A DNA stretch of 64,000 bases from Notolepis coatsorum. Lineage: Eukaryota > Chordata > Actinopteri > Aulopiformes > Paralepididae. Below the pieces are notes generated by a model that saw only the letters and a program-made list of their open reading frames with translations, did no database searches and had not been told where the DNA came from. Shown here piece after piece: positions 1 through 64,000 of this stretch; within the stretch, counting starts at the first letter, position 1, and every line of letters begins with the position of its first letter. The translations under genes were made by a program, and so were the position numbers. The stretch spans positions 87,991,796 through 88,055,795 of the forward strand of contig OZ020589.1 of the NCBI GenBank assembly GCA_963971535.1, read 5' to 3'.

Positions 1-245
1 AGGGCTGACCTCATAATTGGTACTACAACTGCAGTACCATGTGACCTATTACATTTATTGTTAAAGCCATTGACCCATTACTCTCGATCTGACTGTCATT
101 ACAGATAAATACAGAAAGCTAAGTGTGTCCTCAATCCCTCAACATGCAGCATGGAATGGCTGATAGGGGAATGAACAGCGGATATATGAATGACTGAATA
201 TTTAAAATATACACAAGATAACATCCTTTAAAATAGTAGAATATT

Positions 246-1160
246 GGCGGCTGGGTGTCGCAGCGGATATTGCACTCGTCACCAACGCAAGAGACACCGG
301 GTTCGACTCCGGCTGTCTGCGTTGCCTCCGGCTTGGGCCAGCCGTCATACTAACTCAATTGGCAGAGTTAGCAGGTGGAAGTCGATGGGTGGTAATCTGG
401 ACGTTGTGGACAGCGACTCCTACAGGTCGGTTGGGGACGCCTGCACAGCAGAGACAGGAAATGGCGGGGATAGTGTGAGCCTCCCACACGTTACACCTCG
501 CTGTTACGACGGAGACAGGTAGGTTCCAGTTGTGGAGTAATAAGTAGAGGCAGAGAGGGTTGTTTACTCGTTAACGGTGGTTCTCTTTATTTGTAGAACG
601 GTACACCTAGAGTAATAGCAACAGATAGTAACACTGACGCAGGGCGTCTAGGAGAGAAGATAATAATGATAACAATAAAGACAGCAACGTCCAGTGTCTG
701 CGGTACCGCCGTGTACTCTGCAGGAGAATGAGAAGATCTGACAACTGGAAGTAGAGAGACAGGGGTTTAAGTACGACCACATTCCTGACATACCAAGCGC
801 ACCAACATGACAACCAATCAGGAGACCCAAACAATAAGTGACAAGTGACAGGGAGATAAGTGACAGGGAACCCCAGTGACAGGTGTCAGAATGGTGGGTG
901 GTTCTCAGGCGGGACAGAGAACCCAAGCGTTACATCTCGCCAATGAGAGTCCGCGCTGGCAGGTGAAAAGATGTGACAGGCTGCCTCCTCGTGTATCGGA
1001 GGGGACACGTGATGCAAGGCTTCTATCCTCCCTACAACCGGCCAGTGGGGGGCATATGCGAGCAACGTTCAAGACAGGGGAGGGGAGAATTGGCACAACG
1101 GAATTGGGATGGGAGGAAAAATAGAAAAAAGGAGAAAAAGTTGATAAAACTTTTTTTTTA
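246..1160 (+). mobile_element. tRNA-derived SINE, split by a solo LTR
   Basis: The head (about 246-325) looks like a tRNA: GGCGGCTGGGTGTCGCAG followed by a B-box-like GGTTCGACTCC. The body shares long blocks with two other copies in this window (23684-24162 on plus, 47272-47529 on minus), such as the stretch about a GTTGTGGACAGCGACTCC motif. The 3' end is A/T rich near 1160. AATATT occurs just before the head and just after the tail, a possible short target duplication. The body is interrupted at 502-934 by an LTR. It is a non-coding retroposon; the ORFs crossing it have no meaning. Confidence 0.8.
502..934. mobile_element. Solo LTR inside the SINE
   Basis: This 433-bp insertion starts TGTTACG and ends CGTTACA, the TG...CA ends of an LTR. 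It is flanked by CCTCGC (496-501) and TCTCGC (935-940), a 6-bp duplication with one mismatch. Comparison with the uninterrupted SINE copy at 23684 shows extra sequence exactly here. It contains AATAAA-type signals and no coding potential, so it is a solo LTR left by recombination. The ends fit a Gypsy-type element but the family is not proven. Confidence 0.65.
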
Positions 1161-1168
1161 AATATTTT

Positions 1169-1360
1169 GTTAATGGTTAATGTGGCCAGTAACTTCAGTT
1201 ACATTCCTGTTAATGGTTAATATGGCCAGTACTGTAACTTCAGTTACATTCCTGTTAATGGTTAATATGGCCAGTAACTTCAGTTACATTCCTGTTAATG
1301 GTTAATATGGTCAGTAACTTCAGTTACATTCCTGTTAATGGTTAATATGGTCAGTAACTT
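1169..1360. repeat. 40-bp tandem repeat, about 5 copies
   Basis: Units of about 40 bp begin GTTAATGGTTAATATGG and continue CCAGTAACTTCAGTTACATT. Copies differ by a few bases and one carries a 5-bp insertion. Confidence 0.9.
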
Positions 1361-1610
1361 GGTTTAATCCAAACGTCCATTCAGAAACATTGTATTATGA
1401 AATAAGACTGGTGAGTGTGAGTGAGTGTCTCTCAAACACTTCTTGAGTTGATTATAGCCTGCTCGCCTTGTCTTGCAATGGCATATAATCGCGTTCACGT
1501 TCACGTTCACACACATTTAGAATATTTTATTTATGTCCACATAAAAACAAGGTTTAAAGGACACAAATATTAACAGTGCACTTGTACATTGTGGGACTAT
1601 TCGGATACAA

Positions 1611-1774
<164 letters not shown>

Positions 1775-1980
1775 TAAGGCAAAACAGAATTATTCAGCAG
1801 ACGCTTTATGATGTAAGATGTGTGCAACGAGATATAGGCCTATATATTATAGTGTCAGCTAATTAAATACCGAGAGCACTGATAATGTTTGGCCAGCTAA
1901 TTATCCTTTGGATTTTACGTGGGAGGTATAATGAGAACAGGTAGAAATACTCACTACAAATTGATGTGAATTAAGTCTTA

Positions 1981-2102
<122 letters not shown>

Positions 2103-3300
2103 TTATTTGATACAGGGGTTTGTGTACCAAGATCTTCTTCAAATAACTCTCATTATATTTTGTTCAGGGGGGTTGATACTGTTATTTCGATATAAACTCC
2201 ATGCATTGCAGAGATGTTTATTAAGACAGCATTTATGAGGAATACATAAAGCGTTCAATTGTGAATGTCAGTACTCTGATAAAAATAATTTGGTGTCTGT
2301 CTGACAGTTCATGAAGTTTATCTTGGAATAATGATGGATAAGATAGACGTCTCATAACTTCCTTGTGGGTGGTGACAACTTTTCTGAGCCAATGGGCGCT
2401 TTGCGAAAACCAGAGCAAGTAGTTTCCCATCATGCATGAGGTTGAGCAGTCGGTGGAGAGCAACTGCGTCACCTAGCCCTGAAAACTGTGAGCGCCTTGC
2501 TACCATGAGATTTCCACGGCTTGCACAGTCAGATATCCAGAGCAAGTCGGACAACATTCTAACCATCACGCAACATGCTTGGCAAGGCCGTGGTCAAAAC
2601 TGTGCAGGCCTAGCTCATCTCAAACAAGCCTAATGTATGGCGGACGGTGACCCCTCCTCATCTCGACTAGACTGTGTTGTGTTTTGTGTTTGTGCGTGAC
2701 TTTCATGAATTTCAAATTAAACACAACATAGTACTGTCACATTCTGATATATATTTTTTGTGTACATTTAAAAAAATTAAAGAATAAAAAAAAAAGGCAG
2801 AGGTTCAAACCCATTAATTAAGATTTGAGTGCCAACGTAACGAACAAAGGTCCGAACCTTCGAACGTTTGGGCTCAGCCCTACTGGGAGACCCATATTAC
2901 TGACCAAACACTCTATATCAGTGATGGCTGTCAGAATGTAGAGCTATTATTTGAACATGTAGACACTTATTTGAACACAAAATACCATTTACACAAAATA
3001 TCACTTTAACAGCATGTATTTTCAGGACTCAGGAAGAAGAGATCTTGTATCTCAATGGGACATTCCTGGATAAATAAAGGATAAATAATTTTTTTATAAA
3101 ATGTTCTTTTCCTCAATAATATTCCTCCCCTCTTTCTCCCCATGAATGTCCACATCTGAGGACGGAGACGGTCTCTTATCATATCAGAGACAAGAGGACC
3201 TGGTCTCCTCCGCTGGCGCCATGCAGACAGGCCGCCATTAGGACCAGACTGACAGCTTAAAATAGCAGAGAGGAAAATCCATTCCAACATGGTAGTGGGT
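2103..3300. other. Unassigned intronic stretch
   Basis: I recognise no gene or named repeat here. The part at 2225-2635 has overlapping open frames on both strands and a less A/T-rich composition than its surroundings, as an old transposon fragment might. A-rich runs at 2765-2800 and a CAGCCCTA motif near 2875-2883 (reverse complement TAGGGCTG, a hAT-like end) suggest old repeat material without clear ends. Confidence 0.4.
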
Positions 3301-3304
3301 CTCA

Positions 3305-3596
3305 GTAGTGTTTCTCACCCTGTTCTGGTGTGTGACCTCTAGAAACAGCCTGCTCACCACGCTTACACAGTCAAGCAGAGACAGAAGATGAACTTTGACA
3401 CAAAATTATGCTTTTCTATCTCCCCTTTTCAGTCCATTTAACTTGATTAATGATTGAAGGAAGGCTTTCGATTAAAAACAATTATTTCACAAGAAAAAGC
3501 ATATATACCAAAGATTATGAACTATTTTGCAACCCTGACAAAAACATCTCAAACAACCCCTTTAGGGCCCCCGACCCCCAGGTTGAGAGCCACTGG
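3305..3596. mobile_element. Possible hAT (Charlie-like) remnant
   Basis: The right edge ends GGTTGAGAGCCACTG at 3596, whose reverse complement CAGTGGCTCTCAACC looks like a Charlie-type hAT end. A CAGTAGTGTTTCTCA stretch lies near 3305. I could not find a matching 8-bp duplication, so the left edge is uncertain. Confidence 0.35.
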
Positions 3597-4636
3597 TCTA
3601 GTACGTCCTGGGAGGAGGAAAGAGCGGAGATGTACAATTGTGTGTCATCTGCGTAACTATGGAAACATACATTGTGTTTTCTAATGATGTCTCCGAGTGG
3701 CAGCATGTATAGTGAGAATAATAATGGACCAAGGCAGCTCCCCTGTGGAACTCCGAAGTAGGTGTCATGTTTCTCAGAAGAATGATCTCCAAGCCTGACG
3801 TAATGTTTTCTCCCTTTGATATATGTTCTGAACCAGTTTAATACATAGTCAGAAAGACCAACTAACTTTTCTAGACGATTTATTAGGATATCATGGTCGA
3901 TCGTGTCAAACGCTGCGCTTAGATCTAATAGGACGAGAATTGAGACTTTGTTTGCATCAGAGTTTATTCTGAGGTCACTAATTATTTTTGTAAGAGCAGT
4001 TTCAGTGCTATGGTGCGTTCTGAAGCCTGATTGAAATTCCTCCATGATGTTGTTTTCTTTGAGAAAGGAGTTTATTTGTATTGAGACAATTTTTTCAAGT
4101 ATCTTGCTGATAAATGGTGAATGAATTTAGTAATACAGCTGTTTTGAATGCGTCTGGGAAAATACCTGTCAGAAGCGATGTATTTATAATATTTAGGACA
4201 TGACTTGCAATACTCTCGAATATTCGCTTAAAAAATGCTGTGGGTATAGGGTCAATACAGGAAGTGGAGGAGTTACATTCCATGACAGTTTTGTAAAGCT
4301 CAGTTGATGTAATGCAAGCAAATTTTCCTATGGTTACTTTTTCGCAGGGTTTGCTGATGGTGTCCATGTTTGTATTAGGACTAATGCTGGCTCTAATTGA
4401 AGTTATTTTGTTATTGAAGAATAATGCTAGTTCTTCACATTTTGATGCAGATGACTGTGGAGGGGTGGGGGCAGTGTTGAGTAGCTGGTCGATGGCTGAG
4501 AATAATATTCTAGAGTTTCCAACATTCTCTGTGATAATCTTCGAAAAATAGTCCTTTCTTGCCACTCGTATTTCTTTGTTATAGGCAGTCATGGCTTCCT
4601 TATATATATCGCAGTGGACTGTGAGCTTGGTTTTCC
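3597..4636 (-). pseudogene. L2-clade LINE reverse transcriptase, broken
   Basis: This is a 5'- and 3'-truncated LINE read on the minus strand. The upstream part (about 4620-4140) encodes the region leading into the reverse transcriptase (RT) domain. The next part (4045-3598) encodes the RT palm: LLDLSAAFDTIDH with the first catalytic Asp, GVPQGSCLGPLLF, and SYADDTQLY with the catalytic YADD. A frame change near 4100 separates the two. The RT would copy the LINE RNA at a nicked target; this copy lacks the endonuclease and the 3' end and cannot work alone. The motif style is that of fish L2 elements. Its 5' truncation abuts the GTGTAGT array. Confidence 0.85.
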
Positions 4637-5111
4637 TCCAGTATAGTGTGTAGTGTGTAGGGTATAGTGTGTAGTGTGTAGTGTATAGTGTGTAGTGAGT
4701 GACAGGATATACGTACCAGAGTGTGTAGTGTGCATGTAGTGTGTATGCTGTATAGTGTGTATGTGTATGTATCTGTGTAGTGTGTATGTGTTTGTGTAGT
4801 GCGTAGGCTGTAAGTGTAAGGTGTGAGTGTGTAGTGAGTGACAGGATATACGTACCAGAGTGTGTAGTGTGCCATGTAGTGTGTATACTGTATAGTGTGT
4901 AGTGTGTCATGTACGGTGTAGTGTGTATTGTGTAGGCTGCAGTGTGTAGGGTGTAGTGTGTAGTGTGTAGTGTGTAGTGTGTAGTGTGTAGGGTGTAGCG
5001 AGTGGCAGGCTATACGTACCAGAGCTGGCTGAGATGTGTAGTGTGTAGGGTGTGAGTTGTAGGGTGTGAGTGAGTGTGTAGCGTGTAGTGTGTAGTGTGT
5101 AGTGTGTACAA
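4637..5111. repeat. GTGTAGT-rich array with exon-boundary copies
   Basis: Short GTGTAGT-type units alternate with longer units that contain ACGTACCAGAG (near 4710, 4850 and 5014). That longer motif matches the 3' end and 5' splice site of the host exon at 38697-38796, on the same strand. The array continues in fragments at 5623-5660, 23363-23405 and 38621-38696. ORFs here are artefacts. Confidence 0.9.
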
Positions 5112-5622
5112 CAAGATACAAGATACTTTAATGCCACACAACGATGGTTGGTGGTAATTGTTTGCGGTACAGATTGTTAGGCACTGGTTACATCAACATG
5201 AAACATCAGACATCAAACATCAAAACGCCCCCCTCCCACCTCCCAATCCCCACAATAAATACATATATACATAGATACATACAGGACAGTCACGGTAACA
5301 GTGTCAGTCAGTGACAGATGCTTCCCCGTCTGTGCAAAGGGGGGCGGGCCAGGGTATTCAGTGTTCGGACTGCTGTGGGGGAAAAACTGTTTGTGAAGCG
5401 TGTGTCTGGTTAGAATGGACCTGTAGCGACCTGAGGGCATGTGCTGGAATAAGAGGTGTGCTGGGTGAGAGGGATCGTTGACTATTTTACCAGAGCGGGT
5501 GACTGTGCGTGAGGTGTAGATGGAGTCCAGAGAGGGGAGGGGGCAGCCAATTATTTTGGAGGCTGTCTTGGTGATGCGTTGGAGTTTGTGTTTGGTGTGT
5601 TTATCAGTGGAACCGTAGGGTG
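5112..5622 (-). pseudogene. LINE 3' end with C-terminal RT-ORF fragment
   Basis: On the minus strand, 5620-5350 reads as the C-terminal tail of a Rex1/CR1-like LINE ORF: IIGCPLPSLDSIYTSR, then a NDPSHPAHLLF motif, which matches the position of the SHPNN motif in the LINEs at 27733-35560. The rest is 3' UTR ending in a TACAAGATAC-type short tandem tail near 5112. It is heavily 5' truncated. Confidence 0.7.
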
Positions 5623-5941
5623 TGGGGTGTAGGGTGTAGTGTGTATTGTGTAGTGTGTAGCAGGGACGTGCAGTCAGTGGTGTAGCAGAGACCCGCGCAC
5701 CCCCGCGGTGCGGGGGAGCCCCGGAGCTTAGGAGGCCCCACCCCCACTGTAGGCTATCCTCTTAGATTTCGTAACGGGAACAGGGCTAGGCACCCCGTCA
5801 TGTGTATCATTCTAATAATTATTTGCTCACCTGCGATAGGGCTAGCCGGCTGATAACTAATGTTCATTGGCAGGCTGGGCAACGTTCAAAACAAAGTGGG
5901 AAGCATTGCTAATTTAACGTTCATTAATTGCATTGCCGGTA

Positions 5942-6211
5942 AAAATGAAGTGCAAATACCCAAGCGGGGCTCAGAAAAACAAGATGAGAGTGAAAGCCGA
6001 ACAGGAGACGGCAAAGCTACCAAAAATAACATCATTGTTCCAGCAGGCAGCAAAGGTACTGGTAGACTCTAACATTACTGCAGATGCATCGGCAGTAAGC
6101 TCCAACCCAGCTAGGCCACTGCTAGCAACCCCCCAATCAGCTCAGAGTCCAGGCAGACAGCAGACAGACAGCCCAGCCAGGCCCCCAGCCACGCTACAGC
6201 CGCAGAGACAG
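5942..6211 (+). pseudogene. hAT transposase N-terminal fragment (ZMYM-like)
   Basis: From the Met near 5942 the frame reads KCKYPSGAQKNK and then a basic, low-complexity region rich in Ser, Pro and Gln. A KYPSGAQK start is typical of the N-terminus of ZMYM-like hAT transposases of vertebrates. The reading frame fades near 6211, where sequence of the opposite orientation begins. The zinc finger, catalytic core and dimerisation part are missing on this strand until the C-terminal piece at 21054. Confidence 0.6.
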
Positions 6212-6239
6212 GTTAGAATAATAGAATGTTTTATTCGCC

Positions 6240-7320
6240 ATAACCAGTACGAGTAGGATACAGGTTACATTGGAATTGGAATCGAATCCGTCCACTGCAT
6301 TGGGCTCTTTATCTCTTATGCGTTTTTGTACACCGGAGTAGACGCCACTCATATTGCTAGCCGCATCATATACTTGTCCGCGGCACTTCCCAATGGTATC
6401 CCCGTTCTCTCCATCGATTAGAGAATTTCTCTCTCGAGACCTGCGGCAGTTTGGTCTGTGACTCCATGGAAGCCCAAAAAACATTAGTTTATTTTCACCT
6501 CTGTAGGGTTTCCATTTTCATCATTTGATATAGTAACATATCTGAACACTTGGCTCAGTTGGTCTACTTTTGAAATGTCCTGGGTAGTATCCATTATAAT
6601 CGAATAGAATTCTGCATTCTTTATGTCTGCAATGATTGTGTCCTGCACTTTTTTCGATAGTAATGAAATTATTTCGTTTTGAGTTTGAGGACTTAGGTAG
6701 TGCATCTTCTTTTTGCTTTAAATAAGCCTTTGCAGAACTGGATCATAACGCGCCATAAGTTCTTCTATGGTTGATAAGAAATTACCATTATCTATATATC
6801 ACCTATTTTCTCTCTGTGACCCTGGAAAGCAGAGTTGCGAGAGACCAGTGTTAGTGTAACATATCAGTTATTCTGGTTAGGACCTCGGTCCAAAACCCCA
6901 CCTCTCTCTTAAACTCCGATGATATTTGCGCGTCAATGGTCACATTATGTTTCCACGTATCATAAACGACACATGCTGCCAAATGAGAGCGAGAGAATTC
7001 GTGTTCTTTAATCTTTTTAGAGAGACCCTGCCAATCATTTATTCCTATTCTCCACGATTGGTGGAGGTGATGGGCAGACGGTCTGTCACCGAACAGCCAG
7101 CACTGCTCACAGTACGCCTGGTCCATAGATTGTGAATAACATAGCCACTTGCGCGGAATCCTACATCCCCTTTTAGATGTTTTGTTATAGAACTCTTTTG
7201 AAAAGCACCTACTGTAGAGCCTTTACCTATAAGCCTACTGCGAGGGGCAAGTGGGCTGGCTTGAGTTAGACGCGTGCTTGAAGAATTCAATGTCCAGAGT
7301 GCTCGTATCATTTTCGATAT
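6240..7320 (-). pseudogene. hAT transposase core, minus strand, broken
   Basis: Read from 7300 down to 6240 the pieces follow the order of a hAT transposase. First comes a TTF-type zinc-finger region (AYCEQCWLFGDR, then KEHEFSRSHLAAC, 7126-6851). Then comes a DUF4371-like start of the RNase H core (FYSIIMDTTQDISKVDQLS, 6705-6484) with a likely first catalytic Asp in IMDTT. Last is a YDAASNMSGVYSGVQKRI segment near 6400. Frames change between pieces, so it is a pseudogene. Its orientation is opposite to the hAT-B end fragments. It is either a nested second hAT or an inverted internal part of hAT-B. Confidence 0.7.
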
Positions 7321-7424
7321 GCCAATCCATTTATTGACCTTTTTTCCACCAAATAATATAATACAAAAAACTCATCCTAATTACACTGAACGCCGACCTA
7401 TACGACACATCAACACGAACACAG
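7211..7424. repeat. 214-bp direct repeat, left copy
   Basis: This segment recurs in the same orientation at 20682-20893 with only a few differences. It starts AGAGCCTTTACCTATAAGCC and ends near CACATCAACACGAACAC. The two copies bracket the BEL element but are each about 0.9-1 kb from its coding ends, and the sequence between is not shared. They may be two copies of the 5' region of the minus-strand hAT. Confidence 0.85.
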
Positions 7425-7832
7425 GCCCCTAATTGAGAATGGCAGGAGGCCAGGAACAATTCAAAATAATATTTACGTAATGGAGCCAATACATTCATAA
7501 AAAAGAACTCAAAAAACAATTATTTGAATTAGAAGCTTTAAATTGCAGCTTCTTGAAGCAAGCAAAGTTTAGTTACTGGTCTATCCAGTGTGCTCGTTTT
7601 TGTCTTCACTCGTGCAGAACACACCAGTCCTTTCCTGTCGGGATAGGTCTCCAGGACACGTGGATATTAAAGGCAACCTACTTGTGTTCAGCTTTTCTCT
7701 GATTGGCCACGACCCCCCACCCCCTTTTGCCGCGAACGTGGCAGCAGAGGTCCCTGCAAGGTCCCAAATTAAATGAATGAAGCGCGCAGCGAACGCGGCA
7801 GCAGAGTGTATAATGTTATTTCGCAGAGCATA

Positions 7833-8086
7833 ATGTTCAAATATCATACTTCTGAAGTATAAACAAACTATACTGCTGTGACGTTATTTCGCCCGTTGGA
7901 GGCTGCTGACTGATTAATAATAAGCTCTCTTTATTTCGCTTCCATTCATTTTGGGGACGATGTTCAAATATCATACTTCTGAAGTATAAACAAACTATAC
8001 TGCTGTGATGTTATTTCGCCCGTTGGAGGCTGCTGACTGATTAATAATAAGCTCTCTTTATTTCGCTTCCATTCATTTTGGGGACG
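7833..8086. repeat. 127-bp tandem duplication
   Basis: Two near-identical 127-bp units begin ATGTTCAAATATCATACTTC at 7833 and 7960. A third start at 8087 is cut short. It lies just beyond the 3' end of the BEL integrase gene and could be part of its 3' non-coding region. Confidence 0.9.
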
Positions 8087-8363
8087 ATGTTCAAATATCT
8101 GCCTTGCACGTTGGCACAAAAGCTTGCACGTTGGCGGCAGGGTCCATCGCGAATTAGTTAGTTATATTAGTATATTAGTATTAGTATATTAGTTAGTTAT
8201 ATGGCGGCGTTAAGTGATGCGGCGATGCGGCATTAACCAACAACATTAACCAACAACGAGCGCGGCGCGGATAAGGGCGTGTGCTAGGGCGGTCACGTGG
8301 CCGTGTGGCCAATCAGGGAAACGCTGAACGAAAAGCTGAACACAAGTAGGTTGCCTTTAATAT

Positions 8364-9716
8364 TCACACCTCCAGGACTCTTCCAAGTAACCAGGAACCA
8401 CGTGGAGCTGTAGCGTCTGCGATCAATACAATGTCTCCAGGGACAAGACTTCGTCTCTCCTTACTCCACCTCTGCCGCTCCTGTAGCAAAGGTAAGTATT
8501 CTCTCAGCCAGCGTTTCCAAAAAAGGTCTGAGATGTATTGGACTTGTCTCCATCTCCTTTTGAGGTAGAGGTCGGACTTCTCAAACAATCCAGGTGGCAA
8601 GATTGGCATTCTTTTCATTGTGAGAATGTGATTGGGAGTGAGAGCTTCCAGATCGTTGGGATCTCCAGACAACTTTGTTATGGGGCGGTCATTAAGAATG
8701 GCTTCGACTTCACACAGCACTGTATGAAATCCTTCGTCAGTCAAGGTTTGCTGGTGTAGAACTGATGTTAGTATTCGTCGAATCATCCGTATGATGCGCT
8801 CCCATGCACCTCCATGATGAGAGGCTGTTGGTGGGTTGAAGCTCCACTGAATTCCTTCCTCCAGAAAAGCTGATTGTATTTTGCTGTGGTTTAAAGCAGC
8901 GAGAGCTTCCCTCAACTCTCTTTTAGCACCAACAAAATTGGTTCCATTGTCCGATCTTAAATGAGAGATGGGTCCTCTTCTACAAACAAACCTGCATAGA
9001 GCATTTATACAGGAGTCCGTATCCAATGAATAAGCAACTTCCAAATGGACTGCTCTACATGCCATACAGGTGAAAATGACTCCATAGCGCTTTTCAAAGG
9101 AACGTCTCCTCTTGACCTCAATCGGGCCAAAATAATCAACTCCAACATTGGTAAATGGAGGAAGATCAGCAACGATTCGCTCTAGAGGCAAGTCTGACAT
9201 CTTCTGCTCACCCAACTTTCCTCTATGGCGTTTGCAGAAGACACAGTCAGACAGGACCTTTCTTGTTGCTGCATTGGCACTAGTGATCCAATATTTTCGG
9301 CGCAATCTGGAGAGAACATGGTTTCTCCCACCATGACCCATCTGTTCGTGGATGTGCTTTAGTATGAGAGTCGATACATGGAGGTCTTTTGAGAGGATAA
9401 CAGGATGTTTAGATTCCTCAGACATTGCTGCCTTACTCAACCTCCCTCCAACTCTAAGCAAGCCATCCTCCAGAATGGGGTCCAGTTTATAGATGGGACT
9501 GTCTTTCTTTACTTCACCCTTTCCAGATGTCAACACAGCAAGTTCATCAGGGAACTTTTGCTGTTGAGTGAAGCGAATGATGGCAGACTCAGCTGTAGAA
9601 AGATCATCTGGTGTTAAGTTCTGGTTTCCCAATGCAGCTCTACTTTGTTGCATTTCCTGTTCCACTTTGTCTGCATCTTCATGACTCAGTTGGTTTCTTT
9701 TATGACTCATCTCCAA
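8364..9716 (-). pseudogene. BEL/Pao integrase
   Basis: This 450-codon open stretch starts in the linker between RNase H and integrase. It has a zinc-binding HHCC-like region (HEQMGHGGRNHV, then DCVFCKRHRG) and a DDE catalytic core. The three acidic residues are D194 in GVDYFGP, D256 in SDNGTNF and E306 in GGAWERII, spaced D-61-D-49-E as in BEL integrases. In a live element it would insert the cDNA into the genome. The frame stays open to LLGRVLEV at the end of the C-terminal domain. The upstream polyprotein is broken, so it cannot be made in the normal way. Confidence 0.9.
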
Positions 9717-9740
9717 TAGAGTCTTTCGTAATTTCAGGAT

Positions 9741-10061
9741 TCAAGCAACTGACCTTTTCAACCTTTTCCAGTCAGAAAAGTAAGTGATCAGTTGGTGTGT
9801 GGCACTTGCTGCATCGACAATTACTGCGTTGATGGTGAGATCCTTTTTGACCTCAGGGTCATCAGCAGCAATGTTGTACTCCAAGATGCTATCTGGCCAC
9901 TCTTCCTCTGGTTTCCAAAAAAACTCAGGGCCTTCAATCCACCTTCCTATTAACAATAGCAGCGGGGTTGACACTCTCACTCCGCTGCTCACTGTAGCCT
10001 GATAGGGGACCATTAATGACCCACCCCAATAGGGTCTTAATGGCATATGGGCCATTGCCAC
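9741..10061 (-). pseudogene. BEL/Pao RNase H to integrase linker
   Basis: This 106-codon fragment has EGPEFFWKPEEEWPD, the conserved segment just after RNase H in BEL polyproteins. It overlaps the frame of the integrase piece with a frame change near 9730. Upstream sequence joins almost directly to the protease, so most of the RT and RNase H coding region (several hundred codons) has been lost. Confidence 0.7.
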
Positions 10062-10152
10062 GACTATTCACAACTTCCCAAGGTTCAAGCATTTGAGGCA
10101 TTGGTACCTATCAATAACTCAACAGCTTGAATCCAAGGAAGGGCAACCCCAT

Positions 10153-10638
10153 CTAAGTATGGCCACTTAGCCAACTCCTCTTGGCTAATGATGTTGTGGT
10201 TACGGGCATCCTCTTCTGGGTGTAGACCTTGGGCAGGTCATAGAACTGTTTCCCAGTGAGGCTGGAGATCTCCAAGTCTGTCAGTATGTAGCTGGACACA
10301 GATGCCTTTGGGCCCATGGTATGTAAGCTGATTTGTGTTTTCCTTTCTGTAAGGTTCAGCCTTCTCATTAGGGATTCTGAACAAAATGTGTCAGTGCTGC
10401 CTGGATCTAAAAATGCATATGTTGTGATGATTTTGTCTCCCTTGCTGGACTTCACCTGTACAGGCAAGATTGACAGAGTCCCATTGCTGCTTCCGGCCCC
10501 TGTTTGTCCACATGTTTGCAAAGAGATCTGTGCGTTACTCACCGAAGGTTTCTTTGGCTGGTTTGTGTTGCTTGCTCTCTCCTTCTGATTAATATGAAGA
10601 ACACTGGGATGGTTTTGGCTGCACACCTTGCAAGTCAA
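10153..10638 (-). pseudogene. BEL/Pao Gag zinc knuckle and protease
   Basis: The fragment opens with a CCHC-type knuckle (TCKVCSQNHPSVLH). It continues into an aspartic protease with the active-site motif FLDPGSTDTF, where LDPGS stands in place of the usual DSG or DTG. The protease would cleave the Gag-Pol polyprotein. It ends at SLAKRSW, after which RT should start but does not. Confidence 0.75.
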
Positions 10639-10692
10639 GCGCTTCTCGCAATTCCTGCTAAGATGTCCAATGCGAAGGCAGCCAAAACAGAT

Positions 10693-11499
10693 TCATTTTT
10701 GCCTTATAAAAGTAATCTTGTCCCTGTGTGTCTTCTCCTCCATCTGAGGACATTGATCCAGAGTGTGATTTTTAGAGCAACATACACAAGTGTTGGTGTT
10801 GTGAGCAGATGCATTTCTTTGCTTTGCAGGGGTTTCGATGGTAGTAACTGTGGTTGCAAAACTGTCTCCTTTGAATTTGGGTTTAATTTGTGATTTCATT
10901 CTGTTCATGTTCATAGGTTTACTTCCTGTACTTGGTGGTGTATTTTGAATGTCTCCGGAAGACTGGGTCTGAGACAATCTTTAGCTGGCGCTCAATGAAT
11001 GTGACAATATCCATGAATTGTGGTCTGCGATGGTGTTTTTCCATTATCGAACATACAGAGACTCTCCAATTCTCTCTGAGCTTGTATGGAAGCTTTGAAA
11101 TCAATACTTTCATGTTCGCTGGCATATCGAGTTCCCTCATGTACTGGACATTCTTCATAGCATTACAGCACTCCCGAAGGAAAAGAGCATAGGCTTGAAG
11201 AGATTTTATGTCTTCAGCCTTCACTAGCGGCCAGTTGAGCATCTTCTCCATGTAAGCTGCTGTGATTTTATATTCATCTCCAAAGTGTTGTTCAAGTAGG
11301 TACTTTGCCATATCATAACCTCTGTCTGGAGCCATGTGTTGACAGCTACGCACAAGCTCTTTGGGCTGACCCCTGGTGTACTTCTCCAAGAAGTACAAAC
11401 AATCACCTCTGTTTCTTGTGTTCTTCTCCACACAATGAACAAAGGCTCTGACAATGCAGAGGATCCCCATCAAAATATGGAATCTCTCTTGGTGGCAGT
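10693..11499 (-). pseudogene. BEL/Pao Gag, C-terminal half
   Basis: Two overlapping frames (11473-10919 and 10977-10693) encode Gag. Recognisable segments are FVHCVEKNTRNRGDCLYFLE, CQHMAPDRGYDMAKYLLEQH and FGDEYKITAAYMEKML, then a knuckle CVCCSKNHTLDQC. The frame is shifted near 11470, where an overlapping frame reads LPPREIPYFDGDPL. Gag is the structural protein that packages the RNA. The next upstream codons lie on the far side of the TIR element, at 15584. Confidence 0.8.
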
Positions 11500-11508
11500 A
11501 AGTGAGTT
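11500..11508. repeat. Target duplication, left copy (9 bp, 7 of 9)
   Basis: AAGTGAGTT here pairs with AAGTGGTTT at 15575-15583 on the far side of the TIR element. Two mismatches mean the length of 9 is the best reading and not a certainty. Confidence 0.5.
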
Positions 11509-12025
11509 AGGCGAGTCAATCTATGAAAAAAAAGCACTTAACCCAAAAAAAATTTATACAAAAGGTTTTTTGATGGATTCCGATAGTATTGGGCGTGCTA
11601 AATAACATACTAAAAGTTGACCAAAATCGACCCCCCCGAAAGCCGCCATTTCCAAGATGCCGTCCCAGATGGCGGTGGAGATATTAAAATGGCTATATCT
11701 CAAATTGAGAATATGGTGCAAAGGATTTCTCAACTGATTCTGGTACCTCTGGGCATGTTCACTAACATACTAAAAATCTAGGAAAATTCACCTTCCAGAA
11801 AGGCTTAATTTTCAAGATGGCGTCCAAAATGGCGGCAGACCAAGCTTAAAATGGCTATATATCTCAATAGAAAAAAATATATAACTATGATTTTTCACTT
11901 GATTCTGGTACCTCTAGACATGCGTGTGAACATACTAAAAATCTAGGAAAATACACCTTCCGGAAAGGCATCATTTTCAAGATGGCGTCCAAACTGGCGC
12001 CCAGGAGCTTAAAATGACTATACAA
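11509..12025 (+). repeat. Left terminal inverted repeat with sub-repeats
   Basis: After 67 bp of end sequence, three tandem units start at GATTC in 11576, 11736 and 11901 (periods 160 and 165). Each unit contains GGTACCTCT-like, ACATACTAAAA, a stem of CACCTTCC, then AAGATGGCGTCC and TTAAAATGGCTATA. The same units, inverted, form the right end. The repeated AAGATGGCG resembles a YY1-type site. Confidence 0.9.
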
Positions 12026-12047
12026 ATACAAATAGCTTACTAAAAAA

Positions 12048-12331
12048 GGTGTTTGCACTCTCCAGCTCTCAAGCTAGCATAGTTGAAGCCTTCTTTTTGA
12101 CCATTATAGTTGTTATAGTTAGAGGTGTTTGCACTCTCCAGCTCCCAAACTACCATCGTTGAAGCCTTCTTTTTCTGAATCAGTTTCTTTCTTTCTTTTC
12201 TGACCTAGTCCTGTGTTTGGGCATGCCTGGGCGTGTCTGACCTGGCAGTGTTATTTAAGCCCCAGTTTCATTCTAGTCTTTGACAGAGGTGTTTGCACTC
12301 TCAGCTCTCAAGCTAGCATAGTTGAAGCCTT
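12048..12331 (+). repeat. Three 5' copies of a 45-bp repeat before the ORF
   Basis: GGTGTTTGCACTCTC...GTTGAAGCCTT copies start at 12048, 12124 and 12288. Each ends in a pyrimidine-rich GAAGCCTTCTTTTT. In the last copy this run leads into TTTTTAGCTAG, a possible 3' splice site just upstream of the nuclease ORF. Confidence 0.8.
12249..12262 (+). promoter_or_regulatory. Possible TATA-like promoter of the TIR element
   Basis: GTTATTTAAGCC lies about 100 bp upstream of the ORF start, in a short non-repetitive spacer between the second and third 45-bp repeats. It is the only TATA-like motif I noted between the left repeat and the ORF. Function is inferred. Confidence 0.3.
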
Positions 12332-12357
12332 TTTAGCTAGGAGCAATTGGTACACTG

Positions 12358-14823
12358 ATGGACGGTACAGGACTTAAGGAGATTCTAGGGGTAGTCTATG
12401 GGGAGAACTCAGTAGCCCATATGATGACAGGCAAATCAGTTCAGAGAGCATTCCGTGGCCATCTTCTGGTTGACAAATATCTTAACCGCATGATAATATC
12501 AGAAATGGTAGATGATAGTCATGAATTTGCAGCAATGGTTGAACAGTCTGAAGCAATGTATACCTCAATAGTTAAGGGTGAAATGCCATTGGAAACAGTG
12601 TTCACATCAGAGACCCTCATTACAATAAATGAAGAGCTGGGAAAAAGGAAGATGGAACTGTGTGCTAGATCCAAAACTAGTCAGTTGTGGCTAAATTACC
12701 AACACATGTTAGAAGTTGCTAGGTCACTGATAACAGCAGATCGCACAGGTTCCTGGCTTTTGCACCTACGCGCTGTTTCTGAATGCATGCCGATATTCGC
12801 TGCGGCTGGGCATTACAATTACTTGAAATCGGCACACTTTTATGTCCAAGAGATGAGTCAGCTTCACATCAACCACCCAGATGTCTTCAGACAATTTGAA
12901 AAGGGTTTTCATGTTATCCGTCGCAGCAGCCAATCATGGGCAGGCCTCAGCTCAGATCTTGTAATCGAAACAACATTGATGAGGTCATTGAAGACTACAG
13001 GAGGGATGACACATGGAAGTGGAATGACCGACAATCAGAGATCCCTTTGGACAATGTCAAAGGGCATAACATCAGAGTATAACACCGCAATGCAGGAGTT
13101 CTCAAACCAGACATACACAACATCAGAACAGCACAAGGATTCAACAGAGGCAAGGATGAAAAGGGATGCTGCTGACCTGGAGAAGATCACTTCAAAACTT
13201 GCTATATGTTCACCTTTCTCTCCAGACTCTTCTTTAAGGAATGTTGTTACAGGTGTTGTCGCTGAGGATGGAGTGAACGTGCATGATTATGACTCTGTTG
13301 GACGCAACATCATGCACAAAATGATCGGACAGCCGGCATTCACATTTTCATTTAGTAGAAAGGATAAAGCCATAACCCTTGGACAAAAATCGTCTATCAA
13401 GGTTGCTCCTGATCGAATCATTGATTCTGCACTTCTTTTTCAACGTTTCCTTATTGTCTCCCAAACTGGAGAGCTGTCATTGGAGGAGGTTATGCGTTAC
13501 GAACTCAGTCCTTTCCCTCCTGCCCTCTTTGAAGCCGGAAACGTCTTCCGCAAAGCTGATAAACCACAACTAGCGCACGCGATCTGTGATCATGCAAGTG
13601 ATGCAATCCTAGATTCTGTACCAGAAACGGAGCATTATGTTCTTGATGGTGGTTCACTCCTTCACCGAATACAATGGAAGCACGGACAAAGCTATGGTAA
13701 AATTGCACAGTCATATGCAGACTTCACCATCCAACATTATGGCTCAGCTACAACCATTGTGTTTGATGGCTATGAGGATGGGCCATCCATTAAAGACAAC
13801 ACACATCAAAGAAGAGGAAACAATATTCATCCCATTGTCAACTTCACTGCTGAGACAGAGTTCTCAGGTAAGAAGGAGGAGTTCCTGTCAAGAGATCTGA
13901 ATAAACAGAAACTGATCCACATGATAAGTGATGAACTGAAAGAACGGGATTGCACTGTGGTCAATTCACTTGGAGATGCTGATGTAGACATAGTAAGGGC
14001 CGCAGTGGGATCATCTCTTCTTCACACCACAACGCTGATTGGAGAAGATACTGATCTCCTCGTCTTACTTCTTTACTATGCACAGAGAGATAGCAAGGGC
14101 CTTTATTTCAGATCAGACAAGTCGAAAGCTGATGGCAGTTTTAAAGTGTACGCCATAAACCATTTGAAAGAAGTATTCGGACAGGATGTGTGTTCTCAGT
14201 TGCTGTTCATCCATGCTGTGACTGGCTGTGACACAACTTCCCGGATCTTCGGAGTTGGCAAAAATACAGCATTCCAAAAACTTGTAAAAGGGGATCCTGT
14301 CCTTCAGGCTTGTGCCAATGCATTCACTGTACCAAACCAGACAACAAATGTGATCGATGACCTTGGGTGCCAAGCAATGGCTGTCTTTTTTGGTGGAAAG
14401 TGCACAGATTCGCTTGCAAAAATGAGATATAACATTTTCAGCAAGAAGGTTGTCTCAGCTTCATCAACGGTAACGCCTGAACGTCTACCACCAACTGAAT
14501 CTGCTACCAAATTCCACTGTCGTAGAGCATACTACCAGGTCATGGTCTGGATGGGACCAGATGATGGTATAGATGCTCTAGACTGGGGCTGGAACCTGCA
14601 GGACAATAGATTTGTCCCACTCATGTCAACAATGAATGCTGCTCCAGACAGTCTCTTGAAGGTCATTCATTGTAACTGTACCACTGCCTGCAAGACACTT
14701 CGCTGCTCATGCAGAAAATATGGACTACCTTGTACTACTGTCTGTGGACCATGTCAACTTCATGAATGTGACAATCCACATAACAAGTTTCTCCCAGAGG
14801 ATCCTGAAGATGATGATGAGTAG
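12358..14823 (+). CDS. Transposon protein: partial transposase, FEN1/XPG-like nuclease, CXC
   Basis: The frame encodes 821 aa without a break. Residues 1-330 resemble the back half of an RNase H-type transposase family I recall from many animal genomes (around 135-240, with D200 and E204 in SDLVIET). Residues 430-700 match the FEN1/XPG 5' nuclease order: LDGGSLL (D430), VFDGYEDG (D470), GDADVD (D540, D542, D544), IGEDTDLL (D564, D566) and TGCDTTSRIFGVGKNTA (D625, then a helix-hairpin-helix-like turn). These line up with D34, D86, E158/E160, D179/D181 and D233 of human FEN1. Residues 772-804 form a cysteine cluster of Tesmin/TSO1 (CXC) type. The start is probably not the true protein start: upstream in frame GAIGTL continues the family's usual sequence after a likely splice acceptor at 12332-12341, and no 5' exon is visible. 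Family assignment is by eye. Confidence 0.8.
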   Translation: MDGTGLKEILGVVYGENSVAHMMTGKSVQRAFRGHLLVDKYLNRMIISEMVDDSHEFAAMVEQSEAMYTSIVKGEMPLETVFTSETLITINEELGKRKMELCARSKTSQLWLNYQHMLEVARSLITADRTGSWLLHLRAVSECMPIFAAAGHYNYLKSAHFYVQEMSQLHINHPDVFRQFEKGFHVIRRSSQSWAGLSSDLVIETTLMRSLKTTGGMTHGSGMTDNQRSLWTMSKGITSEYNTAMQEFSNQTYTTSEQHKDSTEARMKRDAADLEKITSKLAICSPFSPDSSLRNVVTGVVAEDGVNVHDYDSVGRNIMHKMIGQPAFTFSFSRKDKAITLGQKSSIKVAPDRIIDSALLFQRFLIVSQTGELSLEEVMRYELSPFPPALFEAGNVFRKADKPQLAHAICDHASDAILDSVPETEHYVLDGGSLLHRIQWKHGQSYGKIAQSYADFTIQHYGSATTIVFDGYEDGPSIKDNTHQRRGNNIHPIVNFTAETEFSGKKEEFLSRDLNKQKLIHMISDELKERDCTVVNSLGDADVDIVRAAVGSSLLHTTTLIGEDTDLLVLLLYYAQRDSKGLYFRSDKSKADGSFKVYAINHLKEVFGQDVCSQLLFIHAVTGCDTTSRIFGVGKNTAFQKLVKGDPVLQACANAFTVPNQTTNVIDDLGCQAMAVFFGGKCTDSLAKMRYNIFSKKVVSASSTVTPERLPPTESATKFHCRRAYYQVMVWMGPDDGIDALDWGWNLQDNRFVPLMSTMNAAPDSLLKVIHCNCTTACKTLRCSCRKYGLPCTTVCGPCQLHECDNPHNKFLPEDPEDDDE

Positions 14824-15016
14824 GCCTAAAGACCACAATAAGTGGGTCATTTATTTTGTGTTCAACACCAAAGCCAGCTTTCTAGGTTGAATATAATAAC
14901 CAATTTTAATTTTAGCCAAAATAAGCTACAGGCAGCCATTTTGATGATGCAAATGATGCATTCCTAGCAGATATATTTAGCTAGATATTTTGCTCGTTAT
15001 TAATGTATAGAGGTGC

Positions 15017-15574
15017 CAGAATCAGTTTATAAATCCTTTAGAAATGTTTTCCCATTTGAGATACAGGCATTCTAAGCTCCCAGTCGTCATTTTGGACACC
15101 ATTTTGAAAATTAAGCCTCTTCGGAAGGTGTATTTCCCTAAAACTTTAGTATGTTCCTAAGTATGTCTAGGGGTACTTGGGGTACCAGAATCAAATGACA
15201 AAATCATTTATATAATTTTTATATTGACATATATATAGCCATTTTAAGCTTGGCCAGCCGCAATTTTGGACGCCATCTTGAAAATGAAGCCTTTCTGGAA
15301 GGTGTATTTTCCTAGATTTTTAGTATGTTAGTGAGCATGCCCAGAGGTACCAGAATCAGTTGAGAAATCCTTTGCACCATTTTCTTAATTTGAGATATAG
15401 CCATTTTAATCGCCCCGGCGCCATCTGGGACGCCATCTTGGAAATGACGGCTTTCGGAGGGGTCGATTTTGGTCGACTTTTAGTATGTTATTTAGCACGC
15501 CAAATACTACCAGAATCCATTGAAAAACCTTTTGTATACATTTTTTTGGGGTTAAACCATATATTGACTCGCCT
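15017..15574 (-). repeat. Right terminal inverted repeat with sub-repeats
   Basis: Read on the minus strand from 15574, units begin at GATTC in 15517, 15357, 15192 and 15023 (periods 160, 165 and 169). They are close copies of the left-end units, so the right end carries one unit more than the left before the similarity fades. Confidence 0.9.
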
Positions 15575-15583
15575 AAGTGGTTT

Positions 15584-16700
15584 GCTGCTCCACTAGCATT
15601 GCTGTTATCTCATTTAGCCTTTTTAATAGGTTGCATACAACTGAGGTTTCATTGCTTTGAGGTGAAATTACAGTTGGGGTCGTTAGCTGCACAGGAGGGC
15701 CCATGTGAGTTGTATTGTCCTGTGCTCCATCCCAAGACACATGTTGTCTTTGTAAAGATGGCGGTTGTGTTTGAATGAGAGTTAGCTGTAACAGCATAGA
15801 TTGTTGTCTTTGCCAAAATGGGGGCTGTTGAATGGGTGTTGGCTGCATCAAGTGCATAGGTTGTTGTATTTGCCAGGGTGGTGGTGGTTGAATGGGTGGT
15901 TATTGCTGTTGCATAGCTTGTGGTTTCCATAGTGATGGTTGTTGCACATATGATTACTGTGCAGATGGTTGCTGCAGTTCTGGTGGTTGCATAGATGGTT
16001 GCTGTGGTTCTGGTGGTTGCATAGACGGTTGCTGTGGTAGTGATGTATATTCTTTTGCATGAGGATTGAGAGTGACTGAGGGTTCCTTTAACCTTGTTCC
16101 TTTCCTGTAGTAGGAGTCCATTCCATCGGACTGTGTGAGTGAAAGAGCTTGGTGACTGGGGGATTGTAATACTGCTATTCTTGCGTTGGTAGCTGCCAGT
16201 TGTGCATCAAGCTCCATCGTTTCCTTTGTCTTTTTCAGGATCTGTTCCTGCTCTTCCAGAGCGTGTTTATCCTTTTTCAGGGTGTGTTTCAGGATCTGTT
16301 CCTGTTTTTCCAGAGCATGTTTATCCTTTTTCAGCATTTGTTCCTGCTCCTCCAGAGCGTGTTTATCCTTTAACGCTGCAGCGCGAATCACAAGTGAAGC
16401 TCTATCTGCCTCGGCCTGTAAGCGAGCTACTGAGGTAGAAGATCTGCTGGACCTGCTGGTACCAGACCTTGTGTGACCTTTGTGAGCAGATTTTTTACTT
16501 CCCACATTAGAAATGCTGTCATTTGGATTAATTAGATTTTGCACGTCCTCCTCATTCTTATTAACACTTTCCACATTAGAAATGCTGTCATTTGGATTAA
16601 TTAGATTTTGCACGTCCTCCTCATCATCATTAACACTTTCCACAGGTTTGATCATTTTTGTCCTGTCCATCAATAAAGTCATTGACATTGATAATTTTGG
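15584..16700 (-). pseudogene. BEL/Pao Gag, middle part with coiled coil
   Basis: The frame from 16688 to 15954 encodes an acidic stretch with a duplicated NEEDVQNLINPNDSISNV block, then a Ser/Arg-rich stretch. A long helical region with repeated KDKHALEEQEQILK heptads (a likely coiled coil) follows, then Gln/Pro-rich repeats. The frame shifts near 15950 and continues to KRLNEITAMLVEQQ at the edge of the TIR element. This is the N-terminal, multimerising part of a BEL Gag. Confidence 0.75.
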
Positions 16701-17201
16701 CTTTGAACTAGAGCTGGGCCGTTAACGGCGTTAACGCGAGACTAGTATCGCACGATAATATAATTGACGCCGTTAATCTTTTTCTCAACGTTGGGTCTGT
16801 ATTGTCCTTAAATACTTGCCATAGTTCCCAACTGTGGTACTAGGAAGTGATTGCACTACCGGAGCTGTAGTCAGAATAATGTGTTAAACTAAAGTAGTGG
16901 TCCGGTAATCATTGTTATACAGGTGAGGTTAAGAAGTCCTCAGGATATAACACAATTCGGCGATGAGGACGTCTGAATCTGCGCAATGCAAGAAAGAAGA
17001 AGTCCGTTGCAAGCTTTGTTTACATTATTAACGTTAGCGAGTTAGCATGTTAGCTCACGTTGATCGGGCGGCACTTGCAAACATCTACAAGAGGAGGAAA
17101 TCCACTTTACACACTAAAGGAAGGATCGACTGGACTATCGTGAGTGTTTACAACAGAAATGGCTTGGGTTATTGGAAATATTGGACCGTTTGATGACAAT
17201 G

Positions 17202-18508
17202 TAGCTAGGGCTGGGCGATATGACCAAAAACGTTATCGAGATTAAATTATAAAATTATTTTCATATAATTCGATATCGATAATTATCGTCGATATAATGT
17301 CTGTCAAGTTTAATTAACTTCTAATATGCTGCTGCGAATGTCTCAAGTCGAGTTGATGTCGTCATCAGTCCTCGCACGTTAGCAGTTAGCCGACAAGCGG
17401 AGTATCTCATGACAATAAATATGACACTAAAATACTCTCTTCCGCCACAATATATTGAAACGACGTCCACTCCCACACTACTATAAACGTGGCCTCAGAA
17501 TTCAAAACACACACATACTCGGCACGTAAATATATAAAACAGTGCCGTGCAAGCTAGTTAACCTAGCCAGCCTGTTGCTTCTACGCGGTGTATTCCATGA
17601 CAATGTGCTAAATATCACACTAAAATACTCTCTTCCGCCACAATATATTGAAACGACTTCCACTGTATACCCCCACTACTATAAACGTGGCCTCAGAATT
17701 CACCACACACACATACTCGGCACGTAAATATATAAAACAACGCCGTGCAAGCTAATTAGCCTAGCAAGCCTTGTTGTTGAGTGAGTCCTACCGCTCTGGG
17801 TCTCCTTCCGGGTCTCCGTCGATCTCGGCCATCTCCTTCACTGATTGGTTGTTAGCTGTTGTGCGTAGCACGTCATCACGTAAGGTTGGTTGTTGTTAGT
17901 GAGTGTGCTGAGCCGAGGCTGAACGGAGCCAAGCTTGGAAAATCGATATATCGAAACTTTGCGACCACGTTTTTAATGTTTATTTCGAGGAAATAATTTA
18001 TCGCGATAGTTATCGTTATCGTTTTTTCGCCCAGCCCTAAATGTAGCCCCTTTCGTGACTGTGATGCACGGAGTGAATCCACAGTCACTTGCTCCTCAAT
18101 AGGAAACCAACCTAGATTTACCATGAAGGACTGGTTCTGGCCGAGCCGTTCGTTATACAAGAATCACAGAGACGTTTCAAAGGTGCTCACAGTTGCACGA
18201 GGGTTTCGGACAGAGATACGGGATGGTTTGAAAGCTCTGCGTTGCTAATAAACATTTTAAATAATTTTTATAAACTGCTCAAAACGGCATTATTTCCGCC
18301 ATTGGGTGATCACAGCGCATGCGCACCATCCCGTATCTCTGTCCGAAACCCTCGTGCAACTGTGAGTACCTTTGTAATTCCTCTGTGATACTTGTATAAC
18401 GAACGGTTCGGCCAGAACCAGTCCTTCATGGTAAATCTAGGTTGGTTTCCTATTGAGGAGCAAGTGACTGTGGATTCACTCGGTGCATCACAGTCACGAA
18501 AGGGGCTA
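17202..18508. mobile_element. Foldback MITE with 9-bp duplication, split by a hAT
   Basis: Two arms of roughly 190-200 bp, starting TAGCCCCTTTCGTGACTG, face each other across a spacer of about 70 bp (arms 18048-18240 and 18310-18508). A perfect 9-bp duplication ATGACAATG lies at 17193-17201 and 18509-18517. The left arm is cut after its fourth base by a hAT (17206-18039). A 9-bp duplication with long palindromic arms fits a Mutator-like MITE. Confidence 0.85.
17206..18039. mobile_element. Non-autonomous hAT (hAT-D)
   Basis: The ends are TAGGGCTGGGCGATA and its inverse ...CGCCCAGCCCTA, with a perfect 8-bp duplication AATGTAGC (17198-17205 and 18040-18047). Internally there are two partial copies of a segment with ACTCTCTTCCGCCACAATAT (near 17433 and 17622). 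No transposase is present. Confidence 0.92.
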
Positions 18509-18533
18509 ATGACAATGTGGAGCAATATGAAAT

Positions 18534-18690
18534 GAAAATGGGGGACCCTGATGTAAACAAGACAAACGTCTTTCTCTGGTCTGCATCCCCTTAACAATTG
18601 TATGTATTGAGCCGTACTGTATTGTACCCATTCTGCAATCTGTTAAACAACGTTTTCATTCATTCATTCATCCATTCATTCATTCATGGA
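18534..18690 (+). mobile_element. LINE 3' tail with (CATT)n end
   Basis: This stretch (GGGGACCCTGATGTAAACAA to ATTCTGCAATCTGTTAA) recurs at 24176-24300 and, partly and inverted, at 41330-41420. It ends in CATTCATT repeats, as LINE 3' ends of this family do. The body is missing. Confidence 0.65.
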
Positions 18691-19080
18691 ACTGTTACAC
18701 TGAGCTTGCACTGAATTTGTTGAGAAACCTGCTTCTGCAGCAGTCTGTATGTGAGCAACCAGTCAGCAGCATTGTGAATTTAGAGATTCACTAAAAGACA
18801 CATTGAGAGACAGGTTTGTGTGTGGATTAAGAAATGAAGGTGCACAGAAGAAACTACTGACAGAGAGTGATTTGACACTGGAGAGAGCTGTCAATATCAG
18901 TGTAACAATGTTAATGGCATCAAAGGAAGGGCACAGAAAATTACAATAAATCTGGTTTTAAAAGAAACACTGGAAATTACAAAAAGAAGAGACATGTTCA
19001 TGCTGTTGAACAAGGAGATAGAACAGCTAGTGACTCCTCAGATGAAGAGGAAAGGATAAATCTCCTCCTCTTGTCATTAT
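18690..19080 (+). pseudogene. Ty3/Gypsy-type Gag-like remnant
   Basis: The plus strand near 18800-18925 reads RDRFVCGLRNEGAQKKLL followed by TESDLTLERAVNIS. This is close to the FVxGLxxxxxQxxLL signature of Ty3/Gypsy Gag proteins. Before and after it the frame is broken by stops. It may be a capsid-like fragment carried within hAT-C. Confidence 0.5.
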
Positions 19081-19177
19081 TTTGGTAGAACACACCTATT
19101 TTGAATGCCTTTGGCAGATTTTTTTTGAGCCATTTTAATCTAGATTAATTCCAGGATTGCAGGTAGATTAATCTAGA

Positions 19178-19663
19178 TTAAAAAATGTTATCTATGCCCA
19201 GCTCTACTTTGAACCAAATGTCATGTTTTCCCCTTTCCTCAGGAGGTACTATTGGCAACAGAGCCTCCTGGTTTGCTGCTGCTTCCTTGCATATGTGGAG
19301 ATATTGCATAAATGCGCATTGCACCTCCTGTTTGCATCCACTTTGCATTAACCCCAAAATAGTTTTTTGCAAGTTAGAAGCCTTGTTAAATTTAGATTTA
19401 TGTAATTTATGTAATGTGTCAATTTTATCCAATAGGGCTTTTGGTGTTAATTTGCTCTTTCGTTTTGTGACCTGCTGTGCTTCGGTATCAACATTGTGTG
19501 TGATTTGACCTGTGTCCACTTCGGACTGTGTTTTAGCCACTGTGGGTGTGGGCTGTGACTTTTCAACCAATGAAGGTTCTTTACAATGCGTTTCAGCCAT
19601 GGCGGGCTGTTCAACCATAACGCTGGTCTCTGCTGGATTCTGAACACCTTTATCAGAATCCAT
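19178..19663 (-). pseudogene. BEL/Pao Gag N-terminus
   Basis: The frame starts at the Met at 19663 (MDSDKGVQNPAETSVMVEQ). It has Pro/Thr-rich text, then a basic helical segment (KLTPKALLDKIDTLHKLHKS) and reaches KHDIWFKV at 19210, where the hAT-C target site lies. It continues beyond the hAT at 16700. The N-terminal location and composition suit a BEL Gag leader. Confidence 0.65.
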
Positions 19664-20102
19664 ATCAGCAATATAAGACCAACAGATTCAATATGAAACG
19701 GTACCTTTGGTTAAACCACAATAAACAAAACCCACAGTTAATCATCACATGGTTAAACGTTTTAACCAAACCTTAAACACACACATACACACGAACGGGT
19801 TGCGCAACCATAAAACCACCAATGCATTGGAATTTCCCTTTTTATATTTTTCTCAAGTGACCCTGTGTGCACACATTTCTTTTTTATATGGCCATAAGGT
19901 ATACCTAGTAGCGCGCTACATATACCTGTTCGTTGCGCAGCGCTGTCGGGACTGTTTGACTTTATTCTTTGAACTTCGAAAAGTCTTCAAACAGCGCTCC
20001 TTGTCCGAGCGCTATTCAACTTCAAACAGCGCTCCTTGTCCGAGCGCTATTTAAACTGCTTGCGCGCAGGACAGCTCCCTGGTCCGTCCGCTCGTCCAAA
20101 CG

Positions 20103-20380
20103 GTGCTGGGCAGCTGGTGGTCCGTCCGCTCCTTGACGGTGCTGGGCAGCTCCTCCTGGTCTGTCCGCTCCTTGACGGTGCTGGGCAGCTCCTCCTGGTC
20201 CGTCCGCTCCTTGGCGGTGCTGGGCAGCTCCTCCTGGTCCGTCCGCTCCTTGACGGTGCTGGGCAGCTCCTCCTGGTCCGTCCGCTCCTTGGCGGTGCTG
20301 GGCAGCTCCTCCTGGTCCGTCCGCTCCTTGACGGTGCTGGGCAGCTCCTCCTGATCCGTCTGCTCCTTGACGGTGCTGGC
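20103..20380. repeat. 39-bp GC-rich minisatellite, about 7 units
   Basis: Units of 39 bp (GGTGCTGGGCAGCTCCTCCT then GGTCCGTCCGCTCCTTGAC) alternate TTGAC and TTGGC endings. Because 39 is a multiple of three, long ORFs appear in most frames; they have no support as genes. It lies upstream of the BEL gag start. Confidence 0.95.
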
Positions 20381-20486
20381 GCGTCTTGGTCCAGATTGTC
20401 CATGTTCCGCGCAATTCCAAGCGAAACGGTGAACCAAACAAACGTCACTAATTAGTGTCTTTCAGCGGCCTCAGAAATCAAAACAC

Positions 20487-20603
20487 TGTCTCGCTGATCA
20501 GCTGTTGAATCTTGAGCGCAGAGTGCGCTGTCTCGCTGATCAGCTGTTGAATCTTGAGCGCAGAGCGCGCTGTCTCGCTGATCAGCTGTTGAATCTTGAG
20601 CGC
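20487..20603. repeat. 42-bp tandem repeat, 3 copies
   Basis: TGTCTCGCTGATCAGCTGTT followed by GAATCTTGAGCGCAGAGTGC is repeated nearly exactly three times. Confidence 0.95.
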
Positions 20604-20681
20604 CGTGGCTTATCCTCGTCTTCCAATAAATAACAAAGGCAATTGTCCATTTCAAACGAAGAGCCTTCGTTTTTGACTAAT

Positions 20682-20893
20682 GTAGAGCCTTTACCTATAA
20701 GCCTACTGCGAGGGGCAAGTGGGCTGGCTTGAGTTAGACACGTGCTTGAAGAATTCAATGTCCAGAGTGCTCGTATCATTTTCGATATGCCAATCCATTT
20801 ATTGACCTTTTTTCCACCAAATAATATAATACAAAAAACTATTTTCCTAATTACACTGAACGCCGACCTATACGGCACATCAACACGAACACG
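20682..20893. repeat. 214-bp direct repeat, right copy
   Basis: Near-identical to 7211-7424 in the same orientation, with a few substitutions and a 2-bp length change. The flanks on either side of the two copies do not match. Confidence 0.85.
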
Positions 20894-21053
20894 GTCAAAA
20901 ACTGTTTGGCTATTCTCCTTGCACACCTGCGACTCGTCACCCACTGATCAGTATAAATGGGTAACCAACCCCTGTGGTGGTTGCCATGGTGACTGAAAAT
21001 GCCACACCTCTGCACCGTGAGTACAAATAAAACGAAATAAACAGAAAGGCTTT

Positions 21054-21254
21054 TTGGCTCCAACACCTACCCTTTCCATCCCTTTTGAATGGCCCTCCAG
21101 GCTTGCATGGCACGTTATTGAGAATGTACCGTTTAACATTTCTAGTATTGAGAGCCGACGCGCGCGTAATCTAGATTTAAAGAGTGTTATACAGGACTTT
21201 GCGCAGAAGAATGCCAAGAGACATGTTCGTATAAAATATATATTTTTTTTGTAG
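21054..21254 (+). pseudogene. hAT transposase C-terminal fragment
   Basis: The stretch LSIPFEWPSRLAWH is followed by NISSIESRRARNLDLKSVIQ and DFAQKNAKRH. The last part matches the usual end of ZMYM-like hAT transposases, where a short LSIE...ALDL..VI..FA..KA motif closes the dimerisation region. It lies on plus, like the N-terminal fragment at 5942, so both belong to hAT-B. Confidence 0.6.
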
Positions 21255-21483
21255 GCTACTTTTTCAATGATGCCTGAACATTTTTTTTAAATTTAAAAAG
21301 CTACAAGTGGCCGCAATGTCACTCTATTATTGATTTAGGGGAGGGGCCCCATGGACCGACCTGCAGGGGAGCCCCGAAATATTGCGCAACGCCACTGCGT
21401 GCAGTCCATATAAGCAAGGAAAGCAGTGCTTACCCAAGGGAGAAAAAAATTATAATAACACTGAAATATTAAAATAAAAGTAC

Positions 21484-21853
21484 TAGGGATGTCCGATATT
21501 ATCGGCCTACCGATATTATCGGCATTAAAATGTGATATCGGAAAATATCGGTTTTCAATTATTTATTTTTTTTACATTTCTATAACCTTTATTTACCCAG
21601 GCAAGCAAGTAAGAACAAATTCTGATTTTATTTATTGTCAAAAGTATGCATAATGTTGTGTTAATTCCACAACCAGAGATATGTAATGTTAATTACCTGA
21701 AATTATTACATTTTGGGGGGGGGGGGGGGGGGGGGGGGGAACCCTGCATATATCGGTATAGGTTGATATCGGTTGATATCCGTATCGGAAATTAAGAGTT
21801 GGACAATATCGGTATATCGGTATCGGTAAAAAAGCCAATATCGAGCATCCCTA
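21484..21853. mobile_element. Non-autonomous hAT MITE with poly-G tract
   Basis: The ends are TAGGGATGTCCGATATT and the inverse ...GAGCATCCCTA, with a perfect 8-bp duplication AAAAGTAC (21476-21483 and 21854-21861). Near 21715-21739 it carries a run of about 25 G. Internal GATATCGG repeats are typical of this MITE group. Confidence 0.92.
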
Positions 21854-21861
21854 AAAAGTAC

Positions 21862-23362
21862 TAATAACTGTTTGTTTGTTTTCATTAAAAGAGTTGTCAC
21901 ATGTGTTCCCAGTGCAGCAGCATTCATTCATTTTGTTTTAGCTTTTTGGCGCCACCCGTAGGTGTAAGCACTCTCGATTCGAAAGCATGATAAGAATGCA
22001 TTTCCACCACAGGCATTGAATTTGTTCCCTCAGCCCGCTACTAATATGCCCAGCCTGCCCAGGGTAAGCATGCTTACAAACCAATCAGTAGCTCTTTCGT
22101 TCTGGTATTAGGTAAATTAGGATGTATTTTTTAATCAACGTCATCACGTACACGTTGACTTTCGAAACTTCAACAAGCGGGCCACTTTTACAGTAAAGTT
22201 ACAGAGGTGTTCATTTGCAAGGAGAGACGCATGGATTTCGTGTTCAAGTAAAGGTAAGCTAACATATTTCTATTATTATATTTCAGCTATCGAAAGCTCC
22301 ACTGTCTGTGTGTATACTTGAGTAGCCTCCAGCTCCAGCAAGGATTCTCCGGCGATGCAGCTAGACCCTATACTAATACTCTACATTCAGCATGCAAGGA
22401 TTCTCCGGCGCTGCAGCTGGACCCTATTGGTGTATAATGTTACGGTTCTTTGGTCAAATCACATTCATCAAGCCCTCAGCTAGAATACGCATTGAATCAA
22501 TGTTATAAGACATTGATATCAGGAGCTATCTGTAGCTACTGCTAGCCCGCTAGATAACGTTAAGACAATTTAGTTTACTGGGACATAAAGATCTAACGTG
22601 AGCTAGCTAACGTTAGCTAGCTAACGAGGGAACGGAGGTATTATGCACTCGAGTCGACTATTGCTGGAGCATTTGTTGATATCAGCAGCTATCAGTAGCT
22701 AGCCAGCTAGATACCGTTAGACAATGCCTCGTCATGTATTAAACTAAAAGTGAATAGTTGACTGGGTCTTTGTTTAAACAGTAACGGTAGCTCATGGAGG
22801 TCCGATCTAGACTAGAGCAGACTGCCTCTGTGTTGATACGAGCAGAAGCCAATAGTATCCCGCTGCAGGGCTGGGCGGATATGACTCGTTGCCAAGTCTT
22901 TTTTCAAAATAAGAGTATCATATGAACTGAATGTTGCTAACTGCCGGAGCCATCGATATTATGACTCTAGCTGCGCTTGGGGCGGAAATGAGACCCGCAC
23001 AGATTTTCAAAATAAGAGTATCGTTATGAACTACACGTCTACACGCCACACGGCGGGCAGACCTCTCAGTGACAAGCGCCAAAGGTAAAAACTGAGCGCC
23101 CCTGGCGGGTGGCAGTCTTAAATTTCGCCCCCTGATTACAGGCATATATGCTTTTGTTTTGCATATATGCATATAACAAGTTTAAACTGGTGATGCTCAT
23201 CATGATTCAATAATCTAAATTGAACTGTATGAAATAAAAAGGCAGACTTGTATTGTATTAAATAAAAAGGCAGACTTATCTGGAATTACGCAGCATCAGA
23301 AATTTCAATACTTTTTTTTTTTTAGCACACATCCGCAATGGCCACCACTGGTGTAGTGTGTA
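21862..23362. other. Diverged hAT interior, no gene
   Basis: This stretch holds no coding sequence that I can support. Its part at 22450-22780 is an inverted match to 59440-59880, inside a hAT at 59169-60117, so it is likely the decayed right half of the outer hAT-A. TAGCTAGC and AACGTTAGC-type blocks recur in it. Confidence 0.5.
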
Positions 23363-23405
23363 GTGAGGCAGGCTCTACGTACCAGAGCTGACTGAGATGT
23401 GTAGT

Positions 23406-23660
23406 CAGTGGCAGCTCGTGAATTCTTCTCCAGGGGGGGCGAAATTAATTAGTATCCCCCTCTATCTCTCTTTCTCTCTCTTTCTCTCTCTCTCACTCAC
23501 TCACACACAGCGCGACGTGGAATCTATCGTTACACAAGCAAGGAACTGCAAAAGATCAGACCTAGTAGTATGTAGTATACCAAGAATAACTTCAGTATGA
23601 GTACAGGGCTGTACACATATTTAGCATATTGTTAAACGAGCCAAGGCTAGCTATTAAACT
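23406..23660. mobile_element. hAT left end (second composite block)
   Basis: CAGTGGCAGCTCGTGAATTC breaks the GTGTAGT array at 23405, in the style of a hAT left end. The matching right end was not found; the array resumes at about 38621 after TTTACCAGGTG. All sequence between, including the L1, was inserted into or with this element. Confidence 0.5.
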
Positions 23661-23683
23661 ATCGATATGAATTGAAAATGGGG

Positions 23684-24162
23684 GGCGGCTACGTGGCGTA
23701 GTGGGCAAGGCGCTCGCCACGAAATGCTGGAGACGCTGGGCTCGTCAGTTCGAGCCCAGCGCTCCACATTTGCTTTCAGTTTAGCTGGTCGTCCGTACTA
23801 ATACACATTGGCCGTATTATGGGGTGGGAAACTGATGGGTGGGGATCGGGCGTTGTGGACAGCGACTCCCACAGGTCGGTTGGTGCGCCTGCGCAGTAGA
23901 ATCAGGAAGTGTCGGGGGCAGCGTGAGCCTCCCACGCGTTACTCCTCGCCACTGAGAGATCGAGCTGCACAGGTGAAAAGATGCGACTGCTGTTACCTCA
24001 AGTACCGGAGGGGACTTGTGCTATGTATGACTTAGTCCACATTGCAGCCGGCTTGTGGGAGGCAAGAAACAGCGTCCGTGACAGGGGAGGGTTGAATTGG
24101 ATGATACGAAATTGGGATGGGAGAAAATATGGAAAATGGGAGAAAAAGTGGATAAAAAAAAA
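23684..24162 (+). mobile_element. tRNA-derived SINE with 17-bp target duplication
   Basis: The head GGCGGCTACGTGGCGTAGTG has an A-box-like TGGCGTAGTGGGC and a B-box-like AGTTCGAGCCC. The 479-bp element ends in an A run. It is flanked by direct repeats ATGAATTGAAAATGGGG at 23667-23683 and 24163-24179, which shows LINE-mediated insertion. This is the best-preserved copy of the SINE family in the window. Confidence 0.9.
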
Positions 24163-24175
24163 ATGAATTGAAAAT

Positions 24176-24300
24176 GGGGGACCCTGATGTAAACAAGACA
24201 AACGTCTTTCTCTGGTCTGCATCCCCTTAACAATTGTGTGTATTGAGCCGTACTGTATTGTACCCATTCTGCAATCTGTTAAATAAAGTTTTCATTCATT
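24176..24300 (+). mobile_element. LINE 3' tail with (ATTC)n end
   Basis: The same sequence as 18534-18690: GGGGACCCTGATGTAAAC through CTGCAATCTGTTAAATAAAG and a short CATTCATT tail. The SINE at 23684 inserted into its 5' part. Confidence 0.65.
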
Positions 24301-24496
24301 CAAACATAGACTTACCATCACAAGGGGCGGAGCCAGGCGTTCATGGAGTAGGTCACGTTTTCACGGGAGCTCCCTATTATTGTGTGAAATACACTTGTCA
24401 CCCCACTAGTCTTTATTTTATTTTTATTTTTTATTGGTCCTTTTGTTGAGTGGTCGAGTATCCACTACTTTCGTCGACCTTTTTTCAATTTTCACG

Positions 24497-25390
24497 ATGA
24501 CAATGAGTACCAGAGCCTCGAGTACCCCTGCCGGCAAAATGACATCGGGCCCGTCCACGCTGTCGCCAGAAATTAGTGAAATTCTCTCGGTCGTGACCAA
24601 ACTCCATGAGGGCTTTGAGGAACGCTTCGCTGAGGCACAGAAGAAAGCGCAGGCGGAGCTGTTTGATTCCTTTCATCGGGTAATATCGGAGGAAATCAGG
24701 CTGGCGGTCGCCCCGATGAGAGAAGAGATGGAGTCGTTGCACGCTAACACCGCGGCAAATGCTATTGAGCTAGCCTCGCTAACGACAGAGGCCTCTCGAC
24801 AGAGCGAGAAGGTGGCGGGTCTTGAGAGCTCCCTGCGGGCTATGCAGGCTGACGTTTCCCAACTACAGTCGGTGATTATGGAGATGCAGTCCCGGGAGAG
24901 ACGATACAACATCAGGATTGTCGGTGTACCGGAGGGCAGTGAGGGAGGAGGACATCTTTCGGAGAGCGTGCCGGAGCTACTGCAGAAGATACTGGGGAAG
25001 GAAGTCCTCTCCGACCCTCCTGTGTGTGAAACGGCCTACAGAGCGGGCAAGGCCAGTCCTGGTGTGAGCAGGGGGCCGAGGCCTATCATTGTAAAGCTAA
25101 ACAGGCTACAACAGAGAGAGCTCATCATGCGGTCGGCCCGTGCCAGGAGGGGGGAACTCGCTATCGGCAATCACAAAGTGGCCATTTTCGAGGACTTCAC
25201 ACCGGAGGTTCAAGCGGAGAGAAGCAAATACAAAGTGGTCATGGCCAAGCTATGGAATCTGGGCATGAGGCCTACACTATTTGCCCCCGCAAGATTGTCT
25301 GTGCTGTGCAAGGGCGATGACCGTCGCTCATTTTGGACGTTGGCCAGGGCGGAGGAATATCTAGGGGGGTTAGCCGTGACGGTGGCTTGA
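24497..25390 (+). CDS. L1 ORF1 protein (RNA-binding)
   Basis: The frame is open from 24434, but the Met at 24497 (ACGATGACAATG, A at -3) is the better start, giving 297 aa. After a Ser/Thr-rich leader comes a helical region (about residues 25-130) with heptads and EEMESLHANTAANAIELAS, likely the trimeric coiled coil. Next is an RRM-like domain beginning RRYNIRIVGVPEG, and a C-terminal domain with ERSKYKVVMAKLW. ORF1p binds L1 RNA as a trimer in the cytoplasmic particle. The frame is intact. Confidence 0.9.
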   Translation: MTMSTRASSTPAGKMTSGPSTLSPEISEILSVVTKLHEGFEERFAEAQKKAQAELFDSFHRVISEEIRLAVAPMREEMESLHANTAANAIELASLTTEASRQSEKVAGLESSLRAMQADVSQLQSVIMEMQSRERRYNIRIVGVPEGSEGGGHLSESVPELLQKILGKEVLSDPPVCETAYRAGKASPGVSRGPRPIIVKLNRLQQRELIMRSARARRGELAIGNHKVAIFEDFTPEVQAERSKYKVVMAKLWNLGMRPTLFAPARLSVLCKGDDRRSFWTLARAEEYLGGLAVTVA

Positions 25391-27143
25391 TAGCTATGTC
25401 GGGTGAGTGACTTGATGTGTTGGACCTAGATGCATTGACAGGGCGGACTACTCACAATTGCTGGTTGTCATGCCTAATGACTTCGGTGACTTGCTAAATG
25501 CTGACCTCATGGTCGTACGTGTGCGTCGCCTTTATGATAGCTAGCGAGTTAGCTGGACAATGCTCATTTCAGATGCGGGCGTACGGGCTGGTTTCATCAC
25601 TAGCTTGCGTGCTAGCATCGAACTAACTAGCAGGCTACGGCTATCGCCCGCATCGAGACATTCGAGAACCGATAATGTTTGCGTATGCACAATTCAACGA
25701 TGATCGGGTCCTTATCTTACTTCTTATATGCTTTAATTTTTATTTCCAGGCTGTTTTGAGCTTTGGGCTCCAGTAGTATAAGGTCGGTTGAGTATATATA
25801 TGCAATTTGTGATAACAGGTTGTGTCAGGTATAGCTTAGTATTATCACCGGGTTAATGAAGGTGTTTAATTCTATTCTTACATAGGTTATGTCATTCCAG
25901 CCGTTGTGCCTGACCAGAGGAGCTGCTACATGCTTGCACTTAGTCCATAACCCCTTTTTTCCTTTTCTTCTCATTGTCGCTGTTTAAATAACATCTACTT
26001 GCGCAATCTAACTGTGACCCGATCCTGCCTTAGTCTATCTGCTGGTATGCTTTGGTTTGATTTTGTTTTGAATTTTCCTTTATCCATTTATGCTATAACG
26101 TTGCGACATTAATACGCAGACTCTGTAGTAGATGGTTACAGGGCTGATGTTGACATTCGAAACCCGATAATGTTTGCGTATGCACAATTCAACGGTGATC
26201 TGGTCCTTTTCTTACTTCTTGTTTGCTTTAATTTTTATTTCCAGGCTGTTTTGAGCTTTGGGCACTAGTAGTAGAAGGTCGGTTGAGTATATATATGCAA
26301 TATGTGATAACAGGTTGTGTCAGGTATAGCTTATTATTATCCCCGGGTTAATGAAGGTGTTTAATTCTATTCTTACATAGGTTATGTCATTCCAGCCGTT
26401 GTGCCTGACCAGAGGGGCTGTTACTGTTACATGCTTGCACTTAGTCCATAACCCCTTTTTCCTTTTCTTCTCATTGTCGCTGTTTAAATGGCATCTATTT
26501 GCGCAATTTAATTGTGACCCGATCCTACCTTAGTCTAGCTGCTGGTAGACTTTAATTTAATTTTGTTTTGAATTTTCCTTTATCCATTTATGCTATAAAG
26601 TTGTGACATTAATACGCAGACTCGGAAGTAGATGGTTACAGGTCTGATGTTGAGCTATTATATAGTAATGGCAAATTTTTCCATTATAGTTGTCTCATGT
26701 TAGGGCCTAGGCTCACGGTGGTTTTCGACCGATATCTTTATTGAATTTAATTTTAATTTTAATTTGTGTTTAGTGGACTAGTGGGGGTTGATCAGGGGGT
26801 TATCTAGAGGGGGGTCGATGTGGAGAGTGTCTTATTGGATCCATGACTCCAGTGGGTATTGATAGGAAGATGACCATCCTTAGTGGATGGGGCAGAGTGA
26901 GGGGATCGGAATGTGGGTATAGGAGGGTTAATGCTAGGACGAGTGGGTTAGGGTTTAGAGCAGAAGGAGGGGGGGTTGTTGTAACTGGGGTGGTTTTGTT
27001 CTGTGTTTTATGTACTGTTGTCTTATATGTGTGTGATTGTTCCTCCTCTGAACTCCTGGGATTGACCGTCTGGGCCCGCCTGGATCAGCGCCTCGAGCCT
27101 CAGCCTGGCTGCACTGGTATGTTCTCTACGCATTTAGACAATT
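25391..27143 (+). other. L1 inter-ORF region
   Basis: No ORF here is supported. The first 270 bp contain GCTAGC/TTAGCTGG motifs, followed by the tandem duplication (25659-26650) and a G-rich stretch (26780-26990). An internal promoter or ribosome entry for ORF2 could reside here, but nothing in the sequence proves it. Confidence 0.6.
25659..26650 (+). repeat. 495-bp tandem duplication between L1 ORFs
   Basis: Two units beginning GACATTCGA(G/A)A(A/C)CCGATAATG at about 25659 and 26154 are nearly identical. They cover half of the inter-ORF region. Each unit includes the TATATATATGCAATTTGTGA-like block. Confidence 0.85.
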
Positions 27144-27732
27144 TTGACCATGGCTAAATTGAATATTTTAATTTGGAACGCTGGGGGTCTTAACGCCCCA
27201 CACAAGCGTGCCAGTGTCCTTTGGTTATTGAAGAGAAGAAATATTGACATTGCTCTCCTTAGTGAGACGCATTTATTGGTGGGTGATGTGTCAAGGCTGG
27301 CAAATCGACAATATCACGTTATCTCCTCATCCTCAGCCGATGATAAGACGAAAGGAGTCGTCATAGTTACAAGACGTAACCTTGATATCAAGGTCCTGGA
27401 CGTGTGGTCGGACACGGAGGGAAGGATTACTATAGCAAAAGTTGAGTTTTCTCATAGGAAGATGGCAATAATAGCATTGTATGCTCCTAACACATTTGAT
27501 TCAGCGTTCTATAATACAATCACGAAGAATATGTTGGAACTTACTGGATACGCTCTCATTGTGGGTGGCGATTTTAATGCGTGCTGGGATGCGGAGATGG
27601 ATAGGTCCGGGTCCTCTGAAACGAGCGACCAAAAACGGTCCTCTAAGGCCCTCAGGATGTGGGCCCAGGACACGGGGCTCGCAGACCAATGGCGCTTATC
27701 CAATCCCACCCTCAAGGATTACTCTCACCTGT
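27144..27732 (+). pseudogene. L1 ORF2, endonuclease part
   Basis: The frame opens with MAKLNILIWNAGGLN. It has the apurinic-type endonuclease signatures: Asn in WNAGG, Glu in LLSETHL, ALYAPN, and Asp/Asn in VGGDFNACWD. It would nick target DNA to start reverse transcription. It is cut at 27732 by a LINE, and the last endonuclease motif SDH lies at about 30900 after two insertions. Confidence 0.9.
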
Positions 27733-28882
27733 GGCACTCACCTCTGTGGTCATGAAATGTTTCGAGAGGCTGGTCAAGGACCACATTTGTGCCTCCCTCC
27801 CCAGTGATATGGACCCTATGCAATTTGCATACAGGACAAACAGGTCCACCGACGACGCGGTCTCCCAGGTACTGCACAGCACCCTCTCGCACCTTGACCG
27901 TCAGAAGGGGGGCTATGTGAGACTGTTGTTCATTGACTACAGCTCAGCGTTCAACACCATAGTCCCCACCAGACTGGTGGACAAGCTGATCGAGCTAGGT
28001 CTGAGCTCCGCCCTGAGCGCCTGGGTACTGGACTTTCTGAGCGAAAGACCCCAGGCAGTCAGGGTGGGGGGTCAGACCTCCAACACCATCACTCTGAGCA
28101 TCGGGTCCCCCCAGGGCTGTGTTCTGAGCCCCCTGCTGTACTCACTCTACACACACAACTGTGTGGCCAAGTTCAGCTCCAACTCCATAGTGAAGTTCGC
28201 AGACGACACGGTGGTGGTGGGGCTGATCTCGGACAACGACAAGAAGGCCTACCGGGAGGAGGTTGAGGTACTGGAACGCTGGTGCCAGGACAACAGCCTG
28301 CTCCTGAACATTGGTAAAACCAAGGAGCTGATCGTGGATTATAGGAGAGGACAGCAGGAGACGCACACACCACTGATGATTAACGGGGCTACCGTGGACA
28401 GGGTGAGCAGCTTTAAGTACCTGGGGGTCCACATCTCAGAGGACCTGACATGGTCAACACACATAGACACAGTAGTAAAGAAGGCGAAACAGCGCCTCTA
28501 CCACCTGAGACAGTTAAGGAAGTTCAGAGTATCGGGGAAGATACTCCAGTCCTTCTACTCAGGAGCTGTAGAGAGCATCCTGACCGGAAACATCACTGCC
28601 TGGTATGGAAACAGCACGGCACAGGACAAGAAGGCCCTACAGAGAGTGGTGCGCTCAGCCGAGCGTACCACGGGTATTGCACTACCCCCCCTGCAGGTTC
28701 TATACAACAAGAGGTGCAAATCCAGAGCCTGCAGGATAATGAAAGACCCTCACCACCCCAATAACAGCCTGTTTCAGCTGCTGAGGTCAGGCAGACGCCT
28801 GCGAACCCCAGCTACTAGGACAGAGCGGCTTAGGCTCAGCTTCTTCCCCCAGGCCATCAGAGCCATGAACAATGAACATTGA
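27733..28882 (+). pseudogene. Reverse transcriptase 3' half (LINE A1)
   Basis: The open stretch reads through from L1 into [30 protein letters not shown] (first catalytic Asp), [16 protein letters not shown], and [10 protein letters not shown] (catalytic ADD). The thumb and C-terminal region follow, ending PQAIRAMN before the stop. It is close to, but clearly a different subfamily from, LINE B. The endonuclease and fingers are lost. Confidence 0.88.
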
Positions 28883-29306
28883 GTGCTCAGAACATTGAAC
28901 TACCCACACACAAGCACACATGAACACACACACGACACGCACACTGTGCACGCTCACACACGAGCAGCCACTTAACACTTTAACATGAGCGGGCACACAC
29001 TCATGTCGCACACACGCACACTTATGGCCAAAGGAAAGGACACTTTAAATTAGAATAACAGGAACAGTGTATTGCACTACCAAAGCTAACTAGCATGTCC
29101 CATATGCTCTGTAAATAACTATGTACAGATACCGAGATGTCACTCCATGTTACCTGTTACCTGTTTACTGCACAATGTTGTTTTTTCATTTTGATTCTAT
29201 TATATGTACCACTGTATTGCACATCGTTGCGGGCAAGACCACCCGCATTTCATTGTATACCTGTATGCCGTGACAATTAAAACTCTTGACTTGACTTGAC
29301 TTGACT
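27733..29306 (+). mobile_element. Rex1/CR1-like LINE (A1), 5' truncated
   Basis: It joins L1 at TCTCACCTGT with a short CCTGT microhomology and ends in (CTTGA)n before L1 resumes with CAGCCAGACAC. No clear target duplication is seen. It carries the 3' half of an RT ORF and a CA-rich 3' UTR. Confidence 0.85.
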
Positions 29307-29341
29307 TGTCAGCCAGACACAAAACCTTCTCTCGAATAGAC

Positions 29342-30352
29342 ACACAGCACACAGCAGCATCACACCTGGACAAGAGGCAGGGGAACTATGTGAGAATGCT
29401 ATTCATCGACTACAGCTCGGCATTCAATACCATAGTCCCCTCCATACTCATAGCCAAGCTCAGGGACCTGGGCTTGAACTATGACCTCTGCCAGTGGGTC
29501 TTGGACTTCCTGACTGGCAGACCCCAGGTGGTGAGAGCAGGCAACTGCACCTCCTCATCCATCACCCTCAACATAGGGGCCCCCCAGGGCTGTGTTCTGA
29601 GTCCCCTCCTCTACTCCCTGTACACACACGACTGTGTGGCTCAGCGGAGTAGCAATACAATCATCAAATTTGCTGACGACACAGTGGTGGTGGGCCTGAT
29701 CTCTGCCAACGACGAGAGGGCCTACCTGGAAGAGGTCAAGGTCCTGGCGGGATGGTGCCAGGAAAACAGCCTCTCCCTGAACGTCAGCAAAACAAAGGAG
29801 ATGATTGTGGACTTCAGGAGGTCGGGGGTCAAGGACTACAGCCCCCTCAGCATCGACGGGGCACCGGTTGAGAGAGTCAACAGCTTTAAGTACCTCGGAG
29901 CCTACATATCCGAGGACTTGACATGGACCACACACATTGACAGTGTTGTGAAGAAGGCACGACAACGCCTCTACTTCCTCAGGCGCCTAAGGAAGTTCCA
30001 AGTCAGTCAGAAGATCCTTAAGAACTTCTACTCATGTACAATAGAGAGCATCTTGACCGGCAACATCACCTCCTGGTTTGGGAATAGCACTGCACAAGAC
30101 CGAAGCAGACTACAAAGAGTGACACGTTCAGCCGAACGCACAATTGGAGGGGGGCTCCCCACCCTCCAGAACATTTACAACAAGCGTTGCAAGGGCAAGG
30201 CTAAGAGAATCATTAAAGACTCCAGTCACCCGAACAACTGCCTCTTTGAACTGCTGCGGTCAGGCAAGCGATACCGGAGTCTCAAGGCGAGCACAGAAAG
30301 ACTCAGAAGAAGCTTCTATCCCCAGGCCATCAGGCTGCTAAACGAACAATGA
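29342..30352 (+). pseudogene. Reverse transcriptase 3' half (LINE A2)
   Basis: Residues from [15 protein letters not shown] through [17 protein letters not shown] and the C-terminal tail [12 protein letters not shown] match LINE B with only a few substitutions. The upstream endonuclease and RT fingers are absent, so it is a dead 5'-truncated copy. Its open frame starts at 29306 in L1 sequence. Confidence 0.88.
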
Positions 30353-30831
30353 ACACTACACAACAACAACCACCAAACGCACATAGCACACACATCCACA
30401 CGCACACACTCACTTTAAACAAACACACTGTAGCACCCACTCCACACACTTTATAGCACACACCCACTTTAAACAAACACACTGTAGCACCCACTCCCCA
30501 CACTTTATATTTATTGATGAAGGATTGCACTACAACTCGTACACCTTACTGTAAATTGTACCTAAATTGTACCTCATCCCATTTCTGCTTTGCACTATAT
30601 AGTACTGTACATTAGTACACTGCATAGTATTGTATATTATATGGTAACTCAGAACATTGTACATATGTCTATACCGAACACTGTGACCTCATTTTCTTCT
30701 TCTAAATTACATGCTATACTATGTTATTTGATACTATCTTGTCTAGCACAGTCTCTGGAGCGTAACAGTAAGAAGCATTTTGTATGAAAGTATTCTGTAC
30801 TTCTGTATGACAACTATTAAAGAAACTAAAC
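29342..30831 (+). mobile_element. Rex1/CR1-like LINE (A2), 5' truncated
   Basis: It begins ACACAGCACACAGCAGCATC and ends ATTAAAGAAACTAAAC, flanked by a 5-bp duplication TAGAC (29337-29341 and 30832-30836). It is nearly identical to the 3' part of LINE B (34050-35560). It was inserted in L1 ORF2 35 bp away from A1. Confidence 0.88.
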
Positions 30832-30836
30832 TAGAC

Positions 30837-32079
30837 TATGCATTCGCGTCCCCTAATATGTTTGATAGTTTCGATGTCTCATTGGTTCCCTTGGCTCTCT
30901 CAGACCACAAGGGGATTTTCCTTACGGCAACCTTTGGCAGGCTCTCCGCGAGAGCTCCCAGATGGCGTTTTAATTCAACCTTGCTAAAGAACGATGATTT
31001 CTGTTCTGAGTTCAGGAGTAAACTAGCTGAATTCTTGCAGATCAACGTTGGCACAGTCAAAGACCCTAGGGTCCTGTGGAACGCATTGAAAGGATTTATC
31101 AGGGGTCATGTCACACTTTTCGCCTCCAATTTGCGAAAATCCCGGTCAAAAAAGCTAGAAGGACTGGAAACATTATATGCGGACCTATACGCATCCTTGC
31201 AAACTAACTATAGTGAACGACTAAACACACAACGTAAGATAGTCAAGAAAGAAATAAACTCCATACTTAAACAACAGTCTGAGTTCTTGATACATAGGAC
31301 AAGACAAAATTACTACTTTCACGGCTCCAGGCCTAGCCATCTATTGGCAATGAAAATACGCTCGAATGATCATTTCTCGGATATCCCCTCGATCAAGACG
31401 AGCCAGGGTGCAGTCACTACTGATTCGAAAAAGATCAATGACACTTTTAAAGAGTTTTACTCACAGTTATATAGCTCAGAGGTTAATCTTGATGACTCTA
31501 AATTTGAATCGTTCATTGGCGGGCTTGAGTTACCCCACATCTCTGAGGAAGAGGCCAAGGAACTGGGGAAACCGATCACTCTTACGGAATTGAGGGAGAC
31601 GATTACTGAAATGCAGAGGGGTAAGGCACCAGGCTGGGATGGTATTCCACCCGAAGTGTATTTAGCTTTCTGGGACCAACTGGGTCCATTGATGCTCGAT
31701 ATGATCAATTACGCTATCGAACAAGGGGAGTTCTCAAGAGATGTCAATATGGCGTTGATTTCTTTACTTCTCAAGAAGGACAAAGATCCCAATGATTGTG
31801 GTAGCTATAGACCCTTGAGTCTTCTCGGGCCGATTTAAAAGTGTTTGCCAAGGTGCTGGCCCGTCGCCTGCAGAGATTTATGACTGTATTGGTACACTGC
31901 GATCAAACTGGTTTTATCCCGGGGCGCATGGCTGCAGATAATCTTAGGAGGCTGTTGCATGTAAACGATAACAGTAAAGACAGTACAGCTCCGTCCACAG
32001 TTCTGTCTTTGGATGCCATGAAGGCGTTTGACAGACTTGAGTGGTCATACCTGTGGAAGGTACTTGAGATTATGGGTCT
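30837..32079 (+). pseudogene. L1 ORF2, endonuclease end and RT start
   Basis: The segment continues L1 ORF2: DYAFASPN, then SDHKGIF (the last endonuclease motif), a helical linker rich in Lys and Arg, and RT fingers (RGKAPGWDGIPPEVY, CGSYRPLSLL). The frame shifts by one base near 31836 and continues with VFAKVLARRL, DQTGFIPGR and LSLDAMKAFDRLEW (first RT Asp). It is cut at 32079 by LINE B. Confidence 0.9.
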
Positions 32080-35000
32080 AATGATGATGGCGCTGCTCCG
32101 ACCGGCTGCCTCTCTGTTCGCTCCGTCGAGACTGTGTTTACTTTTGTTAATATTTATAGTTTTTAGAGTTTTGTTCGTACCAACTGTTGGTGCATTTAAT
32201 GTATATGACCGTCAGTCACTCATAGACATTGGATTACGGGAAACTTACCAACTGGATTACTCACTGGATCAGCTTTCCGAACCGCATCAATGGCCTGAAG
32301 AAATTCTCCGGAGATCAGGACCAGATCCTTTGTTCCTAGACCCCAGGAACAGAGGAACCAGACGGCGAGGGAAGAGGGCTGGGATCCGTAACAGGCTGAG
32401 ATCCAGACGCCACCGCACACCACTGCCCAGTATATTACTAGCCAATGTACAATCAATTGACAATAAACTGGATGACATCCGAGCAAGGATTCAATATCAA
32501 AGAGACGTTAGGGACTGCAACGTCCTCTGCTTCACCGAGACGTGGTTGACGCCGGACGTCCCAGACCACGCAATTCAACCGGCTGATCACTTCTTTATTC
32601 ACCGCAAGGACAGATCAGCAGAGTCCGGTAAACAACGTGGAGGAGGTATTGCCTTCATGTTTAACAAAAATTGGAGTGACCCAACTAACGTGAAGGAATT
32701 ATCCAACCACTGCTCCCCAGAACTGGAATATATAACCATCAAGTGTCGTCCTTTCTTCCTCCCGAGGGAGTTAACGGCGATCGTCCTGGTCGGAGTGTAT
32801 ATTCCACCGCAAGCCAGCAACAAGGTTGCGCTCTCCAGACTACACGACGAGGTAAATAGAATCCAAGAGGCGAATGTAGTTCTGGGAGATTTCAATAGCG
32901 CCAATCTGAGAAAGGTATTGCCTGACTTCTATCAGCATGTGACTTGCAACACCAGAGGCGGTAACATCCTAGATCACTGTTACACGCAATTTAAAGGTGG
33001 CTACAAGGCTCATTCTGATAGTGGCTTCGGTAAGTCAGATCACGCATCAATTTTTCTTTCACCAAAGTACAGACAGAGAATTAAAAGTACTCCCGTAGTC
33101 TCGCGAGAGGTGCAGAAATGGGATGTGACGTCAGAGGATACGATCCGGTCAGTGTTTCACAACACAGACTGGAATGTGTTCCGCGACACAGATAACATTA
33201 ATGCCTACACGGAGACAGTGCTGGACTATGTTTGTACTAGGGTGAAAGAAACAATCCCCACTACCAAAATGAAAGTTTACCCAAATCAAAAACCCTGGGT
33301 AGACAAATCCGTCCGTGAAGCTCTGAGAGAGCGCACCAAAGCATACAACGACGGCCTAGAGGCAGGCAACATGAATGACCACAAGGTGGCGCGATACAAC
33401 GTAAGGAGGACTGTGTCAGAGGCCAAACGACGCTACAGGGATAAAATTGAACTCCAGTTTGAACAAGCTGACTCTAGAGCTATGTGGCAGGGGCTCAAAA
33501 CGATGACAGACTACAAAGGCGCCTCCCTCAAACTGAACAGTGACATCTCCTTAGCAAATGACCTCAATACCTTCTATGCGAGGTTTGATGCTGGTAATAA
33601 CAACACCAGCTCACAAGCCTCGGCAATGGGGGGGGGGGGGTCGGCTGCTGATGGAGGCGCAGTGTTCAGGGTAACAGAGCATGAGGTGAGGCGGACCTTT
33701 AAAAAAGTGAATATCAGGAAGGCAGCAGGTCCAGACGGCATCCCCGGCCGCGTCCTAAAAGTCTGTGCCGACCAACTGGCCCCAGTATTCACTGACATAT
33801 TTAACCTGTCCTTAGAACAGGCTGTCATCCCCACCTGCCTGAAGAAGTCCACTATTATCCCTGTACCCAAAAAATCCAAGCCTGCTTGCCTCAACGACTA
33901 CCGCCCTGTAGCTCTCACCTCCATAGCCATGAAGTGCTTCGAGAAGCTAGTAAAGGGCTACATCTGCTCCTCCCTCCCCATCAACATGGACCCCCTGCAA
34001 TTTGCATACCGCCCCAACAGGTCCACGGAGGACGCCATATCCCATGTGCTGCACACAGCAGCATCACACCTGGACAAGAGGCAGGGGAACTATGTGAGAA
34101 TGCTATTCATCGACTACAGCTCGGCATTCAATACCATAGTCCCCTCCATACTCATAGCCAAGCTCAGGGACCTGGGCTTGGGCTATGACCTCTGCCAGTG
34201 GGTCTTGGACTTCCTGACTGGCAGACCCCAGGTGGTGAGAGCAGGCAACTGCACCTCCTCATCCATCACCCTCAACATAGGGGCCCCCCAGGGCTGTGTT
34301 CTGAGTCCCCTCCTCTACTCCCTGTACACACACGACTGTGTGGCTCAGCGGAGTAGCAATACAATCGTCAAATTTGCTGACGACACAGTGGTGGTGGGCC
34401 TGATCTCTGCCAACGACGAGAGGGCCTACCTGGAAGAGGTCAAGGTCCTGGCGGGATGGTGCCAGGAAAACAGCCTCTCCCTGAACGTCAGCAAAACAAA
34501 GGAGATGATTGTGGACTTCAGGAGGTCGGGGGTCAAGGACTACAGCCCCCTCAGCATCGACGGGGCACCGGTTGAGAGAGTCAACAGCTTTAAGTACCTC
34601 GGAGCCTACATATCCGAGGACTTGACATGGACCACACACATTAACAGTGTTGTGAAGAAGGCACGACAACGCCTCTACTTCCTCAGGCGCCTAAGGAAGT
34701 TCCAAGTCAGCCAGAAGATCCTTAAGAACTTCTACTCATGTACAATAGAGAGCATCTTGACCGGCAACATCACCTCCTGGTTTGGGAATAGCACTGCACA
34801 AGACCAAAGCAGACTACAAAGAGTGACACGTTCAGCCGAACGCACAATTGGAGGGGGGCTCCCCACCCTCCAGAACATTTACTACAAGCGTTGCAAGGGC
34901 AAGGCTAAGAGAATCATTAAAGACTCCAGTCACCCGAACAACTGCCTCTTTGAACTGCTGCGGTCAGGCAAGCGATACAGGAGTCTCAAGGCGAGCACAG

Positions 35001-35560
35001 AAAGACTCAGAAGAAGCTTCTATCCCCAGGCCATCAGGCTGCTAAACGAACAATGAATGAACACTACACAACAACAACCACCAAACGCACATAGCACACA
35101 CATCCACACGCACACACTCACTTTAAACAAACACACTGTAGCACCCACTCCACACACTTATAGCACACACCCACTTTAAATAAACACACTGTAGCACCCA
35201 CTCCCCACACTTTATATTTATGGATGAAGGATTGCACTACAACTCGTACACCTTACTGTAAATTGTACCTAAAATTGTACCTCATCCCATTTCTGCTTTG
35301 CACTAGATAGTACTGTACATTAGTACACTGCATAGTATTGTGTATTGTATATTATATGGTAACTCAGAACATTGTACATATGTCTATACCGAACACTGTG
35401 ACCTCATTTTCTTCTTCTAAATTCATGCTATATTATGTTATTATGTTATTTGATACTATCTTGTCTAGCACAGTCTCTGGAGCGTAACAGTAAGAAGCAT
35501 TTTGTATGAAAGTATTCTGTACTTCTGTATGACAACTATTAAAGAACTTGAACTTGAACT
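32080..35560 (+). mobile_element. Rex1/CR1-like LINE (B), full coding length
   Basis: The 3481-bp element starts directly at AATGATGATGG and ends in TTGAAC repeats (ACTTGAACTTGAACTT). L1 ORF2 continues on both sides (GGTCT then TGGAAAG) with no target duplication. The 3' UTR is CA-rich and contains TATA-rich strings also found in A2. Confidence 0.9.
32081..35056 (+). CDS. LINE endonuclease-reverse transcriptase, intact
   Basis: This 991-aa ORF has no break. An N-terminal hydrophobic stretch (RLCLLLLIFIVFRVLF) precedes the endonuclease: LLANVQSIDNKLDD, FTETWL, VGVYIPP, LGDFNSA and SDHASIF. The RT follows: [34 protein letters not shown] (D678), [12 protein letters not shown] and FADDTVVVG (D767, D768). 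The C-terminal region ends RLLNEQ. It would nick DNA and copy its RNA in place. Its first Met follows L1 codons in frame, so an ORF from 31841 is a false L1-LINE fusion. A G run near 33629 sits between the domains. It looks competent and recent. Confidence 0.93.
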   Translation: MMMALLRPAASLFAPSRLCLLLLIFIVFRVLFVPTVGAFNVYDRQSLIDIGLRETYQLDYSLDQLSEPHQWPEEILRRSGPDPLFLDPRNRGTRRRGKRAGIRNRLRSRRHRTPLPSILLANVQSIDNKLDDIRARIQYQRDVRDCNVLCFTETWLTPDVPDHAIQPADHFFIHRKDRSAESGKQRGGGIAFMFNKNWSDPTNVKELSNHCSPELEYITIKCRPFFLPRELTAIVLVGVYIPPQASNKVALSRLHDEVNRIQEANVVLGDFNSANLRKVLPDFYQHVTCNTRGGNILDHCYTQFKGGYKAHSDSGFGKSDHASIFLSPKYRQRIKSTPVVSREVQKWDVTSEDTIRSVFHNTDWNVFRDTDNINAYTETVLDYVCTRVKETIPTTKMKVYPNQKPWVDKSVREALRERTKAYNDGLEAGNMNDHKVARYNVRRTVSEAKRRYRDKIELQFEQADSRAMWQGLKTMTDYKGASLKLNSDISLANDLNTFYARFDAGNNNTSSQASAMGGGGSAADGGAVFRVTEHEVRRTFKKVNIRKAAGPDGIPGRVLKVCADQLAPVFTDIFNLSLEQAVIPTCLKKSTIIPVPKKSKPACLNDYRPVALTSIAMKCFEKLVKGYICSSLPINMDPLQFAYRPNRSTEDAISHVLHTAASHLDKRQGNYVRMLFIDYSSAFNTIVPSILIAKLRDLGLGYDLCQWVLDFLTGRPQVVRAGNCTSSSITLNIGAPQGCVLSPLLYSLYTHDCVAQRSSNTIVKFADDTVVVGLISANDERAYLEEVKVLAGWCQENSLSLNVSKTKEMIVDFRRSGVKDYSPLSIDGAPVERVNSFKYLGAYISEDLTWTTHINSVVKKARQRLYFLRRLRKFQVSQKILKNFYSCTIESILTGNITSWFGNSTAQDQSRLQRVTRSAERTIGGGLPTLQNIYYKRCKGKAKRIIKDSSHPNNCLFELLRSGKRYRSLKASTERLRRSFYPQAIRLLNEQ

Positions 35561-37472
35561 TGGAAAGAGTTTTATTCATATGATTAAAGTCCTGTATGCC
35601 TCGCCGTCTGCGATGATACTGACAGGCAAAAACTGTTCCACACTTTTTCCAGTCTCCAGATCTTCTAGACAGGGTTGTCCTCTGAGCCCAGGACTGTTCG
35701 CGCTTTCCCTCGAACCATTGGCCCAATTTATTAGGCAATCGGAGGACATCGTCCCCATAATGGTCAATAATACTCCACACAAAATTGCTCTCTATGCGGA
35801 TGACCTGCTGATTTTCATGGACGACCCCTCCCGGTTGGCCGCAAAATTATTGGGAATAATCTACGACTTTGGTCAAATGTCAGGCTTTAAGATTAATTGG
35901 AACAAATCAGCCTGCCTACCTCTTAATGAGCTGGCCAAGACGGTACGACTACCAGCTGATATCCCCATAGTAGAACATTTTAAATACTTGGGCATAGAGA
36001 TATTCCCCACGCTGAATCAAACTACTAAGTACAACTTCACGGGTACTTATGATCAAATACGCCAGGATCTAGACAGGTGGTCGTCCCTTCCTAACTCTTT
36101 ACAAGCCCGGGCTTCCATAATCAAAATGAACGACCTGCCTAGGATAAATTTTGTTAGCTCAATGCTCCCCCTGCCCCCTCCAATAGACCACTGGCGCAAG
36201 GTACAATCGATGGTATCTAAGTTTATCTGGAATAACAAACGCCCGAGAATCAAAAGAGCTACTACTCAACGTAGGAAACAAGATGGGGGCCTCGCAATCC
36301 CTGATTTTAAGCTTTATTTATGGTCCTTTTCACTGAGACCTCTGATGTGCTGGCTAGACCCTGTAGATGCTGTATCTTGGCGCTCCTTAGAAGCGGCGGC
36401 GGTCTCACCGCTAAGATTGCAGGATGTGGTGTACTCCACTGTCCCTATTTCGAAATGCCGACTGAGGTATGGACCGATCATAACTCACGTGATCCAGACG
36501 TGGCGTAATGTACAGAAGTCGTGTGGGGTTAAATGCCCATGGCACCTGGACTCTCCAATTTTTAATAACCAGCAATTACTTATTGGGCACAAGCCGGTTA
36601 ATATTCCTCAATGGCAAAGGAGGGGAGTTCATACTCTGGAGGATATTTATGATAAGAACGGCCTCCGTGCGTTTCAGGACTTAAGAGAATTTTATGACCT
36701 TCCCGGCGAGTCCTTCTTTCTTTACCTTCAACTAAGGTCAGCGCTGAGGGCGCATGGCGTGCCGTGGGCTCAGGCTCTGCAACCACACCCCTTTCTCAGG
36801 CTCATAGTGGACAGGACGACCTCCAGAGGGTTTGGCTCAGACTTTTATACGCTATTAATTCAATCCACGTATAAAAATGTATCATTGGATACAATCTGGC
36901 GTGTGGATATCCCGGAGTTGGACCCCGAGTTTGATTGGGATGATGTTTGGGCAAATGTGGCATTGTCTTCCCGCAACCCCAATCACCAGCAGATTAATTT
37001 TAATTATATTCATAGGACCTATCTTACACCTAGGAAGTTATTTGCTATGGGACTGATAGCCGACTCTCGGTGCACTTTGTGCTCTCAAAAGGCCACTGGC
37101 ACTTATATGCATATGTATTGGGATTGCCCACCAGTGGCCCGTTTCTGGAGGTCAATAACGGACAAACTTTCAGATCTGTGTGGCTTAACTATCCCATTCA
37201 CAGCTGTTACGCTACTCCTGAACGATATAACGACACTACCCGCGTCCGTACAACTGAAAAGGGTTGTCCTAGCGGGCGTCACAGCAGCGAAGAAGCTAAT
37301 AGCAATGAGATGGAAGGAGCCTGAGAAGCTCACAGTGATTAACTGGTCCCTAACATTGTTGGATGTGATTTATCTTGAGATATCCACGGCGCGGGTGATT
37401 GGGGTAGGACAGGCTGGCATTGACCTGTGGTTCGCAGCAGCTGAGAAGGTAAGGACCGCCGTGTGCGGCTGA
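35561..37472 (+). pseudogene. L1 ORF2, RT palm to C-terminus
   Basis: L1 ORF2 resumes with GKSFIHMIKVLYASP. It holds RQGCPLSPGLFALSLEP, LYADDLLIFM (catalytic YADD) and KINWNKSACLPLN, then a long C-terminal domain with the Cys-rich motif CTLCSQ...H...WDCP. It stops at 37472. Without the earlier parts in frame it cannot make a working protein. Confidence 0.93.
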
Positions 37473-38056
37473 GCGGGGTTGGGGTGCTTGATCGGGGGGG
37501 TCCGGCGGTCTCATGGGAGGGGATGGAGGAAATGTCTTGTCTGTCTTGTTTTTTGTCTTGTCCTTCTTAACTTTGACTGCGGGGATTTTAGGGGGGGGTT
37601 GATATTTAGCTATTTTGCGCTATTTGTCAATTCACATGACATCTCCCCAAGGGACTAATGTTGGCAGACTGATTGACCTGTCAACCAACTTGGAGGAAGA
37701 TTCTCTTTCTTCTTACACTTTACCTTCTGCGAGTTTAGCAGTCTTGACAACATGTGTAAGGGACCTAGGCTATCTACAGTAAACCTGCGGCAACACTCTC
37801 GTAAACAGTCTTTTCAGTCACTCCACTTTGTAAAGGTGGTGAAAGGTTGGCATGTTTGAAGAAATTTTTGCTATTGAAGTTGCCATCTATATTTGATAGG
37901 TTGAACGCTGTTTCTTTTTCTTTTTTGTCTTTATAATTTGTTATTCTGTATTATTATTGTTTGTTATTTTCCTGTTGAGTTATGTTTTTTGTTACTGTGG
38001 TTATTGTGTTGTCTTGTTTCATGTAATTAATAATAAAAAAAATTTGATAAAAAAAA
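37473..38056 (+). other. L1 3' UTR and poly(A) tail
   Basis: About 580 bp of G/T-rich non-coding sequence ends with AATAATAAAAAAAATTTGAT and an A run that merges into the target duplication. I see no other element in it. Confidence 0.85.
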
Positions 38057-38073
38057 AGACTTACCATCACAAG

Positions 38074-38620
38074 AGTTGAATGGGGCGAGATATTCAGCTG
38101 TCCAGTGCACAACAATGCTTGTTGTTGTTGAACAAGCCATAATACACTTCTTTTAAATCCAAAAGAAACGGGCAGTAACGTTAAAACAGTCCATACCGTC
38201 GTTAGCTGGATCCAGCTACGGTAGAGTCAAGGTAGAATATACGGACTGCGATCATCCGGAAGGACCCTGCGTGCTTGGAAGATCGCTCGAAAACGCGACC
38301 GGCTTCCATCATATTACATCATATTTCAACGCACAGCGCGTTACGCACTGATAGGCGAAATATATTTGCTTGACCTATTTCATTGGCTGGGAGGACACAG
38401 CGATGAGTCTGCCCTGCGCGATATGTCTCGCCCAGCCCAGACAGTGACTTCCTGTGACTCACAAAATAATTATTTATATTTGATATATTAACGTTATATT
38501 GTGCATTGGAAACACAAACATACATAAAATGAGTAAATATTATTCATTTTAAACATGTTTATTTTATTTCTAGGGTCTAAAATAAAAATTAAATATTTTC
38601 TTCTTCTTCTGCTCTCTTTA
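38074..38620. other. Continuation of the interrupted repeat, no gene
   Basis: After the L1 the pre-insertion sequence continues (AGTTGAATGGGGCGAGATA). It is unassigned and probably belongs to the hAT that started at 23406. No terminal repeat matching CAGTGGCAGC was found near 38620. Confidence 0.4.
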
Positions 38621-38696
38621 CCAGGTGGTGTGTAGTGTGTAGTGTGTAGGGTGTAGTGTGTAGTGTGTAGTGTGTAGTGAGGCAGGCTCTACGTAC
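38621..38696. repeat. GTGTAGT array next to host exon
   Basis: Seven-base GTGTAGT-type units lie directly downstream (in gene orientation) of the exon at 38697-38796 and include GGCAGGCTCTACGTAC, the donor side of that exon. This is the piece of the array that still touches its source. Confidence 0.9.
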
Positions 38697-38796
38697 CAGA
38701 GCTGACTGTCATGGCCTCCACAAACTGCTCCCTCCAGCTGTTGGTTCCGATCACCAAGGCCAGGTTGGTTTTCCTAATGAGCTTATCTACGGTGCT
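38697..38796 (-). CDS. slc8a1: NCX exon, C-terminal part of CBD2 into TM region
   Basis: The exon is 100 nt. Minus-strand borders are TTCCTCCCTCAG before and GTACGT after. It encodes STVDKLIRKTNLALV then IGTNSWREQFVEAM and ends in phase 1 after SSG. These are the residues that close the second Ca2+-binding domain and lead to the second membrane block in sodium/calcium exchangers, which extrude Ca2+ against Na+ at the plasma membrane. GTNSWREQF is NCX1-like, while other paralogues as I recall them vary here. Its upstream intron side carries a long CA repeat 88 nt from the acceptor. The downstream intron is at least 38.7 kb and leaves the window. Confidence 0.88.
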
Positions 38797-38879
38797 CTGA
38801 GGGAGGAAGCACATGGTCAGGTGTTAGTTTGAAAACATTCACACAATGTGACATTATTCCATGAAAGAGCCTCAGGAGA

Positions 38880-39093
<214 letters not shown>

Positions 39094-39133
39094 AATGAAT
39101 AATGAATAATGAATAATGAGGGGCTGGGTGTTG

Positions 39134-39187
39134 TCACTTAGCCAGCTAGCTGCACTAATGTCAGTTAGCCAGCTAGCTGCACTAATG
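39134..39187. repeat. 27-bp minisatellite, left piece
   Basis: Units GTCAGTTAGCCAGCTAGCTG + CACTAAT are cut by the TIR element at 39188 and resume at 41996. Confidence 0.9.
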
Positions 39188-39513
39188 GGGGTCATCCCTA
39201 TGTTCCCCGGGTCCTATGTTTCTCGGGTTCTATGTTCCCCGCTTAAAAAAAAAAGGGGCCTATGTTCCCCCCTCCCGAAATAAAGGTTCTATGCTCCCCG
39301 GTCCCGCCCGCTCCCGAACAAAAAAAGGATGAAGTTACAAAGGGAAAAGGGCAAAAGCAATTACTCTTTGACAATGCTACAGCGCACAATAAAAAGAAAA
39401 GATCCAGGCGGAATTAAATATGCCATAGGAGTAGAAGGGTTTTAAACTGACGTCAAATCGGAGCAAAACAAGCTGAATCCGCTTCAAGAAGACGCATGAC
39501 ATTGGGTATATAC

Positions 39514-40150
39514 TAGGGGTGTAACGGTACGTGTATTCGTCCCGCGAATTTACAGTACGGCCGTCACGGTGCGGTACGTGCAGGAAGGCACATTTACATT
39601 GGAACAGCTGCAGGGTCATTACAATTTTACAGTTTTCTTTCGTTTTCTTGTTCGCCCAATAACGTTAACCAAATGAAACCAATGGAAAGACACACACACA
39701 CGTCGCCGACACACACACACGCGCCAACAAACACATTCTCCCCCGCCGGACTCACAGGCACAGCTCATCAAATAAAAAAAAGAAACATACTTTTCCGGAC
39801 AGATCATCTGAGCTCCTCTCCAGTTGAACTCCTACTGTGTTTAAATCCAAATAATCCTCTGCCATTGTTGTAATATGTCATCTGTTCTCTAGTATTCAGT
39901 CTCGTCGTGAAGTTAAATTCTCTCTAGAAGTGAAACTGAAACTTCACAAGGATAAATTGTTAAAGGGGCAGTAGGCAAGTTATTATAGTTACATAAATAT
40001 AATATATAAATTCAAAAATTCAAAAAAGAATTATATTAATAATAATTATTATAAATATTTTTTTTCTGTTGTACCAAACTCGTACCGAACCGTGACCCCA
40101 ATACCGAGGTACGTACTGAACCGTGGCTTCTGTATACCGTTACACCCCTA
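39514..40150. mobile_element. Non-autonomous hAT, 637 bp
   Basis: The ends are TAGGGGTGTAACGGTACG and its inverse, flanked by a perfect 8-bp duplication GTATATAC (39506-39513 and 40151-40158). There is no transposase. Confidence 0.95.
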
Positions 40151-40544
40151 GTATATACTAATTACAACAAGACATTAATTAATTGCATTGTTACTGTTCA
40201 CATGTGTCGTGCCGTCATATTTAAGTAAGGATAGTTTGAAAACTTTGAATGACACTTCAGCACCAAGGCGCTGTCCACCGAAGTTATTATACTTCAAAGC
40301 ACTACTGCTATGGATAAAACAAGGTATAATAAGGATGTTTTAGGTGGTGGTAGTTTCTGTGTTAGGACATTATAGCTGAAATATATAGCCTAGCTATAGT
40401 CGGTCTGATATATATTAGAGAAAACCTCAAACCTCAAAATTTTTAGAAACACGCTTTATATTAACTTAATAAATAAACAAAAACGAAAAATCTACTTATG
40501 TCAACGAAAATGTCCAGTAGGCCTAACTAAATAACATACACCAA

Positions 40545-40976
40545 ATCCCGCATCACCTACAAAACCCTCCTGCTCACCTACAAATCCCTTCACGCTCTGG
40601 CACCTCAGTACCTCACTGACCTCCTCCACCCCTACACTCAGTCACGGTCCCTGCGATCCACTGACACTGGTCAGCTCTCCATCCCCCGAACCAGGCTGCG
40701 GACCTTCGGGGACAGAGCTTTCAGTGTGGCACCCTCTGGAATTCCCTCCCCGCAGAACTCTGCACCGCCCCAACTCTGGACTCATTAAAAAAACTGCTCA
40801 AAACCCACCTCTTCAACTTGGCCTTTAACCCCTAATTTCTCTATTTATATTTATATGTTGTGTCTGTCCACTATGTTTGTTACTTTGTTATTTTTTCCCC
40901 CTATTTAAAGCGACCTTGGGTCTCTTGAAAGGCGCTATATGAAATGAAGCTATTATTATTATTATTATTATTATTA
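40545..40976 (+). pseudogene. L2-type LINE 3' end with C-terminal ORF piece
   Basis: The plus strand reads the end of an L2 ORF (ITYKTLLLTYKSLHALAP, YLTDLLHPYT, RTFGDRAF, LKKLLKTHLFNLAF) with at least one shift. The L2-like terminus GAAAGGCGCTATATGAAAT and an (ATT)n tail follow. The hAT at 40978 inserted in that tail. Confidence 0.85.
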
Positions 40977-40977
40977 C

Positions 40978-41716
40978 TAGTGCTGTCAGGCGATTAAAAA
41001 AATTTATCTAATTAATTACAGGATTTGTAATTAATTAATCTAATTAATTGCATTTTAATCGCATAACCATTTTATGCCTGATATTCTATATTATATAATC
41101 ATATTTCAAATTGCATGTGTCCGGATGGCAGAATTCAGTACTGTATCTACAAAACCTTCTGTTTAATCATCTTCCATCTATTAATTTGCTTAGATTTTTC
41201 AGGTCTGGTCAATTTGAGCATGGTGTTATTCATAGTCAAAGATACAAAAAAATGTATTGATATTCTCATTTGGTTCATTACAATTTACTCAAAATAAAAT
41301 TTTCATTCAATCAATCACCGCGCAGATTGATTGATTGAATGAAAATGTTATTAACAGATTGCAGAATGGGTACAATACAGTACGGCACACAATTGTTAAG
41401 GGGATGCAGACCCCTTGCACCGTGCAATCCATTCTTTGTGGATCTAGCCCACAGTATTTCTGACACTGGGAATACATTCCCTGAGATTCATAGATGTCCC
41501 TAGAATCAGATACCAAGAACATGCAAATGGACCATATTAAAAAATAAAAAGTCTGTAAATGTGTATTCTACATTCTTATGGAATGAATGAGATACAAAAA
41601 AAATATTATTAAAAAAAAAACTTTTTTGTTGTAATTAATTTTGAGTTAATTTTCATAACGCGATATTTTGCTGTGTAATTAATTAATCTAATTAACGTGA
41701 TAAACTGACAGCCCTA
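40978..41716. mobile_element. hAT element, 739 bp
   Basis: The ends are TAGTGCTGTCAGGCGATTAA and, inverted, TAGGGCTGTCAGTTTATC, with a perfect 8-bp duplication ATTATTAC (40970-40977 and 41717-41724). A segment related to the LINE tails at 18534 and 24176 lies inside (41330-41420). Related copies are at 58850-60200 and 61090-63465. Confidence 0.93.
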
Positions 41717-41995
41717 ATTATTACACCATCACACAACTCTGTCGCTTTTTCGGGAGTAGCAGGGAACATAGAACCTTTTTTTAGTCGCAACGTGTACGTT
41801 TGAGAACACTACCGTAATGACAGAGAAATGAAGAAAGCTGACATGGTCGGCCCTCACACAACTCTGTCGCTTTTTCGGGAGCGGGTAGCGGGAGTGGGGA
41901 ATATAGAACCCGGGGAACATAGGACCTTTTTTATCGCAAGCGGGGAACATAGAACCCGGTGAACATAGGACCTGGGGAACATAGACATGCTCCCA

Positions 41996-42150
41996 ACTAA
42001 TGTCAGTTAGCCAGCTAGCTGCACTAATGTCAGTTAGTTAGCTAGCTGCACTAATGTCAGTTAGCTAGCTAGCTGCACTAATGTCAGCTAGCTAGCTAGC
42101 TGTGCTAATGTCAGTTAGCTATCTAGCTGCACTAATGTCAGTTAGTTGCC
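41996..42150. repeat. 27-bp minisatellite, right piece
   Basis: Five further units of the array at 39134, with GTTAGCTAGCTAGCTGCAC variants. Confidence 0.9.
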
Positions 42151-42219
42151 AGTGCGGTACTACTGACGTTAGCGTTGCCAAAGACTGGACGGCAATGACT
42201 AGAAGACATCCATGAAGGC

Positions 42220-42770
42220 TGCCTCTGACTGCAGAGGCTGAGTGGATTCACATTACAGGCAGCAGAGGCTGAGTGACAGCAGAGGCTGAGTGGATTCACA
42301 TTACAGCAGAGGCTGAGTGGATCCACATTACAGCAGAGGCTGAGTGGATCCACATTACAGCAGGCTGCCTCAGAGGCTGAGTGGATCCACATTACAGCAG
42401 GCTGCCTCAGAGGCTGAGTGGATCCACATTACAGCATGCTGCCTCAGAGGCTGAGTGGATCCACATTACAGCACGCTGCCTCAGAGGCTGAGTGGATCCA
42501 CATTACAGCAGGCTGCCTCAGAGGCTGAGTGGATCCACATTACAGCAGGCTGCCTCAGAGGCTGAGTGGATCCACATTACGGATCCACATTACAGCAGGC
42601 TGCCTCAGAGGCTGAGTGGATCCACATTACAGCAGGCTGCCTCAGAGGCTGAGTGGATTCACATTACAGCAGGCTGCCTCAGAGGCTGAGTGGATCCACA
42701 TTACAGCAGGCTGCCTCAGAGGCTGAGTGGATCCACATTACAGCAGGCTGCCCCTGACTGGAGAGGCTGA
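42220..42770. repeat. 37-bp minisatellite, about 15 units
   Basis: CAGAGGCTGAGTGGATCCAC followed by ATTACAGCAGGCTGCCT repeats with some shorter units. Long frames across it are artefacts. Confidence 0.95.
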
Positions 42771-42874
42771 GTGGATTCTAAACCTAAATGATGTCACGGC
42801 AGCTCTGACTGCTTGCCATTGTTTCGGCAGTGGTCCCATTTGTTTGCTGTAATTATACCAAGGTATCACAACCA

Positions 42875-43110
42875 ATTTGACAGCGATTGGAGGAGGTAGA
42901 GCGGTCATCTGGTAGTCGGAAGGTTCCTGGTTCGATTCCAGCTTCTACTGTAGAGTGTGTCGGAGTGTCCCTGAGCAAAACACTTAACCATTCCTGATGA
43001 GCAGGTCGGCACCTTGCACGGAGTGAATGGGTGAATGTGAGGCATAAATTGTAAACCGCTTTGGGGAAAAAAGCGCTATATAAAGGCAGTCCATTTACCA
43101 CTTGATATAT
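42875..43110 (+). mobile_element. tRNA-derived SINE with L2-like tail
   Basis: The head GGAGGAGGTAGAGCGGTCAT and B-box GGTTCGATTCC are followed by CTGAGCAAAACACTTAACC. The 3' end is GGGGAAAAAAGCGCTATATA AAGGCAGTCC, shared with L2 3' ends. This is a common fish SINE design, using the L2 machinery. Confidence 0.85.
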
Positions 43111-43140
43111 TTTGTTGAAGCTTTAAACCGAAGAACCTAC

Positions 43141-43268
43141 CTTGAATTCGTACGACTCTTCGATGGTGACCACCAGCTTGACATGCTCGCCCAGAGTGGG
43201 GCGTCCCATCTCTGCGACACGCATCTCGTCACTCTCCTTCTTAGTGAAGGAGTCCACGTCAGCCGTCT
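43141..43268 (-). CDS. slc8a1: NCX exon, CBD2 segment
   Basis: The 128-nt exon starts after CCCTCTCCATCAG and ends GAATTCAAG before GTAGG. It encodes TADVDSFTKKESDEMRVAEM then GRPTLGEHVKLVV and TIEESYEFK, close to the conserved block of the second Ca2+-binding domain of NCX proteins. It begins in phase 1 (two bases complete a Glu codon) and ends in phase 0, which fits the 69-nt exon before it and the 100-nt exon after it. Its first 26 bases and its acceptor are duplicated at 44777-44802. Confidence 0.9.
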
Positions 43269-43606
43269 CTGATGGAGAGGGAGTGACGGGTGCGGAGAAG
43301 AGAGTTGGTCAGTGCTCAACACCATTACTGTCCTGAACAAGTCATAGAGGTAAATTAAAGCACCTTCCATTGAGATGACTGAACAGTAGGCGATTATTAA
43401 TAAAGCAATATCACTATGGGTGTAAATGGGATACATGGTTGGTGTAACAGCATATTCTTAATTTAGTATTACATTATTGGTCACAATCCTGAGCTAGTGG
43501 AGTCACATTTGAAAGTAATCTCCCCAAAGCTGCTGTTAAATACTTAAAGGTAGAATCTGTAATACATTTGAAAGTAATCTCCCCAAAGCTGCTGTTAAAT
43601 ACTTAA

Positions 43607-43782
43607 AGGTAGAATCTGTAATACTATAACAGTCAAACAGCGACCTCTAGGCAAAGGTTTTAGTTTGATGTGTGAGTGGTTAGGGGAGGTCTGGAGAAAT
43701 GCACAGTATAATAAGTAACTACCAGTATATCTGATATATTTTGCATAGATGTCACTATTTGACGGTATTACATATTCTACCT
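43607..43782. mobile_element. Foldback MITE with TTAA target
   Basis: AGGTAGAATCTGTAATAC and its inverse GTATTACATATTCTACCT face each other and TTAA lies at both borders (43603-43606 and 43783-43786), as for piggyBac-type insertion. A 58-bp tandem duplication (43506-43621) repeats its left end. A second copy is in unit 2 and a partial one starts near 50622. Confidence 0.75.
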
Positions 43783-43977
43783 TTAAAGATGCTGTGTAAG
43801 ATCTGCATTTGGAACGAGGACCATGTAGACTCAAAATCTAAAGATAAATAGGTGATTAAGACAAACCAATACAGTAGGCTGTTAGTGACCCTTCTAAGGA
43901 ACAGGGGAAGACATTCAAGTGAGATTAATCCCACAAACAACATACATTATTTTCTGTATACCGTATACTTATTCTTA

Positions 43978-43979
<2 letters not shown>

Positions 43980-44047
<68 letters not shown>
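43980..44047. repeat. (TA)n microsatellite, unit 1
   Basis: About 68 bp of TA repeats; the copy in unit 2 is longer. Confidence 0.97.
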
Positions 44048-44049
<2 letters not shown>

Positions 44050-44420
44050 ACATCTGTCTGTACATACCTGCATATAATCCTTTTTACATACCTGTAGATA
44101 TCTATACATATCCCTTGCCTACTCTTACTAGTTACGCTGCAGACCAGTATGATTTACTACCATAGTGTCTTTATACCTGTATCACTGTACATATAAATAC
44201 TACAACTCTGTACATACATCTGCATCTTAGCACTATTACTCAGTAGTATTCATTTATATATATATTATATCCAGTTTAATCACCTGTACATTTTCAATCA
44301 CAATTGCACTTTGCTGTTACATTTGCACTCTGGTTGGATGCCAAACTTATTTTCGTTGTACTGTACTTGTGCTGCATGATGACAATACGTCATCTAAATT
44401 TGAATCTAATGTAATTGATT
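44048..44420 (+). mobile_element. LINE 3' UTR remnant (Rex1-like)
   Basis: The sequence TTGCACTCTGGTTGGATGCC and TTTTCGTTGTACTGTACTTG is typical of fish LINE 3' UTRs that end in short T/A-rich tails, here AATTTGAATCTAATGTAA. There is no ORF. Confidence 0.6.
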
Positions 44421-44776
44421 GATTGATTTTATTGATGGATTAAAAACACACAACAAGGATCTAATGTACTGTAATCTAATGTATGCTGCAGCTGCCCCGA
44501 GCAAACAGAGTGTGAGGACCTTCGGGAACGGTGAGGTCATAAATGAAGCTGATACTGGACTTCTTAGTCCCAAGAAGGAACATCCCTGTCAGACCATGTG
44601 TGAGTCATGCAGCCTGTGTTCAGCAACACAGGGAGGTCAGGACTGATTAGAAATCGGATGTGTCCTAATGAGACATACGGTGGTGGTGGGGGGTGGAGGA
44701 GACGTGGGCGAGTGGAGGAGAGAGAGAGAGAGGGTGGACGAGAGAGAGAGAGAGTGGAGGAGAGAGAGAGAGAAGG

Positions 44777-45511
44777 AGTGAAGGAGTCCACGTCAGCCGT
44801 CTCTGATGGAGAGGGAGTGACGGGTGCGGAGAAGAGAGTTGGTCAGTGCTCAACACCATTACTGTCCTGAACAAGTCATAGAGGTAAATTAAAGCACCTT
44901 CCATTGAGATGACTGAACAGTAGGCGATTATTAATAAAGCAATATCACTATGGGTGTAAATGGGATACATGGTTGGTGTAACAGCATATTCTTAATTTAG
45001 TATTACATTATTGGTCACAATCCTGAGCTAGTGGAGTCACATTTGAAAGTAATCTCCCCAAAGCTGCTGTTAAATACTTAAAGGTAGAATCTGTAATACA
45101 TTTGAAAGTAATCTCCCCAAAGCTGCTGTTAAATACTTAAAGGTAGAATCTGTAATACTATAACAGTCAAACAGCGACCTCTAGGCAAAGGTTTTAGTTT
45201 GATGTGTGAGTGGTTAGGGGAGGTCTGGAGAAATGCACAGTATAATAAGTAACTACCAGTATATCTGATATATTTTGCATAGATGTCACTATTTGACGGT
45301 ATTACATATTCTACCTTTAAAGATGCTGTGTAAGATCTGCATTTGGAACGAGGACCATGTAGACTCAAAATCTAAAGATAAATAGGTGATTAAGACAAAC
45401 CAATACAGTAGGCTGTTAGTGACCCTTCTAAGGAACAGGGGAAGACATTCAAGTGAGATTAATCCCACAAACAACATACATTATTTTCTGTATACCGTAT
45501 ACTTATTCTTA

Positions 45512-45603
<92 letters not shown>

Positions 45604-46320
45604 ACATCTGTCTGTACATACCTGCATATAATCCTTTTTACATACCTGTAGATATCTATACATATCCCTTGCCTACTCTTACTAGTTACGCTGCAGACCA
45701 GTATGATTTACTACCATAGTGTCTTTATACCTGTATCACTGTACATATAAATACTACAACTCTGTACATACATCTGCATCTTAGCACTATTACTCAGTAG
45801 TATTCATTTATATATATATTATATCCAGTTTAATCACCTGTACATTTTCAATCACAATTGCACTTTGCTGTTACATTTGCACTCTGGTTGGATGCCAAAC
45901 TTATTTTCGTTGTACTGTACTTGTGCTGCATGATGACAATACGTCATCTAAATTTGAATCTAATGTAATTGATTGATTGATTTTATTGATGGATTAAAAA
46001 CACACAACAAGGATCTAATGTACTGTAATCTAATGTATGCTGCAGCTGCCCCGAGCAAACAGAGTGTGAGGACCTTCGGGAACGGTGAGGTCATAAATGA
46101 AGCTGATACTGGACTTCTTAGTCCCAAGAAGGAACATCCCTGTCAGACCATGTGTGAGTCATGCAGCCTGTGTTCAGCAACACAGGGAGGTCAGGACTGA
46201 TTAGAAATCGGATGTGTCCTAATGAGACATACGGTGGTGGTGGGGGGTGGAGGAGACGTGGGCGAGTGGAGGAGAGAGAGAGAGAGGGTGGACGAGAGAG
46301 AGAGAGAGTGGAGGAGAGAG
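44777..46320. repeat. 1.53-kb tandem duplication, unit 2
   Basis: The unit repeats 43243-44776 at an offset of 1534 bp. It begins with 26 bp of duplicated exon (44777-44802) next to a copied 3' splice acceptor, then the MITE (45141-45316), a longer (TA)n (45515-45600) and the LINE remnant. Confidence 0.92.
45515..45600. repeat. (TA)n microsatellite, unit 2
   Basis: About 86 bp of TA repeats, longer than in unit 1. Confidence 0.97.
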
Positions 46321-46975
46321 AGAGATAGAGAGAGAGGGTGGACGAGAGAGAGAGAGTGGAGGAGAGAGAGAGTGGAGAGAGAGCGGAGGAGAGAGGGAGA
46401 GAGAGCAGAGGAGAGAGAGAGAGCGGAGGAGAGAGAGAGGGAGAGAGATTGGAGGAGAGAGCGGAGGAGAGAGAGAGCAGAGGAGATAGAGAGAGAGAGA
46501 GCAGAGGAGAGAGAGAGTGGAGGAGAGAGAGAGTAGAGTAGAGAGAGAGAGAGGGAGAGAGAGCAGAGGAGAGAGTGGAGGAGAGAGCAGAGGAGAGAGA
46601 GCGGAGGAGAGAGAAAGGCGGAGGAGAGAGAGCAGAGGAGAGGGAGAGAGAGAGCGGAGGAGAGAGCGGAGAGAGAGCAGAGGAGAGAGAGCAGAGGGGA
46701 GAGAGCGGAGGAGAGAGAGAGAGAGAGTGGAGGAGGGGAGATGGAGAGATCAGAGGAGAGAGAGAGAGCGTGGGAGAGCGGAGGAGAGAGAGCAGAGGAG
46801 AGAGAGAGCGGAGGAGAGAGAGAGCGGAGGAGAGAGAAGGAGAGAGAGAGAGGAGAGCGGAGGAGAGGGGGAGAGAGCGGAGGAGAGAGAGATGTGGAAA
46901 ATAAGGAGTAATAATGTGGAGAAGGAATTAAATGGAATGCATGCGAGAGAAATAAAGGAGGATATGTATATATAG
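46258..46975. repeat. Purine-rich GAGA/GGAG tract
   Basis: Over 600 bp are almost pure purine (GAGAGAGAGCGGAGGAG-type). The opposite strand is pyrimidine only and lies about 100 bp downstream of the 69-nt exon in gene orientation. Long charged ORFs here are artefacts. Confidence 0.95.
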
Positions 46976-47057
46976 AGAGAGGACATGAAGAGATGGAGTA
47001 TATATATATATGAAAAGAAACAGAAGGATGAAGAGATTGGTCGGGAGGCATGCATAC

Positions 47058-47126
47058 CTGTGATCTTGATGACGGAGGAGGGGACGGGGTTATCTCTGCC
47101 CTGCACCTTCCGGTACACATCCCTGC
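47058..47126 (-). CDS. slc8a1: NCX 69-nt cassette exon (exon D-like)
   Basis: Minus-strand borders are CTTGCTCCCTCAG before and GTATGC after. The 69 nt encode RDVYRKVQGRDNPVPSSVIK plus IT, in phase 1-1. The spacing of the FRKV..R..P..S.VI pattern matches the NCX1 cassette exon between the exon A/B pair and the acidic segment of CBD2. It can be joined to exon A, exon B or the microexon without a frame change. The 23-residue size agrees with exon D as I recall it for NCX1. Confidence 0.8.
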
Positions 47127-47271
47127 CTGAGGGAGCAAGTTTGAAGCAGTTCAATACAAAAAATAAAAGCCACCTGCCCAGATATATATTTTCCTGGCAG
47201 TCAAAAAAACGCTATGCTTTGATTTGAATCCATTTTTAGGCACAATCCGTGATCCATGATGTATATAAAAC

Positions 47272-47529
47272 AGCGAGGAGTAACGCGTGGGAGGCTCACG
47301 CTGCCCCCGTTGCTTCCTGATTCTGCTGTACAGGCGCACCAACCGACCTGTAGGAGTCGCTGTCCACAATGTCCGATCCTCACCCACCGGCTTTCCCACC
47401 CCCTAATACTGCCAATTGTATTAGTATGAACGACCAGCCAAGCCGGAAGCAACGCCGAGAGCTGGGCTCGAACCCAGCATATCCTGCGTTAGTGGCGAGC
47501 GCCTTGCCCACTGCGCCACTTAGCCGCCC
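47272..47529 (-). mobile_element. tRNA-derived SINE, minus strand, truncated
   Basis: On the minus strand the head GGGCGGCTAAGTGGCGCAGT is followed by the B-box GGGTTCGAGCCC and the body shared with 23684-24162. It stops after the TAACGCGTGGGAGG block, so the 3' half is missing. Confidence 0.85.
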
Positions 47530-47940
47530 TACAAATCTACATTTTCCTATTACTTTTTAAATAACTCAATTTTGAAAAGATCTAAAGATTTTTTTTAAAG
47601 AAATCATATTCAACTGGGGTACAGTACCTCCCCTTAAAGGTATAGTTCAGATGTTTGTACATTAAGTTGTACATGTATGAATTACTTGCTAGTAGTATAC
47701 TGTAGTTGATGCAATGGCGAGTCTCGTGAATGGAGCCCTGGCCTGGTTCCAAGAGAACCAGGAAGCTTCAGAAGGGCAGCAAACAGGGTTAGGAGACAAA
47801 GAAGTGTTAATCCACAACACAACATGCAGGCAAACGTTTTAACCATCCACAACTGAAAATTGTGGTCCTCCAGCATTTTCTATGCTGCAGATCGACACCA
47901 TGTGTTGGAACTAGCCCCATTGCCACGTAGTTACTACACT

Positions 47941-48575
47941 CTGGGGCTGGTTACAACATGAATCAGTTACTACACTCTGGGGCTGGTTCCACCATGAATC
48001 AGTTACTACACTCTGGCGCTGGTTCTACCATGAATCAGTTACTACACTCTGGCGCTGGTTCCACCATGAATCAGTTACTACACTCTGGCGCTGGTTCCAC
48101 CATGAATCAGTTACTACACTCTGGCGCTGGTTCCACCATGAATCAGTTACTACACTCTGGCGCTGGTTCCACCATGAATCAGTTACTACACTCTGGCGCT
48201 GGTTCCACCATGAATCAGTTACTACACTCTGGCGCTGGTTCCACCATGAATCAGTTACTACACTCTGGCGCTGGTTACAACATGAATCAGTTACTACACT
48301 CTGGGGCTGGTTCCACCATGAATCAGTTACTACACTCTGGCGCTGGTTCCAACATGAATCAGTTACTACACTCTGGGGCTGGTTCCAACATGAATCAGTT
48401 ACTACACTCTGGGGCTGGTTCCAACATGAATCAGTTACTACGCTCTGGGGTTGGTTCCAACACGAATCAGTTACTACGCTCGGGGGCTGGTTCCAACATG
48501 AATCAGTTACTACGCTCTGGGCTGGTTACAACATGAATCAGTTACTACACTCTGGGGCTGGTTACAACATGAACA
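47941..48575. repeat. 36-bp minisatellite, about 17 units
   Basis: CCACCATGAATCAGTTACTA followed by CACTCTGGCGCTGGTT repeats. The 36-bp period keeps frames open, which makes a 192-codon ORF without meaning. Confidence 0.95.
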
Positions 48576-49424
48576 GTGGTGTCGGTGTATGTATGTTTCA
48601 TTTTCTTTTCATTCCTTATAAAGTATGTACATTAAAAGAAAATGTCAATAAACACATTATAGAAAATAAAATAGACAACTAGCAATGTATGTCATACCCC
48701 TTAATGTCCAAAAATCTCAGAATGATCCCTTTAAAAGTGTGTCACTGATGGACATAATGCTCTTGTAAATCAGTGCGGCGTCTGAAGGTTTGATGATGTT
48801 CCTTTACGACCATCAGCGCTTGAATCAGTGGATGAAGAGGCTTATCATTAGTGGGTCACAAAAATAAAAATAAATGTTTTAATCCCACAAACACATCATA
48901 CCATCTCTGTTAATAACAACAAACGTTGCTTTAAATGTCAATTGTTTAAAAGCAAACGCTCACAACACACTTACCATAACTTCTTTTGTCTATTGGGAAT
49001 TCATAAGAACGATGAATTAGTTGGAATTCACCAGTCATCATTAGGCCTAATTGTTTTCTGAATAAAGCATGGTGTGCAATAAAAATACACAGCGTCATAC
49101 AATACCTGTTTTGATGAATCCACCTAAAAAGGAATGCATGATTTATTTTTAATCATAAATTAAAATACCTTTCGCTGCACACCCTTCTAAAAGGATGTGT
49201 CATTTTCAAAACACGTGTGATTGTTAAAAGTGGCAGCATACTGTACATGCTTTACATTAAAGGGGAACTACACCCAATTGAATAATTCCTACATGTTATT
49301 TCTCTGGTCTAAAACGGTCCAAAGTATTAGTGACCACAAACAAACTCTCTCCTCAAATCCAAAACTGGTTTCTGGCTTTACGAGAAAGTAGCTCAAATAT
49401 TGAATGAACCTTCCTAGGCCATGT
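48576..49424. other. Intronic stretch without recognised feature
   Basis: I see no repeat family, exon or RNA gene. It is A/T rich. Confidence 0.5.
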
Positions 49425-49605
49425 AAATAACATGTAAATAACATGTAAATAACATCTAAATAACATGGAAATAACATGGAAATAACTTATAAATAACATG
49501 GAAATAACATGGAAATAACATCTAAATAACATGGAAATAACATCTAAATAACATGGAAATAACATCTAAATAACATGGAAATAACATCTAAATAACATGG
49601 AAATT
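49425..49605. repeat. ATAACATGGAA/ATCTAA tandem repeat
   Basis: Short units ATAACATGGAA and ATAACATCTAA alternate over about 180 bp. Confidence 0.92.
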
Positions 49606-50205
49606 GTTAATTTGGGTGTTGTTCCTCATTAACTGCTCGGTCATAATAAAATGGTTCATTACTCATCTAATGAACAAATTGTACTTGAGAAGTAACAGGG
49701 TTATAATGCATTCGTAACACATACATAAGTCAGTAGTGTAGCTGAAGGTATAGGTAGTGGTGAAGTACTGTATGCACATTACTTTCTCTGGCCATTACCA
49801 GTCTCTTCCAAGACAGGAAGTAAACTAACTGGTGCTACCTTTACTCATATTATTTCCCCTTAACATATTGAATAAATAATATATTATTGTTCCCTCTCAC
49901 TTTCTTTTAGTTTACTATATGAATAAGAACCAATAATGAGTCAAACAAAGTTAAATTATTTCAGTTTATGGTGTCTGTACAGCCTTCTTTATTCACTGTG
50001 TCCATGGAAACAACAATGAATGCAGCCATAAAGGTATGGGTTTTGTAAGCAGAAAAAACTGTCCGTTTACTTTTCTGATTACTATATCACAGCATAACTC
50101 ATAAATGTTCAGACAGACAAGCTTCATATTTGGAAGCTTTTTCTTTCAATCTAATTTTATTGGGGAGGTCAGTTCTTGTTACAGTAATAAGGCACTTTGG
50201 ACAGA
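49606..50205. other. Intronic stretch without recognised feature
   Basis: I see no feature that I can support in these 600 bp. Confidence 0.5.
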
Positions 50206-50570
50206 GTTGTGTTTCAGGCTGTGTGCCGTACAGGTGTAGAGGTAGCTCTGTGTAGGAGTGTGTTTCAGGCTGTGTGCCGTACAGGTGTAGAGGCAGCTCT
50301 GTGTAGGAGTGTGTTTCAGGCTGTGTGACATACAGGCGTAGATGCAGCTCTGTGTAGGAGTGTATATCAGGCTGTGTGACGTACAGGCGTAGAGGCAGCT
50401 CTGCGTGGAAGTGTGTTTCAGGCTGTGTGACATAGAGGCAGCTCTGTGTAGGAGTGTGTTTCAGGCTGTGTGACATACAGGCATAGAGGCAGCTCTGCGT
50501 AGGAGTGTGTTTCAGGCTGTGCGACGTACAGGCGTAGAGGCAGCTCTATGTAGGAGTGCGTTTCAGGCAA
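50206..50570. repeat. 51-bp minisatellite, about 7 units
   Basis: GTGTTTCAGGCTGTGTGCCG followed by TACAGGTGTAGAGGCAGCTC repeats at a 51-bp period, with one shortened unit. Confidence 0.93.
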
Positions 50571-50891
50571 GTCAAGTCTTATGAATGCATTATGACCCTG
50601 TTATTTCCCAAGAACAATGCATTAAAGGTAGAATCTGTAATGCCGTCAAACAGCGACCTCTAGGCAAAATAGCAGTGCTTGGTTTACATTATTTGTTTTG
50701 GTCTGATGTGTGGGTTGAGGAGGGGTTGTTACTGCTGGCCACACCTTATGAGAAGGTGAGAATAACATGAGAATAACCAGTATGTTTACATTTTGTTTTC
50801 AAGTGTGCAGAGAGTGATGGACATCAGAGGTGATGAGTGAGATATTAGCAGTAAAAGACAACACAAGTCAGCATGACAGCGAATCATACAG

Positions 50892-51296
50892 CAGTGGTCG
50901 ATCGATATGGGTTTTTCAATGGCCGATACCGATATTCTCAGAGAGTGGGGAGGCATCTATTAGAATACAATGCTTTAATAATAACAAATGAGACACAAAA
51001 TTGCTGAATGTAAGTTCACCAATGTTAGCTACAGTATCAGCTAGCTAGCTTAGCTGGTTGATGAAAGCTAGGGTTGCCCTTGCTTACAATAGCCGAAATA
51101 AACATGGAGTTAGCTTAAATGTAACCTGACAAAATATTGCAGTATTTTTTCCTTTCAAAATATTGAAATTTGGAGTCCTTTTAAGCTAAGACGAATTGGT
51201 ATCGGATTCCTTGTGATCTCTAGGTTCATACGATACCATAATTCCAATTTAAAAATTGTCAATATCAGCAAACCAATAATATCTGGTCGACCGCTG
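50892..51296. mobile_element. Non-autonomous hAT, 405 bp
   Basis: The ends are CAGTGGTCGATCGATAT and, inverted, CAGCGGTCGACCAGATAT with a perfect 8-bp duplication TCATACAG (50884-50891 and 51297-51304). A decayed relative lies at about 53995-54345. The element ends 50 bp from the microexon at 51347. Confidence 0.93.
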
Positions 51297-51346
51297 TCAT
51301 ACAGTACAGCAAGGACACCAACAACAAAAAAAACTAGACGTCTTAC

Positions 51347-51367
51347 CGGTTTCCTGAAGCAACATGG
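51347..51367 (-). CDS. slc8a1: NCX 21-nt microexon (exon C-like)
   Basis: On the minus strand CATCATCAG precedes and GTAAGA follows the 21 nt. With one base from the previous exon and two from the next it adds AMLLQET, close to the ALLLNEL of NCX exon C as I recall it. The phases are 1-1 as in its neighbours, so it can be skipped in frame. A nearer AG (14 nt later) would leave a 7-nt exon and break the frame. No ORF scan would find it. Confidence 0.68.
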
Positions 51368-51599
51368 CTGATGATGTGATGAGAGGAAACAAAATGAGAA
51401 ACAACATGAGACAGATGACAGTGAGCGAGAGACAGTGAGACACTAGTGACAGCGATGGCAGGGGAGCAGGCAGAGGTGGAGGACAGACTCTGAACCAATC
51501 CTCTGGTCTAAGACAGTCCAAAACATACAAGTGAAAAATTAACAACTCTTCCAAGTCTAAAAACTAGACTGCAAAAACTCAAACTTGTGACGTCATCGG

Positions 51600-52090
51600 G
51601 TGTTTATTTATTGTAACTGTAATTGTATATTATAACCGATAGGGCGTACGTAATTTTAAAATGCTCTTATGTACTTTAGATACTATTGCTACCATGTATG
51701 TGTTTCATTACTTGTATATATACATACATACCAATTATTCGCCTGTTCTATTCTCCATGTTCTATCATCCACAGCAACACTATATTATCACTGATAATTT
51801 CATGTTTCTTTTTGTTGTGGATCTATTGTGATGTTTCTTCTTGACCTGTAAAGCCCTTGGGGTCAATTCCATGTGATCTCGGGCTATACAAATACATTTG
51901 ATTTGATTTGATACAGATCCTCATCTGCACCTTTGTTTACACTGTTTATTTTTCTCATATTTTCTAATCTATCTAATTTTATTGCCTATATTTATGTCTT
52001 TCTACTATTACCCTACCCATACCTGTACCTCCCCCATGCTACTATGACGCCTGAATTTCCCAAAGGGGATCAATAATGAGATATCTTGTC
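51600..52090 (+). mobile_element. LINE 3' end remnants
   Basis: TTGACCTGTAAAGCCCTTGG...GCTATACAAATACATTTGAT with an ATTTG repeat (51845-51912) is a LINE 3' terminus. A second one, TTCCCAAAGGGGATCAATAA, ends near 52080. Both lack coding sequence. Confidence 0.55.
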
Positions 52091-52397
52091 TTATAACGTC
52101 TGAAGCTGCTCCATAGATAATGAAGGTGGGGAAGATATTGAAGGTGACACTGAGAGCACCCAGGGGGATGTTCTGAGTATACAGGTACATACTGTACATG
52201 TTCTATTTCAGAACTCAGAACACTACTATAGAATGGGTATAAAAAAAGAAAACAAATGTTCTGTGGGTCCACAATATCAGTCTCCCGCTCATTGTCAACG
52301 GAGCAGCTCCAGACTTGATACCTGATGACATCACAAGTTTGAATCTTCTCTGGTTTCTGGTTTTGGGAGAGAGTACTGTAGCTTGTGTGCACAAATA

Positions 52398-53248
52398 TTG
52401 ATGGAACTTTAGGAATTAAGGAATTCTTAATTTGGGTGGTGTTGCCCTTTAACTCTTGTTGTCTAGGATTGATTTAGAGCTCAATAATGTATTGTAAACA
52501 GCAGAATTTCATCAGTCCTTAGTCCATTATAATGACCACAGGCCGTGTGAATAACAGGATATGCATTGTTGGCAGTGTGTACCGTAAGTAGAAGGTCGTT
52601 CTAGAATGTCCTGCAGCACATAATATATCATTAATATCATTGATTGATTGTTGATTGAATGATTGTTAGTTGTTTTAGTATGTACTCAAAACAACACTCA
52701 AAATGGCGTTAGGAACCGAGGCTAGTTAGCAATGACAGTGGAAACGTGTTTGATTGAACATCACATGAAGTCAAGAGCTCCACGTGATGTCATGTCTTCT
52801 GGAAATTACATCATAATGACATCACAGGTACTCGAGGCAAAAAAATAAACGCAACTCTGCTGAACCCTGCAATCTCTACCCTGGACCCAATGACACCCTC
52901 TCCCAATATCTTTTTTACCAGTGGCAAGGCTTGATCGACAGCATTAATTAACGAAGGGGCGAGAGCAGCCTAGCAACAGTGGAGAATGGAAGCCAATGGA
53001 AGATAAAGGTGAAGGGAGAGTGGTGCGTGAAGTGAATGGAAGAGAAGGTTTTGTCAGACAAGGTCAGGGGCCAATATTTATCACACGTCTAAGAGTGGAA
53101 GTACTGTTCTAGGATCAGTGCTCAGGTCACACGACCATATACACCTTCACTATGACTTCATGAGCCAATCTGGTCTCTGGTCAGCACTCCCACTTCGAGA
53201 CTTTGATAAATACAGGTCCGTGCTCTACTCTGAGGGGGACTCCCACAC
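52398..53248. other. Intron between microexon and exon B, no feature
   Basis: I recognise no repeat or gene in this stretch. Some short inverted motifs occur near 52740. Confidence 0.45.
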
Positions 53249-53352
53249 CTGTCCACTTCTTCCTCTTCCAATAGGGCTCCTGCAGCTCTATGCAGAAGCC
53301 GGCCTGCTTATCATACTCCTCGTGGTCAAGTATTCTAACCGCTATGGTCTTC
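53249..53352 (-). CDS. slc8a1: NCX mutually exclusive exon B-like
   Basis: Borders on the minus strand are TGTCCCCTTCACAG before and GTGTGG after. The 104 nt encode KTIAVRILDHEEYDKQAGFC then IELQEPYWKRKKWT. It aligns with exon A (55352-55458) over the whole length, including the D.EEY core, but lacks the acidic and Leu-rich ending, as exon B does in NCX1. Phase is 1-1, so either A or B, but not both by the usual pattern, can join the next exon. In NCX1 the choice of A or B changes the Ca2+ binding of CBD2. Confidence 0.85.
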
Positions 53353-53989
53353 CTGTGAAGGGGACACAGAGATAGGGCACAAAAACAGAAAGAAATGGGA
53401 GAGGTAAGGGGCTGAGGGGAGGGGTAATTCAGGGGGGGGGTCATGCAAGTTCACACATTCAAGCACACCAAGACTTGTGACAGGTCCTCCGTCTCCATGG
53501 CCCTTGAGTCACCGTGGTACTGTATGAGTGTCAGGGTCTTTGCACGCTCTCACCAGGCCTCGTGTGGCATACAAGGAAGAACTTTAGCATTTATACTATG
53601 TGCACAGATATGGTCAGGGACATCACCACTAGCCCAGGAGACTTACAGTAGGGCAGATCTAAGGCCACCCCAGAGGACAGACTTTGTTTGGTGTGTGAGT
53701 TAGAGGTGGAATTGAGAACACAAGGTTCACTTTTTGTTTTACTATCCTGTTCTTGAGCAGGATGAATATGAACAACTTGAGTTGTGCTTCAGGAAGGGAA
53801 TTATTTTTGTAGCAGATTTTATTTTTCAAGCTTGGGAGAGAAGACAGAATACTTTGTTTAAAAAACTGAGCTGTAATCTGAATTTATGTTATCTGTATTT
53901 TGACACAACAATCGGCCATGGTATTTTTGGTAAATTATATGAATATGTAATTCCATGTGCGAATAAATAAATGATGATGATGATGATGA

Positions 53990-54345
53990 TGATATTTAGA
54001 GAGCAGGGAGATATAATGCATCTGATAAAATACTGCAATTTAATAATAACAAATCAGAGATAAAATTGCTAAACATAAATGCATCAATGTTAGCTATAGT
54101 AGGTAGTGATTACATGTTTGCAGTTGGTAACATTACAATTGTACTAGGAATTGGATATAAAATATTGCATTTTTATTGTATTTTATTCCTTGTAATCTCT
54201 AGCTTTATATGATACCATTATTATTGCCCTAGCATTAAAATTTGCCTGCTAGATCCCACGAAGAATGGCAATGTCGGCAATACCGGTATTTTTTTAAATG
54301 GCCAATATCAGCCAGTAGACTGATATATTGGTCAAACCACGAAGT
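53990..54345. mobile_element. Decayed hAT related to 50892-51296
   Basis: GAATAAATAAATGATGATGATG at 53963 ends a short A/T-rich retroposon tail, followed by a stretch sharing TTTAATAATAACAAATCAGA and GCATCAATGTTAGCTA with the hAT at 50892. The terminal repeats are eroded. Confidence 0.45.
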
Positions 54346-55351
54346 CTTTGGCTTGTGCATTTATAGCAAATAAGAACTCTTTGAACAGAGAGGGGACTCC
54401 AAAACTCAACGCAAAGCACTCAGGACAACTCCCCTCTAGAGTAGGAGAGTGGTGGAACTCGTTGTAACGGTGTGTTCGGTCGGTCCTGGTCAAGTCGTAA
54501 ACTCATCATGTGACCGAGTCGTATACTAGGTGATAGAGTTCAGGTCAGAGAGGGTATCAGTGAGATTTCAGGTCCGCTAGTTAGGTCATAACATCAGGAC
54601 CAATCAGATCCAGAAGATTCAGCAGATTATTCAACATCACTTTAGTGTTGCAGGTGAATCTTCCCAGCATGTCAACATCATATTTCTGATGATACTGTTC
54701 ATAATAAAGTATGTTTCCACCACAAAAGGTGAAAGGTCACTGATACGTCACTGACACTTGTGTTCGTAGGGACGACAACAATTAATTTGAAACGCTTTAA
54801 ACTCGAGCCGTGTTTGAGTGAAGCTGCGTCTGTCCGCCTCTGTTCGCATATTTCCATTGTCTTTGTTTGCATTGTCTTTGTTTACATTGTCTTTATTTAC
54901 ATTGTCTTTGTTTGCATTCGCCTCTAGATTTAATTCTGCGTTGTATTTGAGCTTTTCGATTTGTCTGAAACAAGGTCATGAAGCCAAATGGACCTTCTCA
55001 CTGACCCCAGATCAGCACTCCTACTATGGGAAGCTTTGTGAATATGAGGAAGATAGTTCTGTTATCAAAAATGCCAAACTCTGGATCTAAACCAATTGAA
55101 TTTAGGTTTGACTGATTTAAGCCAAAAAAAAAAAAAAAAAACATAACCCAATGTATCTAATGCTCCCTTTGAACTTGGGAATTTAAATCATGGTGCTCCT
55201 TCCTGTATGCCATGGAGATGGGTTTGAGCTAACAAAGGTAATTAGTCGTGTGTCTGGACCCAGTGGACTATGACACAGCATAAGGGCCTCCCAGGGGGCG
55301 GGGTTAAAATGTCCTAGGGGGCGGGGTTAAAATGTGGGAAGAGGGCCCCAC
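54346..55351. other. Intron between exons B and A, no feature
   Basis: Apart from an A run at 55123-55141 and a short ACATTGTCTTTGTTT repeat near 54840-54915, nothing is recognised. Confidence 0.5.
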
Positions 55352-55458
55352 CTTTCCTGTCACTCATTTCCACCAGGCGGGGTTCTCCGAGCTCCATGAA
55401 GAAGTTCTTGTTTTTCTCATACTCCTCGTCATCGATTATATTGATCTGTATAGTTTTG
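55352..55458 (-). CDS. slc8a1: NCX mutually exclusive exon A-like
   Basis: Borders on the minus strand are CTCTGTTTCAG before and GTGGGG after. The 107 nt encode KTIQINIIDDEEYEKNKNFF then MELGEPRLVEMSDRK, almost the text of exon A of NCX1 (its EPRLVEMS ending is diagnostic). It belongs to the second Ca2+-binding domain. Phase is 1-1. The upstream large exon, which holds the first membrane block, is not in this window. Exon A then exon B in transcription order is the NCX1 arrangement. Confidence 0.92.
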
Positions 55459-55662
55459 CTGAAACAGAGAGAGAGAGAGAGAAGAGGAAGAAGAAAAGAG
55501 GTTGCAGAGAGAGAAGCGTGTGGAACGCACAAGCATGACGAAGGGCAGGAAAGATGAGGCATGCATCATCAAACAGAGAGAAGAGAAGAGAAGTGCAAAG
55601 CAAGGCTGTAAGGGTGGTCTGCAGATGATGGCGGTAAAACAAGACAACGCTATTAAAACCAA

Positions 55663-57005
55663 CCCTGTCAAACAACTACAGAATACTGTAAAAACAACCC
55701 TTTCAAACAACTACAGAATACTGTAAAAACAACCCTGTCAAACAACTACAGAATACTGTAAAACAACCCTGTCAAACAACTACAGAATACTGTCAAAACT
55801 ACCCTGTCAAACAACTACAGAATACTGTAAAAACAACCCTTTCAAACAACTACAGAATACTGTAAAAACTACCCTGTCAAACAACTACAGAATACTGTAA
55901 AAACAACCCTGTCAAACAACTACAGAATACTGTAAAAACAACCCTTTCAAACAACTACAGAATACTGTAAAAACTACCCTGTCAAACAACTACAGAATAC
56001 TGTAAAAACAACCCTGTCAAACAACTACAGAATACTGTAAAAACAACCCTGTCAAACAACTACAGAATACTGTAAAAACAACCCTGTCAAACAACTACAG
56101 AATACTGTAAAAACTACCCTGTCAAACAACTACAGAATACTGTAAAAACAACCCTGTCAAACAACTACAGAATACTGTAAAAACAACCCTGTCAAACAAC
56201 TACAGAATACTGTAAAAACTACCCTGTCAAACAACTACATAATACTGTAAAAACAACCCTGTCAAACAACTACAGAATACTGTAAAAACAACCCTGTCAA
56301 ACAACTACAGAATACTGTAAAAACAACTCTGTCAAACAACTACAGAATACTGTAAAAACAACCCTGTCAAACAACTACAGAATACTGTAAAAACAACCCT
56401 GTCAAACAACTACAGAATACTGTAAAAACTACCCTGTCAAACAACTACATAATACTGTAAAAACAACCCTGTCAAACAACTACAGAATACTGTAAAAACA
56501 ACCCTGTCAAACAACTACAGAATACTGTAAAAACAACTCTGTCAAACAACTACAGAATACTGTCAAAACCAACCCAGTCAAACAACTACAGAACATCACT
56601 GTAAAAAACAACCCTGTCAAACCATTACAGAACAGCACTGTAAAAAGCAACCATGTAAAACAACTACATAACAGCACTGTAAAAAGCAACCCTGTAAAAC
56701 AACCACAGAACAACAGAACAGCACTGAAAAAAATTAAATAAAAAAGACCTGCTGTCAAACAACTACAGAACAGCACTGTAAAAAAACAACCCTGTCAAAC
56801 CATTACAGAACAGCACTGAAAAAAATTAAATAAAAAAATACCTGCTGTCAAACAACTACAGAACAGCACTGTAAAAAACAACCCTGTCAAACCATTACAG
56901 AACAGCACTGAAAAAAATTAAATAAAAGACCTGCTGTCAAACAACTACAGAAGAGCACTATAAAAAAATCAACCCTGTCAAACAACTACAGAACAATACT
57001 GTAAA
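55663..57005. repeat. 35-bp minisatellite, about 30 units
   Basis: CAAACAACTACAGAATACTG followed by TAAAAACAACCCTGT repeats at a 35-bp period, becoming irregular after 56570. No coding value. Confidence 0.95.
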
Positions 57006-57114
57006 AAGCTATTTGCAATTATGTAAGAAGATGCAGCTTGGCTAGTTTAGGTTATATATGTGTTCATAGTAATATGGACTGGCTCAGGACAAGCAGTTTG
57101 GCAAGTTTAGGGCT

Positions 57115-57290
57115 TATATTGAATAGAATAGAATAGAATAGAATAGAATAGAATAGAAGTACTTTATTGATCCCGAGGGAAATTCAGCACTACAGAGTGC
57201 TCACAGTAAACATTTAGGTAGTCAAAAATCTAAAATCACAAATAAGAACAAGGAATAAAAATACAGTCCGGGATATAGGTGTAGGTGCTC
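57115..57290 (-). mobile_element. LINE 3' end, minus strand, (GAATA)n tail
   Basis: GAATAGAATA repeats precede TACTTTATTGATCCCGAGGG, an inverted LINE 3' terminus that in the other direction reads CCCTCGGGATCAATAAAGTA. There is no ORF. Confidence 0.7.
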
Positions 57291-57815
57291 ATAGTAATAC
57301 GGACTGGCCCGGGACAAGCAGTGTGGCTAGTTTAGGATTTATAGCTGCTCATAGTAATACGGACTGGCAGAGGACAAGCAGCTTAACTCAGAAGTGTGTT
57401 GCTTTTGTGGAGAGTGTGGAAAGTAAGCAATGGATGTATTTATCAACTCTAAGTTGATGACAACAAAAAGCCTTCCAGAGGTTTTGTTGCGCTGGTGGGT
57501 GATGTTGCCTTGAAGTCTTGGACACTGAGCAAAGCCGAAAGTGATAAAGCAACATCTATTGGCCAGTTCCTGGGAGGACGAGGAGAGAAAGGAGTACAGG
57601 CTGACAGTTAGGACAAACATACTTTTGGAAGCCTGTGGAATCTTGCCCTCATCCATTTGAATGATTGTTTAAATGGACATATTTGGGTTGGGGGTGGATA
57701 GATATTTTGTCTTTGTAAAACTGGGGCTCTGTGAATTCAGATTGCCAGTAGGTACAGCCAGATGTGGTTGACCGCTGTCCATATTATTTACAACTGTTTC
57801 TGCGTGTGGCTGTGT
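57291..57815. other. Intronic stretch without recognised feature
   Basis: A 105-codon frame on minus (57656-57339) has no family I know and no splice-site support. I leave it unassigned. Confidence 0.4.
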
Positions 57816-58605
57816 ATCACTAGTGTCTGTTTCTGCGTGTGGCTGTGTATCACTTGTGTCTGTTTCTGCGTGTGGCTGTGTTTCACTAGTGTCTGTTTCT
57901 GCGTGTGGCTGTGTATCACTAGTGTCTGTTTCTGCGTGTGGCTGTGTATCACTAGTGTCTGTTTCTGTGTATGGCTGTGTATCACTAGTGTCTGTTTCTG
58001 TGTGTGGCTGTGTATCACTAGTGTCTGTTTCTGCGTGTGGCTGTGTATCACTAGTGTCTGTTTCTGCGTGTGGCTGTGTATCACTAGTGTCTGTTTCTGC
58101 GTGTGGCTGTGTATCACTAGTGTCTGTTTCTGCGTGTGGCTGTGTATCACTAGTGTCTGTTTCTGTGTATGGCTGTGTATCACTAGTGTCTGTTTCTGTG
58201 TGTGGCTGTGTATCACTAGTGTCTGTTTCTGCGTGTGGCTGTGTTTCACTAGTGTCTGTTTCTGCGTGTGGCTGTGTTTCACTAGTGTCTGTTTCTGCAT
58301 GTGGCTGTGTTTCACTAGTGTCTGTTTCTGTGTGTGGCTGTGTATCACTAGTGTCTGTTTCTGCGTGTGGCTGTGTATCACTAGTGTCTGTTTCTGCGTG
58401 TGGCTGTGTTTCACTAGTGTCTGTTTCTGCGTGTGGCTGTGTTTCACTAGTGTCTGTTTCTGCATGTGGCTGTGTTTCACTAGTGTCTGTTTCTGCGTGT
58501 GGCTGTGTTTCACTAGTGTCTGTTTCTGCGTGTGGCTGTGTATCACTTGTGTCTGTTTCTGCGTGTGGCTGTGTATCACTTGTGTCTGTTTCTGCATGTG
58601 GTTGT
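57816..58605. repeat. 33-bp minisatellite, about 24 units
   Basis: GTGTCTGTTTCTGCGTGTGG followed by CTGTGTATCACTA repeats. The 33-bp period makes four long ORFs, one reading QPHAETDTSDT repeats on minus. No promoter, start context or splice evidence supports a gene. Confidence 0.95.
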
Positions 58606-58709
58606 GAAGAAAAGGATTTTGCATAGCAAACATAGCAAAAATGCATGAAGATTATATACTTTCACATTTGAAACCTGTCAACTTCAAGAGGACGTAATCA
58701 GAGCAGCAT

Positions 58710-58800
58710 AACTGCACCATATACTGTACCACTTTAACATAACCTTTAATCAGAGCAGCATAACTGGATCACATACCACTTTAACATAACATTTAACCTC
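58710..58800. repeat. 46-bp repeat, left group
   Basis: AATCAGAGCAGCATAACTGG followed by ATCACATACCACTTTAACAT occurs here and at 60697-60790. The two groups bracket 1.9 kb of inserted repeats. Confidence 0.75.
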
Positions 58801-59168
58801 TTCCACCCGGAGCCTATTTTCTGAAAATCTGTCTAAAATACATACCTAAGTAAATGGAATATTGCTCCACTTCTACAAGGTCCATTTGCATATTCTTGGT
58901 ATCTAGGGACATCTATGGACCTCAGTGAATGTATTCCCAGTGTCAGAAATATTGTGTCTATTACTAGGCTTGCTTAAATTGTGATGAAACAAAGGAGAAT
59001 ATGAATTATGATTTTTCTTTGCAGTGAATAACACCATGCTAATAATGACCAAACATTACAAACTGCCACTGATCTCGTTCAGTACCTTCTTGAGATCATG
59101 TGTACAAAAAGTCTAAGGAAATGAATAAAGGGAAGATGATTAAACAGAAGGTTCTGTAGATACAGTAC

Positions 59169-60117
59169 TAAGGATGCCCCGATCGATCGGCCAGCGATCG
59201 GTATCGGCCGATATTCAGTATAAATATGAGATCGGTGAATTCCGATAATGCTTTATTTTCGCCGATCGTGAAAACCGATCGAAAAACATGATCCAATTCT
59301 TAGCGGAGATCTCACTCGCTGAGTTCTATCTCAGACACATGGAGCTGCAAACTGCCGCTCCTCCTCCTCCCTGCCCCTCCCTTACCCGTGTAAACACAGA
59401 GGAGGCTCCGCTCTAGTCTAGTGCATGAGATCTCCGTGAGCTAACGTTAGCTACCTAGCTATCGTTACTGTTTAAACAGAATGACCCAGTCAACTATTCA
59501 CTTTTAGTTTAATACATGAGGCATTGTCTAACGGTATCTAGCCGGCTAGCTACTGATAGCTCCTGATATCAACAAATGCTCCAGCAATAGTCTAGTAGTG
59601 CATGTTGATACCTCCGTTAGCTCACGTTAGCTCACTGTTCAACACGAAATGTCCCAGTAAACTAAATAGTTCACTGAGGCGTTGTCTTAACGTTATCTAG
59701 CCGGTAGCAGTAGCTACAGATAGCTCCGGATATCAATGTCTTATAACATTGATTCGATGCGTATTTGAGCCCCGGCTTGCATCGCAGTCACGAACGGGGC
59801 TAGCTGAGGGAGTAGGGTATATCTGCAGAGCCGCAGATACCCTGCTGAGGGCATGTTGAATGTGATTTGACCAAAGCAGAGTATACACACAGACAGTGGA
59901 GATAGCGAGCATTTTGACTTGTTGCGTGGTGGCGATGTCTCGCAGATAATACAACTACAAGTATAATATATATATATTTTATTAAAATTCTTTTTTTAAA
60001 AGTTTTTTTTTTAATATAAAACCAAAAACGATCGGTATTGGATCGGTATCGGCCGATATGGCTCAAGACGATCGGTGATCGGTATCGGTGGCAAAAAACG
60101 TGATCGGGGCATCCCTA
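59169..60117. mobile_element. Non-autonomous hAT, 949 bp
   Basis: The ends are TAAGGATGCCCCGATCGATC and, inverted, TAGGGATGCCCCGATCACG, with a perfect 8-bp duplication TACAGTAC (59161-59168 and 60118-60125). Its middle (59440-59880) is an inverted match to 22450-22780. It sits inside an older repeat related to 40978-41716. Confidence 0.93.
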
Positions 60118-60496
60118 TACAGTACTGAATTCTCCCATCCGGACCAATGCCATTTGAAATATTATTATAGAATATAGAATAACAGGCTTATAAATTACCT
60201 TATTATAGCCAATTTGCACATTTATATATATATACATATATTATCTTTCAAATGCCCGAGTTCAATTTGGATTTAGTATCACCAGGCGTGCATAAGAACA
60301 GATAATGAAATCTACTGTAATCTACTGTACTTTTTTATTTTGATCAGGGTTCAACCGTTTTCAAACTAATTTCAGATCTAATTGTTGCTGCATGCTGACA
60401 ATAGGGAAGAGAAACTAACTGCGTTTCAATATTTGTCAAAAGCTTTACCTTTTGTGGTAGAATTATCCCGAATAATAACAGTTATTGAAATAATTC

Positions 60497-60645
60497 ATAC
60501 AGAACTCTGAACCTTGAACCCCATAGAACTTTACAGGAAGTGTAGTTTTGAAAAATTCCAACGCAGATCCATAGCTCTGGATCTCCGCTATGAAATGGCT
60601 GCAAAAAAACTACAATTCCCATGATTCAAGGTTTTACAAAATGGT
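60497..60645. repeat. Foldback with ACTACAATTCCC-type motifs
   Basis: CCTTGAACCCC...GGAAGTGTAGTTTTG is partly mirrored by AAAACTACAATTCCCATGAT then TCAAGG. The ACTACAATTCCCA core is the widespread ZNF143-like motif of vertebrate genomes. Confidence 0.6.
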
Positions 60646-61559
60646 CGCCTCTCACGGATTATACAGACAATTAGCCGACGGACCGCACGGGTGGAAGAAT
60701 CAGAGAAGCATAACTGGATCACATACCACTTTAACATAACTTTTAATCAGAGCAGCATAACTGGATCACATACCACTTCAACATAACCTTTAGAGGTCAA
60801 TGGATCGAGGCTTGAATGTTCCCAAGCACTGGAATACACAAACATTATGCAGAAAGCATACTTTTACTTTAGATACTTAAGTACATTCAGTAGAAAATAC
60901 TTCTCTACTTTTACTTAAGTAGAATTTGAACGGAGGAATTTTACTTTTACCAGAGTACTCATTTATCTGGGCATTTCTACTTTTACTTAAAGGAACACGG
61001 AAAGGAAAAACAGGGCTTTTGAGGTGATGAAATCACTGCGCCCAGGCAGCAGTGGTTCTGAAAAAGAAATTCTGAGTATATATCTGCTTAGAAAACGAAA
61101 ATGTCAGTTTATTGCGTTAATTAGATTAATTAATTACACAGCAAATTATCGCGTTATGAAAGTTTACTCAAAATTAATTTAAAAAGAAAAAGTTAATTTT
61201 TTTTTACATTTACATTTTCTTTTTTTTATATCTCATTTATTCCATAAGAACGTAGAATACACATTTACATACTTTTTTTAATATGGTCCATTTGCATGTT
61301 CTTGGTATCTGATTCTAGGGACATCTATGGATCTCAGGGAATGTATTCCCAATGTCAGAAATACTGTGTCTGCAGACCAGGCTGCAGAAACAAATTAGTG
61401 GGGGGGCATAAAATGTTCTCGGGGGGGCACAATGGTTTTTCAACACAGGTTCCCTTTTATACGTTTCAGCTGGGACAGCGGCGCTGTGGCTTGCTTGACG
61501 CTGCCCACGGTGCTGAACTAAACAGCAGAGAGGCAATTGAAAAATCTAATTTCTCTCTA

Positions 61560-62190
61560 TCTTAAGAACTTTCACTTATACAAAAACAGACTGAACGGAT
61601 ATATAACAGACCTGCTGGGGCAGCGGACTGAGAGCAGGGGACACAAACAGGCTGGATAAGATGGTCAAGAAGGCCAGTAGCGTGGTTGGGGTGGAGCTGG
61701 ACTCTAGCGAGGGTGGCGGAGAGGAGGAACCTTGCTAAGCTCCAGGCCATCAGGGAAAACCCCTCCCACCCACTATACACAGACTTGGCTGACAGGAGGA
61801 GCATGTTATAGGCTCACACTACCTAAATGCAGCACTGAATGGCACAGGAAGTCCTTCATTCCGACAGCCATCAGACTATACAATGCATCACTGTGCCTCA
61901 CTGCATCACTGAGCACAGAGTGACAATTACCATCTTCCTGGACTCTTACTTTTTAAACAGCACTGTGCATTATTACACCTACTGTAGACTTCAGTATATT
62001 TTTACTGTATTTATTTACTGTATCTTTTATTCTATTTTTATTCTATTTCATTTTATTCTATTCTTAGGCCATTTGTTTTGTTATTCTTATTTGTGACTTG
62101 TTCTGTCTAAATGTTTAATGTTGAGTGATTTGCAGTGTCAAATTTCCCTTAGGATAATACATTTCTATTCTATTCTATATCTTTGAAAAG
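61560..62190 (+). pseudogene. LINE ORF C-terminal fragment and 3' end
   Basis: Broken frames read LDKMVKKASSVVGVELDS-like text, then ENPSHPLYTDLADRRSM and KSFIPTAIRLYNASL, the usual C-terminal tail of CR1/Rex1-type LINE proteins. A TTTCTATTCTATTCTAT tail ends it near 62180. Stops and shifts show it is dead. Confidence 0.65.
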
Positions 62191-62819
62191 TCTCTATTTA
62201 TTCAACACTTCTGAATTCACTGACAAACTGAACTGAACTGACAAAAATAAGGTGCATAAAAAAGCAAACAAAATTTCTCCACAGGCTACTCACCATCATA
62301 AGTAGAGAGGCAAGCGGCGTTTGGGGACAGAGTGAAATCTTCTTAAAACACTGCCCCTCCACTCATTCCTGAACTTTTTCGTTAAGTCCTTCTCAAATGC
62401 CAACTGAATTAAATTGGCCTTAGTTGCGTCGATGAAGCATACTAAGGCGATGTTCTGTAAAGACGTTCTTGAGGGTAGAAAACGAATTCTCACAGAGTGC
62501 CGTGCTAGCTTCAGTAGTGTTGTTGTTGACATCAGTGCCCACTAGGGCTGTCCCCGACTAAGGATTTGGATAGTTGACTTTGATTGAATTTTTTTTTTTT
62601 TTTACCAGGGTGGGCACAGCTGACTCAGTGGGCGGGCCCGGCCCCCTAATGCCCGCCCATGGCGCCGGGACTGTGTGTCTGTTACTAGGCTTGAGTAAAT
62701 TGTAATGAACCAAATGAGAATATCAATACATTTTTTTTTTTTTTGACTGTGAATAACACCATGCAAAAATGTACCAGGCCTGAAAAATCTAAACATAAGT
62801 TGGAAAACGAAGACCAATT

Positions 62820-63275
62820 TTGGAAACGTATGTTATGTCAGTCTTTTCATACGGAGCAGAAGCATGGACGCTGAATGAAGAGGCAAAGAGGATGATAGAC
62901 TCTTTTGAAATGTGGACGCTGAGGAAGATGCTGAAGATAACATGGAAGGATAAGATCAAGAATGAGGAGGTACTGAGAAGAGCGGATATGCAAGGAGGAC
63001 AGCTGCTGGAGAGGTTGAAAAAGAGAAAGATGGAGTTGTGCAGGCATGTTCTGAGAGGATCCAGCAGGGAGATGTTCAAGAAGGTGGTGATGGGGAAGGT
63101 GGATGGAAAGAGAGGAAGTGGAAGACCAAGAAGAGGCTGGGTAGACAACGTCTGTGATTGGAGCGGAGTGAGAGGCGGAGTCACGGAGTTGGAGAGAAGA
63201 AGTGGGGACAGAATGGGTTGGAGAGTGATAGGCAACCTTCGGAACGAAGAAGCCACCTAATGATGATGATGATTA
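62820..63275 (+). pseudogene. RTE-type LINE RT C-terminus, 5' truncated
   Basis: This 146-codon frame reads YGAEAWTLNEEAKRMIDSFE, MWTLRKMLKITWKDKIKNEE, then RRKMELCRHVLRGSS-like text and GRPRRGWVDNV. It matches the C-terminal tail of RTE/BovB-clade proteins. The stop is followed by (ATG)n, the usual RTE 3' end. The catalytic part is missing. Confidence 0.85.
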
Positions 63276-63689
63276 AACAGACGGTTTTGTAGATACAGTA
63301 CTGAATTCTGCCATCCGGACACATGCAATTTGAAATATGATTATAGAATATAAAATATCAGGCCTAAAATGGTTATGTGATTAAAATGTGATTAATTCGA
63401 TTAATTAATTACAAATCCTGTAATTAATTAGATAACTTTTTTTTATCGCCTGACAGCACTACTAATTGTTATTATATATTTTTCACCTGGTAAATACACA
63501 GGTCACAACATGTTTACAGGAAGGTTTTGGAGTTGTATTTGGAGTATATTTCGTGACTGTTGGGAACTAGGCTACACTGGCACACCTACTTCCAGTGAAT
63601 GACGCTAAGCTAGGCTAACGGTACGGCTGTTCCCTAAGCCTAATGCATGCACAGAGAGGAAAATGGTATGTATCTGCTTGTCTAACTCC

Positions 63690-64000
63690 AGGGTTCAAGT
63701 TCAAGTTCAAGTTCCTTTTATTGCCACACGGCCAGGCTGGTGGAATTCAAGCACGGTGCAGGTGGTAGCTGCGACAATACACCACAAAAACATAAAAAGA
63801 CACATGGAACAGTACAGTACAGAAAACACCACCTAGAACAAATACATGACAAAACAGTACAGTACGAAAAACTATAGATGACAGTTCAATGTAACCTAGA
63901 CCAGAAGAAACATAACAGCAGGGGGTCAATTTAGGAGGAGTTGGAGTGAAGCAGTTGTATGGCCTTGGGGAAGAAACTGTTATTGAACCTAACCGTGCGA
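63690..64000 (-). mobile_element. LINE 3' end, minus strand, runs off the window
   Basis: GTTCAAGTTCAAGTTC repeats followed by CTTTTATTGCCACACGGCC read, inverted, as a LINE 3' terminus with the TTGAAC tail type of LINE B. The last bases (GGCCTTGGGGAAGAAACTGT) are an inverted C-terminal ORF stretch of the Rex1/CR1 type. The body lies beyond position 64000. Confidence 0.65.

Follow-up and report, generated by a model that had tools for sequence, protein, structure and literature searches.

The window analysed here, a 64,000-nucleotide stretch of the Notolepis coatsorum genome, contains an internally shortened transposon copy at positions 11508-15575, and the 821-residue open reading frame (ORF) at 12358-14823 on the plus strand belongs to the surviving 3′ part of its transposase gene. 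We consider it probable that this element is an internally deleted, presumably non-autonomous cut-and-paste transposon of the AcademX type, in which a DDE core would join the 3′ ends and a flap nuclease would act on the 5′ strand. An earlier sequence-only reading had recognized a FEN1/XPG-type nuclease inside a mobile element with inverted repeats, and both points were borne out. The nuclease is not a stand-alone protein: in an intact copy it is one part of a 1455-residue transposase protein.

The ends of the element read TAGGCGAGTC, and it is flanked by a 3-bp target-site duplication, AGT, at 11505-11507 and 15576-15578. Its terminal inverted repeats (TIRs) are ~500 bp long with internal ~160-bp sub-repeats. 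The left TIR (11508-12040, plus strand) starts with TAGGCGAGTCAATC and comprises about three diverged sub-repeats; the right TIR (15061-15575, minus strand) ends with ...GACTCGCCTA. Between the left TIR and the coding region lies a 5′ leader (12047-12334, plus strand) in which a ~50-bp repeat occurs three times, at 12047-12096, 12123-12172, and 12287-12334. The TIR sub-repeats (11686-11990 and 15238-15440) also carried nine AANATGGC motifs against a mean of 0.16 in single-base shuffles, although these motif copies are not independent; they resemble the YY1 site.

The host sequence at the insertion site is a gag gene on the minus strand. Dropping one AGT restored the gag frame, as read by eye, from ...VEQQTT on the right flank into HLLPPREIPYF on the left flank. 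The surrounding Bel/Pao-like LTR retrotransposon (8364-16688, minus strand) is interrupted by the transposon, with gag pieces at 10919-11473 and 15954-16688, a frame break in gag near 11473, and an integrase-like ORF at 8364-9716. Elsewhere in the window, an inverted repeat at 18044-18508 (arms of 196 nt, 93% complementary, 73-nt spacer) is perhaps a hairpin-type MITE. By eye, a run of LINE-like ORFs at 24434-37472 appeared nested: other reverse transcriptases interrupt the pieces of an L1-like ORF1 and reverse transcriptase. Tandem arrays, consisting of a GA-rich stretch and of 36-bp, 35-bp, and 33-bp units, occupy 46272-46892, 47929-48577, 55654-56710, and 57794-58606, and several long ORFs within them looked like mere repeat translations by eye.

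The sequence-only reading had proposed searching the same genome for full-length copies, and this search yielded an intact one, L011. It carries a single 1455-residue ORF; the element measures 5,975 bp and occupies positions 3-5977 of the aligned stretch. The encoded protein consists of N-terminal Cys/His clusters, a putative DDE transposase core, the nuclease, and a CXC cluster. The window copy corresponds to L011 positions 3-831 joined to 2735-5977, with identities of 98.2% and 99.5% and a 3-bp overlap, and thus lacks ~1.9 kb (about positions 832-2734). The true start and about 625 residues were lost with this segment, as were two of the three acids in the putative DDE triad. The deletion junction lies at about 12332-12334, inside the 5′ leader, and the surviving coding part spans 12337-14823 on the plus strand, the ATG at 12358 being internal Met635; the window ORF represents residues 635-1455. 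Consistent with this, when two longer relatives were compared with the window by tblastn, coding homology began abruptly at 12337 (residue 292 of P0001 and 626 of P0005), and the window upstream of this point had no match to either. A hidden upstream intron or exon encoding the N-terminus was ruled out, as the coding homology starts only ~830 bp from the element end and the intact copy has a single frame.

Interrupted gap repair commonly leaves short-overlap deletions like this one, and several other copies carried different internal deletions of their own. Without two of its three putative DDE acids, the window copy could presumably be mobilized only by protein that intact copies supply. The single open frame described in the earlier reading is therefore genuinely open but belongs to a 5′-truncated gene. 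Likewise, the nuclease and CXC parts of the domain set that it described were confirmed, but the set was incomplete because the N-terminal part is missing from the ORF, together with two of the putative DDE acids. In another copy, L010, ~480 extra bases were present between the coding end and the right TIR (4056-4536), with 18 element bases repeated on both sides, possibly a nested insertion.

We examined target-site duplications in 21 copies (20 fetched copies plus the window), which were picked by matches to the whole window ORF and thus do not sample the family at random. Both ends were readable in 15 copies, and 11 of these showed an exact 3-bp duplication when the terminal T was counted as part of the element. 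The remaining four (L020, L023, L027, and L028) had both ends without an exact 3-bp duplication. Six copies were left out of the count because one or both ends were unusable: neither end was available in L012, L013, and L017, the right end was missing in L015 and L019, and the right-end match of L025 lacked the terminal motif. Duplications of other lengths or registers were ruled out, as each alternative tested fitted at most 2 of the 15 copies.

The nuclease occupies approximately 13600-14400 on the plus strand. In alignment A1, D430, D470, D540, D542, D564, D566, and D625, together with K479 and R486, were identical in all 50 rows. In the full-length alignment A2, six of the seven acids were invariant (33/33), the D566 equivalent was Asp in 32 rows and Glu in one, and the Lys and Arg equivalents were present in 32 of 33 rows, with one gap each. 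We then used hhalign to compare residues 405-700, as a 208-row profile, with a five-member FEN profile, four of whose member sequences were taken without individual verification. The score was 47.9 (probability 84.8, 269 columns), compared with 25.3 for the best of 200 column shuffles, 18.9 for the reversed profile, and 14.7, 14.7, and 22.8 for other stretches of the same protein, the last of which overlaps the nuclease region by 41 residues. A 50-row profile gave a similar result (46.6 against at most 23.1 in 100 shuffles). The alignment placed the seven acids on FEN1 D34, D86, E158, E160, D179, D181, and D233, and K479 and R486 on FEN1 K93 and R100, so that all nine catalytic positions fell on FEN1 residues.

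On the basis of this profile alignment and the conserved residues, residues ~405-700 of the window protein are a predicted FEN1/XPG-like nuclease domain. The earlier claim that the seven active-site acids were retained in order and spacing therefore held. Its statement that all are aspartates is correct for the window ORF, but FEN1 itself has Glu at E158 and E160, where the transposon family has Asp. FEN1 K93 and R100 are the basic arch residues. For XPG, seven carboxylates and the basic arch residues K84/R91 are described in a published study (PMC7515719). The features shared with the FEN1/EXO1/XPG family are thus the seven carboxylates, the arch Lys and Arg, and a GxD...GxG hairpin (GCDTTSRIFGVGK). 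Unlike those enzymes, the window-type nuclease is part of a transposase and is too divergent for a Pfam match: neither the window nor the intact protein had an above-threshold match in Pfam, including to XPG. Used by itself as the template, human FEN1 reached a score of only 17.0, which is not significant given that the highest of 30 shuffles was 21.9, and an hmmsearch of PDB sequences with the family profile matched no chain. Three listed relatives (P0005, P0062, and P0131) carry the JGI label 5′-3′ exonuclease, and the other JGI-named ones are labelled 'hypothetical protein'.

Outside the nuclease, alignment A2 showed D436, D439, D591, and E838 in all 33 full-length rows. From this conservation, we infer a putative DDE triad of D436 or D439, D591, and E838. 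The C-terminal part of the putative DDE core remains in the window at approximately 12358-13560 (plus strand) and holds the conserved Glu of a DLVIE motif, corresponding to full-length E838. The middle region of three of the eight relatives scanned showed a likeness to Pfam DUF6589 (PF20231), a domain of unknown function, at E-values of 2e-5 to 7e-5, which is below the curated cut-off; a Pfam scan of the intact copy protein gave no DUF6589 match. A P-type ATPase match near residues 24-117 was far below the cut-off and was taken as chance.

The N-terminal residues C9, C12, H51, C54, C98, C128, and H158 were likewise present in 33/33 rows of A2. The C-terminal cysteines noted in the earlier reading also proved to be conserved: nine were found at approximately 14670-14790 (plus strand), each kept in 44-47 of the 45-47 A1 rows covering the cluster. 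The cluster is named Tesmin/TSO1-like CXC from the UniRef labels of relatives only, and the Pfam TCR/CXC profile matched neither the window nor the intact protein. These cysteine clusters may help to bind DNA. The more specific proposal that the CXC cluster binds the element ends gained no support: the LIN54-type motif TTYGAA occurred once in the two TIRs against a mean of 1.74 in 100 single-base shuffles, a weak test because that motif was assumed.

A search of the fish's own genome (3.42 Gb, 4787 contigs) returned at least 55 ORF matches, including the window, among 4325 candidates. They shared 98-100% protein identity, their open frames ran from 820 to 1467 codons, and some contained internal stops. 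This number of copies ruled out a host gene at one locus. A TIR search of the genome gave 816 candidate places, of which 40 were scored, and at least 41 matches; among the matches listed, 5 of 41 TIR matches had one of the 55 ORF matches no more than 5 kb away. The transposon copies are ~99% identical, the family was recently active, and the window copy, in which 7 of 2463 sites depart from the majority, is young.

The open frame of the window copy, in which the nine catalytic residues are intact as they are in all 21 copies examined, could in principle mark a functional gene, either domesticated or serving as a useful non-autonomous nuclease. We regard this as highly improbable. Mutations private to one of the 21 copies had an N/S ratio of 3.48, compared with 3.27 expected without selection, and included five stops; shared mutations (n = 12, N/S 1.4) were too few to carry weight. 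Moreover, the window deletion junction was absent from all 23 other fetched copies (L001 being the window copy itself), and the ATG of the ORF is an internal Met. The copies thus look neutral after insertion, and because they are also ~99% identical, the open frame reflects youth.

Relatives of the protein are common in animals, although the sequence-only reading had found the domain set unfamiliar. Of 8000 candidates scored in a protein search, 638 were relatives at E ≤ 1e-3, and the nuclease region of a mussel protein as query returned 278 of 1645 candidates, with many of the matches listed being 1400-1530 residues long. Named sources among the matches listed were fishes (Coilia, Synaphobranchus, and Xyrichtys), hagfish, crab, lobster, sea spider, mussels, clams, a snail, corals, sea cucumber, and sponge. 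The named full-length relatives among them came from corals and molluscs, and most others were shorter records. For viral relatives, 48 stretches matched a pattern and none was confirmed.

Within a comparison set of P0030, P0034, P0072, and the window protein, the crab protein was 78% identical to the window protein over 460 residues and 57% identical to the lobster protein over 464, and hagfish and lobster were 78% identical over 419. The closeness of crab to the window protein rather than to lobster, and of hagfish to lobster, suggests horizontal transfer, although contaminated single assemblies could also account for it. The hagfish UniRef record (P0072) has two predicted OST-HTH/LOTUS domains before the nuclease and CXC cluster and lacks most of the DDE part, an architecture that may reflect domestication or a fused gene model.

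The nuclease of AcademX elements is XPG-like. In one study, AcademH elements are described with 9-10 bp duplications and AcademX with 3-4 bp duplications, a difference seemingly tied to the encoded helicase and nuclease (PMC10045372). Because the nuclease and the 3-bp duplication match this description, the family is likely a member of AcademX, a kind already described, assigned by features and not by sequence; the tie to Academ suggested by the earlier reading thus appears sound. We think it unlikely that the element represents a distinct, undescribed DDE superfamily that gained its FEN1/XPG nuclease independently of AcademX. The lack of any above-threshold Pfam match, with DUF6589 below threshold in only three of eight relatives, would fit such an origin, but both the nuclease and the duplication length are as stated for AcademX in that source. 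No CXC cluster was described for an Academ element in the literature surveyed, which would also fit but has little weight since the defining Academ paper was outside its scope, and none of the papers listed by a literature search covered both Academ and XPG.

In the proposed mechanism, the DDE core would nick the 3′ ends and join them to target DNA 3 bp apart, and the flap nuclease would cut or trim the non-transferred 5′ strand, releasing the donor flank. These steps are inferred from the anatomy of the element, while its parts, the duplication, and the recent spread were observed. A more specific version, in which the fused FEN1/XPG domain is the second-strand cutter, reading the forked intermediate of strand transfer as a 5′ flap, then cutting at the element 5′ ends, is tentative, and we would not favor it at present. 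Such a division of labor would be like that of Tn7, in which the DDE enzyme TnsB acts on one strand and a second, restriction-enzyme-like nuclease, TnsA, on the other; the likeness concerns the proposed division of labor alone, and we claim no homology.

The domain might instead be dispensable for the transposition chemistry and block or steer host repair at donor and target sites, which we consider possible, if on the unlikely side. Kolobok elements, whose target duplication is TTAA, offer a parallel. Their lineages (KolobokE, D, P, and H) combine a DDD/E transposase with different accessory nucleases or helicases, which suggest auxiliary roles, and the accessory folds are lambda-exonuclease-like, DnaQ, His-Me finger, or RecQ rather than FEN1/XPG (PMC9587614). 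Against a repair role, the active-site residues are nearly invariant in both alignments and the nuclease shares a single polypeptide with the putative DDE core throughout, but both observations are compatible with either reading.

The window thus illustrates how, in a genome rich in transposable elements, a large ORF can pass for a complete gene although it is a deletion product. If the FEN1/XPG domain does cleave the second strand, it would constitute a eukaryotic single-polypeptide counterpart of the TnsA/TnsB division of labor. This young family, which combines clean 3-bp duplications with an intact copy and near-identical relatives, is a practical choice for studying why a flap nuclease is present in some DDE transposons.
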